Below are positions 1 through 64,000 of a stretch of 64,000 nucleotides of DNA, piece after piece. Position 1 is the stretch's first letter. Each line of letters begins with the position of its first letter. Under the pieces are notes generated by a model, which made no database searches, was not told the origin of the DNA, and saw nothing but the letters and a program-made list of their open reading frames with translations. Made by a program: the position numbers and the translations under genes. Origin of the DNA: Microglena sp. YARC (lineage: Eukaryota > Chlorophyta > Chlorophyceae > Chlamydomonadales > Chlamydomonadaceae); NCBI GenBank assembly GCA_022414725.1, contig CM039467.1, forward strand, positions 17,368,011-17,432,010, in the 5' to 3' direction.

Positions 1-50
1 TACCAGAGTTTTTTTCAGTTCAGAAAGTGGGTTGCCTTGTAGCTTCACGG

Positions 51-242
51 ATTTATAGCAATTCAGCGGATGATTTGGGTTCAAGGTTTCTGAAGAACCC
101 GGACTTAGTACATGAAATCGGGAATTTGGCCTGGATATCTGAGAATTCTCGCGAGAATTCTCGATAATCGGCCTGAGATTCTGAGAACCAAGTCCGAAGT
201 ACAAAGTGTGCTTCCCAAATCATCCCCTGAATTGCTATAAGC
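51..242. mobile_element. Foldback (near-palindromic) MITE-like element
   Basis: The outer 27 bases (53-79) match the reverse complement of 214-240 with one mismatch. Inner arms keep pairing (for example the segment around 110-120 against 190-201), and the centre is a perfect 22-bp palindrome at 141-162. The whole unit could fold into one long hairpin. It begins TTATAGC and ends GCTATAA, so a TA-type target site is possible. No coding capacity. Foldback non-autonomous transposon is an inference from structure. Confidence 0.6.
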
Positions 243-439
243 CTCCTCCAGGGACAGAGTCCTGGTAGCTTTAGTATGGCCACCCCCGGGTGTTTGGGGG
301 GCAGCGCCCCCCGAGAGCGCAGGGGTCAGGGGTCTCAGGTTGCAAATATTTTGCCACCGTTACCACAATCACCACCACCACTACCACCACAATACTTAAC
401 TCCATTGTCTATTCTTACAACAATTCTTTATTCCCTAAG
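243..439. other. Non-coding, low-complexity flank
   Basis: This short stretch has a G/C-rich segment with a GC-rich inverted repeat near 293-312, followed by CCA/CCT-rich DNA. I see no gene in it. Confidence 0.4.
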
Positions 440-725
440 AACTACCTGTCCACCTGTCAACACCTGTCCACCTGCCAACCCGTCCTCCTGTCCTCCTGTC
501 AACACCTGTCCTCCTTCCAACACCTGTCCACCTGTCAGCACCTGTCTCCCTAAGAACTGCCTGTCCACCTGTCAACACCTGTCCACCTGCCAGCCTGTCC
601 CCCTGTCAACACCCGTTTCCCTAAGAACTGCCTGTCCACCTTCCAACCTGTCCTCCTGTCAACACCTGTCAACCTGTCAGCACCTGTCTCCCTAAGAACT
701 GCCTGTCCACCTGTCAACAGGTGGG
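440..725. repeat. Minisatellite built on CCACCTGTCAACACCTGT
   Basis: The motif CCACCTGTCAACACCTGT and close variants (CCTGCCAACC, CCTGTCCTCC) recur through this stretch, interspersed with CCTAAGAACTGCCTGTCC. Open frames here are only low-complexity Cys/Pro/Ser/Thr translations of the repeat and are not genes. Confidence 0.8.
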
Positions 726-789
726 CATGTTGATCACGTCTGGGATGGGTATGAATTCCAAGATGACCTCTTTGATGACCTCCATGTGT

Positions 790-1045
790 AATACGTGCAA
801 GAGGTGTCCTTCCATATGGCCCCAGCAAGCTGTTGATATAGGGATACATCACGTAAGGCCTTCAACACCAATCCAAGGCAACCTCAGTGATGGCCTCCGT
901 GAGAAATGCATGAAAGAGGTGTCCTTCCGTATGGCCTCAGCAAGCTGTTGATGTAGGGATACATCACGTAAGGCCTTCAACACCAATCCAAGGCAACCTC
1001 AGTGATGGCCTCCACTTGAAATGCATACAAGAGGTGTCCTGCCAC
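790..1045. repeat. Tandem repeat, about 116-bp unit, just over two copies
   Basis: The block containing GTGTCCTTCC, GGGATACATCACGTAAGGCC and AACCTCAGTGATGGCC appears at about 805 and again at about 921, with a third start at 1036 that breaks off. No coding signal. Confidence 0.7.
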
Positions 1046-1885
1046 ACGAGACACATTTTTTTTTATAATGCTTTTAAGACCAGGCGTGTGTTTGGTTTGA
1101 TTTCACTGCCTAGGCTCTCAACACACGAGACACTTGTGTTTGTTTATAATGCTATATAGACCAGGCATGAACAAGGCTTGATTACAGGGCCTAGGCCCTC
1201 AACACACGAGACGCTTGTGTTTGTTTATAATGCTATATAGACCAGGCATCAACAAGGCTTGATTACAGGGCATAGGCCCTCAACACACGAGACGCTTGTG
1301 TTTGTTTATAATGCTATATAGACCAGGCATCAACAAGGCTTGATTACAGGGCCTAGGCCCTCAACACACGAGACGCTTGTGTTTGTTTATAATGCTATAT
1401 AGACCAGGCATCAACAAGGCTTGATTACTGGGCATAGGCCCTCAACACACGAGACGCTTGTGTTTGTTTATAATGCTATATAGACCAGGCATCAACAAGG
1501 CTTGATTACAGGGCATAGGCCCTCAACACACGAGACACTTGGGTTTCTTAATAATGCTATGGAGACCAGGCATGCGCAAGGTTTGATTACACTGCCTAGG
1601 CCCTCAACACCAGAGATGGATGGTTTCCTTTTGGTGCCCTCAAGACCAGGCATGTGCAAGGTTTGATGACATCGCCTAGGCCCTTGACACAATAGATGCT
1701 TGGATTTCTTTTTAGGGCCATAAATATCAGGCATTTAGGCATTTATATATGTAGTTGATTTGATTACACAGCATAGACCCTCAGCACCAGAGATGGATGG
1801 TTTCCTTTGGGTACCGTCAAGACCAGGCATGTAGTTGGTTTGACGACATCTCCTAGGCCCTTGACACAATAGATGCTTGGATTTC
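1046..1885. repeat. 81-bp minisatellite array
   Basis: An 81-bp unit beginning CTCAACACACGAGACGCTTG and containing TATAATGCTATATAGACC and CAAGGCTTGATTACAGGG is repeated head to tail. Copies from about 1120 to 1520 are near identical; those after 1540 diverge. A related fragment recurs near 2935-2995. Short reading frames across it are repeat translations, not genes. Confidence 0.85.
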
Positions 1886-3050
1886 TTTGTAGGGCCATAA
1901 ATATCAGGCATTTACAAGGGGGGGGCAAAACAAAAGTGAAATACACCATCCCAAAAAGTGCTGAGGCACCCTTCAGCAGACCCCCCCCCCCCCCCCCCCC
2001 CGGCCCCGGAACCCACTGTACAGCTAGTATTTCAGCCACCACTAAGTGTTATGGTGTCTAATTATGCTCATATTACAGGGTTTTTAAAGGCCTATCCATT
2101 GAGGTTGGTCTCGAGTCTATTGGGGATGTTTGAAGCATAGAAAATCATCATTATCAATGTTACATTGTTTTGTTGGGCTTGGGGGTCAGGGCCACTTGGC
2201 CCCTTATGTGCCCACCTTCAATACCCAATAATCAGGTATTAAATAACCAGGTCTTCAATCCAAGTTCAATCGGACATTAAACAATCATGTCTTCAATAAT
2301 CACTAATGTATGTATGGCTGACGGGCACAGTGTCGTCCTTTACAACATGTGGTCTTAGTTGGTGACGTCATCGACCACCATTCCCCAGAACAATGCCGGC
2401 GCGTCTACTAGGAATGCCTCAAGCCGCACTGGAGCGAGCTCCCTTTGCACACACTGCTCACGCCCTCTGACAATGACCTCCTTGGCAACCACCCCCTCAA
2501 ACTCAGAGATAATTGATTGATGTCGTCCTCGCTGAGTTGCTGGCCTCGGTGCACAGACTGCATGTGGTGGACCCCTCCCCCCCACCCCACCCCCCCACCT
2601 CCTCCCCCCCTCTGCCCTGGGTATAATGTGTGGTTCATCTCTCCCCAAATAGCATATATGGACTGGTATTTAGTACAGGAACACCCTAGTTCCACTCCCA
2701 TGTCATTCTGAGGGCTAGAAAAAAAGTGCCTAAAAAGTACCTAATGTTTTGAAAATGTCAGATATTCTCCTCAACCCCCCCCTCCCCCCCCCTTGCGGCC
2801 CCAAACTTTGGAGGGCCAACACTTTTTTCTACTGGGCCAAATCAAGAAATAAAACCTGATTCTTCATCCTCTCTATGAAATCTACAAAGTTGAGGGATGG
2901 TGTATTTTTGGTTCGAAGTTGCCCCCCCCCCTGGGCATTTAGGCATTTATATATGTAGTTGGTTTGATTACAAGGCATAGGCCCTCAACATCAGAGATGG
3001 ATGGATAACAGATGGATTGGTAACACGGATGGGTTATAGATGGATTGGAA
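1886..3050. other. Non-coding DNA with poly-C tracts
   Basis: This interval holds several long C runs (about 1981-2000, 2570-2610, 2776-2795) and otherwise unremarkable AT-rich sequence. Open frames are short and proline- or glycine-rich because of the C runs. I see no gene. Confidence 0.5.
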
Positions 3051-3590
3051 TGATGGATGGATAATCAAAACATTTATGGATGATCACAGCACGTTTGAAT
3101 GATCACAACTCGTCTGGATGATCACAGCACTTGTGGATGATCAAAGCACGTATGGTACTATGAATGTAGATTAGGTCAGTCAGTTTGATTACATGGTCTA
3201 TCGGCTTACAGTGTAGGGGGGTAGCATGATCATAGCATGTATGGATGATCACAACACGTATAGTACTCTGGATGTAGATTAGCTCAGTCAGTTTGATTAC
3301 ATGGTCTATCGGCTTACAATGTAGGGGAGGTAGCATGATCATAGCATTTATGGATGATCACAGCACTTATGGATGATCACAACACGCATAGATGATCACA
3401 ACTCATATGGTACTATGGATCTAGATCAGGTCAGTCAGTTTGATTACATGGTCTATCGGCTTACAATGCAGGGGGGTACCATGATCATAGCATTTATGGA
3501 TGATCACAACACGTATGGTACTATGGATCTATATCAGGTCAGTCAGTTTGATTACATGGTCTATCGGCTTACAGTGTAGGGGGGTCGATT
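3051..3590. repeat. Tandem repeat of about 110-120 bp
   Basis: Units contain GGATGATCACAACACGTATG, a GGTCAGTCAGTTTGATTACA block, GGTCTATCGGCTTACA and a GGGGGGTA tract. About four copies are visible. The open frames on both strands repeat the same peptide once per unit and are not credible genes. Confidence 0.8.
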
Positions 3591-4686
3591 ACTAAATAAA
3601 AAGTACGCCGTATTTCTTATGAAGGCGTGGGGTTGAGGGGGCCAGCCCGTTTGCTTCTTTTCACTGGGGCCAACCACGAATGTCGGGGGTAGCATGACCA
3701 CAGCTTTTATTTTCAGCTACAAGCAGCAGCTTCTAGGCAGCCTCCTGAGACAGACACTGAGCCAAGCCCCGAGATGTCAATAGACAGGACAGCTGGTTGT
3801 GTCAGCTTCAAGGTGCACTAGGTTGCATCAGGTTTTGCTCACTAGCCAATTAGGGGAGCTGTCTAGAAGCTGCTGCTCATGGCTGCAAAGAAAAACTATG
3901 AGCCTGCTCATAGTTAGGGGAGCTGCCTAGAAGCTGCTGCTCATGGCTGCAAAGGAAAGCTATGAGCCTGCTCGTAGGTTCTGTACACACTACTAACAAC
4001 TAGGGATCGGCAAGCCATATGATTTTGACCAAAGGCGAGTATGATATCGTATGATATCATACTCAAAAATTGCATCATATGATATTGTATATAAATGGTA
4101 ACTTTGGCCTAGTCAGACTGCCGGCATCATATGATATCATACGGTGACATGGTAACATATGATATCATGTTGCCGTTCCCTACTAACCACACTATAGAAT
4201 GCCATCATATGGCTAAGGTTGCACTCAATGCTCTGTTTTCTTTTCAGAAAGGGGGTCTTCTGGTAGCGATCAGGGATTTGGTGTCTTTCAAGGTTGGGAT
4301 CCTGGTACATATTTGGGTAGGCTGCCAGGGGGGCACGGGGGGGCGGGGCCGAGATTCGAGTCTCATGGTAGCGGAAGGTTAGGCCAAAACAGGGTCCCAG
4401 GTAGTGATCGCTACAGGTAGCGAACACAAAGTTATGGTTGCAATGACGTGGCCAGGGCATTGCAACCTCATGGAAATATGCTCTTAAAAGCTTAAACACT
4501 TGAAACCTTATAGTCTTAGTGGAAGTATATGCTACTAAAAGCGTAAAGGCTTAGAACCTTGGTGGGTTTATAATACCAAAAGCTTAGAACCTTAGAACCT
4601 TAGTGGAAGTATGTCACAAAAAACTTAGAACCTTAGCAACTTAGGGGAAGCATGTTACCAAAAGCTTTAAAGCTTAGAAGCTAAGT
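3591..4686. other. Non-coding DNA with a cluster of ATATGATATCATA palindromes
   Basis: At 4018-4165 CATATGATATCATAC and near-copies occur at least five times as self-complementary blocks. Two near-identical segments with GAAGCTGCTGCTCATGGC lie at 3865 and 3925. No gene recognised. Confidence 0.5.
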
Positions 4687-4866
4687 GGCACATGGATACA
4701 CTTTGTAGTACACTGTGGCATGCACATGGATACACTTTGTAGTACACTGTGGCATGCACATGGATACACTTTGTAGAACACCATGGCATGCACATGGATA
4801 CACTTTGTAGTACACCATGGCATGCACATGGATACACTTTGTAGTACACAACGGCATGCACATGAA
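4687..4866. repeat. 34-bp tandem repeat, five copies
   Basis: The unit ACATGGATACACTTTGTAGT plus ACACTGTGGCATGC is repeated five times with only a few substitutions. The minus-strand open frames through it are repeat peptides. Confidence 0.9.
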
Positions 4867-4940
4867 CTTGGATAGAGTCACATTTCTATAGCTGGCACGT
4901 GGCCCTCACCAGGGCACCACACATGCTGCAATAAGAGCTT

Positions 4941-4941
4941 C

Positions 4942-4997
<56 letters not shown>

Positions 4998-5066
4998 CCC
5001 CTCCCTCCCCCCCTACCTACCTACCTACCTACCTCTCCCTCCCTATCTACCTACCTACCTACCCCC
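4941..5066. repeat. (CT)n and (CTAC)n microsatellites
   Basis: A CT run of about 50 bases at 4941-4993 is followed by CCTCCC and then two runs of CTAC repeats (5015-5032 and 5045-5063). Confidence 0.95.
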
Positions 5067-6286
5067 CAGAGAGATAGAGAGAGACCTTTTACCCTTTACT
5101 AATATCTGCCGGCAATGTTTTGTGTGGGAATTAATGAACTAATCGTTCATTCATCTTACATTTTATTTATTCAATGTGACCCAATGAATATAACAGTAAT
5201 GATCAGATTACACTGGAGTGTACTTATGTACTAAAGGGCAAGAGACCCCATGACAATAACAGCGATGATCGGATTACACTGGAGTGCTCTGATGCACTGT
5301 ACAGTTGGTGGTGGGATATTAATGAGCAAAGTAGGTGTTTTGACATAAAAGCACCCCATACACGTGAATTGTGTGACGTTTGGTGCATTGAATAATAGCC
5401 CTCACTTAAAGCCATCTGGTCAAAAGCGAATACCGCTGGTGGCCATCCTAGATAATCTTTGCCGTCAAGACAAAATCGACCTCACTCTGAATTCTGAACT
5501 CACTCTGCCACTCCGTCCAGCTCCATTAGCCAGCCACTGGGTCAAGCTCCAATATAGACAGGGGCGGTATTGGAAAGGTGACTATGTCGGCTTTCAGGTG
5601 CACTAGGCTGAGTTAGATTTGGCTGAATAGACAGTTGGGGGAGCTGCCTTGAAGCTGTTGCTGGTAGCCAAAAAGGGAAGCTATGATAACAGGGCTGTTC
5701 TGACTAGTCCCCTAGTTGAAATTGAACTTGGTTACATGGCTCCAGCCAGATATTTGGCTGTTGGCCCTCAGTTGAACTTGGTTACATGGTTCCAGCCAGT
5801 AATTTGGCTGCTGGCGGTCAGTTGAACTTGGTTATCCACCTCGGTAAACTGGGATATATGGCTCCAGCCAGCAATTTGGTTACCCCTAGGTGAATTTGAT
5901 TGGATTGTAACATGTGTTTTCAGCCAACGCTGTGTGGCTTACCATCTTCATATTCCAATTCTCTCCATGCAGGCAGGGCGCGAGATAAGCCAACACCCCA
6001 CTTATCTCATAGATATTATCTCTTGGTTCCTATCACAGAAACCAGGAAGCATACTGAGCGGATTAGACAGTTTAAATACTTGACCAGGTCAAAGAATTGT
6101 TACATGGTTCTATACGCTAGGTTTGGCGTCGAACCGTCTGCACATTGCAGCCAACAATTACCCCCCCTGCTAGAACCACGGAAACCAGGGATTTCTAGTG
6201 CACATGTCGGGGTGCAGATTCAAACCGGGGACTCCTCCGGTTGTGGTGACCATTCTAACCCGTCCAGGTCAAATGCATTTCACTGC
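5067..6286. repeat. Non-coding DNA with dispersed CCAGCCAG/AATTTGGCTG repeats
   Basis: GTTGAACTTGGTTACATGGC followed by TCCAGCCAG and AATTTGGCTG occurs at about 5720, 5770 and 5821 as a roughly 50-bp imperfect tandem unit. The rest shows no gene; open frames lack any recognisable family. Confidence 0.55.
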
Positions 6287-6365
6287 CTTGAACTTGAACA
6301 TGGTTACATACTGACATAGCTTCAGCCAGCAATTTGGCTGCTCGCTGTCTTCGGCAGTAAAAAAA
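6287..6365. repeat. Dispersed 75-bp repeat, copy 1
   Basis: Nearly identical to 6887-6965: both run from TTGAACTTGAAC through CTTCAGCCAGCAATTTGG to GCAGTAAAAAAC. It is related to the repeat cluster at 5720-5880. A short interspersed repeat is possible, but no RNA polymerase III promoter was recognised. Confidence 0.6.
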
Positions 6366-6419
6366 CAATTACCAGTCAAATGTAAACGCGAACAAGTCAC
6401 TTGTTTCATTTCCACTGTC

Positions 6420-6545
6420 ACCCAGATCGGATTCAATTGAAATTGAAATTAAAATTGTTACATCCGTGTAAGGCAGTCACTCACAGGACGTGAAATTAAG
6501 GACACCGCTGCGTAAGCCGGAGCTAGCAGTAGTCACCGTAGATCG
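6420..6545 (-). mobile_element. 3'-end fragment of the resident LINE family
   Basis: About 120 bp match 9417-9527, the 3' end of the LINE described below. Both share TTGTTACATCCGTGTA, CACAGGACGTGAA and GTAAGCCGGAGCTAGC. Both start next to an AATTGAAATTGAAATT tract, which on the minus strand is a simple-sequence tail as many LINEs have. I infer a 5'-truncated insertion of the same family. Confidence 0.6.
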
Positions 6546-6886
6546 GATTCATATGTTATCTCTTCGGTGTTATGTTTTTGAAGTTAGTTGGTGTGTGGTT
6601 CAGTGTACTGGCGTGTCCTTTCACAAAAGCAACCCACATGTGTAACTGTATATCTGGTAGGGTGGTAGACATGAGATGTGACATGAGAGTTAGTGCCCAG
6701 CTTTTCCTGGATACCGGTACTGCTATTTCTTTCTAAACATCTTATATTCGTGCGTATTGATGAAAGATTATACCATAAACCGTATACGGTGCGGATTATT
6801 CTTAATTAATCATGCACGTGCGGCAGACAGGATTACCCATTTGTTACCGTTTACTATTGCCCGCAATTATTTTGTTGCTTGATTCT

Positions 6887-6965
6887 TGAACTTGAACTTG
6901 GTTACATAGCTTCAGCCAGCAATTTGGTTGCTCGCTGTCTTCAGCAGTAAAAAACATATTACCAA
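6887..6965. repeat. Dispersed 75-bp repeat, copy 2
   Basis: Second copy of the unit at 6287-6365, with a few substitutions, ending in the same CAGTAAAAAAC run. Confidence 0.6.
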
Positions 6966-8482
6966 GTTACCAGGACAATAGTTGCTCGAATCTATGCCCA
7001 TAGCTTATCCCCGAGACAAAATGAGGATAGGGCAGAATACCGAAATAAGACATTAAGATTCTCTATAAATGCCTTTCTGTGACATGCTTGATGGATGATA
7101 AGATGATTGAATGACGGCCCTAGTGATTATAGATAAAATGCTGCATGTTACCTCTAGGGATAGTTTAGGGAGCCGTGTAACCTATACGGCGGAAAGGGGA
7201 GGGATATCAAGGTAGGCAATCCAGAGCACCAAGCCCAACTAACACAAGAGATGAAGGCCGGAATAAACTAATGACCCTCAAGGGCACGCGCTATGAGCAC
7301 CTAGATATGCAGCGATGATGCTCTTGAAAGGAAAATAGCGCAAGTCAAACCAGCAGGGTACTACTTATGGCCGAATTGACCAGCGCTTAAGCGCACAGGC
7401 CAAAAATATAAGTGCGCGGTGCCAAAGAGCGCTGCTCGAAAAAAAGAAAATGCGCTTTCTTCACTTGTGTAGTAAAAAAAAAAAATCTGCGCTTTTAGTG
7501 CGCTATTTCCTGCGCCCTGAAATAGAGGGCTGGAACGATAGGATCAGGAGATGAGGATTGCGCGTAGTGGTCAGAAACGACTCGAGAAACTGCGTCGAAT
7601 CGCATAGACTATGGCCCGCTGCCTGTGTTCGGCCGGTAGAACTGACGCTCGGTTCACGGTATACGAGACAGTTATATTAAGCCGACTATGAAGACAACCT
7701 CCAGGCAGAGGCACTGCGTGGTCGCATGGCAGCCCCCCCCCCCCCCACCACCACCACCACCACCACCCACCCACCCAACGGCCATCACATGCGCCTCGGC
7801 CTGTCCCACCCCTCCACCCAGCTTCCTTCTCGGCTCGATTCCACGCGTGCAACAACAAACCAGATCAAATGAGCTAAAGGCGATTGCAAACAAGGAACAT
7901 GGAACGGGAGGCCAGAGGGCATTCATCATCACTAGGGCAGTGTACCCGTCGTACCGACGGCAGGCCCCCTCACTCCCCCCCCGCCCCCCAAATGGAATGA
8001 CTTATTGAGGGCCAACCACCCAATGATTTCCCTTCCCCATCCACATTAGGTGGCTTGTCATCGTGCACTGTTACCATCATGGCATGATCATCCCCATCAC
8101 ACGGACACTTGATTCCCAGATGGCCACAACATACATGTACATGCAACACCATTACCAACCAACCACCCATATGCATGCCCCCCCCCCCCCCCCCCTCACC
8201 CCACCCAAGAGCAGCTTGATTCCATCCAAACGAACACAGCGTTGTAGGAATCAATGCGATGCCTTTCAGATTTGCCCGAAGTGAGAGGGCAAGGGGAAAT
8301 AGCAACCAGGCAGAATGTTCGGCGCGTACACTTCCCACCCCGCACACTGATGAACCCAAGAGTCGCTCGGTTCCTACAGAGCACACGCATCGCTGCAGGA
8401 ATATATTCGATGCCCATCAGGTATTAGCTATGCCCGCACTGGAATTAAAGGGTAGGGGGGAAAAGCAGGGAGCGGCTGATAG
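6966..8482. other. Non-coding DNA with C-rich and CCA tracts
   Basis: Two poly-C/CCA blocks (7731-7778 and 8175-8196) produce proline- or glycine-rich open frames on both strands. No protein family is recognisable. Confidence 0.5.
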
Positions 8483-8710
8483 TCAGAGCTGCGGGAACAA
8501 TCTGCATATAGCGCGAAATTGCTTGGCATTGATGCCGGCAGCGAGTAGAAGCAGCTGTCTGTCAGACGTCCGGGAACAATCTGCATACCGCGCAAAATTG
8601 CTTAGCATTGATGCCGGCAGAGAGTAGAAACAGCTGTCAGTCAGAGCTCCTGGAACAATCCGCATACAGCGCGAAATTGTTAGGCATTGATGCCGGCAGA
8701 GGGTAGAAGG
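8483..8710. repeat. 79-bp tandem repeat, three copies
   Basis: GTCAGAGCT.C.GGAACAATC followed by GCGCGAAATTG and GCATTGATGCCGGCAG recurs at 8483, 8561 and 8640. Open frames on both strands echo the unit. Confidence 0.85.
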
Positions 8711-9416
8711 GCACGCATTCCCGCCAATTGGCTGCCATAAGCGCGCCCAGTTAGAGCTTTGTTCTTGTTGCGAGTGACAAAGCCTGCTTGGGTGAGGAAT
8801 CAGAGCTCCCATTGTGGCGGGGTCAAGACATTTTCAGATCGCGGAGCACAGAGATAGCGCTAAGCGCAGAGGCAAGGAAGTGTAGGTAAAATGAGCTTCG
8901 TCATGGACTGAGTTTGAAAAATGAGCGGGATTGGAAATTGACGGGTGTCAGATGTGCCAGATCAGCAATGGTCGATTGAGGCGAAAGTTAGCCAGATCAG
9001 CAGGAAAATGCTTGCCAGATAAGCGAAACCACTGCCAGTTAAGCCCTGAGCCCCGGACGGACGGACGGACAATGCAACTTTAATAGTATAGATAGATAGA
9101 TCGAGTAAACAGAATGACTCGAGGGGGGAGGAGGACTGCACAGGGGAAAAGGAGTAGTTTAGACACTTGAAGTTTTCTGCAATTCGGCAGCTCACAACTC
9201 AACGAGCTGACAGAACTTGACTACTCGACTGGTCGATTCATAAGCAAACAAACTTACGTTTGTTGCGGGTGGAGGAGACTATCAGACTAGAGCAGTGACG
9301 AAATGGCGACAGCACGGGCGGGGCGGGGCTGGGGCAGGGGCGGGGTTGAGGAGCGTTAGCGCGGAATGATCGCTTGAGAAGGGATAAGGAAATTAAAGAC
9401 GCTAGGAGCCGATAGG
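8711..9416. other. Non-coding interval, no feature recognised
   Basis: Contains a short GACG tetranucleotide run (9057-9070) and a GATA run near 9090. Nothing else stands out. Confidence 0.4.
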
Positions 9417-11178
9417 TAATTGAAATTGAAATTGTTACATCCGTGTAGAACCGTTACTCACAGGACGTGAAGTTAAGGACACCATAGCGTAAGCCGGAGC
9501 TAGCTATAGTCACCGTAGGACCATCTCAGTAAAAAGAATTACCACCGATGCCTGGACAACAGGCACCGTAGCCCCATCATGCCAGTGCAGCTTACTACGG
9601 GGGTTTTTCACCCCGGTTGGGAAGCACCGGCACAATACAGCCGGTAAGACAAAATCTGAGAGGGGGGACGGTCTGTGTGCTAGTCCCCGGGTATCGACCC
9701 GGGGTGTGTTTCCATAAAGCGTCTGCACTGTAAAATACTCTGGAAACTAGTAATGGTGTGAGAATGGACTGTGTCCGCCAGTTTGAGGGCACAGGATCTC
9801 TGAAGTCCAAGAGTGGTCATAGAAGTCAAAAAAGAGGTAGGAATAGTACCAGTTGTACCAACGGTAATAACTTCATAGTGAACAAGGTATCCAGCCGATC
9901 GAAGGCCATTGACTAATTCAACATGTTGGGCATGTTTAGTAATAAACTTAGTAGCGTGATTAGTATCAGAGCAGTATCCAAGCTCAAGTATCCAGAGTTC
10001 TTTATCAGACATACAGGTAGGAGAGTCTATGTCAGGTAGGACGGCAAGATCAGGTCTCATCCTCTTCCAATCCGCTAAAGTAATAGTGGAGGGGCGTAGC
10101 CAGTCGGGGAGACGTTTGCCCAGGACCCCCCTGGGAAGGTCCTCTTCCTTGCAAGCGTCCATGATCATTCTGCGAGATCCTAGGGCTCCTGTGCAGATGG
10201 CCTTGTGGATGAGTCGCACTGCGGCGTCATGTCTCTTGATGTAGAGCCCCTTGAAAGTCCGGTGTGTGCAACCCGCCAGGATGTGGCCCGCTCCGTCCTC
10301 ACAGGTGTGGCAGATGGGGCATAGGGAGTTCGTGGGTGGGTGAGTGCTGGTAGTATAAGGGAGTTTCCAGCGGAATGCAAGTTTACGGTTCCACAGTCTA
10401 CCCCAGCGGGCTTTACGGATGTGGAATTTAGTTTTATGCTGGATAAGGGTTGAGGTCCAAAATTTGTTACTTGCTTGAGGAAGTTGGTGGGGGGTGTTTT
10501 CAGCCCAGGTGGTTGCATAAATCCCTTTAAGAGGGTGTTGACCAAGGTGGCAGCTAGTGGGTAGGTTAGAGGTGATACCTTGTGTAAGGTTAGGTGCTAA
10601 AATTCTTGGGGGATATCTCCCATGGGTGTACGAGGAGGTTGAACTGTAGGCCAGTAAACATTGTGGCGGGGGATTTCCCCAGTGTTATCAGTAAAATTAG
10701 TTGAAGTAGGGTGCTCAGCTGCCTTGCGTGCCAGAGTGTCTGCTCTGTCATTTCCAAGGATACCTGTGTGGGAACGGACTTTACAAAGGGTGGTGTGTGA
10801 GCCATGCAGGATGCGTTGAATGAGGTGTTTTTGAATTGATTGCAGTAACTCAGTATGAATGGAACGGGTTGTTGTGGTGGGGTCATGAATCATTTTTTTT
10901 ATGAGTTGAAGAGAGCAGAGGCTGTCTGTATGAAGGGTAAGAGATTTGTCATAATCAATGTTGAGAAGGGCTTGGTGGATGGCTACCAGTTCTGCCCGGT
11001 TGTTAGTTTTTGGTGGCCCCTATTCCCCCAGGGTTGATGGTGTAGCTTTGTCCTGCAGCCGGGACATATACTGCAGCACCTATTTTGCTAGGATGCCCTG
11101 GTTTACTTTTTATTAGGCTACCATCTGTGTAGACCTGGAGGCCAGAGGAGGGGGTAGCAAGGTAAAAACAGGGGTGGG
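9417..11178 (-). mobile_element. L1-type LINE, 3' part of ORF2 (RNase H and C-terminal region)
   Basis: Read on the minus strand from 11178, the translation carries an RNase H domain in pieces: a TDGS start, NRAELVAIHQALLNIDY, HTDSLCSL and SHTGILGNDRADTLARKA, covering acid residues typical of the fold. After it comes a CPICHTC...H zinc-binding segment near 10320-10250, as in plant and algal L1 elements. The last part (10219-9680) has RPDLAVLPDI, ELGYCSDTN and EVITVGTTG, a C-terminal region seen in such elements. Frames shift several times, so it is probably inactive. It continues across the nested copia element at 18125. Confidence 0.75.
11174..11178. repeat. Target-site duplication GTGGG (left)
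   Basis: GTGGG directly abuts the left LTR and recurs as GTGGG at 18125-18129 directly after the right LTR. A five-base duplication is usual for Ty1/copia integration. Confidence 0.8.
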
Positions 11179-11502
11179 TATCAGCTTGAAATCACTCCGG
11201 TAGAGTGGACAGTAGATTAAAGCAGCGGAACAGACGCACCAATCTATACACGGAGACAAGGATAACGTTACAGACACAGGAGACCCATAAAGGGGCACCT
11301 GTGGTGAAAGGAGGCGGTAGACAGGAACCTAACAGGGTACAGATCAGACCGGAGACGTAGGTGACAGGAAGCTGCCACTGAGTCATCTCAAGATGACTCA
11401 GTCCCACGGGAAGCTGGCTCAGGAGAGCCGATAGTTCTAAGGGAGTACATAAGTAGTCACCAAGTCATAAAACGCGTGAGAGCACCGCTATACATGCTGA
11501 TA
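11179..11502 (-). repeat. Copia 3' LTR
   Basis: A 324-bp direct repeat of 17801-18124. It is bounded by the short inverted ends TATCAGC and GCTGATA. Confidence 0.9.
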
Positions 11503-11897
11503 CTCCACCTATGACACAGGTGACATACAATAGTACTACTCCACCTATGGCACTGGTGACATAGAACTATATGTAACAAATAAAAAAAATAAAAAAAAAT
11601 CAAAGAACTCCGGAAAAAAAAATCGAGAGAAACTTCAAATGAAACCCGAAGGGTGTAAGGGAAGGTATGAAGCAAGGCAAAGAACCAAAATTTGCCAAGT
11701 GGATATAAGAGGACAACTAAATATCAAAGTCGGGTAACAACGGTATAGAAAACCCGATCCGGGAATAGGAACCTAATGCCAATCAATGATAACTTAAAGA
11801 AACTCTAAATGTAACCAAAGAAACCCGAAAATGTAACCAAAAATTCCAGAATACATGTAACCAAAATTCTAGAATACATGTAACCAAAAAAATTGGT
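11503..11897 (-). other. Copia 3' untranslated region
   Basis: This A-rich stretch lies between the RNase H stop and the 3' LTR. It has several short repeats (ATGTAACCAAA and AATTCTAGAATACATG near 11840-11890) and CCACCTATG.CAC.GGTGACA twice (11506 and 11543). No coding signal. Confidence 0.6.
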
Positions 11898-12431
11898 TTA
11901 AGGAGAAGCAGTCATTCCAAACATGCGAATGAAACGCCAGAACACCATAGGATCAAGGGGCTTGGTGAAGGGGTCAGCACAGTTGTCCTTAGTGTTAACA
12001 TAGGCAACATCCACCTGGCCATCCTCCACCAGCTCCTGGATATAGTGATGGATGACATCAATGTGCTTGTTGCGAGGGAGCAGCTGACAGTCATTGGCCC
12101 AGCTCAAGGACCCCAAGTTGTCACCCTGAATGGTGACCAGGTCACAAGGCAGCCCTAGATCAATTCTCAACTTTTTCAACCATTGCACCTCCCTGGCAGT
12201 CTGAGACAGGGCCTGATACTCAGCCTCGCTGGAGCTAACAGCAACAGTGGGTTGCCTTTTGCTCATCCAGTTCACAAGGCAGCCTCCAGCAAGCACAGCA
12301 TAGCCAGTCTGAGATCTCCTGTCAGACCCATCATCAGCAAAGGATGAGTCACTAAAGACAGTAAAAGAGAAACCAGGGCTGTGAGTGTAAGTGAGGCCCA
12401 GATGGGAATGTTCTCTCAAATACAAAAGCAA
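11898..12431 (-). CDS. Copia RNase H domain
   Basis: This 177-residue open frame is the C-terminal RNase H of the polyprotein. It shows the copia signatures DSSFADDGSDRRSQTGY, SSSEAEYQAL, KHIDVIHHYIQE and KDNCADPFTK, which contribute the acidic active site and the usual C-terminus. It overlaps the end of the RT frame by 16 bases in another frame, so one indel separates it from RT. In intact elements RT and RNase H are continuous. The domain removes the RNA strand during reverse transcription. Confidence 0.9.
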   Translation of the reverse strand: MLLYLREHSHLGLTYTHSPGFSFTVFSDSSFADDGSDRRSQTGYAVLAGGCLVNWMSKRQPTVAVSSSEAEYQALSQTAREVQWLKKLRIDLGLPCDLVTIQGDNLGSLSWANDCQLLPRNKHIDVIHHYIQELVEDGQVDVAYVNTKDNCADPFTKPLDPMVFWRFIRMFGMTASP

Positions 12432-13786
12432 GCGCTTGGCTGCAGCCCACAGGGGGCAGTGGGTTGAGCAGAAAACCTGGACAGGTAGCTCACAGCAAAA
12501 GAAATATCAGGCCTTGTGCAGGTAGCCAGGTACAGCAAAGCCCCCACAAGAGAGAGGTACTGGCTATTAGAGGCCAGAGGTTCTCCAGGAGGATCAGTGA
12601 CAGTGCACTTGGACATGGGAACTGAAAACTTGGGCTTGGTAGCAGCAGTGAGACCAAACTGCTCCACCAGCTCAACAATGTAGGAGTGCTGGGAGAGGTC
12701 GATCTTAACACACCTGCCGTCAGAATCAAGTGTACAAGTCATGTCCAATGAAAGGAACTGGACAGGTACACCCATTTCCTTGACTTCCCACCCAGCTGCT
12801 TCCATAGCCTTGATCAGCAAGGCATACCTATGCAGCTCACTAAAAGCACAGATAAAGTCATCCACATAGGTCAGGACATAGCTCCACCCACCAGTAGAAT
12901 CCCTCCTGAAATACAGAGCAGGTTCAGCTTTGCACATGGTAAAACCGTGGGCAACCAAAACCTGCTTTACATCTTTGCTCCAAGCCCTGGGTGCCTGCTT
13001 CAAACCATAAAGAGATTTAATCAGCTTGCACACAAGGGGAACATTGTCAGGACCAAGTTCATGAAAGCCCTCAGGCTGGTAACAGAACAGGTCCAGACCA
13101 GGTTCCAGCTTGGCATTCAAGAATGCAGTCTTGATGTCCAGCTGCCTCACAAACATCTTCCTATGAGTGATGGCAGCAAGGAGCACACGAAGACCTGCTT
13201 TAGAGGAGACGGGGGCATATACATCATGGTAGTCCAGCCCAGGACGTTGCAGAAAACCACGAACTACAAAACGAGCTTTAAAACGCAAAGAACCATCAGC
13301 CCCATGTTTCTTGACAAATAACCATCTGCCAGATAGAATCCTCTGCCTAGGAGGCTGTGGAGTGAGGACCCAAGTGCCATGAGCATGGAGGGAGGCCATC
13401 TCATCCTTCATAGCCTGCAGCCAGAGATCTCTGTCAGGGTTGGTAGGTAACATTGCAGCTTTATAAGAGAGTTCAGTAGAGGTAGAAATAAAAGCCCCCA
13501 CGTACAAGCAGTGTACTTGTACATGGGCAGCGGGGATATCAGCAGTATCAGCAGTAACCGGTAATAAAGCCCCCAGCGCAGCACTCATGCGTGGTTGAAC
13601 AAGGCCGGCCTCCTTTGCCTCTAAATCGTCGAAGCCTGGGTACACTGGAACACCCCAGCCATACGCAGTATCTGACCCGGACCAGTGTTCGAGGTCATCA
13701 CTCACATCATCTGTGACGGCCACATCGTCGCAATGCCTGGTCCGGTATAAACCACCAGGTATAGCAGGGGGTGAAGTGATCAACAA
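12416..13786 (-). CDS. Copia reverse transcriptase
   Basis: A 456-residue frame holds the copia RT domain (RVT_2 type). Visible motifs in order are WLQAMKDEMASLHAHGTW near the start, GRWLFVKKHGADGSLRFKAR, VRQLDIKTAFLNA (first catalytic aspartate), LIKSLYGLKQAPRAW, and LTYVDDFICA with the YVDD active site. After that come GALLYLATCTRPDISFAVSYL and a frameshifted end. About 150 residues before the RT domain form the linker to integrase. It makes the cDNA copy of the element. A noisy duplicate lies at 22980-24450. Confidence 0.92.
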   Translation of the reverse strand: MLITSPPAIPGGLYRTRHCDDVAVTDDVSDDLEHWSGSDTAYGWGVPVYPGFDDLEAKEAGLVQPRMSAALGALLPVTADTADIPAAHVQVHCLYVGAFISTSTELSYKAAMLPTNPDRDLWLQAMKDEMASLHAHGTWVLTPQPPRQRILSGRWLFVKKHGADGSLRFKARFVVRGFLQRPGLDYHDVYAPVSSKAGLRVLLAAITHRKMFVRQLDIKTAFLNAKLEPGLDLFCYQPEGFHELGPDNVPLVCKLIKSLYGLKQAPRAWSKDVKQVLVAHGFTMCKAEPALYFRRDSTGGWSYVLTYVDDFICAFSELHRYALLIKAMEAAGWEVKEMGVPVQFLSLDMTCTLDSDGRCVKIDLSQHSYIVELVEQFGLTAATKPKFSVPMSKCTVTDPPGEPLASNSQYLSLVGALLYLATCTRPDISFAVSYLSRFSAQPTAPCGLQPSACFCI

Positions 13787-13796
13787 CTCCCGCGAG

Positions 13797-14880
13797 CTAT
13801 CCGAATAGGTGGACGGGGGGGTGGCGACTAGTGGGCAGTGGACCTGTACTAGGTTCCACTATGACCCGAGGCTGTCCTAATCCTACGACTTCACCGACGA
13901 AACGTGGCGCAGAGGAAGGCCCGGCGACCCCCTGAGATTCGAATAAATTAGAGCTTGAAGGAACATCAGACTCCCCCTGGCCCAATGCCGCCGCACGCGA
14001 TACAGCACCATCATTACCTGGCCTGGGACGCATCGTCATCATCCCATGACCAGTAAAGCGGTCAACAATCGGGGTTGGTAAAGGGCCCAGGACATTGTCA
14101 GTAGTATCAAGCCCTTTACCGATGATAGCGGCAGGGGTGCGAGAAAAATACTGAGATCCATCATAGGGAAAGAGCCCAGGGATACAGTTATAGCTAAACT
14201 GTTCATAGAAGAGCACATCACGACTCTCTACCACCTGGCGCAACTTCGGAACCCAAACAAAATAACCCTTACTCACCAGAGAATACCAAACCAGTCTACC
14301 AGATAACGCCCTTTCGTCAAGCTTATTGCGCTTCTTCCCATTCACTAAGGTAACATAGCATGGGCACCCGAACACGCGCAATAACGATACATCAGGTAGA
14401 ACCCCAAAGAACAACTCATAAGGAGTCTTGTCACCCTGATTAGGCAGCCGGTTGCGTAGGTAACACGCGGCGAGGAAGGCATAGGGCCAGAAGGACTTAG
14501 TGAGCTTAGACTCCAAGTGAATGCTCCTAGCTACGTTCTGAAGGACCCCATTGTACCGTTCCACAGTCGCATTCTGCTGAGCAGTGTAAGCCATGGACAA
14601 TTCATGCACAGCACCAACCGATTCTAACCAATCCTCGAACCACTTCACTATAAATTCCTTAGCCCTGTCAGACCTAAGACACTTGAAAACAAATCCATGC
14701 AGCTGAGTCATCCATCTGAGGATGGTAGTTTGAACTGCTAAGGGAGCTTCATCCCTGGTTCTCAAGCACAAGACCTCAGCATAGCCAGAGTATTGGTCAG
14801 TGAGACACAGAACATAAAACTCCCCACGCAAGCCCTAATATTAAATGGCCCCATGATGTCCAAGTGAAGGCGTTGTAATG
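13797..14880 (-). CDS. Copia integrase catalytic core
   Basis: The catalytic D,D,E triad is spread over two frames: LHLDIMGPF at about 14875-14850 in the upstream frame, then RSDRAKEF and QQNATVERYNG in the 344-residue frame that starts near 14831. KSFWPYAFLAACYLRNRLP and LRVFGCPCYV follow, as in copia integrases. A frameshift near 14830 separates the first aspartate from the rest. Integrase inserts the cDNA into host DNA; the 5-bp duplication at the LTR edges is the expected product. Confidence 0.9.
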
Positions 14881-15535
14881 GGGCACGGATCCTAGTTTTG
14901 CTTTCTTTAGGAAAAGGGATACGTTTTCCCTTTGCCTTCTGACAAGCATCACATGGGATCTTAGACAGTCTTTGCACCTGTTGGAGAGTGAGGGGTAAGT
15001 TCTGAACCAAACCCTTCCTTACAAGGTTGTGCATGGCATCATAGCCAGGGTGAACCAGCCGCCTATGCCACAACCATTCAGGAGTGGTAGGGATCACAAC
15101 TCCACCATCCTCATCAACATCAAGAGCAAAAGCTGGATAATCTTCAGCACCATACAAACGGCCACGAGGGGTGTGACAAGGCCTACATGCAAACTTGTAC
15201 ACACCACCACTGGAGGCAGGGAAAGACCACAGAACAGAAGAGCCCTGTGTGGCAGTACAACTAAGACTATCAAAAGAAATCTTGCAGTTGTGAGCATGGG
15301 CAACAGCATTTACTGACATGAGGTTCACCGGACAGTGTGGGATGTAGAGAACATTGGTTAAAGTGATTGGTGTTGGTAACCAATCACTACCTAACACAAT
15401 AGAACCCTGACCCACAGACCGTTGAACCACACCATCACCAAATTTAACTGCTGGCCCAGTCTCAGAAGCATGAAACACAGTGAACAAAGACATATCACCT
15501 GTGATTTGACATCCCAGCTCCAGAATCAACATGCC
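14881..15535 (-). CDS. Copia protease and integrase zinc-binding region
   Basis: On the minus strand the protease signature VDSGAG lies at about 15531-15514 in one frame and continues as ITGDMSLF in the neighbouring frame, so a one-base shift falls between them. Further down is the HHCC zinc-binding domain: WHRRLVHPGYDAMHNLVRKG, then IPCDACQKAKGKR. The protease would cut the polyprotein; the zinc domain is the N-terminal part of integrase. Confidence 0.8.
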
Positions 15536-17769
15536 AGACACCCTCAGACAGGCTCGGGCTGCAGACATTTGAAAATTTCGCAGTGCAAGAGAAAAGGACA
15601 GAGCGTACCTCCTATTTCTTGTCCAAAGCATACCCATCAATCTGAGCCTGCAAGGAGGCCAGCTGCCGCGGAGTAAGCACACCTGGAAGGGCCAAGGCCA
15701 TGGGCACCGGATTGGTAACCGGTGCACCAGGCTTGGTCTTACGCAGGTGCGGATGCTTCGTGAAACAGCGATCCTCCGAGTGGGTCGTCTTGCTGAGGCA
15801 TGGGCCCCAAGTGCAATCCAGACGTCGCTTGTTGGAACCAGAACCCTGAGAACCAGATCCCTGCCCACGCTGAAACGCAGCATTGGCAGGAACCTGGGAG
15901 CGTCCCGGGACCAACCAGGATGCCTGGAGTCGGACCTGGGGAGAGCAATGTTCAAAATGTCGAGAGACCGATATGCCTCCAGACAAGACCAGTAATCTAC
16001 AGTCTGTCTGTTAGCCAACATCATACCGTACTGGATCCGCAGCGATTCAAATCGGATCAAACGGATCCCATTCACAATGTTTTCCATGGCGTGGCGCTGA
16101 GTGACAGGATGTCCAGCACTGCGGAGGTCAGTGCACAGACTGCGAACCATGCGAAAGAAATCATCGACACGGTCAGAAGGGCCCATGTGCGCATTATGAA
16201 GTTCGATACGCATGAGAGGGACTCTAGAGGCAAGGGCATCAGACTGCGTCTTCCGGATATCCAAAAGGATATCCCGAGGGGTGGCAAAGTCTTGGTATAC
16301 CTTGACCATATCGTCCTCCATGTTCGCGAGCATCATAGTTAAACACATGAAACTCCTGACGTTCGAGAGGCAGTGCACTGAACCCCAACAGTGCAGGATC
16401 AAACCGAGACTCACCATGAATGAGGGTATTAGACCCAGCTCCAATCGCAGAAGGGACAGGAGCCAAGGACCTACGAATGTCCATGAAATACTCCGCAGCA
16501 AGACCAGCGTCAAGAGCGCGCTGGTCGTCTATGTTCCTAATCACAGGAATGGACCTCGCAACACTCATAAGCAGCTCGAAATCTGGGCTAACAGGACACA
16601 GAGGGACAGGCACTCGCACAAACTGATAACCAAGCTTCTCGTGATCACTACGCCTCGTACCACCAAAGGAAACACCATGATCTGGGGGATACAGAATCCC
16701 AGAAGTGACTGGACCAAGAAAAGAACGACACCTGGTACCAAGCTCAGAGAAAGCCATCACTCGGCGATGCCTCAGCTTCACACTAACATTTGCCATTGTA
16801 GCCTGCATATCCATCCGACCGTACAAAGAGCGGTTCAAGGACTCACCATCCCGTCGATCCATGTTGATCAGGCGGTAGTCCCGAAGGTTCAAAGTCGGAG
16901 GAGATCCGCCAGTGAGCAGATGCTCCCAAGATGCGCAAGACCGCGTATGCAGCATAGGTGGAGGGCCAGGGGCAGGAGGCAGCTCCACCGGCGGAGGCGG
17001 AGGGGGTTCCAGGGAGGCACCAGCAGCAGAGGGTGCGTGCAGAGGAAACAGCAGCCTCGCGAGAGCGAGTGTGGTAGCCAGGGAGGCCACGCTCCATGGG
17101 GGCAGATGCAGAGGAAAAAGAAGCAAAGCCCTTCAAGAAAGTGGGCTTAGCCACCTCCGGGTAAGCCGGGGGAACAGGCTCAAAGGGAGGCGCCGACGAA
17201 GGCTGAGGCTGATACACAGGCGAAAGCTCTCGATTAGGCATCTGCTGATCAGGAGGCTCATACACCGGCGAAACAGCGGAAGTCTCAAAGACACGAGTGG
17301 CAGCAGCAGATGGGGTCACGCCACCGAAGTCAGCACTCGTTAGCACTCTTCAAGTCCTCCTCATCATCAGTAGTAGTAGAGTAGTCTTCATCATAATTGA
17401 AAGGGACGAAAGGAGGCTGCGGGTCTGATGCACAACGGATGATCTGTGTCTGTACACAACACAGCTTCATCAGGACATCCTCAACATCAGAGGAAAGGCG
17501 TCGAACATTGAGAGAAGGAACCGTAAAGTTGGAGGATTGATCGGGGGGGTTACTTCCTTGATGGCGGAAGGACCCTCCTCTCCGGCAGCAGAGGCCGCTG
17601 GCGCGCAGTCGTCTAGCCAATCTAGAGGAACCTTCACCCCCGTTGGGAGGATTCGGTCGCATCCATTGCTCACAATGACACTGCGGATCCCACGAGCCCA
17701 TGAAACACCATTAAGTTTGGTAAGTTTCACAAAGCCGGCAGGAGGCCCTCGCGGAAGTTGCATTATCAA
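15536..17769 (-). CDS. Copia gag (frameshifted)
   Basis: The gag region is spread over four or five frames. The 17769-17470 frame has KLNGVSWARGIRSVIVSNG, resembling the copia gag start. A proline-rich stretch follows at 17340-16980. The copia gag domain is at about 16330-16080, with DMVKVYQDFATPRDILLDIR and GPSDRVDDFFRMVRSL. A zinc-knuckle-like CX4CX5HX4C sits near 15815-15760. Gag coats the genomic RNA in virus-like particles. The number of shifts means that this copy could not make gag as read. Confidence 0.75.
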
Positions 17770-17800
17770 AGCAGTGGTAGTGATGAGGAGCCCAATGACC

Positions 17801-18124
17801 TATCAGCTTGAAATCACTCCGGTAGAGTGGACAGTAGATTAAAGCAGCGGAACAGACGCACCAATCTATACACGGAGACAAGGATAACGTTACAGACACA
17901 GGAGACCCATAAAGGGGCACCTGTGGTGAAAGGAGGCGGTAGACAGGAACCTAACAGGGTACAGATCAGACCGGAGACGTAGGTGACAGGAAGCTGCCAC
18001 TGAGTCATCTCAAGATGACTCAGTCCCACGGGAAGCTGGCTCAGGAGAGCCGATAGTTCTAAGGGAGTACATAAGTAGTCACCAAGTCATAAAACGCGTG
18101 AGAGCACCGCTGTACATGCTGATA
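17801..18124 (-). repeat. Copia 5' LTR
   Basis: A 324-bp repeat identical to 11179-11502 except for one base noticed, with the same TATCAGC/GCTGATA ends. It should carry the promoter for minus-strand transcription. Confidence 0.9.
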
Positions 18125-21100
18125 GTGGGTAATGGTAAGAGGAGAGGGGGGAGGGTGTTGGTGGAGTAGAGGTTGCCAGGGATTTTTGGCCAGAGATTTA
18201 AGTTTCCGAGGGTAGGTGATGACAATGTCAGTGAAAGTAAGTGTGGAAGGTGGTGTGATAGTAGAGGGCTCCCAGGATGAGGAGAGGCTTTGCATGTAGT
18301 ATGTCCATTGGTTAATAAAGTCTGGGAGTTTAGGAAAGTAAGTCTCTTGGCTGTGAGGGTTGCATATAAGGATGAGGTGTAATTTTTGAGTGGAGGGTGG
18401 GGTGTGAGATTTGCTGCCAAGCCATATTTCAGAGGTAGTATAAAATTCAGACTGTGGTCTAGAGTCAATGTAGTGGATCCAGGAGTGGTGGAGGAGAGTT
18501 TTGTAAGGGGCAGCAAGGTCATCAGGGAGGAGCATCAGGGTGCAGGTAGGGCTGAGAGTATTTTCAGCATGGTCAGCACTGGCTAGAGCCCACCTTAGAG
18601 CTTGGTGTGCTTTGTGTGGTGGAATTGGGAATGTCCACCAGTGAGCCCCCAGTCCAGATGGTAAGAAAGGGGTCTTGGTTGGAGCCAAAGAGCTGGTCAG
18701 CAGGGCTGGTAGAAGAGAAGCTGGTGAGGCTTGGTCGTAGCTAAGAGGATTGGAGGTACGATGGTGAGTAATGCCCAGAAGCAGCTGCTGCTTGGTAGAG
18801 GAAGGGAGACAGAATGTTTAGTGGCAGCAGGAGCAGCTCTGTATCTGGTTGAAGAGGGCAGCTAGGTCAGTGTGGTATGTTCCTCCTTGGGTCAGTTGGT
18901 TCCATTTGGTTGGGTGGTGATTTTTAAAAGTGGTCATAGTTTTTGTTTAAGAGAGGTGAGCCTGTCGTTGGGAATGTGCCCAAGACAGTGACCTGTGGGG
19001 TTATAAAGATATGAAACGTTGGTATGTGTGTGTGTGGATTGGCCATCCAGAGTAGTAAGGATGCCTGTTTGTATAAGTAGGCTGAGGGTGGTTGAATGTC
19101 CCAGTCTGTGGTGCCTGTCGTGTGTGTCGCCAATTTTCAGAAGTTTTGTGAACAAGTTGTGGTTGTCAGCATTAAATCCTGGGGAGGTGGCCCATTGGCC
19201 TTGTTGCTGGAGGTTAGTGAGGTGGGTGTCCTTCCTGGGATGAGGTATGTGGTTATCGAGGAGTGGGTTTTGAAGGTGTGGGTTAATTGTCATATGTTGG
19301 TTGTCCTACCAGTTCAACAAGGTGAGCCGCATGGTGAGATTGAGGCTTCCAGTGTATTGGAGTAGTGGGGGTGAGAGTGTGTGCAATGGTGGATGCTGTA
19401 TCCCATGCGTGTGTAGGAGTTGATATGGTCGTTGTGCATGATGGTTGGGGCCCATTGGACGTGGACAACGGTGGTGGTGGCAAGTTTGTCGTCGTTGTAA
19501 GAGCGCTTGCCCCGCCAGCTCGTAATGTGCAGGGCTCTGTACTGAGATCCGTAAGTAAGGTGAAGCAGGCGCGCCGGTGGTGCAGGTGCGCTGCTGGCTG
19601 GGAATGTCATGGCCTCGCGGATCCTGTCAGGGTGCGAGGTGGAGGTTATTTTATATGCGCGCGGTAGAATTTGGAGGAGAGGAGGAGTGTCGAATCCAGG
19701 ATTTGCACAAGTAGTGGCGCGCTGACCAAGTGGCGTCACTGTTGGGGCAGCCCCATGCTTGGTGCGCGTGACTGCCTGCGATCTGCGTGGGCCACGCCCA
19801 CCATTGGTTTCCTTCCAGGTCCCCAGTGGGGTCCGCCTCGTAGTCTGCATCAGTGACGGAGGCGTGAGGTTGGTAGCGCTGTGTAAGTGGGGTGGAGGAT
19901 TCGATAGGAGCAGGAAATTTAACGTTGTCTGTCGTGTTATGCGAAATTGCGTAGCCAGGCGCAAGTTGCCTGTGGGAGAGGGGGAGTGGGTCAGAGTGAG
20001 TTGGAGGAGTGACGGTTTGGAAGGAGGAGAGGTGTGCGGTGAGGCGGTTCAGGGATCGTTTGTGGTGTTTAGTAATTTTGTGTGAAGTTAATAAGAGAGA
20101 GGTCTGTAGTGCTGATAAGATGAGTTCCCATGGGGGTGACCAGGTCGTGGTATGAGTAGATGTCCAGGTCGTGAAAAGGAGTCATTAGTGAGACAGGGAT
20201 TGCATGTGGTGGAAGAGGGAGAGAGTTTATGTTAAGTTTGTCAAGGAGTTCTGTGTCATTCCAAGAAATTATTATGTCAGATTTTTTTAATAATTTCCAG
20301 CTGGCGGGCTAGGGACATATATTTAAGTTGCTTGCTGGAGAGAGAGAGAGGATCTAGAGTGGTCATGGTGGAGGTTGATTTGTCAAGAAGAGCCCTGGTG
20401 AGAATTCCCAGGTGACCTTGGTCGTTCATGGACTGGATGAGGGCTGTTGCAGTAATCTGAGTATATTCAGTGAGTAGAGAAGGCACCCCTAGTCCCGCCT
20501 CTGTTTTAGGGAGGTGGAGTGCTCTTGTCGGAAAGGATCTAGGAAGGGAGCAGCAGAGTTTAACTGTTTTAATACTGCTCTGTCAATGACATGAATGTCG
20601 GTTAGTGAGAAGGGAGCTACTATCATGGGGTATTTAATAGCTTGCTCTGACACATTGTGAGATTATTCGTAGACATTGGGTGGGGGTTGCCCTATTTTTT
20701 AGCTTTAGTGAGGATACTCAAGCCTTTGTTGTGGATGGTTTCAATAGTAGAGTGAAGTTGAGTTTTCCAATTTAAGGTGAGTGAGATGTGAACCCCCAGG
20801 TATTTATAGGCTTGGTCTGGCGGCTGGTAGGTAGCATAGGAATTACCTAGAGGAATTTTTTCTAGCCTTTGTTTGAGAGTGTTGTTGTGAGTAGGTTGTG
20901 AGGGGTGTGATTTGTGGAGTATGCCACTAACCACACATTTAGTGGCGTTAAGAGGAATGCCCGACCAGATACTAAAAGTTTGAACTTTACCACATTGGAT
21001 GCGAAGGTCCTCTGAGCTGCCGGTTAGGACGGCAGTGTCATCAGCATACCCCAAGCTGCTAGTGTGGTTTTCATCTGGCTGTTGTGGAGGGTAGGGATGC

Positions 21101-21725
21101 TGCTCTGTATCCTTGTCCTCCAGAACGGAGCCATCTGTGTAGGGGTTCTAGAAAAATAATGAAAAGAGTAAGGGGAGAGAGTTTCCCCTGGATAGTGCCC
21201 CTAGTGATGGGGATAGGGAGCCAGATGTATTTGTTAAGGAGGATATGTGTAGTAGAGTTTGTGTAAATTCCTTTAATTGTATCTATAGTATCATGGGTAT
21301 AACCCAAGCTGTGCATAATGCAGAGAAGTTTTTGGTGATCAATCATGTTGAAGGCAGAGCTAAAGTCAAAGTAGGCAGCATAAAGGTCCTGGTGGAAGAG
21401 GGCAAGCATCCTCAATGTTGTGGAGTAGGGTCAAGAGTTGTCTATAGGTACTTTTGTCTTTTCTGAAACCCTCTTGGCAGGCACTGAGAATGTGATTGGT
21501 TTCAGAGTAGGTAGTAATAGTGTTGGTAACAAGAGAGGTCCAGAGTTTGGCTACAGCATTGTTGAGGCCTATTGGCCTGTAATTTTGGGGTAAGCAAGGA
21601 TCTGATTTTTTTGTAGAGCATGACTGTGTGGGAGATTTTCCAGCAGTCTGGTGTTTCTCCCAGGATCCATACTAGCTGCATGAGTTTGTGTATGGTGAGG
21701 TGCATTTCCTGTGGGAGGCACATAA
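18125..21725 (-). mobile_element. L1-type LINE, reverse transcriptase half of ORF2
   Basis: On the minus strand the RT domain runs from about 21720 to 20690 in several frames. It has LGETPDCWKISHTVMLYKK (start of RT), YFDFSSAFNMIDHQKLL (motif A), PITRGTIQGKLSPLTLF (motif B), GYADDTAVL (motif C active site) and YKYLGVHISLTLNWKTQL. The 18125-20690 interval continues the element towards RNase H, but I recognise no domain in its proline- and threonine-rich frames. Frame breaks throughout imply a dead copy. The 5' endonuclease part is not visible because the sequence beyond 21725 is replaced by the second copia copy. Confidence 0.75.
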
Positions 21726-24700
21726 TATCAGCTTGAAATCACTCCGGTAGAGTGGACAGTAGATTAAAGCAGCGGAACAGACGCACCAATCTATACACGG
21801 AGACAAGGATAACGTTACAAACACAGGAGACCCATAAAGGGGCACCTGTGGTGAAAGGAGGCGGTAAGACAGGAACCTAACAGGGGTACAGATCAGAACC
21901 GAGACGTAGTGGTGACAGGAAGCGATGCCACTGAGTCAATCTCAAGATGACTCAGTCCCCACGGGAAGCTGGCTCAGGGAAGAGCCGATAGTTCTAAGGG
22001 AGTACATAAGTAGTCACCAAGTCATAAAAAAACGCGTGAGAGCCACCGCTATACATGCTGATAACTCCACCTCATGACACAGGTGAGCCATACAATAGTA
22101 CTACTCCACCTATGGCACTGGTGACATAGAAACTATTATGTAACAAATAAAAAAAAAAATAAAAAAAAATCACAAAGAACTCCGGAAAAAAAAAATCGAG
22201 AGAACTTCAAATGAAAACCCGAAGGGTTAAGGGAAGGTATGAAGCAATGGGGCACAAAGAACCAAAAAATTTTGCCAAGTTGGATATAAGGAGGACAACT
22301 AAATGATCAAAAGTCGGGTAACAACGGTATAGAAAAACCTCGATCCGGGGAATAGGAACCTAATGCCAATCAATGATAACTTAAAGAAACTCTAAATGTA
22401 ACCAAAGAAACCCGAAAATGTAACCAAAAAATTCCAGAATACATGTAACCAAAAATTCTAGAAATACATGTAACCAAAAAAATTGGTTTAAGGAGAAGCA
22501 GTCAATTCCAACATGCGAAATGAAACGCCAGAACACCATAGGATCAAGGGGCATTTGGTGAAGGGGTCAGCACAGTTGTCATTAGTGTTAATAAATAGGG
22601 CAACATCCACCTGGCCATCCTCCACCAGCTCCTGGAAATATAGTGAAATGGATGACAATCAATGTGCTTGGGTTGCGAGGGATTGGCAGCTGACAGTCAT
22701 TGGCCCAGCTCAAGGACCCCAAGTTGTCAGCCTGAATGGTGACCAGGTCACAAGGCATCCCTAGATCAATTCTTCAAACTTTTTCAACCATTGCACCTCC
22801 CTGCAGTCTGAGACAGGGCCTGATACTCAGCCTCGCTGGAGCTAACAGCAACAGTGGGTTGCCTTTTGCTCATCCAGTTCACAAGGCAGCCTCCAGCAAG
22901 CACAGCATAGCCAGTCTGAGATCTCCTGTCAGACCCATCATCAGCAAAAGGATGAGTCACTAAAGACAGTAAAAGAGAAACCAGGGCTGTGAGTGTAAGT
23001 GAGGCCCAGATGGGAAATGTTCTCTCAAATACAAAAAGCAAGCGCTGGTGCAGCCCAGCAGGGGGGAGTGGGTTGAGCACAGAAAACCTGGACAGGTCAA
23101 GCTCGACAGCAAAAAGAAATATCAGGCCTTGGTGCAGGTAGCCAGGTACAGCAAAGCCCCACAAGAGAGGGTACTGTTGGCTATTAGAGGCCAGAGGTTC
23201 TCCAGGAGGATCAGTGACAGTGCACTTGGACATGGGACTGAAAACTTGGGCTTGGTAGCAGCAGTGAGACCAAACTGGCTCCACCAGCTCAAAACAATGT
23301 AGGAGTGCTGGGAGAGGTCGATCTTCAACACCTTTTGCCGTCAGAATCGGAAGTGTACAAGTCATGTCGCAAATGAAAAAGGTAACTGGACAGGTAAGCA
23401 CCCATTTCCGTTGACTTCCCACCCAGCTGCTTACATAGCCTTGATCAGCACGGCATACCTATGCAGCTCACTAAAAAAGCACAGATAAAGTCATCCACAT
23501 AGGGTCAGGACATAGCTCCACCCACCAACCAGTAGAATCCCTCCTGAAATACAGAGCAGGTTCAGGCTTTGGCACATGGTAAAAGGCCGTGGGCAACCAA
23601 AACCTGCTTTAACATCTTTGCTTCCAAGCCCTGGTGCCTGCTTCAACCATAAAGAAATAAAATCAGCTTGCACCACAAGGGGAACATTGGTCAGGACCAA
23701 GTTCATGAAAAGCCCTCAGGCTGGTAGAAAACAGGTCCAGACCAGGTTCCAGCTTGGCATTCTAAAAGAATGTTGCAGTCTTGATGTCCAAGCTGCTCAC
23801 AAACATTTCTTCCTATGAGTGATGGCAGCAAGGAAGCACAACGAAGACCTGCTTTAGAGAGACGGGGGCATATACATCATGGTAGTCCAGCCCAGGACGT
23901 GGGTTGCAGAAACCAAGAAACTACAAAACGAGCTTTAAAACGCAAAGAACCAATTCAGCCCCATGTTTCTTGACAAATAACCATCTGCCAGATAGAATCC
24001 TCTGCCTAGGGAGGCTGTGGAGTGAGACCCATTAGTGCCATGAGCATGGAGGAGGCCATCTCATCCTTCATAGCCTGCAGCAGCCAGATGATCTCTTCAG
24101 GGTTGGTAGGTAACATTGCAGCTTTATAAGAGAGTTCAGTAGAGGTAGAAATAAAAGCCCCCACGTCTACAAGCAGTGTACTTGTACATGGGCAGCGGGA
24201 ATCATCAGCAGTATCGAGCAGTAACCGGTTAATAAGGCCCCAGCGCAGACACTCATGCGTGGATTGAACAAGGGCCGGCCTCCTTTGCCTCTAAATCGTT
24301 TCGAAGCGCTGGTACACTGGAACACCCCCAGCCATACGCCAGTATCTGACGCCGGACCAGTGTTCGAGTCGATCACTCACATCATCTGTGGACGGCCACA
24401 TCGTCGCAATGCTGGTCCGGCGCGTTATAAACCACCAGGTATAGCAGTGGTGAACCTTAGTGATCAACAACTCCCGCGAGCTATCCGAATAGGTTGTGAC
24501 GGGTTTTCCTGGTGGCGACTAGTGGGCAGTGGACCTGTGTACTAGGTTCCACTTATGACCAGTCTGTCCTAATCCTACCACTTCACCGACGATAACTATG
24601 AACCGTGGCGCAGAGAAGCCGGCGAACCCCCTTGAGATTCGAATAAATTAGAGCTTGAGATGGAACATCAGACTCCCTGGCCCAAGTGCCGCCGCACGCG

Positions 24701-25825
24701 ATTATACTTTAGCACCATCATACCTGGCCTGGGACGGCATCGTCATCCCATGACCAGTAAAAGCGGTCAACAATCGGTTTGTGAAAGGGCCCAGGACATT
24801 GTCAGTAGTATCAAGCCCTTTACCGATGATATGGCGGCGAGGGGTGCGAGAAAAATTACTGAGATCCATCATAGGGAAAGACAGGCCCAGGGATACAGTT
24901 ATAGCTAAACTGTTCATAGAAGAGCACATCTACGACTCTCTACCACCTGGCGCAACTTCGGAACCCAAACAAAATAACCTTACTCACCAGAGACTACCCA
25001 ACCAGTCTACCAGAAAACGCCCTTTTTCGTCAAGCTTATTGCGCTTCTTCCCATTCACTAAGGTAACATAGCATGGGCACGGTGAACCGACCCAACACCG
25101 CGCCCCCAACCCAACGACTACATCAGGCCTCGTTAGAACCCAAAGAAACAAACTCATAAGAGTCTTGTCACCCTGATTAGGCAGCCGGTTGCGTAGGTAA
25201 ACACGCTGGCGGAGAAGGCATAGGGCCAGAAGGACTTAGTCCAGCTTAGACTCCAAGTTGATGCTCCTAGCTACTTTTTTTCTGAAGACCCCTGTACCGT
25301 TCCACAGTCGCAATTCATGTGGCTAGCTGAGCAGTGTAAGCCATGGACAATTCATGCACCAGCACTCAACCGAACGATTCTAACCAATCCTCGAACCACT
25401 TCACTGAGGATAAAACTTCGCTTAGCCCTAGCGTCAGACTCTCCTAAGACACTTGAAAAGCGATCGCAGGCTAGAGAGTGGTCACTCTTTGACATACCAT
25501 CTTAAGAGGATGGTAGTTTGAACTGGCTAAGGGAGCTTCATGCGCTGTTCTCAGTAGCACAAGACCTCAGCCATAGGAGTATCACCTTGTAACATTGGTG
25601 GAATGTTTGACGCAACGGTAGTAGCTTGGTCCTCAGATGAGCACACAGACACAAAAACTCCCCACGCAAGCCCCTAATATTAAATGGCCCCCATGATTGT
25701 CCAAAGTGAAGGCGTTTGTAATGGCACGGATCCTGAGGGTTTTGACTCTTTGTATTAGGAAAAAGGGATACGTTTTCCTTTGCCTTCTGTACAAGGCATC
25801 ACATGGGATCTTTAGGACAGTCTCT
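21726..25825 (-). mobile_element. Second, partial copia copy in error-rich sequence
   Basis: This is collinear with 11179 to about 15000: an LTR at 21726-22063, then the 3' untranslated region, RNase H, RT and part of integrase. It is about 6-7 percent longer than the matching stretch, because single-base or very short insertions occur every 10-30 bases. All open frames are broken. The pattern looks like raw long-read sequence rather than evolutionary decay. It ends abruptly near 25825 without a second LTR. Confidence 0.85.
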
Positions 25826-28319
25826 TTGATGCTGGTAGTGGAGGCTCCGGTCCTCCCGTTGGTATTCAGTGATGGACTGTGTTGCTTTCATTTGTCTATC
25901 AGTAAAGTAGTTATGTGCTGAGGCCACTTTCCATATCTCCCCCTGCAATTATTTATGGTGAGGAGGGTTCTGGGATATTGAACTCGTCAAATGTCGGACG
26001 TATGTGTTCATACGCGCTGATCGTGGCTTTGTTTTGCTTGCAGGAGGTCATTGTGTATGGACCACCTAGAGCTTGTTGCAGTTCGCATGGTTGTTAACAG
26101 GTTTGATGAGTAGAGGAAATGGCACAGGCTACTGCCTAGTAGGATTTTCATTTGGTTTAATTAAGCGTCTTGCAGCTCACAGAAGTCTTTTTCGACAGTC
26201 CTGATGAACTTTCCAGCTACGGCGGGAACCAAATGTTGTCCTGCATTGGTAGCATTGCTTAATTGGTTTCTCGCTGCATGTTGATGAAGTGGTAGTCAGA
26301 GAGTTCTTGTGTTATCATGAATTGTAGATGTTACTGACCTTGTATTCGTTTGGTAGCGTTAACTTTTCTATTCGGTGAGGCAATAGAATGTTCTTGGGCG
26401 CCGTCGAATTAGTTCGACATATGTACATAGAGTGTTTCCCAGGATCGAGAAAAGATGCCTTTGCATTATCTTGGGAGATTTCGCCGTTGATTAATGTTAG
26501 TGAGAACTAGAGTGCAGTTTGTGTTTGCCTTGAAACAGGATATGAAAGTGAGTATGAATTAAATTTTAATTCTTTTCGTCTTGGGAAGCGTTTCTTCTTG
26601 TGAGTTTCTGGAAGAGCAAGTTTTCTTTGTTACGTGATTCTCTCTGACCTCCCAATAGTAGCACAGTTCGTGTCTGCATTGGCGAAGAAAACTTTAGTTG
26701 AAGTCCAGAAGGACCAACTTTTGCTAGGTATTTGAGGGGAGAAGTTGTGTTGTACGAATTCTGGGTTGCTGTTGCCCAGGGTGTACTAAATCGTTCTTTG
26801 TAGTTAATAAATTATTACTTTGTAGCCAGCATTTTTGTTTTTGAAATCTGGGCACGTTCTCATCTCCCAGGTGGACTAAACGTAATAGTTTCTCGTGGGT
26901 TTCTTTTCTCGATTTAAAAACGAGGGGAAGTTCCTATTGGGATCTTCTTGATTCCTGATAGGGTGGAAAAGTTCTTAGGAAGGATCAGGAGAAAAGGTTA
27001 GATCATGAGGAGTTATCCTGAATCTTGGTTTAAGTTAACTTCTGTGAGTTTCTGCAGGCCAATGGCAGTTATGTGTCCCATCACTGTGCGGAAGAGTCTT
27101 AGACGGTCTAGTGGGTTGTGGGGTTACTAGTCAGGGGAGATCATGCGTCAAAACGTCTCCCTAGTAGGGTGCCTGTGTTGGTTTAATTTTCTTCTGAGTT
27201 GAAAAAAGGGTGTGAAAAGTGGAAGGAGGGGTGATTTTTGGTAGAGTGTAGATGTGCCCTTGAGTTTTCTCGTCAATCTTGTGAGTGGAAGAAGACTAGG
27301 GCCGTTGGTCAGAGTTTATGTCCGCACCACTTACCATAATTTGCTTTTATGGTTGTAGCATTCCATATCCACAGTTGTAGTGGAGGATAAACGCTTGTGG
27401 CAGCTGGGAGTAATGGCGCGAGATAAAATTTGCTGTTTAGTGGGCTGGCAGGCAATAACTCCTGCAGAATAGTTCCCAGAATTGTCTTGCAGTTGTTTGT
27501 GTAGTAGGGGAAGATGGGATGGAGTAAATGTTTGTGAGTTCCTGTGGCCAGTGAGAGAGCCTAAGTGAGATTTCTTGTATAGCCAAGTATAAAGTTGACT
27601 GAGGGATTGTGTATGTTACCGGTTAGTTTGTTGAAATTAGCAAACGTTCTAGATCCCACTCATGTTGAAGTGTAGTTCAGTGACGTGTGTGTTGAGGTTA
27701 ATGGAGAAACCATCTTTGTAAGTCCAGGGCCTTGTACCCGAGGTAGGCGTTAATAGACATTGAACTTTGAACAGTGGACAGTCTATTGGGGTTCGCCAAT
27801 AGATAGAGCTGTTTAAGAGTGGTAACGAAGTCCTGGAAGTAGGTCTACTGCGCCTAGGAGCTGTATCCCAGGTAGGATGAGTCAAGGTTCTAATGTCCAA
27901 ATGAGTTACAGGATTTCCTATTAGGTTCAGGGCATCGCTAGAATTCTGCTTTGCAGAGAGTTTCCAGAAGAGAAGCTGTTCACGATTGACTTATCAATAG
28001 TGGGTGTACTCTTGTACTATGTCAAATAAGCTTGGTACAGACCGGCTATGATGCGCAACAGAGTAGGCCATAAAGGAAGGGGACAATGCAGGAGAGTGGG
28101 GGCTTATGAAGTCTATGACTTAAGAGCAATGGGGATTGCATAATTAGGTGGGGCACATAAAATCCCTATGGCTTCTTCCAGACAGTCTTCTTGGTGCACT
28201 CCTTCCACTGGTTGGTGGGGGAGCTGACTGTCTCCTGGGCTGGGCTGGGTCCAGCTGCTGGGGGCAGGGTCCTCCGGGCTGGCCGGTGACAAATGAAAAT
28301 TTAAAAAGTATAGTTTATT
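25826..28319. other. Unassigned, probably error-rich sequence
   Basis: No family is recognisable in any frame, and the longest open frame is short. It may be the upstream part of the LINE, but I could not support this. Its texture (many doubled bases, no long frames) resembles the neighbouring noisy copia copy. Confidence 0.35.
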
Positions 28320-28870
28320 TAGCTGTTGGCTAAGAAGATGTAATCCTCAAAGAGGCTCTTAGAATCCAGTGTGGTGGTTTTGGGCCTGGGCTAAAAGAGA
28401 TGTATCCTGCAAAAGAGGCTCTTAGAATCCATTTTTGGTGTGGGGTGGTTATTGGCTGCTAAAGAGATGTATCCTAAGAGGCTCTTACGAATCCAGGTGT
28501 GGGTGGTTTGGCTGGCTAAAGAGATTGTATCCTCAAAGAGGCTATTAGAATCCAGTGGTGGGTGGGGTTTGCTGGCTAAAGAGACATGTATCCTCAAAGA
28601 GGCTCTTAAATCGCAGTGTGGGTGGGGGTTTTGCTGCTAAGAGATGTATCCTGCAAAGAGGCTCTTAGAATCCAGCATGGGGTGGTTTTGGCTGGCTAAG
28701 AGATGTATGCCCGAAAGAGGCTCTCGGAATCGCAGCATGGGTGGCCTCTCTGCTGGCTAAAGAGATGTATCCTCAAAGAGGCTCTTAAGAATCCAGCATG
28801 GGTGGTTTTGGCTGGCTAAAGAGATGTATCCTCAAAGGGGCTCTTAGAAATCCAGTGGGTGGTTTATGCT
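28320..28870. repeat. Tandem repeat of about 58-60 bp, roughly nine copies
   Basis: The unit contains GCTAAAGAGATGTATCCTCA, AAGAGGCTCTTAGAATCCAG and GGTGGTTTTGGCTG. Copies differ mainly by one-base insertions and deletions, which fits sequence error. Open frames on both strands are translations of the unit. Confidence 0.8.
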
Positions 28871-30510
28871 GGCTTAAGGATGGCAATGTGTGGAATGGGG
28901 GGAACTTTGCAGAGTCGTTCAATGGGCCTAGATTCGGGTATGATCGGTGCGTTGTGGGTGGTGCAGGGGGCACGAGTGGGTGAGGCAGCGAGAAGCTGAT
29001 TGACATGGAGATTCGGTGTTGGAAAAGCGGGGGTAATCTGATTTCAAGTGAGCGGGAAGGTAATTACCTTTGTCTGCGTTGTCCGCAACTTGTGGCATGC
29101 ATCAAGCCGATCCGTAGTTTTTTTCATGGCGGAGAGGTTTTCGTGTCTGAGGGATAGGTTGAGAAACTGAGAGAGGTAAGAAGGGGCTGTGATTTAAGTT
29201 TGTGGCCAGCGGAAGAGAGAAAGGCAAGCACGTAAAGTAGGCGGGAAAAATGTGTAGATCTACAGTGGGTCTGGTCATATGACGGGCATCTCGCGAGGAC
29301 GCGTTTTTTCAAAACAGGGCACCGTACGGTCGAAGGGAACGCGCGCAGTTCCAGACTTGGCGGGTTCTGCGGCAGGGTGGGCAGGTCGGCAGATAGATAA
29401 GAGCTAGTAGGCTGGTCGCTGAGTACCTGCAGGGGGGGAAGGGTTCGTTAAGTAGGTTTCTCGATTGGCATGGAGGCTTCGGCTCTGGGCAGGCGACGGC
29501 AATCAAGATGGCGCCGAGACTGTGGCGCTTCTCGCATCCCCCCTGTTGAGAAGTCCAGGGAGGGCGCATTCTGTCGCGGCATAAATGCAATGCTTCGACT
29601 GCGCCAGAGGTGGCAGCTTGCTACATAAGTAACGCGTCTACCACGCTAACGCGGCACAGAGTTGCTGCGAGTCCGGCGTCAGATGTTGTAGACGGGCGAC
29701 TAAGATACGCAGCATTGCCTCTGCGAAAGCATGAGCTCCTGTTTGGTTGCAGTTCCGGGGGGGTTGACCGATACTGTATGGGAACAGAGTAGCAGGTGGT
29801 ATCATTCGATAGCGCAGACGCCAGGAGAATGCGAATATGAAACGCGAATGCTAAGAAGGAAAATGAGAGTCGAGAAAAGTTACATCGGGAAGTTCGAATG
29901 TTTGGGATCGATGGTGGGGCGATACCATACAGCCGATCAGGTAAAGTTATCAGTCAGTCTGTTAGGTTGTTTTCTGTTAAGGTGTTTCAAATTCGGACGG
30001 TGCTCAGAGTCCCCCCTAACCTGGCAGCTTCCATAAGGGCGATAACGCGATGGTCATTGGGCTGTCGGCACATTTTAATATTCGCCAAGGGGTCAATCAG
30101 GTCAATCCCCACACATCACACATAACCAACGCACACTCTCCGCCCATCACCAACATTCTTACAACTTACCTCACCTCACCCATACCTGCCTCCACAACAC
30201 ACCGCATCACGCGCCCCGCCCACACAACCACCTGGTCCTGGGCGTGTAAATTCGCCAATATAGAACGGGCGGTCTGGGCGTGAAAAATCGCCCAGACCAA
30301 TAGTTCCGACTGGAGTAATTGCTCTTTTCGCATGGCTTGCCGAGGTTTACCTAAGTGGTTAGGGGGCGGGCGTTAGATGGCAGGAACACGCAGGCTGAAG
30401 TACAAATGTGGTGTGTTCTACATCCCTTGTGATCTAGGCAGTACCTGCTGTATCGACCGCTACTTGCGAGAGTAGGAGGGGGTGGTGAGGTTCGATTCCT
30501 CAGTTATTTG
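28871..30510. other. No gene recognised up to the gap
   Basis: Mixed-composition DNA with short open frames only. A lone tRNA-like T arm sits at 30488-30504 at the edge of the gap (see rejected items). Confidence 0.4.
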
Positions 30511-31510
30511 NNNNNNNNNNNNNNNNNNNNNNNNNNNNNNNNNNNNNNNNNNNNNNNNNNNNNNNNNNNNNNNNNNNNNNNNNNNNNNNNNNNNNNNNNN
30601 NNNNNNNNNNNNNNNNNNNNNNNNNNNNNNNNNNNNNNNNNNNNNNNNNNNNNNNNNNNNNNNNNNNNNNNNNNNNNNNNNNNNNNNNNNNNNNNNNNNN
30701 NNNNNNNNNNNNNNNNNNNNNNNNNNNNNNNNNNNNNNNNNNNNNNNNNNNNNNNNNNNNNNNNNNNNNNNNNNNNNNNNNNNNNNNNNNNNNNNNNNNN
30801 NNNNNNNNNNNNNNNNNNNNNNNNNNNNNNNNNNNNNNNNNNNNNNNNNNNNNNNNNNNNNNNNNNNNNNNNNNNNNNNNNNNNNNNNNNNNNNNNNNNN
30901 NNNNNNNNNNNNNNNNNNNNNNNNNNNNNNNNNNNNNNNNNNNNNNNNNNNNNNNNNNNNNNNNNNNNNNNNNNNNNNNNNNNNNNNNNNNNNNNNNNNN
31001 NNNNNNNNNNNNNNNNNNNNNNNNNNNNNNNNNNNNNNNNNNNNNNNNNNNNNNNNNNNNNNNNNNNNNNNNNNNNNNNNNNNNNNNNNNNNNNNNNNNN
31101 NNNNNNNNNNNNNNNNNNNNNNNNNNNNNNNNNNNNNNNNNNNNNNNNNNNNNNNNNNNNNNNNNNNNNNNNNNNNNNNNNNNNNNNNNNNNNNNNNNNN
31201 NNNNNNNNNNNNNNNNNNNNNNNNNNNNNNNNNNNNNNNNNNNNNNNNNNNNNNNNNNNNNNNNNNNNNNNNNNNNNNNNNNNNNNNNNNNNNNNNNNNN
31301 NNNNNNNNNNNNNNNNNNNNNNNNNNNNNNNNNNNNNNNNNNNNNNNNNNNNNNNNNNNNNNNNNNNNNNNNNNNNNNNNNNNNNNNNNNNNNNNNNNNN
31401 NNNNNNNNNNNNNNNNNNNNNNNNNNNNNNNNNNNNNNNNNNNNNNNNNNNNNNNNNNNNNNNNNNNNNNNNNNNNNNNNNNNNNNNNNNNNNNNNNNNN
31501 NNNNNNNNNN
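30511..31510. other. Assembly gap (1000 N)
   Basis: Exactly 1000 N, a round number that suggests a scaffolding placeholder, not a measured gap length. Content changes from host-like repeats to virus-like genes across it. Confidence 0.98.
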
Positions 31511-31816
31511 GAGAGGATAAACGCACGCACGGGTGGCGGATGTCACGACGCACTGCCTCTACACAGCCTTACAACGCGAATTCTCTCTCTGTCCAACTGC
31601 GACCTCATTCCAATGCGCCGAACAAAACCAAGAAATTCGCTGCCCCCAAAACGTGGTGGCAAATGCATTTGTTCAGGCCAAAAAAATGGGGGAGACGTTG
31701 ATTCATTTTTTGTTCGTCACCAGTGTACGAAGACAGTATCGCCAAACGAAGAAAAAGTCCATGATCGACACTTTGCAATTAGTGTGTTGGCAGGAGGTAT
31801 TTTGTGCAATGGGTCT
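31511..31816 (+). pseudogene. Unknown protein fragment, duplicated at 37430-37690
   Basis: The segment matches 37430-37690 with many indels: both share the ATGCGCCGAAC start, a GTGGTGG stretch, GCAATGCATTTGTTCAGGCC-like sequence and ATCGACACTTTGCAAT. Here one frame reads on from MRRTKP through KRGGKCICSGQKN. No family recognised. It is cut by transposon sequence at about 31817. Confidence 0.45.
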
Positions 31817-34538
31817 GCAAAGACGCACAGTGTCTGATATGATTTCCTTAGCATTCAGCACCTCACAACTGATTAATCATTATGTTGTTTGTTGACCACG
31901 GTATGGAACACGTATGCTGAGTTTGTATAAAGTTCGGTGTGATGTATAAATTATGTAAGATGGCAACGTAAACGCTCACGAGCATCCGAAATTGAGGAGC
32001 TACTAACATTGGCCGAAGTAGCATACTCCATCAGAAGGCACAAGAAGGACGATATTGTCCTTTATGCAAAGACAATGGTCTCATCGCCAGACCCCTCCAG
32101 AATACAAGACGGTGGAAAAGATGTTGTGTAGTGAAATGCGCCCTGAAACGAGGCAATGAGTCTTGACGATGAAGAATTCGGTAAGTTTAGTGGAGCATGT
32201 GGATCAGCTCGTCATGGTGAGCCGATGTTGTCGGCCGTTTCCATGTCTTGGTGCTGACTTTCTCTATGTCACGTGCAGGCTCATGGAGGGCGACCTGCCG
32301 ATTCTAATATGTATCGATATGAAGACCTAACGGAAGGATTGGCTAAGGATCGGCAGTTGACGGGTGTTCTTCCCAGATGAAGGAGAGTAAAATAGTCATA
32401 CGAATCCGTGAGAAAGACGTAAATCGGAAAAGGTGCTTGGTACGATGACACCTGAACTACATTCAACTCCCTACCTAATCTATTTCGGACAGGTTTGCAA
32501 CTTGGCCGGTCACCACATGCGCCCACTGTCGTGTCGAACAGACGTGCATGGGTTCCTTTGTACCCCACGTTTCCTCGTCTGACACGCTTCATAAGGCTAC
32601 TTGAATGCAACTGAAGAAGCTCCGAAGACCATTCCTGTGTACGACGTTGATTGAGGGTTATCCAACAAGAAATACAGGAGCATGAATCTTGGCCAGCAGT
32701 CTGTTCAGGAGTATGTCCGTCGAAGTTCGAGTCAGGCTGTAAGTTCCAGATGGAAGTCGCTTTATGATGACTATGGCAAAGACATGGACTTCCGACCATG
32801 GTCCGTTTTCAATTATTGGATGCATGACACGGTTGGAGGCTAATCTGGTGCACGTCATATCCGGTTGATGCCCATCTTTAATGTCCAACCGGGGCATGTC
32901 CGCCTTCGACATGAGAGACCCTCGTTGAACCTATCAGGCACGTGTTCCCCAAGACCCAAACATCGTCGAGCTTTTCAAAGTGGAAAGAATGTAAAGGATC
33001 CCGACGCTGTTCATTGGCCTGTCTGAAGCCTGTCAGTTAAGAAGAAAAAAATCATGTGGTCTTTTCTGGTGAAATGCGGAGGCATACAAGTGGCCCACAG
33101 AAGTAGATGCTGACGTTAATGATATCAAGGATACTGACGAGTACATACATGCAAAGGAGGTATACAACGCTCTGTGAACGCTCTCGAAAAAAAGTCGCAG
33201 GTTCTTCTTCAAGAAACCACCTGTCAAGAGGGGTGGGTGTTCGATTTGTAGCATCTGTACTGACGGAGTCTCATTGAAGCATAGCAGTACAGCAGGACAA
33301 GTAGAGTTCGTGTATCCGATCTGAAGAGACAAGTAAGAGGTCTCCGTAGACGATGAAGGTATGAGCGTCTCAGACAGTAATGACCGATAAATCCTGCAAA
33401 AACGACATTGCCCGATATGGGTATCGTCGTTCTGGGTGTGGAAGTCCTGGTAGGAAGTCAAACATCGCTACAGTCAAGTATCTGGCAGACGAGCAAATAG
33501 CAAGACATGAAGCTGCACGCGGAGGCTTTTTATCACAAGTCTGGTAATCAAGAAACCAGAAAAAAACAGGCAAAGATAAAAGTTTCTCAAACATGATTCC
33601 TAGGATGGGAGTTCTCTTCGTCGAAAATGGAGCAGCGTGAGTACATCCAGGGACAGATGATAATCTCGCTTACTTGAAAAATTACGCTACGTTTTTCCGA
33701 CGAGTGGGTGGAGATGGCACTCTTGCACAGATGATCCAGAGACAATTCAGAGGTACATTGGTAAGCGCAAGGCTATGGACTCATTTTGGGCAGGGATCAG
33801 CGCAACAATGTAAGTTTGGATCATCCTGAACCTGAGGTTTCGCGCGTGAGCATATGGTTCTGCGAATCACGAAACCTCTGAAGGCTACCCGGACGCAGGA
33901 GAGGTAGCTTGTGCCTACGGGATCTATGTTTCGCTTCCTGCAAGCGCTCTTCTTCAATAGAGGGAGGTTCATGTGACAGATGAGTTCAGCGACTCTCCAT
34001 GTTCTTGGGAAACGGTGCGCAAGAAGGAATGTGTTTACAAAATTCCAAGTGTACCAAATAACCACGGAAGGGCAAGATTCGTCTAGGTTACGAGTTGTGT
34101 GGGTCACCGAACGCCCCAAATTGAAGGAGACTCCCCAATGTCTCTTATCTGCGACCAGTTGGCGGTGAGGGTCGTACTGCACACGTAAACAAATCCAAGA
34201 AAAACACTAGGAGGGGGTGGCTTAGACCCCATTCTTCTTGTCGACACACTCGAATCAAGGGTACCTGAGGTACGAGGACTGCGATTCTCTCCAGAAACCA
34301 GACTTCATCGGACCGGGACCGCTCCTCTGCTCTCACAATCGCAAGCTTGTCAACTATGCATGGAACTGTTGGGTCAAAGGGAGACGTCTTTCCATTTAAC
34401 TGCAGGGCTGCGTGGATTGTTGATCGTGGCTCAAAAAAACATGATGTTTCCACTTGCCCCGTTGGGTTTGCTACATCCATAATGTCCGTCACACTCCAGA
34501 CAGCGGTTTTCATTTTTAGTATTCCGTCGAGTTTGTAG
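31817..34538 (+). mobile_element. Degraded second copy of the Fanzor-bearing mariner element
   Basis: Collinear with about 52410-55050 of the better copy: the transposase C-terminus (GTGTCTGATATGATTTCC), the nuclease gene, and the right inverted end (ATTTTTAGTATTCCGTCGAG at about 34515). It is 5'-truncated, starting within the transposase. Substitutions and one-base indels are so dense that no long frame survives. It still shows DRDRSSALTIA near 34308-34340, matching the RuvC-III segment of the other copy. Whether this is decay or poor sequence cannot be decided here. Confidence 0.8.
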
Positions 34539-34599
34539 GAATATGCAAATATTAAGTGGGGGATAAAGACTTGCGGGCAATGCGTCACAAGGGAGGTGC

Positions 34600-36470
34600 A
34601 TGGGCTCGTAGTTAATAATAAATAATGAGTTGGGATTTATAAAAGGCTATAGACCATTTTATAATAAAATTATAAATAACCTATCAAACGCATCCTGTGC
34701 GCCTTGCATGGCATTTGGTACACACAATGTTTTCTAGAAACATGCATTCGCACTATAGATTTAAGTGGTCATCGAATCGAGTCGTTAATCCTACGCTTCT
34801 CCATGTACATTTCTTTGATTCGTATGCTCCTATTAATCTTCCAAACCCCAAGATTTGTATTAGTCGTGTAAAACTCTGTAGCATAAAGATTCTGGATGGC
34901 CCGCTTACCGACTGATCCAACCACCACACTACGAGTTTGGAGAGACTTATGGTCCGAAAGGGGGGCGCACGCGACTTCTATGCTAGTATGCTTGGTGTCC
35001 AATCCTCTTGTCCAAGGGTTAAGGGCGTACAATTGCAGGGCGAACCAAAATGAAAACATAGATTCTCTATGTGGTGCCAAGGCCGGTCACGCCGATGTCT
35101 GCAAGCTGCTGATGGATCCAGAGGTGGCTGGACTGTGATTCAAGGGCCCCTGGCGAACTCTGCTGCAACAGCTTGGCATTTGCGTGAGGCTTGTGCGCGA
35201 TTGTAAGTCACGCAGATGTCTGCAAGCTTCTCATGGATCCAGCCGGTGGCTGACTGAGTTCAGGGCCCGGGCGAACGTGCTAGCGACATGCCAGTCGTCC
35301 TTGTGGCGGCTGTCCAAGGCAGTCACACAGATGCTCTGCAAGCTGCTGATGATTCAGAGGTTGGCTGACATTGGAGATTCAAGGGCCAGGGCGAACGCAG
35401 CGCACAGCTTGGCATTGTGGGGGCCGCTGCTGAGAGAAGGTACACGCAGTGGTCTGCAAGCTGCTCATGTATGAATTCCATGCGGTGGCTGGACCTTGAG
35501 TTCAGCGGCCCGGCGCGACTCTAACCTGCCAGCAGTGGCCTTGTGGCGCGGCTGTCCAAGGCAGGTCACCAGATGTCTGCAGAGCTGCTCATGGTCCAGA
35601 TGGTGGCTGGACTTGAGTACAGGGTCCAGGGCGACTTAGTGGACAGCATGGCCCTTGGGTGGGCGGCTGCCATGGCTGGTCCGCGGGGCGCGGAGAGAAT
35701 GTTGCAAGCTTGCTTTCGATGGATGCCAGAGGTGGCTCGGAAATTGAGTTTCAGCCGGTCCTATGGCGCTAATCTCTAGCGATAGCATGGCATTGTGGGC
35801 CGCTGCTAAGGACGGTCCGCAGATGTCTGCAATCTGCTGATGGAATCCAGTGGTGGCTTGGAATTGAGTTCAGGCTAGGGGAACTCTAGCGACAGCAGGG
35901 CCTTCGCGTGAGGCTGCAAAGGCAGGTCACGCCAGATGTCTGCAAGGCTGCTATTGGATCCAGAGGTTTGCTCGAATTGAGTTCAGGGCTGGGCCGAACT
36001 CTAGCGGCATCAGCAGGGAGCTTGCGTGAGGCTTGCATAGGCAGGTCACGCAGATGTCTGCAAGCTGCTCATGGATCGCCAGAGGTTTTGCTGGAATTGA
36101 GTTCAGGGCCCGGGCGAACACTCTGTCAACAGCTGGGCATTGCGGCTGGCTGCTAAGGTTAGGTCAGCAGATCTCTGCAAGCTGCTGATGGATCGAGGGT
36201 GGCTGGAATTGAGTTCAGGGCCAGGGCGCTACACTTTCGACAGCAGGGCATTGTGGGCGGTCTGCCCAGCGCAGGTCACGCAGAATGTCTGCAAAGCTGC
36301 TGATGGATCCGAAGGTGCGTGGAATTTGAGTTCAGGGCCCGGGCGAACTCTAGCGATAGCAGGGCCTTTGCGTGAGGCTGCGAAGGCTGGTCACGCAGAA
36401 TGTCTGCAAGCTGCTGATGGATTCAGCATGCGGCTGGCACCGAGTACAGCTGAGTTGAGACAGCTCAACG
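34600..36470 (+). pseudogene. Degraded F-box/ankyrin-repeat gene (plus-strand copy)
   Basis: This is an inverted, error-rich relative of the minus-strand gene at 38618-39970. The CCAATCCTCTTGTCC segment near 35000 matches 39604-39625 in reverse. From 35080 a unit of about 105-110 bp is repeated around ten times, encoding AGHADVCKLLMDPEVAGIEF-like ankyrin repeats in shifting frames. Ankyrin arrays bind proteins; with an F-box they usually recruit targets to SCF ubiquitin ligases. As read it is not translatable. Confidence 0.65.
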
Positions 36471-37430
36471 TCTGTGTCTTTTTGATCAGACTCAAAAACG
36501 CCTATTGTTATCCACCACATGCAAATTTGACAGCGCGACAATTATCGAAAATAAATTGCAAACGATAAAAACTTCCAACCAAGTGGCCATGCCGCTCTGG
36601 TGCAGGGAGGGATTTGGAAGGCAGGCATGGGGTTGATCCATTGCGTCATGGAGTTTGTAGCATGAATAATTGGATTAGTGAATAGGGAATGGGATAATCT
36701 ACTTATTCTTGCTCCTGGTATCACCGGATTATTAATCGGTAAATGAGATACTTGTTCAAGTGCAGTTTTATTAGTTTACTGCAAATTCTAAGAAAGTGCA
36801 GCTCAGTTGAATGTAATTCGAATAGGTTAGCAAATCGGAGGGCTGTTTCGAGTGCTATGTGGACGCGTTTGACTCATGTTATTAATTGCATGGCAAGAAA
36901 TCATTTTTCTTTGAACACACAGCACATCTCCCTGGTTCTCTAGTTGTTTGCATGTAAGGTAAATCAACTTGTATTTCGTTGAAGTCTTCACATATCTGCC
37001 CTGTTCAGATCGACATGTATGTAGCAGTCTTGACGAGAAACAACTCTATCTATATCAGCACACGGGGTGAGTGGATGCCTGAATAACCAAGCGACAATCG
37101 TTCATATTAATTTTCTTTTTAGTAATTATCACGCCTTATGCTTTTTGACTCTGATTGCTTAACCCATTAAGCAAAATAGTAGTGATTTGTAAGATTAAAT
37201 TTACAAATTTCCGGGTGTTCCTTTCCATACAGTATGTTCTCGAAATAATTTTGGGACACTCAGTATAATTTGAATGATATCCCCTGAAACCAGGTTACAG
37301 GTCCGTGGTTCAACTACAAATAGTTTTTGAGGAGTCTCAGGAAGGTTTGTAATTATACAACGTATATCGCATCTCTCGTATTCTGTCACGACACATGACG
37401 CATCATCCATCCTCACACAGCCTTACACAC
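36471..37430. other. AT-rich interval without a recognisable gene
   Basis: Short open frames only, none with a recognisable family. Confidence 0.4.
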
Positions 37431-37458
37431 GCGAATCTCTCTCTCTGTCCAACTCATT

Positions 37459-38189
37459 CAATGCGCCGAACGAACCAGAATTCGCCCCCCCGTACACACA
37501 CGTGGTGGGTGGGCAATGCATTTGTTCAGGCCAACAATAAAAATGGGGAGACGTTGATTTCATTTTGTTTCGTCACCGAGTGTAGAGACATATAGACAAA
37601 ACGGAAGAAAAAGTCCAATGATCGACACTTTGCAATATAGTGTGTTGCACGGAGTATTATGTGCACTGTCTTGGGTCCTGCAGACAGTGTCCGGTTGGAT
37701 CATGAATCGAAATCTCTAACCATTCCGTTATGAGTTTGCGGCAAGTCTTGAGACTTTTGATCAACAATACTACGGGAGCGATTGAAGGAGGCTTGTTTGG
37801 TCACTATTACAAGCTGGTATTGTGTTGGAGTCAAAAAAATACACTTGCCAGTTCCATATCGAGCGCCGAATATCGATGATAACATTCACCTACAACAGAT
37901 AAGACTGTTACACGAATGTGATTATTTCGTCATGGGTGGCACCTGAAACAACGATGTATCGCTTTCAAGCTTTGATTAGGGAAACTGTGGTCAACAACAT
38001 GAAGATGTTTTGGAGAAGTCTTCGACAGGTACATCATCCATACAAATGCAGCGGCTGCAGCGAAAGGGCAATCGCCCAACAATCCGTGCGAAGAAGATTG
38101 AAAAACATTTCGCTAGATGTGCCGAACAATTATCACGAGTCGCCCAAACCATGAGTTCAGATACTACAGTCGACGGAATACTAAAATGA
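37459..38189 (+). pseudogene. Unknown gene, frameshifted, ending in a transposon inverted end
   Basis: It starts with the same ATGCGCCGAAC as the fragment at 31612. Conserved-looking pieces occur in different frames: KEACLVTITSLYCVGVKKI near 37790, NIDDNIHLQQIRLLHECDYF near 37870-37930, then a CSxCSE pair and KHFARCAEQLSRVAQT near 38100-38150. The last codons are supplied by the mariner inverted end (TVDGILK, then stop). At least four frame changes are needed. The close CxxC pairs hint at zinc binding, but no family is assigned. Confidence 0.4.
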
Positions 38190-38192
38190 AAC
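38164..38192 (+). repeat. Mariner-type inverted end (solo)
   Basis: CTACAGTCGACGGAATACTA followed by AAATGAAAC is the same sequence, in reverse orientation, as the right end of the element at 51930-55048. No partner end was found next to it. Confidence 0.7.
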
Positions 38193-38235
38193 CACCTCGT
38201 GTACGACACACCTTACGGTGTAGCAACCCACGGGG

Positions 38236-38590
38236 TTGGGTGGGTGGTGAACGTTTTGGTCACGCGAAATATATACACGCGAAATTGCTATCCAAAGGAC
38301 GTACAAGCAGACTGCCGCTGGCGAAGGCGGACCTGCAAGACTCGCTGCTGCCGGTGCTCAGGAGCATCGTGCAGCGAATGAGAAGGTGAACCCTGCAGAA
38401 GCAAGCAAGTACGAGGACGACGACGCCTTCCTCCAGGGAGGCGCCGGCTCCGTCACCTTCAGAGCCATTCAGAGCCATACAATACAGGGCATGGCACTGC
38501 ATAGCCGGACCTGCGTCAGGGTCCTCTCGGAGAGGGGCGTGCCGCTGCCAGAGGAACTACAGACGCACTGTCAAGATTCACAATGGCCAT
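38236..38590 (+). pseudogene. Partial duplicate of the zinc-finger gene's C-terminal domain
   Basis: From about 38318 the sequence matches 44730-44970 closely (KADLQDSLLPVLRSIVQRM, EASKYEDD, FLQGGAGSVTFRA, GMALHSRTCVRVLSERGVP). It lacks the N-terminal zinc finger and coiled coil and has frame breaks near 38395 and an extra insertion near 38470. Directly upstream, 38236-38272 resembles 54595-54628 of the Fanzor gene, so this is a chimeric patch. Confidence 0.7.
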
Positions 38591-38617
38591 GTACTCGGGC
38601 AGCCACATCTGGATCCA

Positions 38618-39970
38618 TCAAAAGCAAGCAGACATCGGCGTGACCAGCCTTCGCAGCCACATCAAGGCCCAGCTGTTGACAGAGTTCGCCCGGGCCCTGA
38701 ACTCAATTCCAGCAACCTCTGGATCCATCAGCAGCTTGCAGACATCTGCGTGACCTGCCTTGGCAGCCGCCCACAATGCTCTGCTGTCGTTAGAGTTCGC
38801 CCTGGCCCTGAACTCAATTCCAGTCACCGCTGGATCCATGAGCAGCTTTCAGACATCTGCGTGACCTGCATGGGCAGCCAGCCACAATGCCCAGCTGTCG
38901 CTAGAATTCGCCCTGGCCCTGAACTCAATTCCAGCCATCGCAGGATCCATGAGCAGCTTGCAGACATCTGCGTGACCGGCATTCGCAGCCGCCCCCAAGG
39001 CCCAGCTGTCGTTAGAGTTCGCCAGGGCCCTGAACTCAATTCCAGCCACCTCTGGATCCATCAGCATCTTGCACACATCTGCGTGACCTTCCTTCGCAGC
39101 CAGCCACAAGGCCCTGCTGTAGCTAGAGTTCGCCCTAGCCCTGAACTCAATTCCAGCCACCGCTGGATCCATCAGCAGATTGCAGACATCTGCGTGACCT
39201 GCATTGGCAGCCACCTGCAAGGCCCAGCTGTCGCTAGAGTTCGCCACGGCCCTGTACTCAATTCCAGCCACCTCTGGATCCATCAGCAGCTTGCAGACAT
39301 CTGGTGACCTGCATTGGCAGCCAGCCGCAATACCCAGCTGTCTCTAGAGTTCGCCCTGGCCCTGAACTCAACTCCAGCCACCGCTGGATCCATCAGCAGC
39401 TTGCAGACATCTGCGTGACCTCCATAGGCAGCCTCACGCAAGGCCCAGCTGTTGACAGAGTTAGCCCGGGCCCTGAACTCAATTCCAGCCACCGCTGGAT
39501 CCATGAGCAGCTTGCAGACATCTGCGTGACCGGCCTTGCAGCCACATAGAGAAGCTTGTTTTCATTTTGGTTCGCCCTCAATTGTAGGGCCCCCTTAACC
39601 TGTACAAGAGGATTGGACACCAAGCATACTGCTAGAAGGTCGGCGCGCCCCCCTTTCGCCATCATCTCTCCAACTCGCTGTGGTGGTTGGATCAGTCCGG
39701 TAAGGGGCCATCCCAGAAAATCTTTTGCACAGAGTTTTACACACTAATACAATCTTTGGGTTGGAAGAGAATAGGGCAATACGACCAAGAATGTCATGGG
39801 GACACGTAAGGAGTGAAAACAAATGATCGCGTGTTCGACTGCATGTTCGATGAACATGTGTGTACAGGATGGTATAAATAAACAATGAGTTGGGATAAAC
39901 CCTATAAACCTTGGTTGCACTTGCCTGGCGGTATCTGCAAGCGGCACTTGCCTGGAATGAAAGCGACAAG
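38618..39970 (-). CDS. F-box and ankyrin-repeat protein (frameshifted)
   Basis: Read from 39970 downward, a segment at about 39830-39720 has CPHDILGRIALFSSNPKIVL followed by VCKTLCKRF, an F-box-like helix set. After a frame break, ankyrin-type repeats run from about 39560 to 38620, each about 36 residues with AGHADVCKLLMDPAVAGIEF and ALWLAAKAGHADV. About eight repeats are visible, with frame changes near 39500, 39285 and 38845. Giant viruses and poxviruses often encode F-box/ankyrin proteins that redirect host ubiquitin ligases; that role is inferred from family only. A degraded inverted copy lies at 34600-36470. Confidence 0.7.
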
Positions 39971-40147
39971 CGGTGAGTGTAAGAGGAACTTGCCTGGCGG
40001 TATGCATTATGTTATCACGACACATGCCGCATCCTCACACACGCGTCCGCTGCGGCTGCTGTCGAGATGTTGATACCCACCAACCACTCACTCATTCTCA
40101 CGCACGCACTCTATCACACGCAAACGGCGAACACTGTCGAATGTATC
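39971..40147. other. Intergenic interval
   Basis: Contains CACGCACGCACTCTATCAC near 40099, also found at about 57979. No gene. Confidence 0.4.
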
Positions 40148-41225
40148 AGGCATCATCCTCCTTCGTAATCGCAATGGTGATCCTTAATACCTTTGTGACC
40201 TTTGAGATGTCGATTCAATCCGCCTTTCGCCCGAATTATTTACCACATCCTCCTTCGTAATCACAATGGTGAATACCTCGGTGACAGTTGAGATGTCGAG
40301 TCAATCCGCCTTTGGTAACGAATGATTTACCACACCTCCTTCGTAGTCACAAATGGTGAACCATAATACCCTTGGTGAAATTTGAGATGTTGTTCCAATT
40401 CGCCTCTTTGGTCACGAATGATTTACCACATCCTCCTTCGTAATCGCAATGGTGATCCTTAATACCTTGGTGACCTTTGAGATGTCGATTCAATCCGCCT
40501 TTCGTCCCGAACGATTTACCACATCCTCCTTCGTAATCGCAATGGTGATCCTTAATACCTCGGTGACAGTTGAGATGTCGAGTCAATCCGCCTTTCGTCA
40601 CGAATGATGTACCACACCCTCCTTCGTAGTCACAATGGTGATCCTTAATACCTTGGTGAAATTTGAGATGTCGATTCAATTCGCCTTTGTCCACGAATGA
40701 TTTACCACATCCTCCTTCGTAATCGCAATGGTGATCATTAATACCTTGGTGACCTTTGAGATGTCGATTCAATCCGCCTTTCGTCCCGAATGATTTACCA
40801 CATCCTCCTTCGTAATCACAATGGTGAATACCTCGGTGACAGTTGAGATGTTGTTCCAATTCGCATTTGGTCACGAATGATTTACCACATCCTTCGTAAT
40901 CGCAATGGTGATCCTTAATACCTTGGTGACCTTTGAGATGTCGATTCAATCCGCCTTTCGTCGCCGAATGATTTACCACATCCTCCTTCGAAATCACAAT
41001 GGTGAATACCTCGGTGACAGTTGAGATGTTGTTCCAATTCGCCTTTGGTCACGAATGATTTACCACATCCTCCTTCGTAATCACAATGGTGAACCATAAT
41101 ACCTCTTTGACCTTTGAGATGTTGATTCAATTCGCCTTTGGTCACGGATGAAATACCACACCCTCTTTAATAATAACAATGGTGTTCCTTAATACCTTGG
41201 TGAAATTTGAGATGTTCAACTCGCC
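40148..41225 (-). CDS. C2H2 zinc-finger array protein, about 12 fingers
   Basis: A 90-bp unit is repeated about 12 times. Each unit encodes a finger of the form CX5CX12HX3H: HCDYEGGCGKSF, then a TKGELNRHLK-type helix and a HQGIKDH linker. The long clean frame is 40997-40347; the fingers at 41225-40915 and 40340-40150 lie in shifted frames. Spacing and linkers resemble TFIIIA-type DNA-binding fingers. The copies are very similar to each other, so the array is recently homogenised. The true start is not clear because the upstream frame has stops. It may bind DNA; the target is unknown. Confidence 0.75.
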
Positions 41226-41389
41226 TTTTTTATCTAGCAGGCTTTCGACACACAAAAAAATGAGCTGTGATTATTCAACCCGAGTTTAACAAAGATGCAG
41301 CAAACCAGGCTAGAGAATGGGGAAAGAAAGCTTACAAAGTGTTGCCTTCATCAGATGTCGAGGAGCTCATCAATACTGTCACGTCACAA

Positions 41390-42314
41390 ATTCAAATCAT
41401 GATGGAATTCGGAGAAGAATCTTGACACAGGACGCATTCGCATACATCAGTGCCGACCTCCCATGACATTCGGTCGCCAACACTTGGGTGTAGGGGAATG
41501 ACGAAGAAGAATCTTGACACAGGCCGCGTGACATGGAAACACGCCATCATCAATGCCGACAATCCGAAATGATCGGTCGCAAGCACTTGTGGTCGGGGGA
41601 ATGTCGAAGCAGAATCTTGACACAGGCCGCGTGACCATGGATACATGCCCACATCAATGCCGACATCCCATGATTGTCTGTCGCCAGCACTTGTTCGTTC
41701 GGGAGAGTATCCAAGAAGAATATTGACACATGCTGCATTCGCATGCCCCCCCTGAATGCCACAAGCACGCATCAGTGCCGACATCCCATGATTATTCGTC
41801 GCAAGCACTTGCTCGTTCGGAGAGTTCCTAATGAGAATCTCGACCAGGGAGACGTTGCCCTGTTTACACCCCCCCCAATCAATGCCGTCTCCCCAGAGTA
41901 GTTCGGAGGCTTCGCAAGAAGCATCGCAGCCCTAGAAAATGCATCGGCCTCGTTATCCAGCATCCGTTGGCAAGTCCCCACGGCACCGAGGTCGCATTGC
42001 ATGCGGAACAGTGTGTTCTTGTCGAGGGTTTTGGCCTCTCGAATGGCGAGCTCCAGATGATCCGGCCATGCGAACCCGCCGCGGATGGCTTTGTTGGTGC
42101 ACAAAATTGCGGTCTCGCCGCAGAGCGTCGCGATGGAATGGATCAACGGGAACGGTAACATCTCAACGTGGAAAGATGAAGAAGACACCGACGAAGACGA
42201 AGACATTTTCTCGTTCGCGGTGGTGGTTGCTGAGCCACCACCGATGACTAGCGGTTTTCCAAAAAGAGGAGAATAGGGGTCTCTGAGGCTGTTAAAGTAC
42301 AGGGAATCGATCAA
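41390..42314 (-). CDS. Ankyrin-repeat protein with N-terminal F-box-like segment (frameshifted)
   Basis: The first 180-residue frame (42314-41772) has a serine run, then LPFPLIHSIATLCGETAIL, possibly an F-box-like start, and a helical segment. Downstream frames carry imperfect 33-residue ankyrin-like repeats: NNHGMSALM.AC..GHAACV and KILLRHSP, about four to five copies, broken by frameshifts near 41800, 41700 and 41570. The stop is near 41392. Its class matches the ankyrin gene at 38618-39970, but the repeat sequence is different, so it is not a recent duplicate. Confidence 0.55.
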
Positions 42315-42439
42315 TCTTTACACTCGGCGTGAAACGTGTTGTGTACGGTCACACTGGAGTGTTTATTTTACAGTTCAAATCAGTCATGGGATGTGAGTTT
42401 TCGTGACCTCTTTTTGCCTGCAGTTGTCTTCAACAGCAA

Positions 42440-44107
42440 TAGATGGAGAGTCTTTTACCTTGTTACAGAGATGGAGAGTCTTTCAGGTTTCATGTGAACA
42501 CGTTTAAAATAGGGATTGATGTGAAGTCTCCGGCATTCTTCAGTATTACTTTTTTTTGAAATAATTGTTGTTACAGAGATGGAGAGTCTTTTCAGAGGTG
42601 TTCATGTGAACACGTTTAAAATAGGGATTGATGTGAGTCTCCGGCATTCTTCAGTATTTACTTTTTTTTGAAATAATTGTTGTTACAGAGATGGAGAGTC
42701 TTTTCAGAGGTGTTCATGTGAACACGTTTAAAATAGGGATTGATGTGAGTCTCCGGCATTCTTCAGTATTTACTTTTTTTTGAAATAATTGTTGTTACAG
42801 AGATGGAGAGTCTTTTCAGAGGTGTTCATGTGAACACGTTTAAAATAGGATTGATGTGAGTCTCCGGCATTCTTCAGTATTTACTTTTTTTTGAAATAAT
42901 TGTTGTTACAGAGATGGAGAGTCTTTTCAGAGGTGTTCATGTGAACACGTTTAAAATAGGGATTGATGTGAGTCTCCGGCATTCTTCAGTATTTACTTTT
43001 TTTTTGAAATAATTGTTGTTACAGAGATGGAGAGTCTTTTCAGAGGTGTTCATGTGAACACGTTTAAAATAGGGATTGATGTGAGTCTCCGGCATTCTTC
43101 AGTATTTACTTTTTTTTGAAATAATTGTTGTTACAGAGATGGAGAGTCTTTTCAGAGGTGTTCATGTGAACACGTTTAAAATAGGGATTGATGTGAGTCT
43201 CCGGCATTCTTCAGTATTTACTTTTTTTTGAAATAATTGTTGTTACAGAGATGGAGAGTCTTTTCAGAGGTGTTCATGTGAACACGTTTAAAATAGGGAT
43301 TGATGTGAGTCTCCGGCATTCTTCAGTATTTACTTTTTTTTGAAATAATTGTTGTTACAGAGATGGAGAGTCTTTTCAGAGGTGTTCATGTGAACACGTT
43401 TAAAATAGGGATTGATGTGAGTCTCCGGCATTCTTCAGTATTTACTTTTTTTTGAAATAATTGTTGTTACAGAGATGGAGAGTCTTTTCAGAGGTGTTCA
43501 TGTGAACACGTTTAAATAGGGATTGATGTGAGCCTCTGGCATTCTTCAGTATTTACTTTTTTTTGAAATAATTGTTGTTACAGAGATGGAGAGTCTTTTC
43601 AGAGGTGTTCATGTGAACACGTTTAAAATAGGGATTGATGTGAGCCTCCGGCATTCTTCAGTATTTACTTTTTTTGAAATAATTGTTGTTACAGAGATGG
43701 AGAGTCTTTTCAGAGTGTTCATGTGAACACGTTTAAAATAGGGATTGATGTGAGTCTCCGGCATTCTTCAGTATTTACTTTTTTTGAAATAATTGTTGTT
43801 ACAGAGATGGAGAGTCTTTTCAGAGGTGTTCATGTGAACACGTTTAAAATAGGGATTGATGTGAGTCTCCGGCATTCTTCAGTATTTACTTTTTTTTTGA
43901 AATAATTGTTGTTACAGAGATGGAGAGTCTTTTCAGAGGTGTTCATGTGAACACGTTTAAAATAGGGATTGATGTGAGCCTCCGGCATTCTTCAGTATTT
44001 ACTTTTTTTTGAAATAATTGTTGTTACAGAGATGGAGAGTCTTTTCAGAGGTGTTCATGTGAACACGTTTAAAATAGGGATTGATGTGAGCCTCCGGCAT
44101 TCTTCAT
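42440..44107. repeat. 112-bp tandem repeat array, about 15 copies
   Basis: The unit starts ATGGAGAGTCTTTTCAGAGG and continues with GTGTTCATGTGAACAC, AAATAGGGATTGATGTGAG, CTCCGGCATTCTTCAG, then a T run and AAATAATTGTTGTTACAG. Copies differ mainly in the length of the T run. Each unit carries one inverted repeat with arms GTGTTCA and TGAACAC around TG. The array ends about 50 bp before the zinc-finger gene at 44161. Confidence 0.9.
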
Positions 44108-44160
44108 ACAATGTTTCGGTCAATCAAATGATGTAACAAACATAAGGGGGTTCTCCCCTC

Positions 44161-44991
44161 ATGGAGAAATGCACCATGGAGAAAAAAACACCCCCCTCCT
44201 GTTTGTTCGCGTGCGAGTTGTGTGACAAGCAGTTCAGTAACCGGTATTCGAAGTCTTCACACAAACGGAGGTCTCACCCCAAGGGAGCTATTAATGTTGA
44301 CTTCATGGAGAAGCGCATGGAGTACCTCGAGAATCGGATCGATGAAATGCAAGCGGAACTGGAGGCGTTGCGGAAAAAACACACTTTCACAATCAACAAC
44401 AGCTTCGGGTCGGCCACCAACAACTATGTCGTTACATGCGAAAATTTCACCAACACCACCACCAACAACAACAACAATACTGCTCCAGATGCGGCGGCGG
44501 CGCTATCTCCAGCTGCTACGACACCGGTGGAGGACATGCACCCCTTCGGGGAGGAGGTCACGCCCGAGTCAGAGTTCCTCTCGGTCGCTCAATTCAATGA
44601 GTGCGGGTACAACCTGGTAAAGCTGCTGCAGCTATCGCACTTCAACCCTGCGCACCCGCAGTACATGAACATCATCATGGACCCCGACTGCTACCAGCAG
44701 ACGTACGTGTACGGACGGGACTGTCGCTGGGCTAAGGCGGACCTGCAAGACTCGCTGCTGCCGGTGCTCAGGAGCATTGTGCAGCGAATGAGCAGGGTGA
44801 AACCGGTAGAAGCAAGCAAGTACGAGGACGACGCCGCCTTCCTCCAGGGAGGCGCCGGCTCCGTCACCTTCAGAGCCATGCAGGGCATGGCCCTGCACAG
44901 CCGGACCTGCGTCAGGGTCCTCTCGGAGAGGGGCGTGCCTCTGCCAGAGGAACTACGGACGCACTTGCACTTGAGAGAACACAATAGCTAA
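44161..44991 (+). CDS. C2H2 zinc-finger protein with coiled coil, giant-virus type
   Basis: 276 residues, intact. A single C2H2 finger (CELCDKQFSNRYSKSSHKRR, residues 18-37, second His just after) is followed by a coiled coil (about 48-80, EKRMEYLENRIDEMQAELEA). A Thr/Asn- and Ala-rich linker comes next, then a C-terminal domain with FNPAHPQYMNIIMDPDCYQQ at about 162-181. Proteins with an N-terminal zinc finger and an 'N.xHPxxxNI'-type C-terminal domain are common in large DNA viruses, mostly without known function. The start follows the 112-bp repeat array. Part of the C-terminal domain is duplicated at 38318-38590. Confidence 0.75.
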   Translation: MEKCTMEKKTPPSCLFACELCDKQFSNRYSKSSHKRRSHPKGAINVDFMEKRMEYLENRIDEMQAELEALRKKHTFTINNSFGSATNNYVVTCENFTNTTTNNNNNTAPDAAAALSPAATTPVEDMHPFGEEVTPESEFLSVAQFNECGYNLVKLLQLSHFNPAHPQYMNIIMDPDCYQQTYVYGRDCRWAKADLQDSLLPVLRSIVQRMSRVKPVEASKYEDDAAFLQGGAGSVTFRAMQGMALHSRTCVRVLSERGVPLPEELRTHLHLREHNS

Positions 44992-45241
44992 AAAACTGTG
45001 CGGGCCCCCGTTCGTCCATTAATTATCACACGGGCCACGGCGGCTTTCGAAGAGTAGATGCGAATCTGCGCAGCATCTCTCCCGTCCATCCACGTTGTCA
45101 GAAGCAGAAGAAGGTTTTTGGCAGCGTTCACGTCTCGGTTCCAGGTTGCACCACAGCGCACATTTTAGTCCGTTTATCAACCGAGGCATAAGAAACAATG
45201 CGTCAAACAATGTATTATTGTTTGCTAATGCATATATTAAA
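44992..45241. other. Intergenic interval with GGCTTTCGAAG module
   Basis: GGCTTTCGAAG at 45042-45052, preceded by ATTATCACACGGGCCACGGC, belongs to an intergenic module also seen at 47135, 58050 and 63150. Confidence 0.5.
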
Positions 45242-45520
45242 ATGGATATAACTCAAGTTTTGCAACACCCTCCATCAATCGACAAAAATCTTGCCACACA
45301 ACTTGTATGCATTGTCATGCAATGGATACACTCAACAGGCAAGTATCCGCCAAATATTGAAATCAATTGCGAACGGCTCATCAAATGGTATCAAAACAAC
45401 GAAAACAAACCTGAACTCCTCGATCAAATCATTTCAGACTACAACGTTTTGTACGGAACCATGGCCTTTCAGAATTTTGCAATCAAATCATGCAATGTAC
45501 CCAAATCTTCTCAACCATGA
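45242..45520 (+). CDS. Small unknown protein (92 aa)
   Basis: I choose the ATG at 45242 because it follows an AT-rich stretch; an upstream in-frame start at 45095 would add a poorly supported leader. The protein is helical in appearance, with ATQLVCIVMQWIHSTGKYPP and ERLIKWYQNNENKPELLDQI, and shows no motif I recognise. The stop overlaps the next possible start as ATGA at 45517. Confidence 0.45.
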   Translation: MDITQVLQHPPSIDKNLATQLVCIVMQWIHSTGKYPPNIEINCERLIKWYQNNENKPELLDQIISDYNVLYGTMAFQNFAIKSCNVPKSSQP

Positions 45521-45838
45521 CAATGTCCGAAGATGCCGATTTGCTGGAATGTGACATTTTAATACCAATCGTTTTCTCCCGCCACATGTATCATCTGTCC
45601 AATAAGATGCATGCTCCTCCGCGAAAACGGCGGGACACTGTCGACACCTACGTCGCACTCCACAGGGTTCGAAAACGTTATGATATCTTATGAAGAGTTT
45701 GAGCATCCCGGCAAGCTCACCGGTGTCAAGGAGCCCGCACCAAGCTGCCATGGATGATGTCATGTGTAGCGTTTTTTCACGGACCCAACGTCTTGCGCAT
45801 CGTGGCAGACAACATGGGTTTCGAATACCGAAATAAAT
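45517..45838 (+). pseudogene. Small unknown gene with frameshift
   Basis: The frame from 45517 begins MTMSEDADLLECDILIPIV and stops at 45693. A continuation in another frame reads YEEFEHPGKLTGVKEPAP, and a further shift gives FHGPNVLRIVADNMGFEYRN before TAG at 45836. The three pieces are likely one broken gene. No family recognised. Confidence 0.4.
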
Positions 45839-47092
45839 AGCTTGGTTTTACATAAGCGCAAACCCCAACATCACGTGGGATATTATACGAGATAATCCAT
45901 TAAACTATGATTACAGCGGAAATAAATAGCCACATCTCGAGACGGGTCAAATGTATGGAACACAAGTGGGATTGGTGGTTATTGAGTTATAATCCATGTT
46001 TGACGCGTGAAGTTATCGAATGCTATCCAGACACAAACCATGGAATTGGTACTGGTCAGCAGAAACCCCTTCATAACATGGGATATTATACAAACCAACC
46101 CAGATAAACCATGGGACTGGCGTGGATTGAGCGCAAACCCAAATTTCATATGGGATGTTATTAAAGCCAACCCTGATAAACAATGGGACTGGCGTGAATT
46201 GAGCGCAAACCCACATATCACATGGGATATGATACAAACCAACCCAGATAAACCATGGGATTGGTATAATATCAGCAAAAACCCTTGCGTCAAATGGTTT
46301 ATTGTCAAAGCCAACCCCGACAAACCATGGAACTGGTGTGGATTGAGCGCAAACCCCAGCATCCCATGGGAGATTATACAAGACAACCCTGATAAACCAT
46401 GGGATTGGTTTTTTATGAGCAAAAAACCCAATATCACATGGAATATTATACAATCCAACCCAGATAAACAATGGAATTGGACCTGGATCAGCGCAAACCC
46501 CAATATCACTTGGGATGTTGTACAAGCCAACCCTGATAAACCATGGGATTGGTACTGGATCAGCGAAAACCCCAATATCACATGGGATATTGTGCAATCC
46601 AACCCCGACAAACCATGGAATTGGACCTGGATCAGCGCAAACCCCAATATCACTTGGGATATTATACAAGCCAACCCCAACAAAAAATGGATTTGGTACT
46701 AGGTCAGCAGAAACCCCAACATCACATGGGATATTATCCAAGCCTACCCCGACAACCCATGGGATTGGTACTGGATCAGCAAAACCCTACATATCCCATG
46801 TGATATTATCAAAGCCAACCCCGACAAACCATGGGATTGGCGTGGATTGAGCGCAAACCCCAATATCACGTGGGATGTTGTCGTAGCAAACCTCGATAAC
46901 CCATGGAATTGGTATGAGTTGAGCTCAAACCCCAATATGTTGTTATCTACCCAAGACATTTGCGATATCATACGTAGATGTAGAGCAGCAAGAACCATTC
47001 AGAAAATATGGCGATACGTCAATACAAACCCGAGTTATAATGTATGTCAACACAGGCTCTTTAGGGAATATAATGAAATGGTTTATTATTAA
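45839..47092 (+). CDS. Tryptophan-repeat protein 1 (frameshifted)
   Basis: Repeats of about 22 residues of the form NPNITWDIIQANPDKPWDW plus a LS or IS segment run from about 45990 to 46930, with about a dozen copies. The longest frame is 46007-46702; the start (MITAEINSH at 45907) and the end lie in other frames, with shifts near 46040, 46700 and 46790. A solitary relic of one repeat sits upstream at 45845-45905. The C-terminus (to 47092) has RAARTIQKIWRYVNTNPSY, an IQ-like helix typical of this family. Such Trp-repeat proteins are abundant in Nucleocytoviricota genomes. Function unknown. Confidence 0.8.
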
Positions 47093-47271
47093 ATTATTAT
47101 TATCTTTTCAAATCGGGCCACTCAAAAATCGTACTCCTCGTCCACACGACGCCACGGTGGCTTGCGCAGCCTCATCAATGCGGATCATGTAGTCGAGTCA
47201 GCCAGTCGTCTGTATATCCCGGTGTCTCACATGCAGAAGAAGGGGGCACACAAGCCAAGCTCACCTATTCT
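47093..47271. other. Intergenic interval with GGCTTGCGCAGCC module
   Basis: TACTCCTCGTCCACACGACG followed by CCACGGTGGCTTGCGCAGCC and TCATCAATGC (47131-47180) is repeated at 58049-58097 almost exactly. Confidence 0.6.
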
Positions 47272-48213
47272 CTATGCATGACGAATGCATTCTCTATGCA
47301 TGACGAATGCAGGTTGAAACAAATAACCTCGCATCTCGTTGTTTGCCCCCACAAGATGCAAGGAGGATCCGTTGAACACACGCATGTGGCCGCGAATGGC
47401 GTCCTCAATCCCAGAGTAACAACATTGAATGTACCTGGTATCCATGATGCTGCCGATCGCTTTCACAAATGCATTCAGTGTTTGCGAGTCCAAGACAGCG
47501 TCATCGGTTGCAAAGATGAACATGCACCGTCGAAGTTGGTTGTTGTTATTGATCCCTCTCAGTGGGTTGAGGCCATCGGAAGGCCTCGCACCGCAAAATA
47601 ACATGAAAGGCAAAACTGTTCCTCTGTGATGCATTGTCGCATGTGACACATCCTCCAGTGACACCTTCGCACCGTTGGTCAGAACGAGCTGACCGGAGGA
47701 TCCATGACCACACAAGACGATCACGAGCACGGAGTCATCATGTGAGTTTGCCACGTGATCATCAAACAGATCCATCAGCTCCACCTTCTTCAAGTGCCCC
47801 GGAAGCACAACGACATGAAAGTCGAGTGGGTGCAAAAAGCGAACCCACGTGCTGTGGTGACCTGGTATATCCAAACCATCCACATTCTTGCCCAACATGG
47901 TTCCTGCTTCACGCATGTGCACCCACAAAGTCCTCTGAATGTGATCCCTAGGAACATAATTGTAATCCACATACAACAGAAGTGCCTTGTTTCTGGATGA
48001 TGAAGGGGGGGATTCGGTTGCTGATGGATGGTGAAGAGGGAGAGTCGGTTGCTCATGTTCATGGCGGCAAAATTGATGATGATCTGCCTCTTCTTCATCA
48101 TCATCATCAAACTGCGGGAGACGCCAACGCATTTCGTCAAATATTTTGACACTGAGTACAATAAACACACGATTCCCCCTTACACAATAAACTCCTGATG
48201 ATGGCCCGGTCAT
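47272..48213 (-). CDS. Caspase-like cysteine protease
   Basis: 313 residues, uninterrupted. An acidic, low-complexity N-terminal region (about 1-75) is followed by a caspase-fold domain: KALLLYVDYNYV (first strand, 76-87), SVLVIVLCGHGSSG with the likely catalytic His170, and LPFMLFCGARPSDG with the likely catalytic Cys207. RCMFIFATDDAVLDS and the later part fit the small subunit of caspase/metacaspase (peptidase C14) proteins. Metacaspases take part in protein cleavage and cell-death-like responses in algae and plants, and some algal viruses carry them. Both catalytic residues are present. It is transcribed away from the Trp-repeat gene. Confidence 0.7.
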   Translation of the reverse strand: MTGPSSGVYCVRGNRVFIVLSVKIFDEMRWRLPQFDDDDEEEADHHQFCRHEHEQPTLPLHHPSATESPPSSSRNKALLLYVDYNYVPRDHIQRTLWVHMREAGTMLGKNVDGLDIPGHHSTWVRFLHPLDFHVVVLPGHLKKVELMDLFDDHVANSHDDSVLVIVLCGHGSSGQLVLTNGAKVSLEDVSHATMHHRGTVLPFMLFCGARPSDGLNPLRGINNNNQLRRCMFIFATDDAVLDSQTLNAFVKAIGSIMDTRYIQCCYSGIEDAIRGHMRVFNGSSLHLVGANNEMRGYLFQPAFVMHRECIRHA

Positions 48214-48390
48214 GCCACATCATGCCACCAGCCATGCAGTGCGTGCAAGCGTACAGTCACCAATGCGGTCAACATTGAATGCGTTTCCGCGATACAGTCA
48301 GAGACAGAATTTGTGGGACACCCTTACCGGTGACCCTTGAACACAATTGATTGGGTAGGTTGAGGCGGGTTTTTACATCGGTGACACTTA

Positions 48391-48554
48391 ATGGGCGTTC
48401 CTGCCTCCCGGCCGATTTTTTTAAATTTATAATCAGGATTTAGAGCCTCCTGAACGACTCGCTAGCTTGAGACATCAGCACCAAGGAATCACAAACCCGC
48501 TCCATACCATGTTTCGCAACCAGTCAAAATCGTCCGGGAGGCAGGAACGCCCAT
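48391..48554. mobile_element. 164-bp MITE, copy A
   Basis: Terminal inverted repeats of about 28 bp start ATGGGCGTTCCTGCCTCCCG and end in the complement, flanked by TA at 48389-48390 and 48555-48556. The internal part includes GAACGACTCGCTAGCTTGAG. It has the same length as copy B at 57613-57776, with the inside reversed. TA targets point to the Tc1/mariner (Stowaway-like) class. Confidence 0.85.
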
Positions 48555-48589
48555 TACTTGTCGCAGAGGGTACTGCCAACGCGGCAAAC

Positions 48590-48800
48590 GTTTAAATATC
48601 CAAATTTCTCGGACATTGCGAATGTCCAAATTGACGCTAATCGCTGCCGTTTCTGTCAAAGGTATCGTTCATTACAAGTTTGGGAATTTTACTTGATCAC
48701 AATTGCAAGAAAGTCGATTTTGTACAGTTTGTATCAGAGTTACATGTAAAGCAGGGTACTGTCGCTGTCCTTGACAATAATCAATCAAATGTCCCTAGCT
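48590..48800 (+). pseudogene. Tc1/mariner transposase relic (catalytic core)
   Basis: Two frames give LTLIAAVSVKGIVHYKFGNF and then KKVDFVQFVSELHVKQGTVA with VLDN, the pattern around the first and second catalytic aspartates of Tc1/mariner (IS630-like) transposases. Sequence after VLDN is lost. The piece corresponds to the part deleted from the transposase at 51975. Confidence 0.6.
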
Positions 48801-49083
48801 GTATGCAGTCTCAGAATCGCGAGGGAACTGCGCTGTTCGACATTCAGCGACTCGCTCGAGTGCGTGAATGCAATCTGTAGGGATTCGTGTTGTTTGAAAC
48901 ATGAATCGCGGAGGAAACAACGGAGTGGGGGGGGGGGCAGTGGAATTCAGCTTCTGATCACATGTGGAAACATCAACCAAGAAACAACCCAGATGAGGAT
49001 GATTGGAGGTTCCGTATACAAATTCAAAAAGACCCATCTTAAAAAAACAAAATAAAATAAAATAAATGCTTCTCAGATAAATT
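48801..49083. other. Intergenic interval, G tract at 48928-48937
   Basis: No gene recognised; ends in AATAAAATAAAATAAA near 49050. Confidence 0.4.
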
Positions 49084-49431
49084 ATGAAGTCGGATTCATT
49101 ATTTGTCTATGCGCGGTTGTTGAATGACCGTCAACCCCTTGAAGTCATTGAGATGCCAACTGTTTTTTCAATTGCAAGCTCTGGTATTGGTCTTGGTCTG
49201 GGTCGATATGCTCGTGTGGTTACACGTGCCAACAGGTTTTGCATATTTGCCAGGAGCCGAGCATTATTACAAGGTGGAACTGGATCCTTCAGCATTGACA
49301 AAATAGACATCCATTTGGAGAATTCAATTCGATACAGGGATATTCCGGATGTCCATGTTGGAGCTCGCCGGTTGAAGATCGAATGCCACGGTGTACATGA
49401 TCTCGATACAGTCAACGGAATACTAAAATGA
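49084..49431 (+). CDS. Unknown protein ending in a transposon inverted end
   Basis: 115 residues. The middle is strand-rich in appearance (TVFSIASSGIGLGLGRYARV, SFSIDKIDIHLENSIRYRDI). The final codons TVNGILK and the stop come from a mariner-type inverted end at 49404-49431, so the original C-terminus is probably replaced. No family recognised. Confidence 0.45.
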   Translation: MKSDSLFVYARLLNDRQPLEVIEMPTVFSIASSGIGLGLGRYARVVTRANRFCIFARSRALLQGGTGSFSIDKIDIHLENSIRYRDIPDVHVGARRLKIECHGVHDLDTVNGILK

Positions 49432-49560
49432 ATCCGCTTCGTGTACGGAACACCTTACTACTACAGTCGGCGGAACAGTAAAATGAAACATATATCAGAT
49501 ATATCAAATGTACGACATCGCCGTTAGAAAATTGGCGTTAAGAATGGTCGCTGACTTGAC
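49404..49560 (+). mobile_element. Two adjacent mariner-type ends
   Basis: A right-type end (ACAGTCAACGGAATACTAAA, 49408-49427) is followed at about 49461 by a left-type end (CTACAGTCGGCGGAACAGTA). The left-type end continues for about 95 bp with sequence equal to 51927-52025 (including the start of the transposase gene) and then diverges. It looks like a heavily deleted element. Confidence 0.65.
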
Positions 49561-49582
49561 CGTGAATGAATAGTAAATAATA

Positions 49583-50727
49583 CTACGAACGCATTTTCTG
49601 CTTCTGCTGTTTGTTGCTGGTGCGAGGACCAACAGAAGAAACTCTCTTATGGCCTGCGACACCACTGGACTTCACTTTTGGATACTCATGTGGATGAAGA
49701 ATCCTGTCATGCAGATTGGCCATGGAGCAGCACCGTGACACCAAATTCTGGTACATGGAATGGGGTCGCATACGTTGCCATGAAGGATAGTTTTTGCCAT
49801 ATTGACAACATCAGATGCACAGATCACAAGCTCAGACCGGAGAGAGTCTACTAGATCATTACTACAGTCCTGGAGGAGAATGTTCGCCCTAGATACCAAA
49901 ATATTCAGGATAGCTTTTATCTCGTCTGATAGCTGCACATCAGTCTGTGTCAACTGCCAGAGCTCTCTGATCTTTGCAATGATGATGTCTTTCTTCAGGA
50001 ACTTGAATTCAGTCAGCAGCTTGCACACCTCAGGGACCAACAGCCAGAACTCACGCTTACCACTGGCCCCAGTACGATTTCCGGTATATTTGATATCATC
50101 CTTGCCGTTTCCACATAAGTCAGAGAATGGGTGATCGCAAACTCCTGAGGTAGCTAGGCCACCCATTTCTGAGAAGTGCTTGCGGTTGTATGTGCTGGTA
50201 GGACTATTGTCGATCAAGAAAGTCATAATGACAGCTTTTTTGACCGCGTACACAGTAGCAGTCGTTGCAGTCGTATGCACGGGCTCCAAATGCTCCATGG
50301 GCTCCATGGGCTCCACAGGCTCCACGGGCGCCATGGGCGCCATGGGCGCCATGGGCTCCACAGACTCCGCAGCAGCAGTCATGGCAGCCTTAGCAGCTCC
50401 AGCTACAGCAGTCACAGATGCCACTGCAGACTCCGCAGCAGCAGCCATGGCAGCCTTAGCAGCTTCAGCTACAGCTGCAGTCACAGATGCCACAGCAGAC
50501 TCCGCAGCAGCAGCCACGGCAGCCACGGCAGCCTTAGCAGCTTCAGCTACAGCAGCAGTCACAGATGCCAATGCAGACTCCACAGCCGTGTTCACAGCAA
50601 CCTCAGCCATAGAAGCAACAGCAGCCACAAAAGCTATTTTTATTGCAGCGGCATTGGCAGCTTTACCAGTCGTAGTTGAATCCTCCTCATTGTTTGCTTG
50701 AGATGGAGGGGCGCAAGGGGGCAGCAT
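49583..50727 (-). CDS. Alanine-rich protein with unknown C-terminal domain
   Basis: The 351-residue frame (50727-49672) begins with a low-complexity AAESAVASVTAAVAEAAKAA repeat region (about residues 25-120) and a MAPMAPVEPVEPMEP stretch. An unassigned domain follows (GKREFWLLVPEVCKLLTEF, KDIIIAKIRELWQLTQTDV). The tail is uncertain: a second frame (49771-49583) reads on with MRPHSMYQNLVSRCCSMANL and a basic end (NKQQKQKMRS), so one frameshift near 49770 is likely. A strong AATAAA-type signal is not seen. Function unknown. Confidence 0.5.
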
Positions 50728-51139
50728 GATATGGTCAGGATGCGTTTAATCACAGGATTGGATAGATACGATACGATATGATGCGATGGATTATATGAGC
50801 AGGCGTGCGGGAGGGTTGATGGTGTGATGGTCAGTGAATCTCAATGTGTTCGATCGTATGTGGGAAGCGACTCTTATACTATGGTGGCGACAGGGTTTCA
50901 GGGTTTCAGGGTTTCTGGGACCTGCAAGGCGTTGCATTTTCCCCGAAGTGCGGACACATCTTTGACAGATCTGCAGGTCGATGTGTTGAAGGGACACCAG
51001 GGCCGCAATCTCGGACAAAGATGTGTCCGCTCCATGCGTGGACACAATCCCGCTTCTGTCGAGGATATATCCCATCTATCCTTGGCGGGCGTTTTTTTTT
51101 CCGTCTGGACGTCGGGATCCCGGCGTGATACAAAGGCGG
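50728..51139. other. Intergenic interval with a 15-bp inverted repeat
   Basis: GCGGACACATCTTTG at 50950-50964 is perfectly complementary to CAAAGATGTGTCCGC at 51016-51030, with a loop of about 51 bases. A short CAGGGTTT repeat is at 50889-50913. Short open frames on both strands lack family resemblance. Confidence 0.5.
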
Positions 51140-51274
51140 TGTGACATGTGCGACGGTTGAGCTACACTCGAGATTTCAAACATTGCTTGCGCCGTTGGAT
51201 AAGAAGGTTTCGTAAGAGAAAGGCACGGCAAGCTGTTCGAAATATTGAAATAACGGCTAACGAGATAAGCGCAA

Positions 51275-51688
51275 ATGCACCCTTGGTGGAGAATACCTTC
51301 ACGATACCTAGAATCTTATGAATTCTGGGGGGTTTACAACACATGTTACCGTCCCGAAGATGGATATTCCTGCCATGTGGTTACCGTGCCTGATGTGCGA
51401 TGTGCGATTGGCGCCGGAGGCACGATGGAGGAGGCATTTGAAGCTGCCAAGGAAAAGCTGACAGACATGGTCAGTGACATCATGTACCGCGGTGAGGCCA
51501 TTCCAACGCCATCGCCTCCCGTCGAGATCATCGACGGCAGACAAATAATGACAAATGATTGGAATGTCGCCGGCTTTGTTGTGACTTTCGTGGGTGTCGT
51601 GCGTGTTTCCACACTGCCAAGTTTACGGGAAAAGGCCCGTATGCCACAAGATTTGGTCAGATTCCATCACAATATTGAAGACGAGTAG
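51275..51688 (+). CDS. HicB-like domain protein
   Basis: 137 residues. From about residue 29, GYSCHVVTVPDVRCAIGAGG then TMEEAFEAAKEKLTDMV and GEAIPTPSPP match the HicB/UPF0150 pattern: a strand-rich 'Y.v.vPD..g....G.t.eEA' core, a helix, and 'g.piP.P'. In bacteria HicB neutralises the HicA mRNase; no HicA-like partner is visible here. A possible upstream extension in another frame (51140-51320, KKRKARQ-type basic sequence) may be its true N-terminus if a frameshift lies near 51320. Its role in this context is unknown. Confidence 0.55.
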   Translation: MHPWWRIPSRYLESYEFWGVYNTCYRPEDGYSCHVVTVPDVRCAIGAGGTMEEAFEAAKEKLTDMVSDIMYRGEAIPTPSPPVEIIDGRQIMTNDWNVAGFVVTFVGVVRVSTLPSLREKARMPQDLVRFHHNIEDE

Positions 51689-51854
51689 AAAAAAACTTGG
51701 TCTCATCCATCCTCTTGTGTATCCACATTCGAAGTGAAGACACACGTACACGAAAACGGTATTTAGACCCTTCTTTTCAGATCCGAGAAGCTTGGGTGTG
51801 CAGGGTTGGGAGGGGGGATGTTCCATCATCATGCGCTTCAATGTGTGCGATATA

Positions 51855-51927
51855 ATGGGCGTTCCGGGCTCCCGGCGGATTTTTTTGAAATTTCTACTCA
51901 GAATTTAGAGCCTCCGGAACGACTCGC
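51855..51927. mobile_element. Truncated MITE (third copy), split by the mariner element
   Basis: Begins ATGGGCGTTCC after TA (51853-51854) and runs collinear with copy A up to GAACGACTCGC, exactly where copy A has TAGCTTGAG. The Fanzor-bearing element starts at that TA. The remaining half is not clearly recognisable after 55050. Confidence 0.65.
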
Positions 51928-51929
51928 TA

Positions 51930-51955
51930 CAGTCGGCGGAACAGTAAAATGAAAC
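51930..51955 (+). repeat. Left terminal inverted repeat
   Basis: CAGTCGGCGGAACAGTAAAA plus TGAAAC. Related copies occur at 49463, 59628-59653 (reverse) and 61612. Confidence 0.8.
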
Positions 51956-51974
51956 ATATATCAGATGGAAATAA

Positions 51975-52519
51975 ATGTACGACATCGCCGTTAGAAAATT
52001 GGCGTTAAGAATGGTCGCTGACTTGGGTGTGTTAAAAACTTCTGTGTTTACGAACATCAGTCGTTCTACTCTGTGGAGATGGAAACGCTTTGGTGTAAAT
52101 CGAAAACGACGTGAATTTGTAAGCAAACTTTTTGAGACGAACAAAGAGTTGTTGAATTTTTTTTTATTGTCAACTCAATGCAAGGATCTGTGAAGAAGAC
52201 GGACTTCGCTGCATTTATTGACTCTTTGAGTTTGTGCAATAATTCAGTAGTAATAATGGACAACGCCAGTATCCATAAGAACTTGGTCCTCAGAAGCCCC
52301 GTAAATATTTGTTACACTCCTCCTTACAGTCCAGAATTCAATGCTATTGAGCTGTGCTTCGCTAAGGTGAAGAAGGACTTTCGTCGATTGAACTATATAC
52401 CAAACGATACAAAGACGCACGTGTCTGATATGATTTCCTTAGCATTTAGCAACCTCACTGATAAAATCATTATGGGTTGTTTTGACCACGTATGGAACAC
52501 GTATTTGATGTTTGTATAA
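51975..52519 (+). pseudogene. DDE transposase, internally deleted
   Basis: The first frame (from MYDIAVRKLALRMVADLGVL) contains a helix-turn-helix with ISRSTLWRWKRFGVNRKRR for binding the ends. A second frame has VKKTDFAAFIDSLSL, VVIMDNASIHK (second catalytic Asp) and YTPPYSPEFNAIELCFAKVK (Glu of the DDE triad), typical of IS630/Tc1-like transposases. The stretch with the first catalytic Asp is missing between them (near 52160), and the frames differ. As read, the enzyme could not be active. The C-terminus ends at the stop in 52517-52519, 33 bases before the nuclease start. Confidence 0.8.
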
Positions 52520-52551
52520 AGAGTTCTGTGATGTATAAATTATGTAAGATG

Positions 52552-54927
52552 GCAACGAAACCTCCGACAGTCGCGAAATTGAAGGAGCTACTAAAATTGG
52601 CCGAAGTAGCATACTCATCAAAGGACAAGAAGGACGATATTGTCCGTTTATGCGAAGACAATGGTCTCATCGCCAGACCCCCTCCAGAATACAAGACGGT
52701 GGAAAAGATGTGTGTCGTGAAATGCGCCCTGAAGAAGGCAATGAGTCTTGACGATGAAGAATTCGGTAAGTTTAGGGAGCATGTGGACCAGCTCGTCAAT
52801 GTGGTGAGCCGCATGTTACGGCGGTCCAGTCTTGTGCTGACTTTCCACATCACGAGTCTATTAGAGAAAGGTCTGGATATTCCAGACCTGTACAACATGA
52901 AAGATACCTACTGGAAGGATTGGCTCCGTATCGGGGTAGACGGAATCTTCCCTGATGAGGAAAGCAAGATATCGTACGAAGCTGTGAAGGACTCCATCGG
53001 CGATGTAATTGGTAATGACGACGCTGACTACATCAAGTCTTATCCGATCTATTTCGATCAGGTATTGAACTATGCAGGTCACACATTGAGCACTGTCGTG
53101 TCAAACAACGCATGGGTTCCTTTGATACCACGTCTGGCCAGACTCACTTCCACCACTTTAAATAAATTAAATGCCCCGAAGACGCTGGACACATCGAAGA
53201 TCATTCGGGGATACGAAGTGATGCAGGCTATTCAGCAAGAAGTCCAAAACATGGAGGGATGGCCAGAGTCTGTTCAAGAGTACGTCAATGAAGTTAGGGA
53301 GATGCTGAGTGTTCCAGATGGAAGTCGAGTTTATGATAACTATGGCAAAGACATGGACTTTCCGACCATGGTCCGGTTTAATTATTGGATACAGACACGG
53401 TTGGAGGATATGGATGCACGTCGTATCCGATTGATGCCCATCTTCAATGTCCAACGGGTGCATGTTCGCCTTGACCTGAAGACCCTCGTGAACCTGTTCA
53501 GGCACATGTTCCCCAATGACCAGAACATCGTTGAGCTTTCCAAGTGGGAACATGTAAAGAATCCCGACAGCTTCATGTTGTCCCAGAGGCCAGCACAGAA
53601 GAAGAAAAAAATCATGTGGTCCTGGTGAATGGGATGCATACAAGTCGGTCATGAAGCAGTACGATGATGATGTTAAGGATATCAAGGCTACTGACGAGTA
53701 CAGACATGCAAAGGGTTTGTATGACACGCTTGTGAACGCCCGAAAAAACAGTCGCAGGTTCCTTCTTCAGAAAACCACCTGTCAAGAATGGGTGGGTTTT
53801 CGACTGCAGCATCTGTACTGACGGAGTCTCCTTGAGCATGCAGTACAGCAAGACAGTACAGGTCCTTGTCTCAGATCTGAAGAAGACCTGTAAGAACCCT
53901 CGTAAAGAAGAAGGTATCAAGATCGCAGAAAAATACGACGGCTCACTTAAAACGATATTGCCCGATATGGGTATCGTCGTCCTGGGTGTGGACCCAGGAC
54001 GGAGCAACATCGCTACGGTAACGTATTTGGCAGACGATAAAAATAAGACATGGAAGCTGACACGTGGTGCATTTTACCACAAGTCGGGTATCAAGAAGCA
54101 GACAAGCAGAAGGAACTGCGTTTTGCTGACATGATTCCTGTGTGGGAGTCTCTGCGTGAAAATGGAGCAGCTTTGAGTACATCGAGGACGGATAAGATCT
54201 CCGCGTACTTGTCAAATTACGCTAAGTTTTCTGACGAGTGGTGGAGATTGGCTTTGCGACGCCGAGAATCCCGTGACAACTTGCAGCGTTACATCGGAAA
54301 ACGAAAGATAAAAGACTCTTTCTGGGCGGGTATCAAGCGGTGCATGATGAAAGAACTTCCTGATATGAAGGTTTGCGTGGCCTACGGATCTGCCATCACG
54401 AAACTGAAGCCTACTGGACCGGGAGAAGTTGCAGTTCCCACTGGGGCCATGTTCGCATCGTGTAAAAGAATTTTCAAAGAGGACGTTTCTGTGACAGATG
54501 AGTTCAAAACGACTCTTATGTCTTGGGAGACGGGTAAAGAAAAAGAACGTGTTTACAAGATCCCAAGTGTTTGTTCAGCAGACGTGAAGCTTAGGTTGGG
54601 TGGTGAACGTTTTGGTCACACGAAATCGAAAACGATGCCAAAGGTCGCTGATTGCGACCACTTAGGGGTAAGGTTGTACAATAAACGTAAAGGCGCACAA
54701 GAGAAGCACAGGAGGGGTGGCTTCGCCACTTCCCTTGTCGATTCTCAAAAATCGATCGAGCGGTACCCAGAGGTACGAGGACTGCGATTCTCTCCAGAAA
54801 CAGCATTTACTCGGACCGGGATCGCTCTTCTGCTCTCACAATCGCAAGGCTGCACTGCATGGAATTGATGGGTCTAGGACGACCTCTTCCATTTGCCCAC
54901 AGCAGCTCTGTTGTTGTTGATGAATAA
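52552..54927 (+). CDS. Fanzor-type RuvC nuclease (TnpB relative), frameshifted
   Basis: The N-terminal frame (to 53628) opens with a SAP-like helical segment (TVAKLKELLKLAEVAYSSKD, about residues 6-25). After frame changes near 53610, 53755, 54090 and 54790 the RuvC parts follow. RuvC-I is VVLGVDPGRSNIA, with Asp at 53991-53993, preceded by CTDGVSLSM. The alternative RuvC-II glutamate is in VTDEFKTT (54500-54502). RuvC-III lies in SDRDRSSALTIARLHC (candidate Asp at 54814 and 54820). The zinc-finger cysteines are not clear. Fanzor proteins are RNA-guided DNA endonucleases of eukaryotic transposons. The shift near 53755 is absent from the degraded copy at 33200, so that one is specific to this copy or an error. 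Confidence 0.8.
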
Positions 54928-54928
54928 A
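54923..54928 (+). promoter_or_regulatory. AATAAA polyadenylation signal
   Basis: AATAAA overlaps the nuclease stop codon (TAA at 54925-54927). Processing here or shortly after could still leave the following hairpin in the primary transcript. Confidence 0.4.
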
Positions 54929-54937
54929 AACTCGTAT

Positions 54938-54981
54938 TGTTGTAGACACCACTCGGTCCCCCTCCGGTGGTCGCGACAACA
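54938..54981 (+). ncRNA. Candidate omega (guide) RNA stem-loop of the Fanzor element
   Basis: TGTTGT (54938) pairs with ACAACA (54976). ACCAC (54948) pairs with GTGGT (54967). CGG (54954) pairs with CCG (54964), around a TCCCCCT loop, with one bulged T and a 4 x 4 internal loop. It lies 10 bases after the nuclease stop and about 40 before the right inverted end. Known TnpB and Fanzor guide RNAs derive from this 3' region, with the guide reading beyond the element end. Guide-RNA identity is inferred from position and fold only. Confidence 0.45.
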
Positions 54982-55022
54982 TTAGGTTACACCGCAAGGT
55001 ATACCGTACACTCCCAAAAGCG

Positions 55023-55048
55023 GTTTCATTTTAGTATTCCGTCGAGTG
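55023..55048 (-). repeat. Right terminal inverted repeat
   Basis: GTTTCATTTTAGTATTCCGT plus CGAGTG, followed by TA. Matching solo ends occur at 34515, 38164 and 49408. Confidence 0.8.
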
Positions 55049-55154
55049 TAGCCTGAAAAACATTAAAACGTTAATTGACTTACATACACCATGCACTGGG
55101 CTTCTCGATGTAAAGCTTGGGATTTTCATTGAAACGCTTGGGATGTGAAGCAAA

Positions 55155-57197
55155 GTGCAGGGGAGTTGCGTTCTGCGAAGCACATGCGCACTCGATCTCT
55201 TTTTGGGAGGGGAATCTAATGTAGAAACAATCCAATCGATTATGTATAAAGTGAAAACGATAATACAAGGCATTACTAAGACAAATCACTCAGGTAGTAT
55301 GGGCACTGAAGACAATACGGGATCATCATTTACCTCTGCTACTGCTTCTGATGCCCCCATGAAAAAGGGGCAGGATCTCGATACACTCGTGCAGAATCTG
55401 AGCATCCGTGTGCATCCGCACGGGGGGCACAGCATATACACCAAATACGGTCAGGAGGAAATCGACCAGTACAAGATCCAAAACGTGTCAGAGACTAAAA
55501 AGACATTAGACTCGCAGCATGGAAGGAATGTGGACTCCCTATACAATCTCGTGGACATTCTAGACGCACAAAGAGCCAGCGGATACGATTCATGGCTGAA
55601 GGTCGGGATGGCGCTGAAGAATACAGTCGACGCAGGAACCGACACTCAGCGCCTCAATATATGGAAGTCTTTTGCAAAAAAATGCCCCTATAAGTTCTGT
55701 GACACCAAGCACGAACATGTGTGGGCAAATCTGAAGCCGACAAATATCACTCTAGGGACACTCCGCTTCCTTGCCAAGCAGGATGACCCGATGGGGTACG
55801 CCGAATGGATCCTAAAATGGGACAACGCCAACAAACAGGGCGAGGAAATCGACAAGGATCGCATCATCAAAGACCTCAAGGTAAAGCTAGAATTGGCAAT
55901 TGACAACATGGTATCATTGAATGTCGTAAACGATAGCATCGAGTTCAAGATTGACAACGGAGCGAAAGGAGCCATCCACAAGAACAAATACATGGTGGAG
56001 GTAGATGAAATATATTATGGATCGATGATCGACAAGTTCCCAATCCATGAAGACCCAGGGTTCATCAAGAACGTGCCTATCGACCAAGGACCATTCGAAT
56101 GCGAGCTGCGGACCATGGATGGCAAAACAATTAACAGTGCCATCTTGAAGAGCACCGACGGCTTGCAAATCGCATTAATGAATATGGGAAGTGACAACCA
56201 ATACGTAAATGTGAGATCCAACACGAGCAACGCAACTATCCGAGACAAGCAGGTCATCAACACAATCCATAACATGATCTTCAAGGCGCAAGAGTCCCAC
56301 GCGAAGAACATGTACGGGATCACGCAGAACATCTTCCTGGTCAACACCATCAACATCAACATGAAGAGGGGAGATGATGATGATGATGATGACTCGTTTT
56401 CGTCATCAATCAAAGAGGATACGTTGGCGGAGAAGTTCATGGAGGCCGCACCAGAATTCTTCACCAGAATCAAGTGTGTGCCAAAACTCAACAGGAAAGA
56501 ATGCGTAGGTGACATGTACTACTGCGACCCTGCTACCAATCGCTGGTCGAACTTAAGCAACTTGATGATAATCAAAGTAATCAAACTCGAGTTCAAATCC
56601 AAATTCCCTGCTAAGAAGAATAACAAGACGAATAAGAAGATTCGGGGGTTTGTCGACACGGTTAAGGGGCGTTCTGTGTTACTTCAAGCCATCGCACTTC
56701 TCGTCCTAGACGAAACGTTCACCGATAACCTCGATGTCAACCCTGACCTCTTTGCGGTCAACAACGGTGTATTTGACAGCTTGTCGAGGGACAACGTAGT
56801 TTTCAGAAACGTAGAGATTACCGACAATATTAGCAGGTGTGCGAAGTGGGATTACCAGGGAGAGGAGGACACACACAACCTCCAAAGATGCATCTTCGAC
56901 AAACTACCGGTATCGATGACCGAGTGGAAGTCTGGTATTGCGGACAGCGCCAACCCCCTTGCCGAGTGGCTCGAGGAGGTGGTGGAGGTGACGGGGGAGT
57001 GTTCGGACGTGGTGTGGGCCGGGGACCTCAAGGCCCGGTGGATAGAGTCCCACTATGGACCCGCGGCAGCAGTCTTCAGCAACAGACTGGTCAAGGCATT
57101 CTTTTCTGGAAAACAGGGAATCGAGTGGAAAGATAGTGCAAGAATCGATACAATATGCAAAAAGGGAGTGATAAGGGGGTGTAAAATTGTTGGTTAG
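55155..57197 (+). CDS. D5-like primase, SF3 helicase core missing
   Basis: 680 residues from the first ATG; ATG at 55299 (MGTEDNTG) is equally plausible. A PriCT-2-type segment is at about 126-207 (SGYDSWLKVGMALKNT, then IWKSFAKKCPYKFCDTKHEH). Later comes the D5_N region with MYYCDPATNRWSNL (about 456-470) and NPDLFAVNNGVFDSL (about 530-545). The C-terminal domain has NPLAEWLEEVVEVTGECSDV and WAGDLKARWIESHYG. The SF3 helicase with Walker A/B motifs, expected between them, is absent: only about 40 residues separate the regions, in frame. D5-type primase-helicases start and unwind DNA in large DNA viruses. The N-terminal primase (AEP) domain is also not seen. Confidence 0.75.
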   Translation: MQGSCVLRSTCALDLFLGGESNVETIQSIMYKVKTIIQGITKTNHSGSMGTEDNTGSSFTSATASDAPMKKGQDLDTLVQNLSIRVHPHGGHSIYTKYGQEEIDQYKIQNVSETKKTLDSQHGRNVDSLYNLVDILDAQRASGYDSWLKVGMALKNTVDAGTDTQRLNIWKSFAKKCPYKFCDTKHEHVWANLKPTNITLGTLRFLAKQDDPMGYAEWILKWDNANKQGEEIDKDRIIKDLKVKLELAIDNMVSLNVVNDSIEFKIDNGAKGAIHKNKYMVEVDEIYYGSMIDKFPIHEDPGFIKNVPIDQGPFECELRTMDGKTINSAILKSTDGLQIALMNMGSDNQYVNVRSNTSNATIRDKQVINTIHNMIFKAQESHAKNMYGITQNIFLVNTININMKRGDDDDDDDSFSSSIKEDTLAEKFMEAAPEFFTRIKCVPKLNRKECVGDMYYCDPATNRWSNLSNLMIIKVIKLEFKSKFPAKKNNKTNKKIRGFVDTVKGRSVLLQAIALLVLDETFTDNLDVNPDLFAVNNGVFDSLSRDNVVFRNVEITDNISRCAKWDYQGEEDTHNLQRCIFDKLPVSMTEWKSGIADSANPLAEWLEEVVEVTGECSDVVWAGDLKARWIESHYGPAAAVFSNRLVKAFFSGKQGIEWKDSARIDTICKKGVIRGCKIVG

Positions 57198-57612
57198 ACA
57201 CGATTGAGGCTTTAGCATCATCATCCTCGTCGAACATCGTCCATCTGACGCGATCGAACACACGCCGTATTTCGAACCCTCGTACACTCGTAGACGAGTA
57301 TAAACAAGTCAGCGTACTCTTATTCACTAACTGACAACAGCACACTTCTTTATTCGATGCATTCACGGTACTGATGCTGAGGGACGAGACGGTCGAGCAA
57401 CGCCTTGACATCGTGGACACGGATGGTCTCATTGGCGGGGACCGTCCTCAAGTTCCTGTGGAAGGATTATGTCCCATTACAGTCGGACACATCTCGTCCA
57501 CAATATCAGACTTCCACTCTGTCATATAATGGAGTGGAAGTCTGATATTGTGGACGAGATGTGACGTCTTGTCAGCTTCAGTCTTCAACACCAAGCTGGT
57601 CAATGGTATTTA
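57198..57612. other. Intergenic interval with a 32-bp-arm hairpin
   Basis: 57488-57519 and 57532-57563 are perfect 32-bp inverted repeats with a 12-base loop. The right arm begins GAGTGGAAGTCTGATATTGT and resembles 56922-56945 of the primase gene. Minus-strand open frames from 57432 overlap the gene end and show no family. Confidence 0.8.
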
Positions 57613-57776
57613 ATGAGCGTTCCTGCCTCCCGGCCGATTTTGACTGGTTGCGAAACATGGTATGGAGCGGAATTGTGATTCCTTGGTGCTGATGTATCAA
57701 GCTAGCGAGTCGTTCAGGAGGCTCTAAATCCTGATTATAAATTTTAAAAAATCGGCCGGGAGACAGGAACGCCCAT
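57613..57776. mobile_element. 164-bp MITE, copy B
   Basis: Same termini and length as copy A, internal sequence in the opposite direction, flanked by TA at 57611-57612 and 57777-57778. Differences from copy A are few. Confidence 0.85.
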
Positions 57777-58238
57777 TATTTGTTCTTTGTTCTTTGCGGG
57801 CAAACAATAGAATGCAAGAATCGATAAAGGGGTGTCAACTTGTTTCACTGTACACGTACACACGCAAACGGAGGAACACAACACTCACTGTCGACGACGA
57901 TCGAAAAACATCTGAGTACACACGCAAAGAGAGGAGGAACACCAATGTCAGCCAATTAATCAGACTGAATACACAAGACACGCACGCACGCACTCTATCA
58001 CGACACATCATGCCGCATCCTCACATGCCGAGGCGGAGGCTTTCGCATACTCCTCGTCCACACGACACCACGGTGGCTTGCGCAGCCTCATCAATGCTCA
58101 TATTTATACAAGAGTCATAAAATGAAACCGCTTCGTGTTTAATAATGGTGTAGAAATCCACGGGGCAGTAAACATAAACCATACAAGTATAAACATATAA
58201 CTTCCATTCAATCATAAATCACCATTACACAACACGGC
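57777..58238. other. Intergenic interval with repeated modules
   Basis: Contains GGTGGCTTGCGCAGCCTCAT (58073-58092, also at 47157) and ATAAAATGAAACCGCTTCGT (58116-58135), which also follows the solo mariner ends. No gene recognised. Confidence 0.5.
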
Positions 58239-59284
58239 ATGAAGTCTGTTATTTCTACTGATGAGTTAACCGATCATATATTGAGGCGTCTCAAATGCGA
58301 AGAATGCAAATGGATTTTTGGGGGGTTGAGTTCTAATCCATGTTTAACATGGGGTGTGATACTCGCAAATCCTGACAAGGCATGGGATTGGAATGGTTGA
58401 GCAGAAAACAGATCATTACGTGGGAGATTGTCTCGAGTAACCCTAACAAACAATGGGATTGGGGTGGGTTGAGCATGAATCTCAACATCACTCAGGACAT
58501 TGTACTCAACAATCCTGACAAAATGTGGGATTGGTATTGGTTAAGTAGAAATCCATGCACTACGTTGGGTATGGTGTTGAGTTACCCATACAAAAAATGG
58601 AGTTGGTATTGGTTGAGTAGCAACCCGAGTATTACTTGGGGCGACGTACAATCCAACCCATATAAAACCATGGGATTGGAATATGTTGAGCACAAATCCT
58701 AACATTACATGGGATATTGTACAAACCAACCCACACAAACCATGGAAATGGATAGGATTAAGTATGAACCCTAATGTCACAATGGACATTGTACTCAACA
58801 ACCCAGATAAACCATGGGACTGGATATGTTGAGCAGAAACCCTAACATTACATGGGATATTGTACAGAACAACCCAGATAAACCATGGGATTGGATTGTA
58901 TTAAGCATGAACAAAAACATCACTAATGACGTTGTACTCAGTAACCCAGATAAACCGTGGAACTGGTATTATATCAGTACAAACCCGATCGTTACGTGGG
59001 AAATAGTACAAGCCAACCCAGGGAAATCGTGGGATTGGCGCGGGTTGAGTAGAAACCCCAACATCACGCTTGACATTGTACTAGAAAACCCAGATGAAGC
59101 ATGGGATTGGCGTGGATTGAGCACAAATCCCAACATGTTAATTAGCGACAAAGAAATTTATGGGATAGTGAAAAGACGTGAAGCAGCTATAAAGATACAA
59201 AAAAGTTGGAGACATGTAAATACCAACCCTATGTATCTAGTGTGTCGGAGTAGACTCTTGAAAGAGTATAATGAACTCATATAG
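58239..59284 (+). CDS. Tryptophan-repeat protein 2 (frameshifted)
   Basis: It starts MKSVISTDELTDHILRRLKC at 58239 and then has about a dozen repeats of the NPNITWDIVQNNPDKPWDW type. One-base shifts near 58395, 58666 and 58820 break it into four frames. The last, clean frame (58814-59284) ends with REAAIKIQKSWRHVNTNPMY and LLKEYNELI, the same IQ-like C-terminus as the protein at 45839-47092. The two are paralogues of the Nucleocytoviricota Trp-repeat family. Two of the shifts fall in TGGA(A)TATGTTGAGC-like sites. Confidence 0.8.
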
Positions 59285-59507
59285 GTAGGGTTTTGACCCC
59301 TTCAGAATTATTAGAGAATATAATGGAATAACAGGGTTTTCAGAGCGGAGAAGATTATTAGAGTATTATATAATATTGCAAAACGCCTGTGTCAGATGGT
59401 AATAATATATTTGAGTTCGCACTCAATTGCCCCCAATCCCATGGATTATCGGGGTTTGTTTGAACAATGTCAAAGGTGATGTTTGGGGGAATCCCAAATT
59501 CTGAAGC
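59285..59507. other. Intergenic interval
   Basis: AT-rich, with CCCCAATCCCATGGATTATC (59432), which looks like a reversed Trp-repeat fragment. No gene. Confidence 0.4.
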
Positions 59508-59653
59508 GACTGATGTTCGTAAACACATAAGTTTTTAACACAATTCAGAAACCATTCTTAACGCCAATTTTCTAACGGCGATGTCGTACATTCTTATTTA
59601 TTTCCATCTGATATATGTTTCATGTTTCATTTTACTGTTCCGCTGACTGTAGC
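59508..59653 (-). mobile_element. Mariner left-end fragment, reverse orientation
   Basis: Reverse complement of about 51927-52062: the inverted end plus the first codons of the transposase, including GATGTCGTACAT and CTGATGTTCGTAAACAC, with an inserted segment around 59545. Truncated inside the transposase. Confidence 0.7.
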
Positions 59654-59987
59654 GGTTGCAACAACCATTGCGCTTTTCATGTACTTCCACCGTCGTGCTG
59701 ATGCCTATCGTGCTGAAAATGAAGCTACTGCCCGGCGTGAGGCTGAGGACCGTGCCGACAATGAAGCTACTGCACGTCGTTCGGAAGCTAATGCCCGGCG
59801 TGAGGCAGAGGACCGTGCCGACAATGAAGCTACTGCCCGTCATGCGGCTGAGGACCGTCTCAGGCAAAAGTTGTTGTCGTTCTCGCCTGATGACGTTGTT
59901 GCTATGACTCCTAAACATATTGCGGAGTATAGGACGGCGTGTGCTTCGGTTGGGGTAGCATTTCATTTGGATCAGCATGTATTGTGA
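59622..59987 (+). CDS. Small membrane protein with charged repeats
   Basis: 121 residues. The first codons (MFHFTVPLT) come from the mariner end at 59628-59653. A hydrophobic segment VAVATTIALFMYF follows, then three imperfect repeats of EDRADNEATARRxEANARRE type, likely a coiled coil, and a C-terminal part with LSFSPDDVVAMTPKHIAEYR. A start at the internal Met (residue 20) would lose part of the membrane helix. Family unknown; similar short membrane/coiled-coil proteins occur in giant viruses. Confidence 0.5.
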   Translation: MFHFTVPLTVAVATTIALFMYFHRRADAYRAENEATARREAEDRADNEATARRSEANARREAEDRADNEATARHAAEDRLRQKLLSFSPDDVVAMTPKHIAEYRTACASVGVAFHLDQHVL

Positions 59988-60081
59988 ATAAATATATGTC
60001 ACCCGCCCCACACAGGACCTCTACGTGTGCAGCGTAGCACGGAGACACTGAAGTGAGCTTGCGACAAAATGGGACAAAGCA

Positions 60082-60297
60082 ATGGGTGGATTTCAGGGTC
60101 ACATCAAGAAAACAGCCACGACCCTAGAGTCCGAACTTGTGAAGGCGGTTCGTGGTCAGCTGGATGACAGCCAGTTGATTGGACTTAGCGACGTAATACT
60201 TTCCGCCGTTCATCGCCGTGTGCGTTGGCGACGCACCGGTCCTCTTGCATTCCGACTCGCATTTGCGAAGCACGTTGATCAAATTCATGGTCAATAG
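60082..60297 (+). CDS. Small unknown protein (71 aa)
   Basis: Reads MGGFQGHIKKTATTLESELV and continues with helical, basic sequence (RRVRWRRTGPLAFRLAFAKH). Intact with a clear stop. No family recognised. Confidence 0.4.
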   Translation: MGGFQGHIKKTATTLESELVKAVRGQLDDSQLIGLSDVILSAVHRRVRWRRTGPLAFRLAFAKHVDQIHGQ

Positions 60298-60360
60298 AAA
60301 GTTTCTCCATGAAAAAGGACTGAAGTGGTGGATCCTGATGTTTTGTACAATCCATAGCTG

Positions 60361-60381
60361 GGTTTAGGGTTTAGGGTTTCT
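60361..60381 (+). repeat. Interstitial TTTAGGG tract
   Basis: GGGTTTAGGGTTTAGGGTTT: two full plant-type telomere units with partial flanks. Too short to be a telomere; it may be a repair scar or chance. Confidence 0.7.
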
Positions 60382-60477
60382 CACTTGTGGGGAGTCTCGA
60401 AGCATACTGGGTCAAGGGCGTACCGTTTGCTCGCGAACAGGCGAGTCGCGCCCGCACCAACATGTACTTGAAAAGAG

Positions 60478-60669
60478 CTATCTTTGTTTTATTTTTTTGC
60501 CGTTGTTGCTTAATTTATCTACAAAAAGTGGTTCGTGTAGAATGTTGAAGAGGTTCTCGAAGATAAAAATAAGGGAAGCCCAGGATTTTGTATTCAACAA
60601 GCGCGGAGCCCCTTTCACCTCTTTCCCCCTGCGGGGCGACCGGAGGGGAGCCCACAGTTCACAGTTCAA
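60478..60669 (-). pseudogene. Short gene fragment with IFENLFNILH motif
   Basis: The minus-strand frame includes SLIFIFENLFNILHEPLFVD. A near-identical 9-residue core (IFENLFNLLH) occurs in the gene at 61674-62350 (about 62307-62278), so this is probably a broken paralogue. The plus-strand frame 60497-60913 over it includes the hairpin and is not convincing. Confidence 0.35.
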
Positions 60670-60689
60670 CAGTAAAATGAAACATCCAA

Positions 60690-60747
60690 AAACAAATAAA
60701 ACAAATAGACAACCGTTTTTTGTATTGTCTATTTGTTTTATTTGTTT
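60690..60747. repeat. Hairpin with 23-bp arms
   Basis: 60690-60712 and 60725-60747 are perfect inverted repeats (AACAAATAAAACAAATAGAC core) around a 12-base loop. It is preceded by ACAGTAAAATGAAACAT (60670-60686), which resembles a mariner end. Confidence 0.85.
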
Positions 60748-61061
60748 CAGCTTGGTTGGGTATCCAGGGCCACCACGTGGAGGTGCTGATTTTGGCCCCG
60801 TTTTGTTTCAAATACTTGAAACAGGAACACCTTCTCATCCAGATTACTTCTTGGTGTGGGACATCCCTTTGCGTGTTAACACAGGCTTGGCGACGAAAGT
60901 CGGGTTGTCATAAATGATGAATACCTTGGGTCGGGACGCAATGATTGCGAAGACGTCAGAGATTCCAAACATTTCGTATGACAGATGCAGTATATTAAGG
61001 GGTGTGAGGAGGTTGTTGTTGTATTCTTAACGTTCCGAAAAACCTTTCAATTTTTTTGTAT
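60748..61061. other. Short unassigned stretch
   Basis: A plus-strand frame reading VGYPGPPRGGADFGPVLFQI and ending at 60913 continues out of the hairpin. It could be a real C-terminal fragment (SHPDYFLVWDIPLRVNTG) but has no recognised family. Beyond 60914 nothing is seen. Confidence 0.3.
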
Positions 61062-61558
61062 TTAAAGATTCTCACACCACGAGATCGAGGACTCGGGGAT
61101 GATACCGGCACTCACCTGCCATAGCTGGTGCTTAGCCAACTGCTTCACCAACTTAATTCCGTTCTTGCGGGTCTCATAAGAAGTCTCAATCGTGTCTACG
61201 AAACGGTCAACAAGAACGTCACTTGTAAAAGCACACTGACGTAGGCAACTGAACTTTTCGAAAGAAAGAATATCCTCGATGTTCTTGCTACTACACAACT
61301 GAGCTAGGGCAATGGACAAATTACCGTTCGTAGTGCTCATAACCACTTGAAACCCCTCGCGACTGATGTTCATATGCAAAAGGGGGATGATACCCTTCAC
61401 ATAATCACTCGAGTGAAGGAAGCCCTCCTTCTCGGAAAAATGAATGTCGTGTGATGAGCGTTCAACATGAACACAGCCAGCTTAGCTGCAAAAGTCGCAT
61501 CTCCAGAATTCTTCTTACGTTTTGAAGTAGAAGAGGAATTGCGGGGTGTTGAAGACAT
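61062..61558 (-). CDS. Unknown protein, one frameshift
   Basis: The start frame from 61558 reads MSSTPRNSSSTSKRKKNSGD (basic, low complexity) and AAKLAVF. After a shift near 61480 a second frame reads FSEKEGFLHSSDYVKGIIPL through SREGFQVVMSTTNGNLSIAL to the stop at 61062. The latter frame is open well upstream of its first Met, which supports a single broken gene. I considered a clamp-like (PCNA) fold but cannot support it. Confidence 0.45.
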
Positions 61559-61590
61559 TTTACATACGCATGTATACATGTATAAAAAAA

Positions 61591-61622
61591 ATAGGAACGA
61601 CTCGCTACAGTCGGCGGAACAG
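61591..61622 (+). repeat. Solo mariner left end
   Basis: GGAACGACTCGCTACAGTCG plus GCGGAACAGTAAA, including the same 11 bases of MITE-like flank (GAACGACTCGC) seen at 51917. No element follows. Confidence 0.65.
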
Positions 61623-61673
61623 TAAAGTTGTATACAGGATGGACACAAAGACCGTATCGTAGTACACACCTTT

Positions 61674-62357
61674 TCATGCGCTCCGGCGTGATCCAGAGTT
61701 TGTGATCAACTCGTTCACTACCGCCGTGATGCCTTCGCATTCGAACACCAAGCTGTGATATGAATCGTCAGCATGGCAAACCGTATGTCTTCCGAAACTA
61801 CGCAGTGTGGCATACAATCCGATGCGGTCTCCGACATGCAACGGCGTGTCCCCAGTGGTGCATGACAGGCTGCATGTGCCCTCGCCAGCATCACTCGTGT
61901 CATAGATGGTGGTGTAACGAGGCACTAACACTGTGATGGTCCGTGGTGGCAGGAACACCGCCTCGTCCACATCAAACCATTTTTTGATCATGTCCCTTCG
62001 TAGGGCGTCTACCGCATGCCATGTGTGTTCGTCACCTATTTTGAGTTGCAGGGTGGCACCGGTCTTGAATGTGCCGTCGCCTGACAGACTGAATATCTCA
62101 ACGATTTCTCCCATAGGAATGTTGACAAAGGCGCACGGGACATAACTGGGGAACTTCTCACATGCACCGGTGGCATCTGCCCCGATCACGATCATATTGT
62201 TCTCAAATAAAGTGGGACACACCTTATACTCATCCAGACTGCAGATCGTTGCTTTTGGGGCAACGTTGGGGGTGCAGCAGGTTGAAGAGGTTCTCGAAGA
62301 TGATATTCCGAGTAGCCTCTTTGGTAAACCGTAATTCATCAGGGAGGAGCTCATTCG
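61674..62357 (-). CDS. Unknown protein, strand-rich
   Basis: An ATG near 62372 starts MPGPPNELLPDELRFTKEAT and NIIFENLFNLLH in one frame. After a shift near 62275 the main frame continues NVAPKATICSLDEYKVCPTL, then KIGDEHTWHAVDALRRDMIK, VFLPPRTITVLVPRYTTIYD and GDTPLHVGDRIGLYATLRSF. Alternating hydrophobic strands suggest a beta-rich domain. The apparent upstream extension to 62621 overlaps the neighbouring gene and is not credible. No family recognised. Confidence 0.45.
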   Translation of the reverse strand, partial: RMSSSLMNYGLPKRLLGISSSRTSSTCCTPNVAPKATICSLDEYKVCPTLFENNMIVIGADATGACEKFPSYVPCAFVNIPMGEIVEIFSLSGDGTFKTGATLQLKIGDEHTWHAVDALRRDMIKKWFDVDEAVFLPPRTITVLVPRYTTIYDTSDAGEGTCSLSCTTGDTPLHVGDRIGLYATLRSFGRHTVCHADDSYHSLVFECEGITAVVNELITNSGSRRSA

Positions 62358-62443
62358 GCGGACCTGGCATCCGAGCCGGGTGATGCAGTGTCTGGACTTT
62401 GAGGAAAAAGGTAAAAAAAAAACAGTTGTTCTCGAATAATTAC

Positions 62444-63055
62444 TTATTCGCGACCCTTGCAATCCTTGAGCAATGACACGATCCTGGGGATTGTGATGAG
62501 GAGGCGCTTTTGGCGCTGGATCTCTTTGTGCTCGATGTACTTTCGGTACGTGCGCTGGATCTTGCGCGCCGAGCACCACGATCGCAACCACTGGGACGCT
62601 ATGTGCTGTACAAAGTCCCATTCCATATTGACGAATCCATCAGATGACACCCAATCGATCATCTCGTCATCCACCTCAATGAACAGACTGCTTACAATCT
62701 TGCGTGTGATGTGAGGGTGATCGGAACAAAAAGGATCGTACGGGAAGACGGCTTCCAAACCAAGAAGCATGCCTTGGAAGCGGGGATCCCATATGATATT
62801 GTCCGGCGAGACTGTCATCAGATTGAGGATAAACAGCTTGGCGTGGTTTCCGTCTGTGTAGTCGTTGGCAGTCAATTCTCCGTAGCAGACCTTTTGTATT
62901 TCGTTGTCCCACGATTGAATGGCGAGCTTTGCAAGTACCTCCCAAACGCGCGCCATGGGCGGAATGAGTTCTCTTGCGCGATCGCAAAATGGATCCGACG
63001 GAACGCCCGAAGTGTCATTGGCAACATCGTTGTATAATTCAGTAAAGTTTGCCAT
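62444..63055 (-). CDS. Unknown protein with C-terminal IQ motif
   Basis: 203 residues, intact. The N-terminal and middle parts are helical in appearance (PPMARVWEVLAKLAIQSWDN, HAKLFILNLMTVSPDN). Near residues 165-178, SARKIQRTYRKYIEH is an IQ-type (calmodulin-binding-like) helix, similar in kind to the helix ending the Trp-repeat proteins. The upstream region is T-rich on the plus strand (63060-63130). Family unknown. Confidence 0.55.
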   Translation of the reverse strand: MANFTELYNDVANDTSGVPSDPFCDRARELIPPMARVWEVLAKLAIQSWDNEIQKVCYGELTANDYTDGNHAKLFILNLMTVSPDNIIWDPRFQGMLLGLEAVFPYDPFCSDHPHITRKIVSSLFIEVDDEMIDWVSSDGFVNMEWDFVQHIASQWLRSWCSARKIQRTYRKYIEHKEIQRQKRLLITIPRIVSLLKDCKGRE

Positions 63056-63280
63056 TGTGTTTGTGGGTATTTGTGGGTGTTTGTGGTGGTTATCGGTTTC
63101 TTTTATGACAATTCAGTCAATTTTTTTTTCACATGCGGCTTTCGCATGCCCCCCATCCGTCCATTCATTCTCACCCACGACACGGCGGCTTTCGAAGCCT
63201 CGTTGGCAATTTCATGCTGCATGGAATTTCTCTGAGCTAAACCCAATCTCCTGACTCTTCAGATACGCTTACTACAAAAA
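63056..63280. other. Intergenic interval with GGCTTTCGAAGCC module
   Basis: CCGTCCATTCATTCTCACCC, CACGACACGGC and GGCTTTCGAAGCC (63187-63199) form the fourth copy of the intergenic module. Confidence 0.6.
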
Positions 63281-63889
63281 CTAAACAGCAATCTGGTCCA
63301 GAACGACGAACATCTTCCTAATCTTCGTCGGCACATACTGAGCGTCGATTGTAGGAGATGCTGCGCGTAGCGCATTCGCGTCTGGCTCCCCTACCATACT
63401 TATTATGTTCTCTATCACGTCAGGTGGAATTGATGACAATAGGGTTGGGTCCAACTGTCTGGCAAGACAAGTGGTTTCGTTTGGGCAGAAGCGGATCACG
63501 GAATCGCCCACAACAGCGTCGGATGCAATGATGCGGGTTAGTCTCCTTTCTAATACATTCCACTCCACATAAATCTCAACAATGCATGCCCTCCGTCTAG
63601 GTCCATCCTTATTGTTCTCCCATGCTCGCATGTGCTCCAACAGTGTCAGTCTCCTCATAAGCGCACAGACGAGTCCGTTGAGATTGCATTTGCGGATATG
63701 AATATTCTCATGCCACATTTTTTGAGGGTCTAAGGGTATGCTATCGTCATTGACGTACACCTCTAACGCATTGCGTTGTAGAAACAAAACCTGCAAACTG
63801 TCAGGAAATCCAAACAATTGACGCACATCGGCATACCTTGCACATTGCACTCCAATGTTCAACGATTTAAAACCCACCTTGAAAGGCAT
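63281..63889 (-). CDS. F-box-like protein
   Basis: 202 residues, intact. The N-terminal two thirds are unassigned (VGFKSLNIGVQCARYADVRQ, LRRLTLLEHMRAW-type helices). Near residues 152-180, LLSSIPPDVIENIISMVGEP plus DANALRAAS fits an F-box-like helix set (L..iP.dvi..I...... d...l...s). F-boxes link targets to SCF ubiquitin ligases. The C-terminal position of the motif is unusual. The role is inferred only. Confidence 0.45.
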   Translation of the reverse strand: MPFKVGFKSLNIGVQCARYADVRQLFGFPDSLQVLFLQRNALEVYVNDDSIPLDPQKMWHENIHIRKCNLNGLVCALMRRLTLLEHMRAWENNKDGPRRRACIVEIYVEWNVLERRLTRIIASDAVVGDSVIRFCPNETTCLARQLDPTLLSSIPPDVIENIISMVGEPDANALRAASPTIDAQYVPTKIRKMFVVLDQIAV

Positions 63890-64000
63890 ACTTGATTATA
63901 CATGCACAGCTTTTTACTCCTTATGTTGAGCAGTCGTCAGTACCAACATCCATGAGTCATTCCTCGAATCCGCGATTCATCTTTCATTAAATACCGTCTC
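63890..64000. other. Window end, no gene
   Basis: Short upstream region of the minus-strand F-box-like gene. TGCATGTATAATCAAG on the minus strand ends a few bases before its ATG and may include a TATA-like element. Confidence 0.3.

Follow-up and report, generated by a model that had tools for sequence, protein, structure and literature searches.

The DNA between positions 51928 and 55050 of the window, by which we mean the whole 64-kb stretch analysed here, is very probably a decayed, non-self-mobile Tc1/mariner-type (IS630) transposon that carries a gene of the Fanzor1 lineage, from a branch without the C4 zinc finger. A mariner/IS630-type element with a Fanzor protein had been claimed in a preliminary description of this DNA, and this claim is borne out by a family profile search, in which the Fanzor1 of Guillardia was matched with an E-value of 1.4e-9, by the predicted fold of a near-identical relative, and by a DDE_3 match in the transposase.

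The element, its ends and its insertion site

The element is flanked by TA and carries, on one strand and in this order, a helix-turn-helix remnant, a DDE_3 core and the Fanzor-like pieces. A repeat search returned arms of 30 nt at 51926-51955 and 55023-55052, which are 87% complementary. The terminal inverted repeats (TIRs) proper are 28 nt long and identical at 24 of 28 positions. The left TIR (51928-51955, forward strand) starts with the TA at 51928-51929, and the right TIR (55023-55050, reverse strand) ends with the TA at 55049-55050. The element thus has TA-flanked, related inverted ends, as the preliminary description had it, and with them the TIRs and the duplicated TA target of Tc1/mariner (IS630) transposons. 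In the left flank, 75 bases match the left half of a repeat of about 170 bp at 88-89%, up to the TA itself. Where this repeat is uninterrupted, at 48389-48556 and 57608-57779, the sequence at the insertion point is CTCGC-TA-GCTTGA, in support of a TA target on the left side. The right half of the repeat was not found to the right of the element past 55050, beyond about six bases, so that the right flank is either rearranged or part of something else.

The transposase is represented by two remnants on the forward strand. The N-terminal helix-turn-helix part (51975-52193) matches HTH_23 weakly, with an E-value of 7.4e-4 and 19.7 bits, under the Pfam cut-off of 24.6. The DDE core (52178-52519) matches positions 56-141 of the 146 of the DDE_3 profile with an E-value of 3.9e-14, which confirms the IS630/Tc1-type motifs noticed earlier. 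This core retains the second D and the E, 29 residues apart. The first DDE segment, with the first catalytic aspartate, was not found in any frame of 51928-52560; the DDE triad is thus incomplete and the transposase of the window copy is dead. Compared with the intact transposase of a related locus, L002 (see below), the core shows 45% identity over 112 residues and the N-terminal piece 33% over 67 residues. The usual D-to-E spacing of mariner transposases is about 34-41 residues, and both the spacing in the window and that of L002, which is 30 residues, lie outside this range.

The Fanzor gene of the window

P0031, a protein of 792 amino acids encoded on a 3177-base ENA contig, is a near-identical relative. 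Compared with it, the Fanzor gene of the window falls into five forward-strand segments with four frame changes. Segment 1 (52549-53610; 98% identical to residues 1-354 of P0031) comprises a weak N-terminal HeH/LEM match (E 0.0011, under the Pfam cut-off) and the REC region. Segment 2 (53564-53746) is in a shifted frame, overlaps segment 1 and shows 79% identity over 61 amino acids with residues 339-399. Segment 3 (53745-54113; 97% to residues 399-521) exhibits the TDG of the WED and the DPG with the first catalytic aspartate, and segment 4 (54086-54802; 96% to residues 513-751) the alternative RuvC-II glutamate, which is followed by no CxxC pair. Segment 5 (54805-54924; 100% to residues 753-792) holds the last catalytic aspartate and a GRPxPF end. 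The corresponding triad residues of P0031 are D481, E651 and D758. The motifs GVDPGR, TDEFKTT and DRDRSSALTIA on which the preliminary description relied are all there, in segments 3, 4 and 5 respectively, but they are spread over three reading frames. The alternative glutamate that it proposed is indeed found in TDEFKTT and in all 35 aligned members of the branch. As P0031 is near-identical over the segments of the window, an uninterrupted copy of the gene exists elsewhere.

Placement in Fanzor1

The kinship with Fanzors is not visible from single sequences, since searches of the PDB were weak or empty: the C-terminal piece of the window retrieved no Fanzor at an E-value of 1, P0058 none at an E-value of 10, and P0001 a Fanzor only at an E-value of 0.097. 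In the profile searches, bacterial IscBs scored about equal to the Spizellomyces Fanzor. The fold was modelled on P0031, which shares 98% identity with segment 1 and 100% with segment 5. A whole Fanzor1 fold is predicted, and the seven best PDB matches of the model are all Fanzor1. The model contains helices at 547-568 and 571-602, which by their extents are candidates for the kinked REC2 pair of Fanzor1. Fold-level kin also occur in giant viruses.

In Pfam, nothing was above the cut-off for the eight members scanned, nor for P0058, and a scan of 35 members gave no E-value below 0.0033. Cas12f1-like_TNB was matched by P0058 only, under the cut-off (E 0.014), and the HeH/LEM-type N-terminus was matched weakly, again under the cut-off, in three of 35 members. 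A precomputed assignment of PF26935.1 to P0033 and P0035, two of the 40 matches listed, was not reproduced when both were rescanned. NCBIfam gave only chance matches under the cut-off for five members, and PADLOC gave no match for the five window pieces submitted.

A branch of Fanzor1 without the zinc finger

At least 61 relatives were found, similarity being scored among the 7993 candidates with the most words in common, and 35 of these proteins, mostly the longer ones, form the rows of alignment A3. Every row contains the DPG as well as the alternative glutamate and the final aspartate, and the TDG of the WED is invariant (T423, D424 and G425). In contrast to Fanzor1 as previously described, 34 of the 35 rows exhibit no CxxC pair between the glutamate and the last aspartate, and the branch thus lacks the C4 zinc finger. 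P0058 is the sole row with two CxxC, in the form of a C4 finger, and its glutamate lies six residues before the first cysteine, the spacing of the alternative glutamate in Fanzor1. P0052, P0054 and P0055 each show one C-x(2-5)-C pair between the glutamate and the aspartate, where one to three isolated cysteines occur in the majority of rows. The distance from the glutamate to the last aspartate is 64-139 residues over the 35 rows, and is mostly longer than in SpuFz1.

In a tree of the 35 members and segment 1 of the window copy, this segment groups with P0031 with a support of 100/100, and P0058 joins P0054 and P0055 on long branches, a grouping flagged as possibly false. Judging from the sequences, loss of the finger within the branch would be the simplest reading; as P0058 sits on a long branch, the direction of this change is judged from the presence of the finger in other Fanzors. 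Because the D-E-D triad is kept while the finger cysteines are gone, the enzyme is predicted to function in the absence of this zinc. If it is active, the finger would be dispensable for RNA-guided cutting, and P0058 with the finger and the remaining members without it offer a natural series for testing the role of the finger.

The published Fanzor motif and at least one published pattern search require the C4 finger and would miss such a branch. Bao and Jurka (PMC3627910) call the finger "strictly conserved" in the Fanzor motif. The RegEx search of PMC10711439 demands it too, while "many" TnpBs and Fanzors are said there to have one. No title on a finger-less Fanzor branch was found in the part of the literature searched.

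Several other readings of the gene were considered. The frame changes could be assembly errors, with the Fanzor copy being intact in the organism, since, the short segment 2 apart, identity to P0031 is 96-100% within the in-frame segments, and a second copy near an N gap is riddled with single-base gaps (see below). Nevertheless, the adjoining primase ORF matches P0065 over about 1.7 kb with no frame change, and an entire segment of the transposase is missing from all three frames, which single-base errors do not explain; we regard an intact copy as rather unlikely. A less probable reading still, and one to which we give little weight, is that this descendant of Fanzor1 is no longer an RNA-guided nuclease and that the loss of the finger marks a change of function, for instance to binding DNA or regulating the transposase. 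The missing CxxC pairs would fit this reading, as would the DNA-binding-like HeH/LEM N-terminus of a few members, but the conservation of DPG and the D-E-D triad throughout A3 is hard to explain without catalysis, and the whole Fanzor1 fold is predicted. An assignment to Fanzor2 or TnpB of an IS607-type element instead of Fanzor1 is extremely improbable: the RuvC core is common to these proteins, but the partner in the window is a DDE_3 transposase and not an IS607-type serine recombinase, and the fold is closer to Fanzor1.

Relatives of the whole element

When GTDB genome contigs were scanned with A2, 78 stretches matched, and two loci, L001 and L002, were confirmed. L001 is a complete element of 2670 bp that carries a Fanzor only and no transposase. 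Its Fanzor contains an interruption of about 82 bases, located between 763 and 846. Its ends are perfect inverted repeats of 31 nt, including one flanking base, and begin with TA; they are the two best matches of the contig to the ends of the window element (23/28 to the left TIR). L002 comprises an uninterrupted transposase ORF of 333 amino acids, which matches positions 2-138 of the 146 of DDE_3, together with a Fanzor-like stretch; order and strand of the two agree with those in the window. The left end of L002 is the best match of its contig to the window ends (21/28 to the left TIR). No right end was seen in L002, in which the Fanzor-like stretch stops 41 bases short of the contig end. 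The link between Fanzor and transposon is no accident of the window, as the same association is seen in two distant loci whose ends are similar.

Other copies and ends in the window

A second Fanzor copy, consisting of a transposase end and a Fanzor, lies at 31818-34397 on the forward strand, beside a gap of 1000 N, and its right end, a match to the element ends, lies at 34486-34535 on the reverse strand. Its left end would fall inside the gap. It is 77% identical to the main copy over 2665 columns, with 356 mismatches and 217 gap events, mostly of single bases. Because of these single-base gaps, set against only nine mismatches in the first 400 columns, this stretch is judged to be of poor base accuracy, and its true divergence is uncertain.

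Isolated ends are also present. On the forward strand, right-type ends lie at 38165-38193 (27/28 to the right TIR) and at 49407-49461 (25/28), the latter abutted by a left end with a transposase start at 49462-49558 (96% over 99 columns). Another left end with a transposase start lies at 59503-59651 on the reverse strand (85% over 153 columns), and a left-end remnant of 21 nt at 61606-61626 on the forward strand shares the same 12-base flank with the main element. A weaker match (20/28) is found at 39586. Altogether, nine end matches of at least 20/28, two of which are the main element's own, fall in 31511-64000, and none in 1-30510; at 19/28, one appears in the left part, at 11618. By comparison, 60 control sequences generated from the right part with a first-order Markov model gave 0.03 end matches on average and one at most. 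A 14-base end pattern with up to three mismatches gave 16 matches, five of them exact, against 10.3 expected, and seven of 100 shuffles gave as many; as a whole, this pattern is not above chance.

Virus-like surroundings

The element adjoins a D5-type primase-helicase gene at 55155-57197, which matches PriCT_2 (E 1.6e-14) and, just under the cut-off, D5_N (E 5e-4). Its relatives number 39; 36 of them are EukProt gene models that share a naming style, with identities of up to 97%. These relatives suggest that many insertions of this kind are present in a eukaryotic genome, either the window's own or a close one. Among 31 ORFs of the right part outside the element (9 + 22, a subset of the ORFs), ankyrin repeats, C2H2 finger repeats and one HicB-like domain were observed. 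The hallmark genes of giant viruses are those for the capsid, polymerase B, the packaging ATPase and the D5 primase-helicase. No capsid, polymerase or packaging gene was detected among these 31 ORFs. IMG/VR, from which records very close to the window may be missing, returned no relative when searched with the Fanzor, the transposases, the ends and the primase. The left part holds a Copia-type sequence (RVT_2) and is joined to the right part by the gap at 30511-31510. The observed/expected ratio of CpG is 0.87 in the right part, 0.51 in the left part and 0.99 in the element, the contrast being uneven, with several left stretches at 0.6-0.88. Methylation as the cause of this contrast is not supported, since the left part shows no excess of TpG/CpA (1.23, against 1.26 on the right).

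The element may thus have arrived inside a viral genome, with the surrounding 32.5 kb being an endogenous large DNA virus. In favour of this are the restriction of the end matches of at least 20/28 to the right part, its CpG ratio, the adjoining primase-helicase with its relatives, the ankyrin repeats, and the fold-level Fanzor kin in giant viruses. On the other side, the two parts are joined by a run of N, the CpG contrast is uneven and has no counterpart in TpG/CpA, no capsid, polymerase or packaging gene was seen among the 31 ORFs scanned, IMG/VR gave no relative, and the elements could have jumped in after integration. We consider arrival within a viral genome to be nearly as probable as not. 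The giant-virus-like DNA of the preliminary description therefore stands in part: the tract is virus-like in its primase-helicase, its ankyrin repeats and its CpG, but a giant virus and another element of a large DNA virus are not separable here. The suggestion that the element links cellular transposons and viruses as carriers of the nuclease was overstated, given the EukProt origin of most primase relatives and the empty IMG/VR search, and Fanzor1 in viral and virus-integrated mariners had already been published.

Guide RNA and proposed mode of action

The non-coding stretch at the right end, including the TIR (54925-55050, forward strand), is where the scaffold of a guide (omega) RNA would be expected by analogy with published Fanzors. 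No Rfam family reached the cut-off in the 64-kb window. The right end of the window copy folds weakly, with z-scores of -0.97 and -1.24 without the TIR, which are not significant, and of -1.82 and -2.32 with it, and L001 behaves similarly (-0.73 and -2.97). A conserved RNA hairpin seen by eye in some right ends was dropped, as folding did not support it against shuffles without the TIR.

Based on these observations and on published Fanzors, a working model can be put forward. The transposase of an intact relative would bind the ends of about 28 nt, then cut the element and paste it into a TA; the ends, the TA and the DDE core are the observed basis of this step. The Fanzor would bind an RNA transcribed from the element's right end, and the last part of this RNA, which would extend into the flanking DNA, would serve as the guide. 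Once the element has left, the guide would fit the vacated donor site, which would be cleaved, and repair would then copy the transposon back or favour chromosomes that carry it. The finger-less branch retains the D-E-D triad but has lost the zinc-finger cysteines that would lie between its second and third residues. A further reading, which we consider somewhat less probable than not, is that a whole branch of Fanzor1 shed its finger and acts as an RNA-guided nuclease free of zinc, perhaps with a DNA-binding module of the HeH/LEM type gained at the N-terminus; that its TA-targeting transposon with a short D-E spacing multiplies in virus-derived DNA of eukaryotic genomes; and that finger-based searches missed it.

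Comparison with known systems

A Fanzor in a mariner is not new as such, since Fanzor1 in viral and virus-integrated mariners has been in print since 2013 (PMC3627910). Within the part of the literature searched, the finger-less branch, its recurrence with similar ends and a cluster of copies in one virus-like tract were not found. Four features escaped the preliminary description: the zinc finger is absent, the transposase lacks a segment, a second copy exists, and further ends occur.

The Fanzor1 element of SfAV (PMC10711439) is a Fanzor1-only TIR element with a layout like that of L001; its DNA transposon family is called unknown there, and the likeness is one of layout alone. According to Saito et al., Spu-1 has no transposase inside its ends, whereas the Fanzor of the window element has a transposase neighbour. 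The characterised Fanzor1 nucleases SpuFz1, GtFz1 and PpFz1 (PMC10432273, PMC11423790) exhibit the fold predicted for the branch and its D-E-D triad, except that the third catalytic residue of GtFz1 is N, unlike the D of the branch. Identity with these three proteins is about 14-16% in the VIA alignments, and they differ from the branch in the CxxC pairs, which nearly all rows of A3 lack. The TDG is also present in the aligned stretches of SpuFz1 and GtFz1. In SpuFz1, E541 and D606 are 65 residues apart, and two of the 35 rows are about as short.

The elements PGv-1 (from Phaeocystis globosa virus), HMa-1 and PUl-1 (PMC3627910) differ from the window element in the finger, which the paper reports as strictly conserved, and PGv-1 has an extra gene with a GIY-YIG domain, which was not seen in the window element. 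Like the window element, all three are TA-flanked TIR elements that combine a mariner-type transposase with a Fanzor1; PGv-1 lies in a viral setting, and HMa-1 has virus-like flanks, as in the window.

The insertion point and other repeats

At the point where the TA-flanked mariner-type element carrying the Fanzor1-like gene (51928-55050) is inserted, a third occurrence of a ~170-bp repeat is present as a half-copy (51853-51927), which is broken off exactly at the TA of the element. This repeat is MITE-like with palindromic ends, and its two other copies (48389-48556 and 57608-57779) are 95% alike and lie in inverted orientation. A 21-nt remnant of the element's left end is observed at 61606-61626, and the 12 bases preceding it are the same as those preceding the element, which would fit a duplication of this junction. 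Tandem repeats of 24 residues, with a spacing of 72 nt, occur at 45984-47003, where their core is NPDKPWDW, and at 58392-59129. The left part of the window (1-30510) contains a Copia-type retroelement (11179-18100), in which a sequence of at least 300 nt at 11179 recurs without change at 17801.

Right-part ORFs and base accuracy

The D5-type primase-helicase at 55155-57197 exhibits 48-97% identity to its relatives across all matches, and 36 of the 39 matching relatives are EukProt gene models. Judged from these sequence matches, it is a multi-copy viral family of one or a few eukaryotic genomes. Among the 22 right-part ORFs scanned (31511-64000), one matched a HicB-like antitoxin (1.1e-7); assigned by its letters, this ORF is taken to be that at 51275-51688. 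In 31511-36400, beside the N gap (30511-31510), both the repeats and the second Fanzor copy (31818-34397) show many single-base gaps; base accuracy is probably poor there.

Fanzor frame and transposase core

In L001, a related locus comprising a Fanzor only, ~82 bases with a hairpin (764-845) break the Fanzor frame, which is open elsewhere; these correspond to either an intron or a small insertion. With regard to the transposase cores of the window (52178-52519) and of L002 (236-1237), a related locus with a transposase and a Fanzor-like stretch, the second Asp is separated from the Glu by only 29-30 residues.
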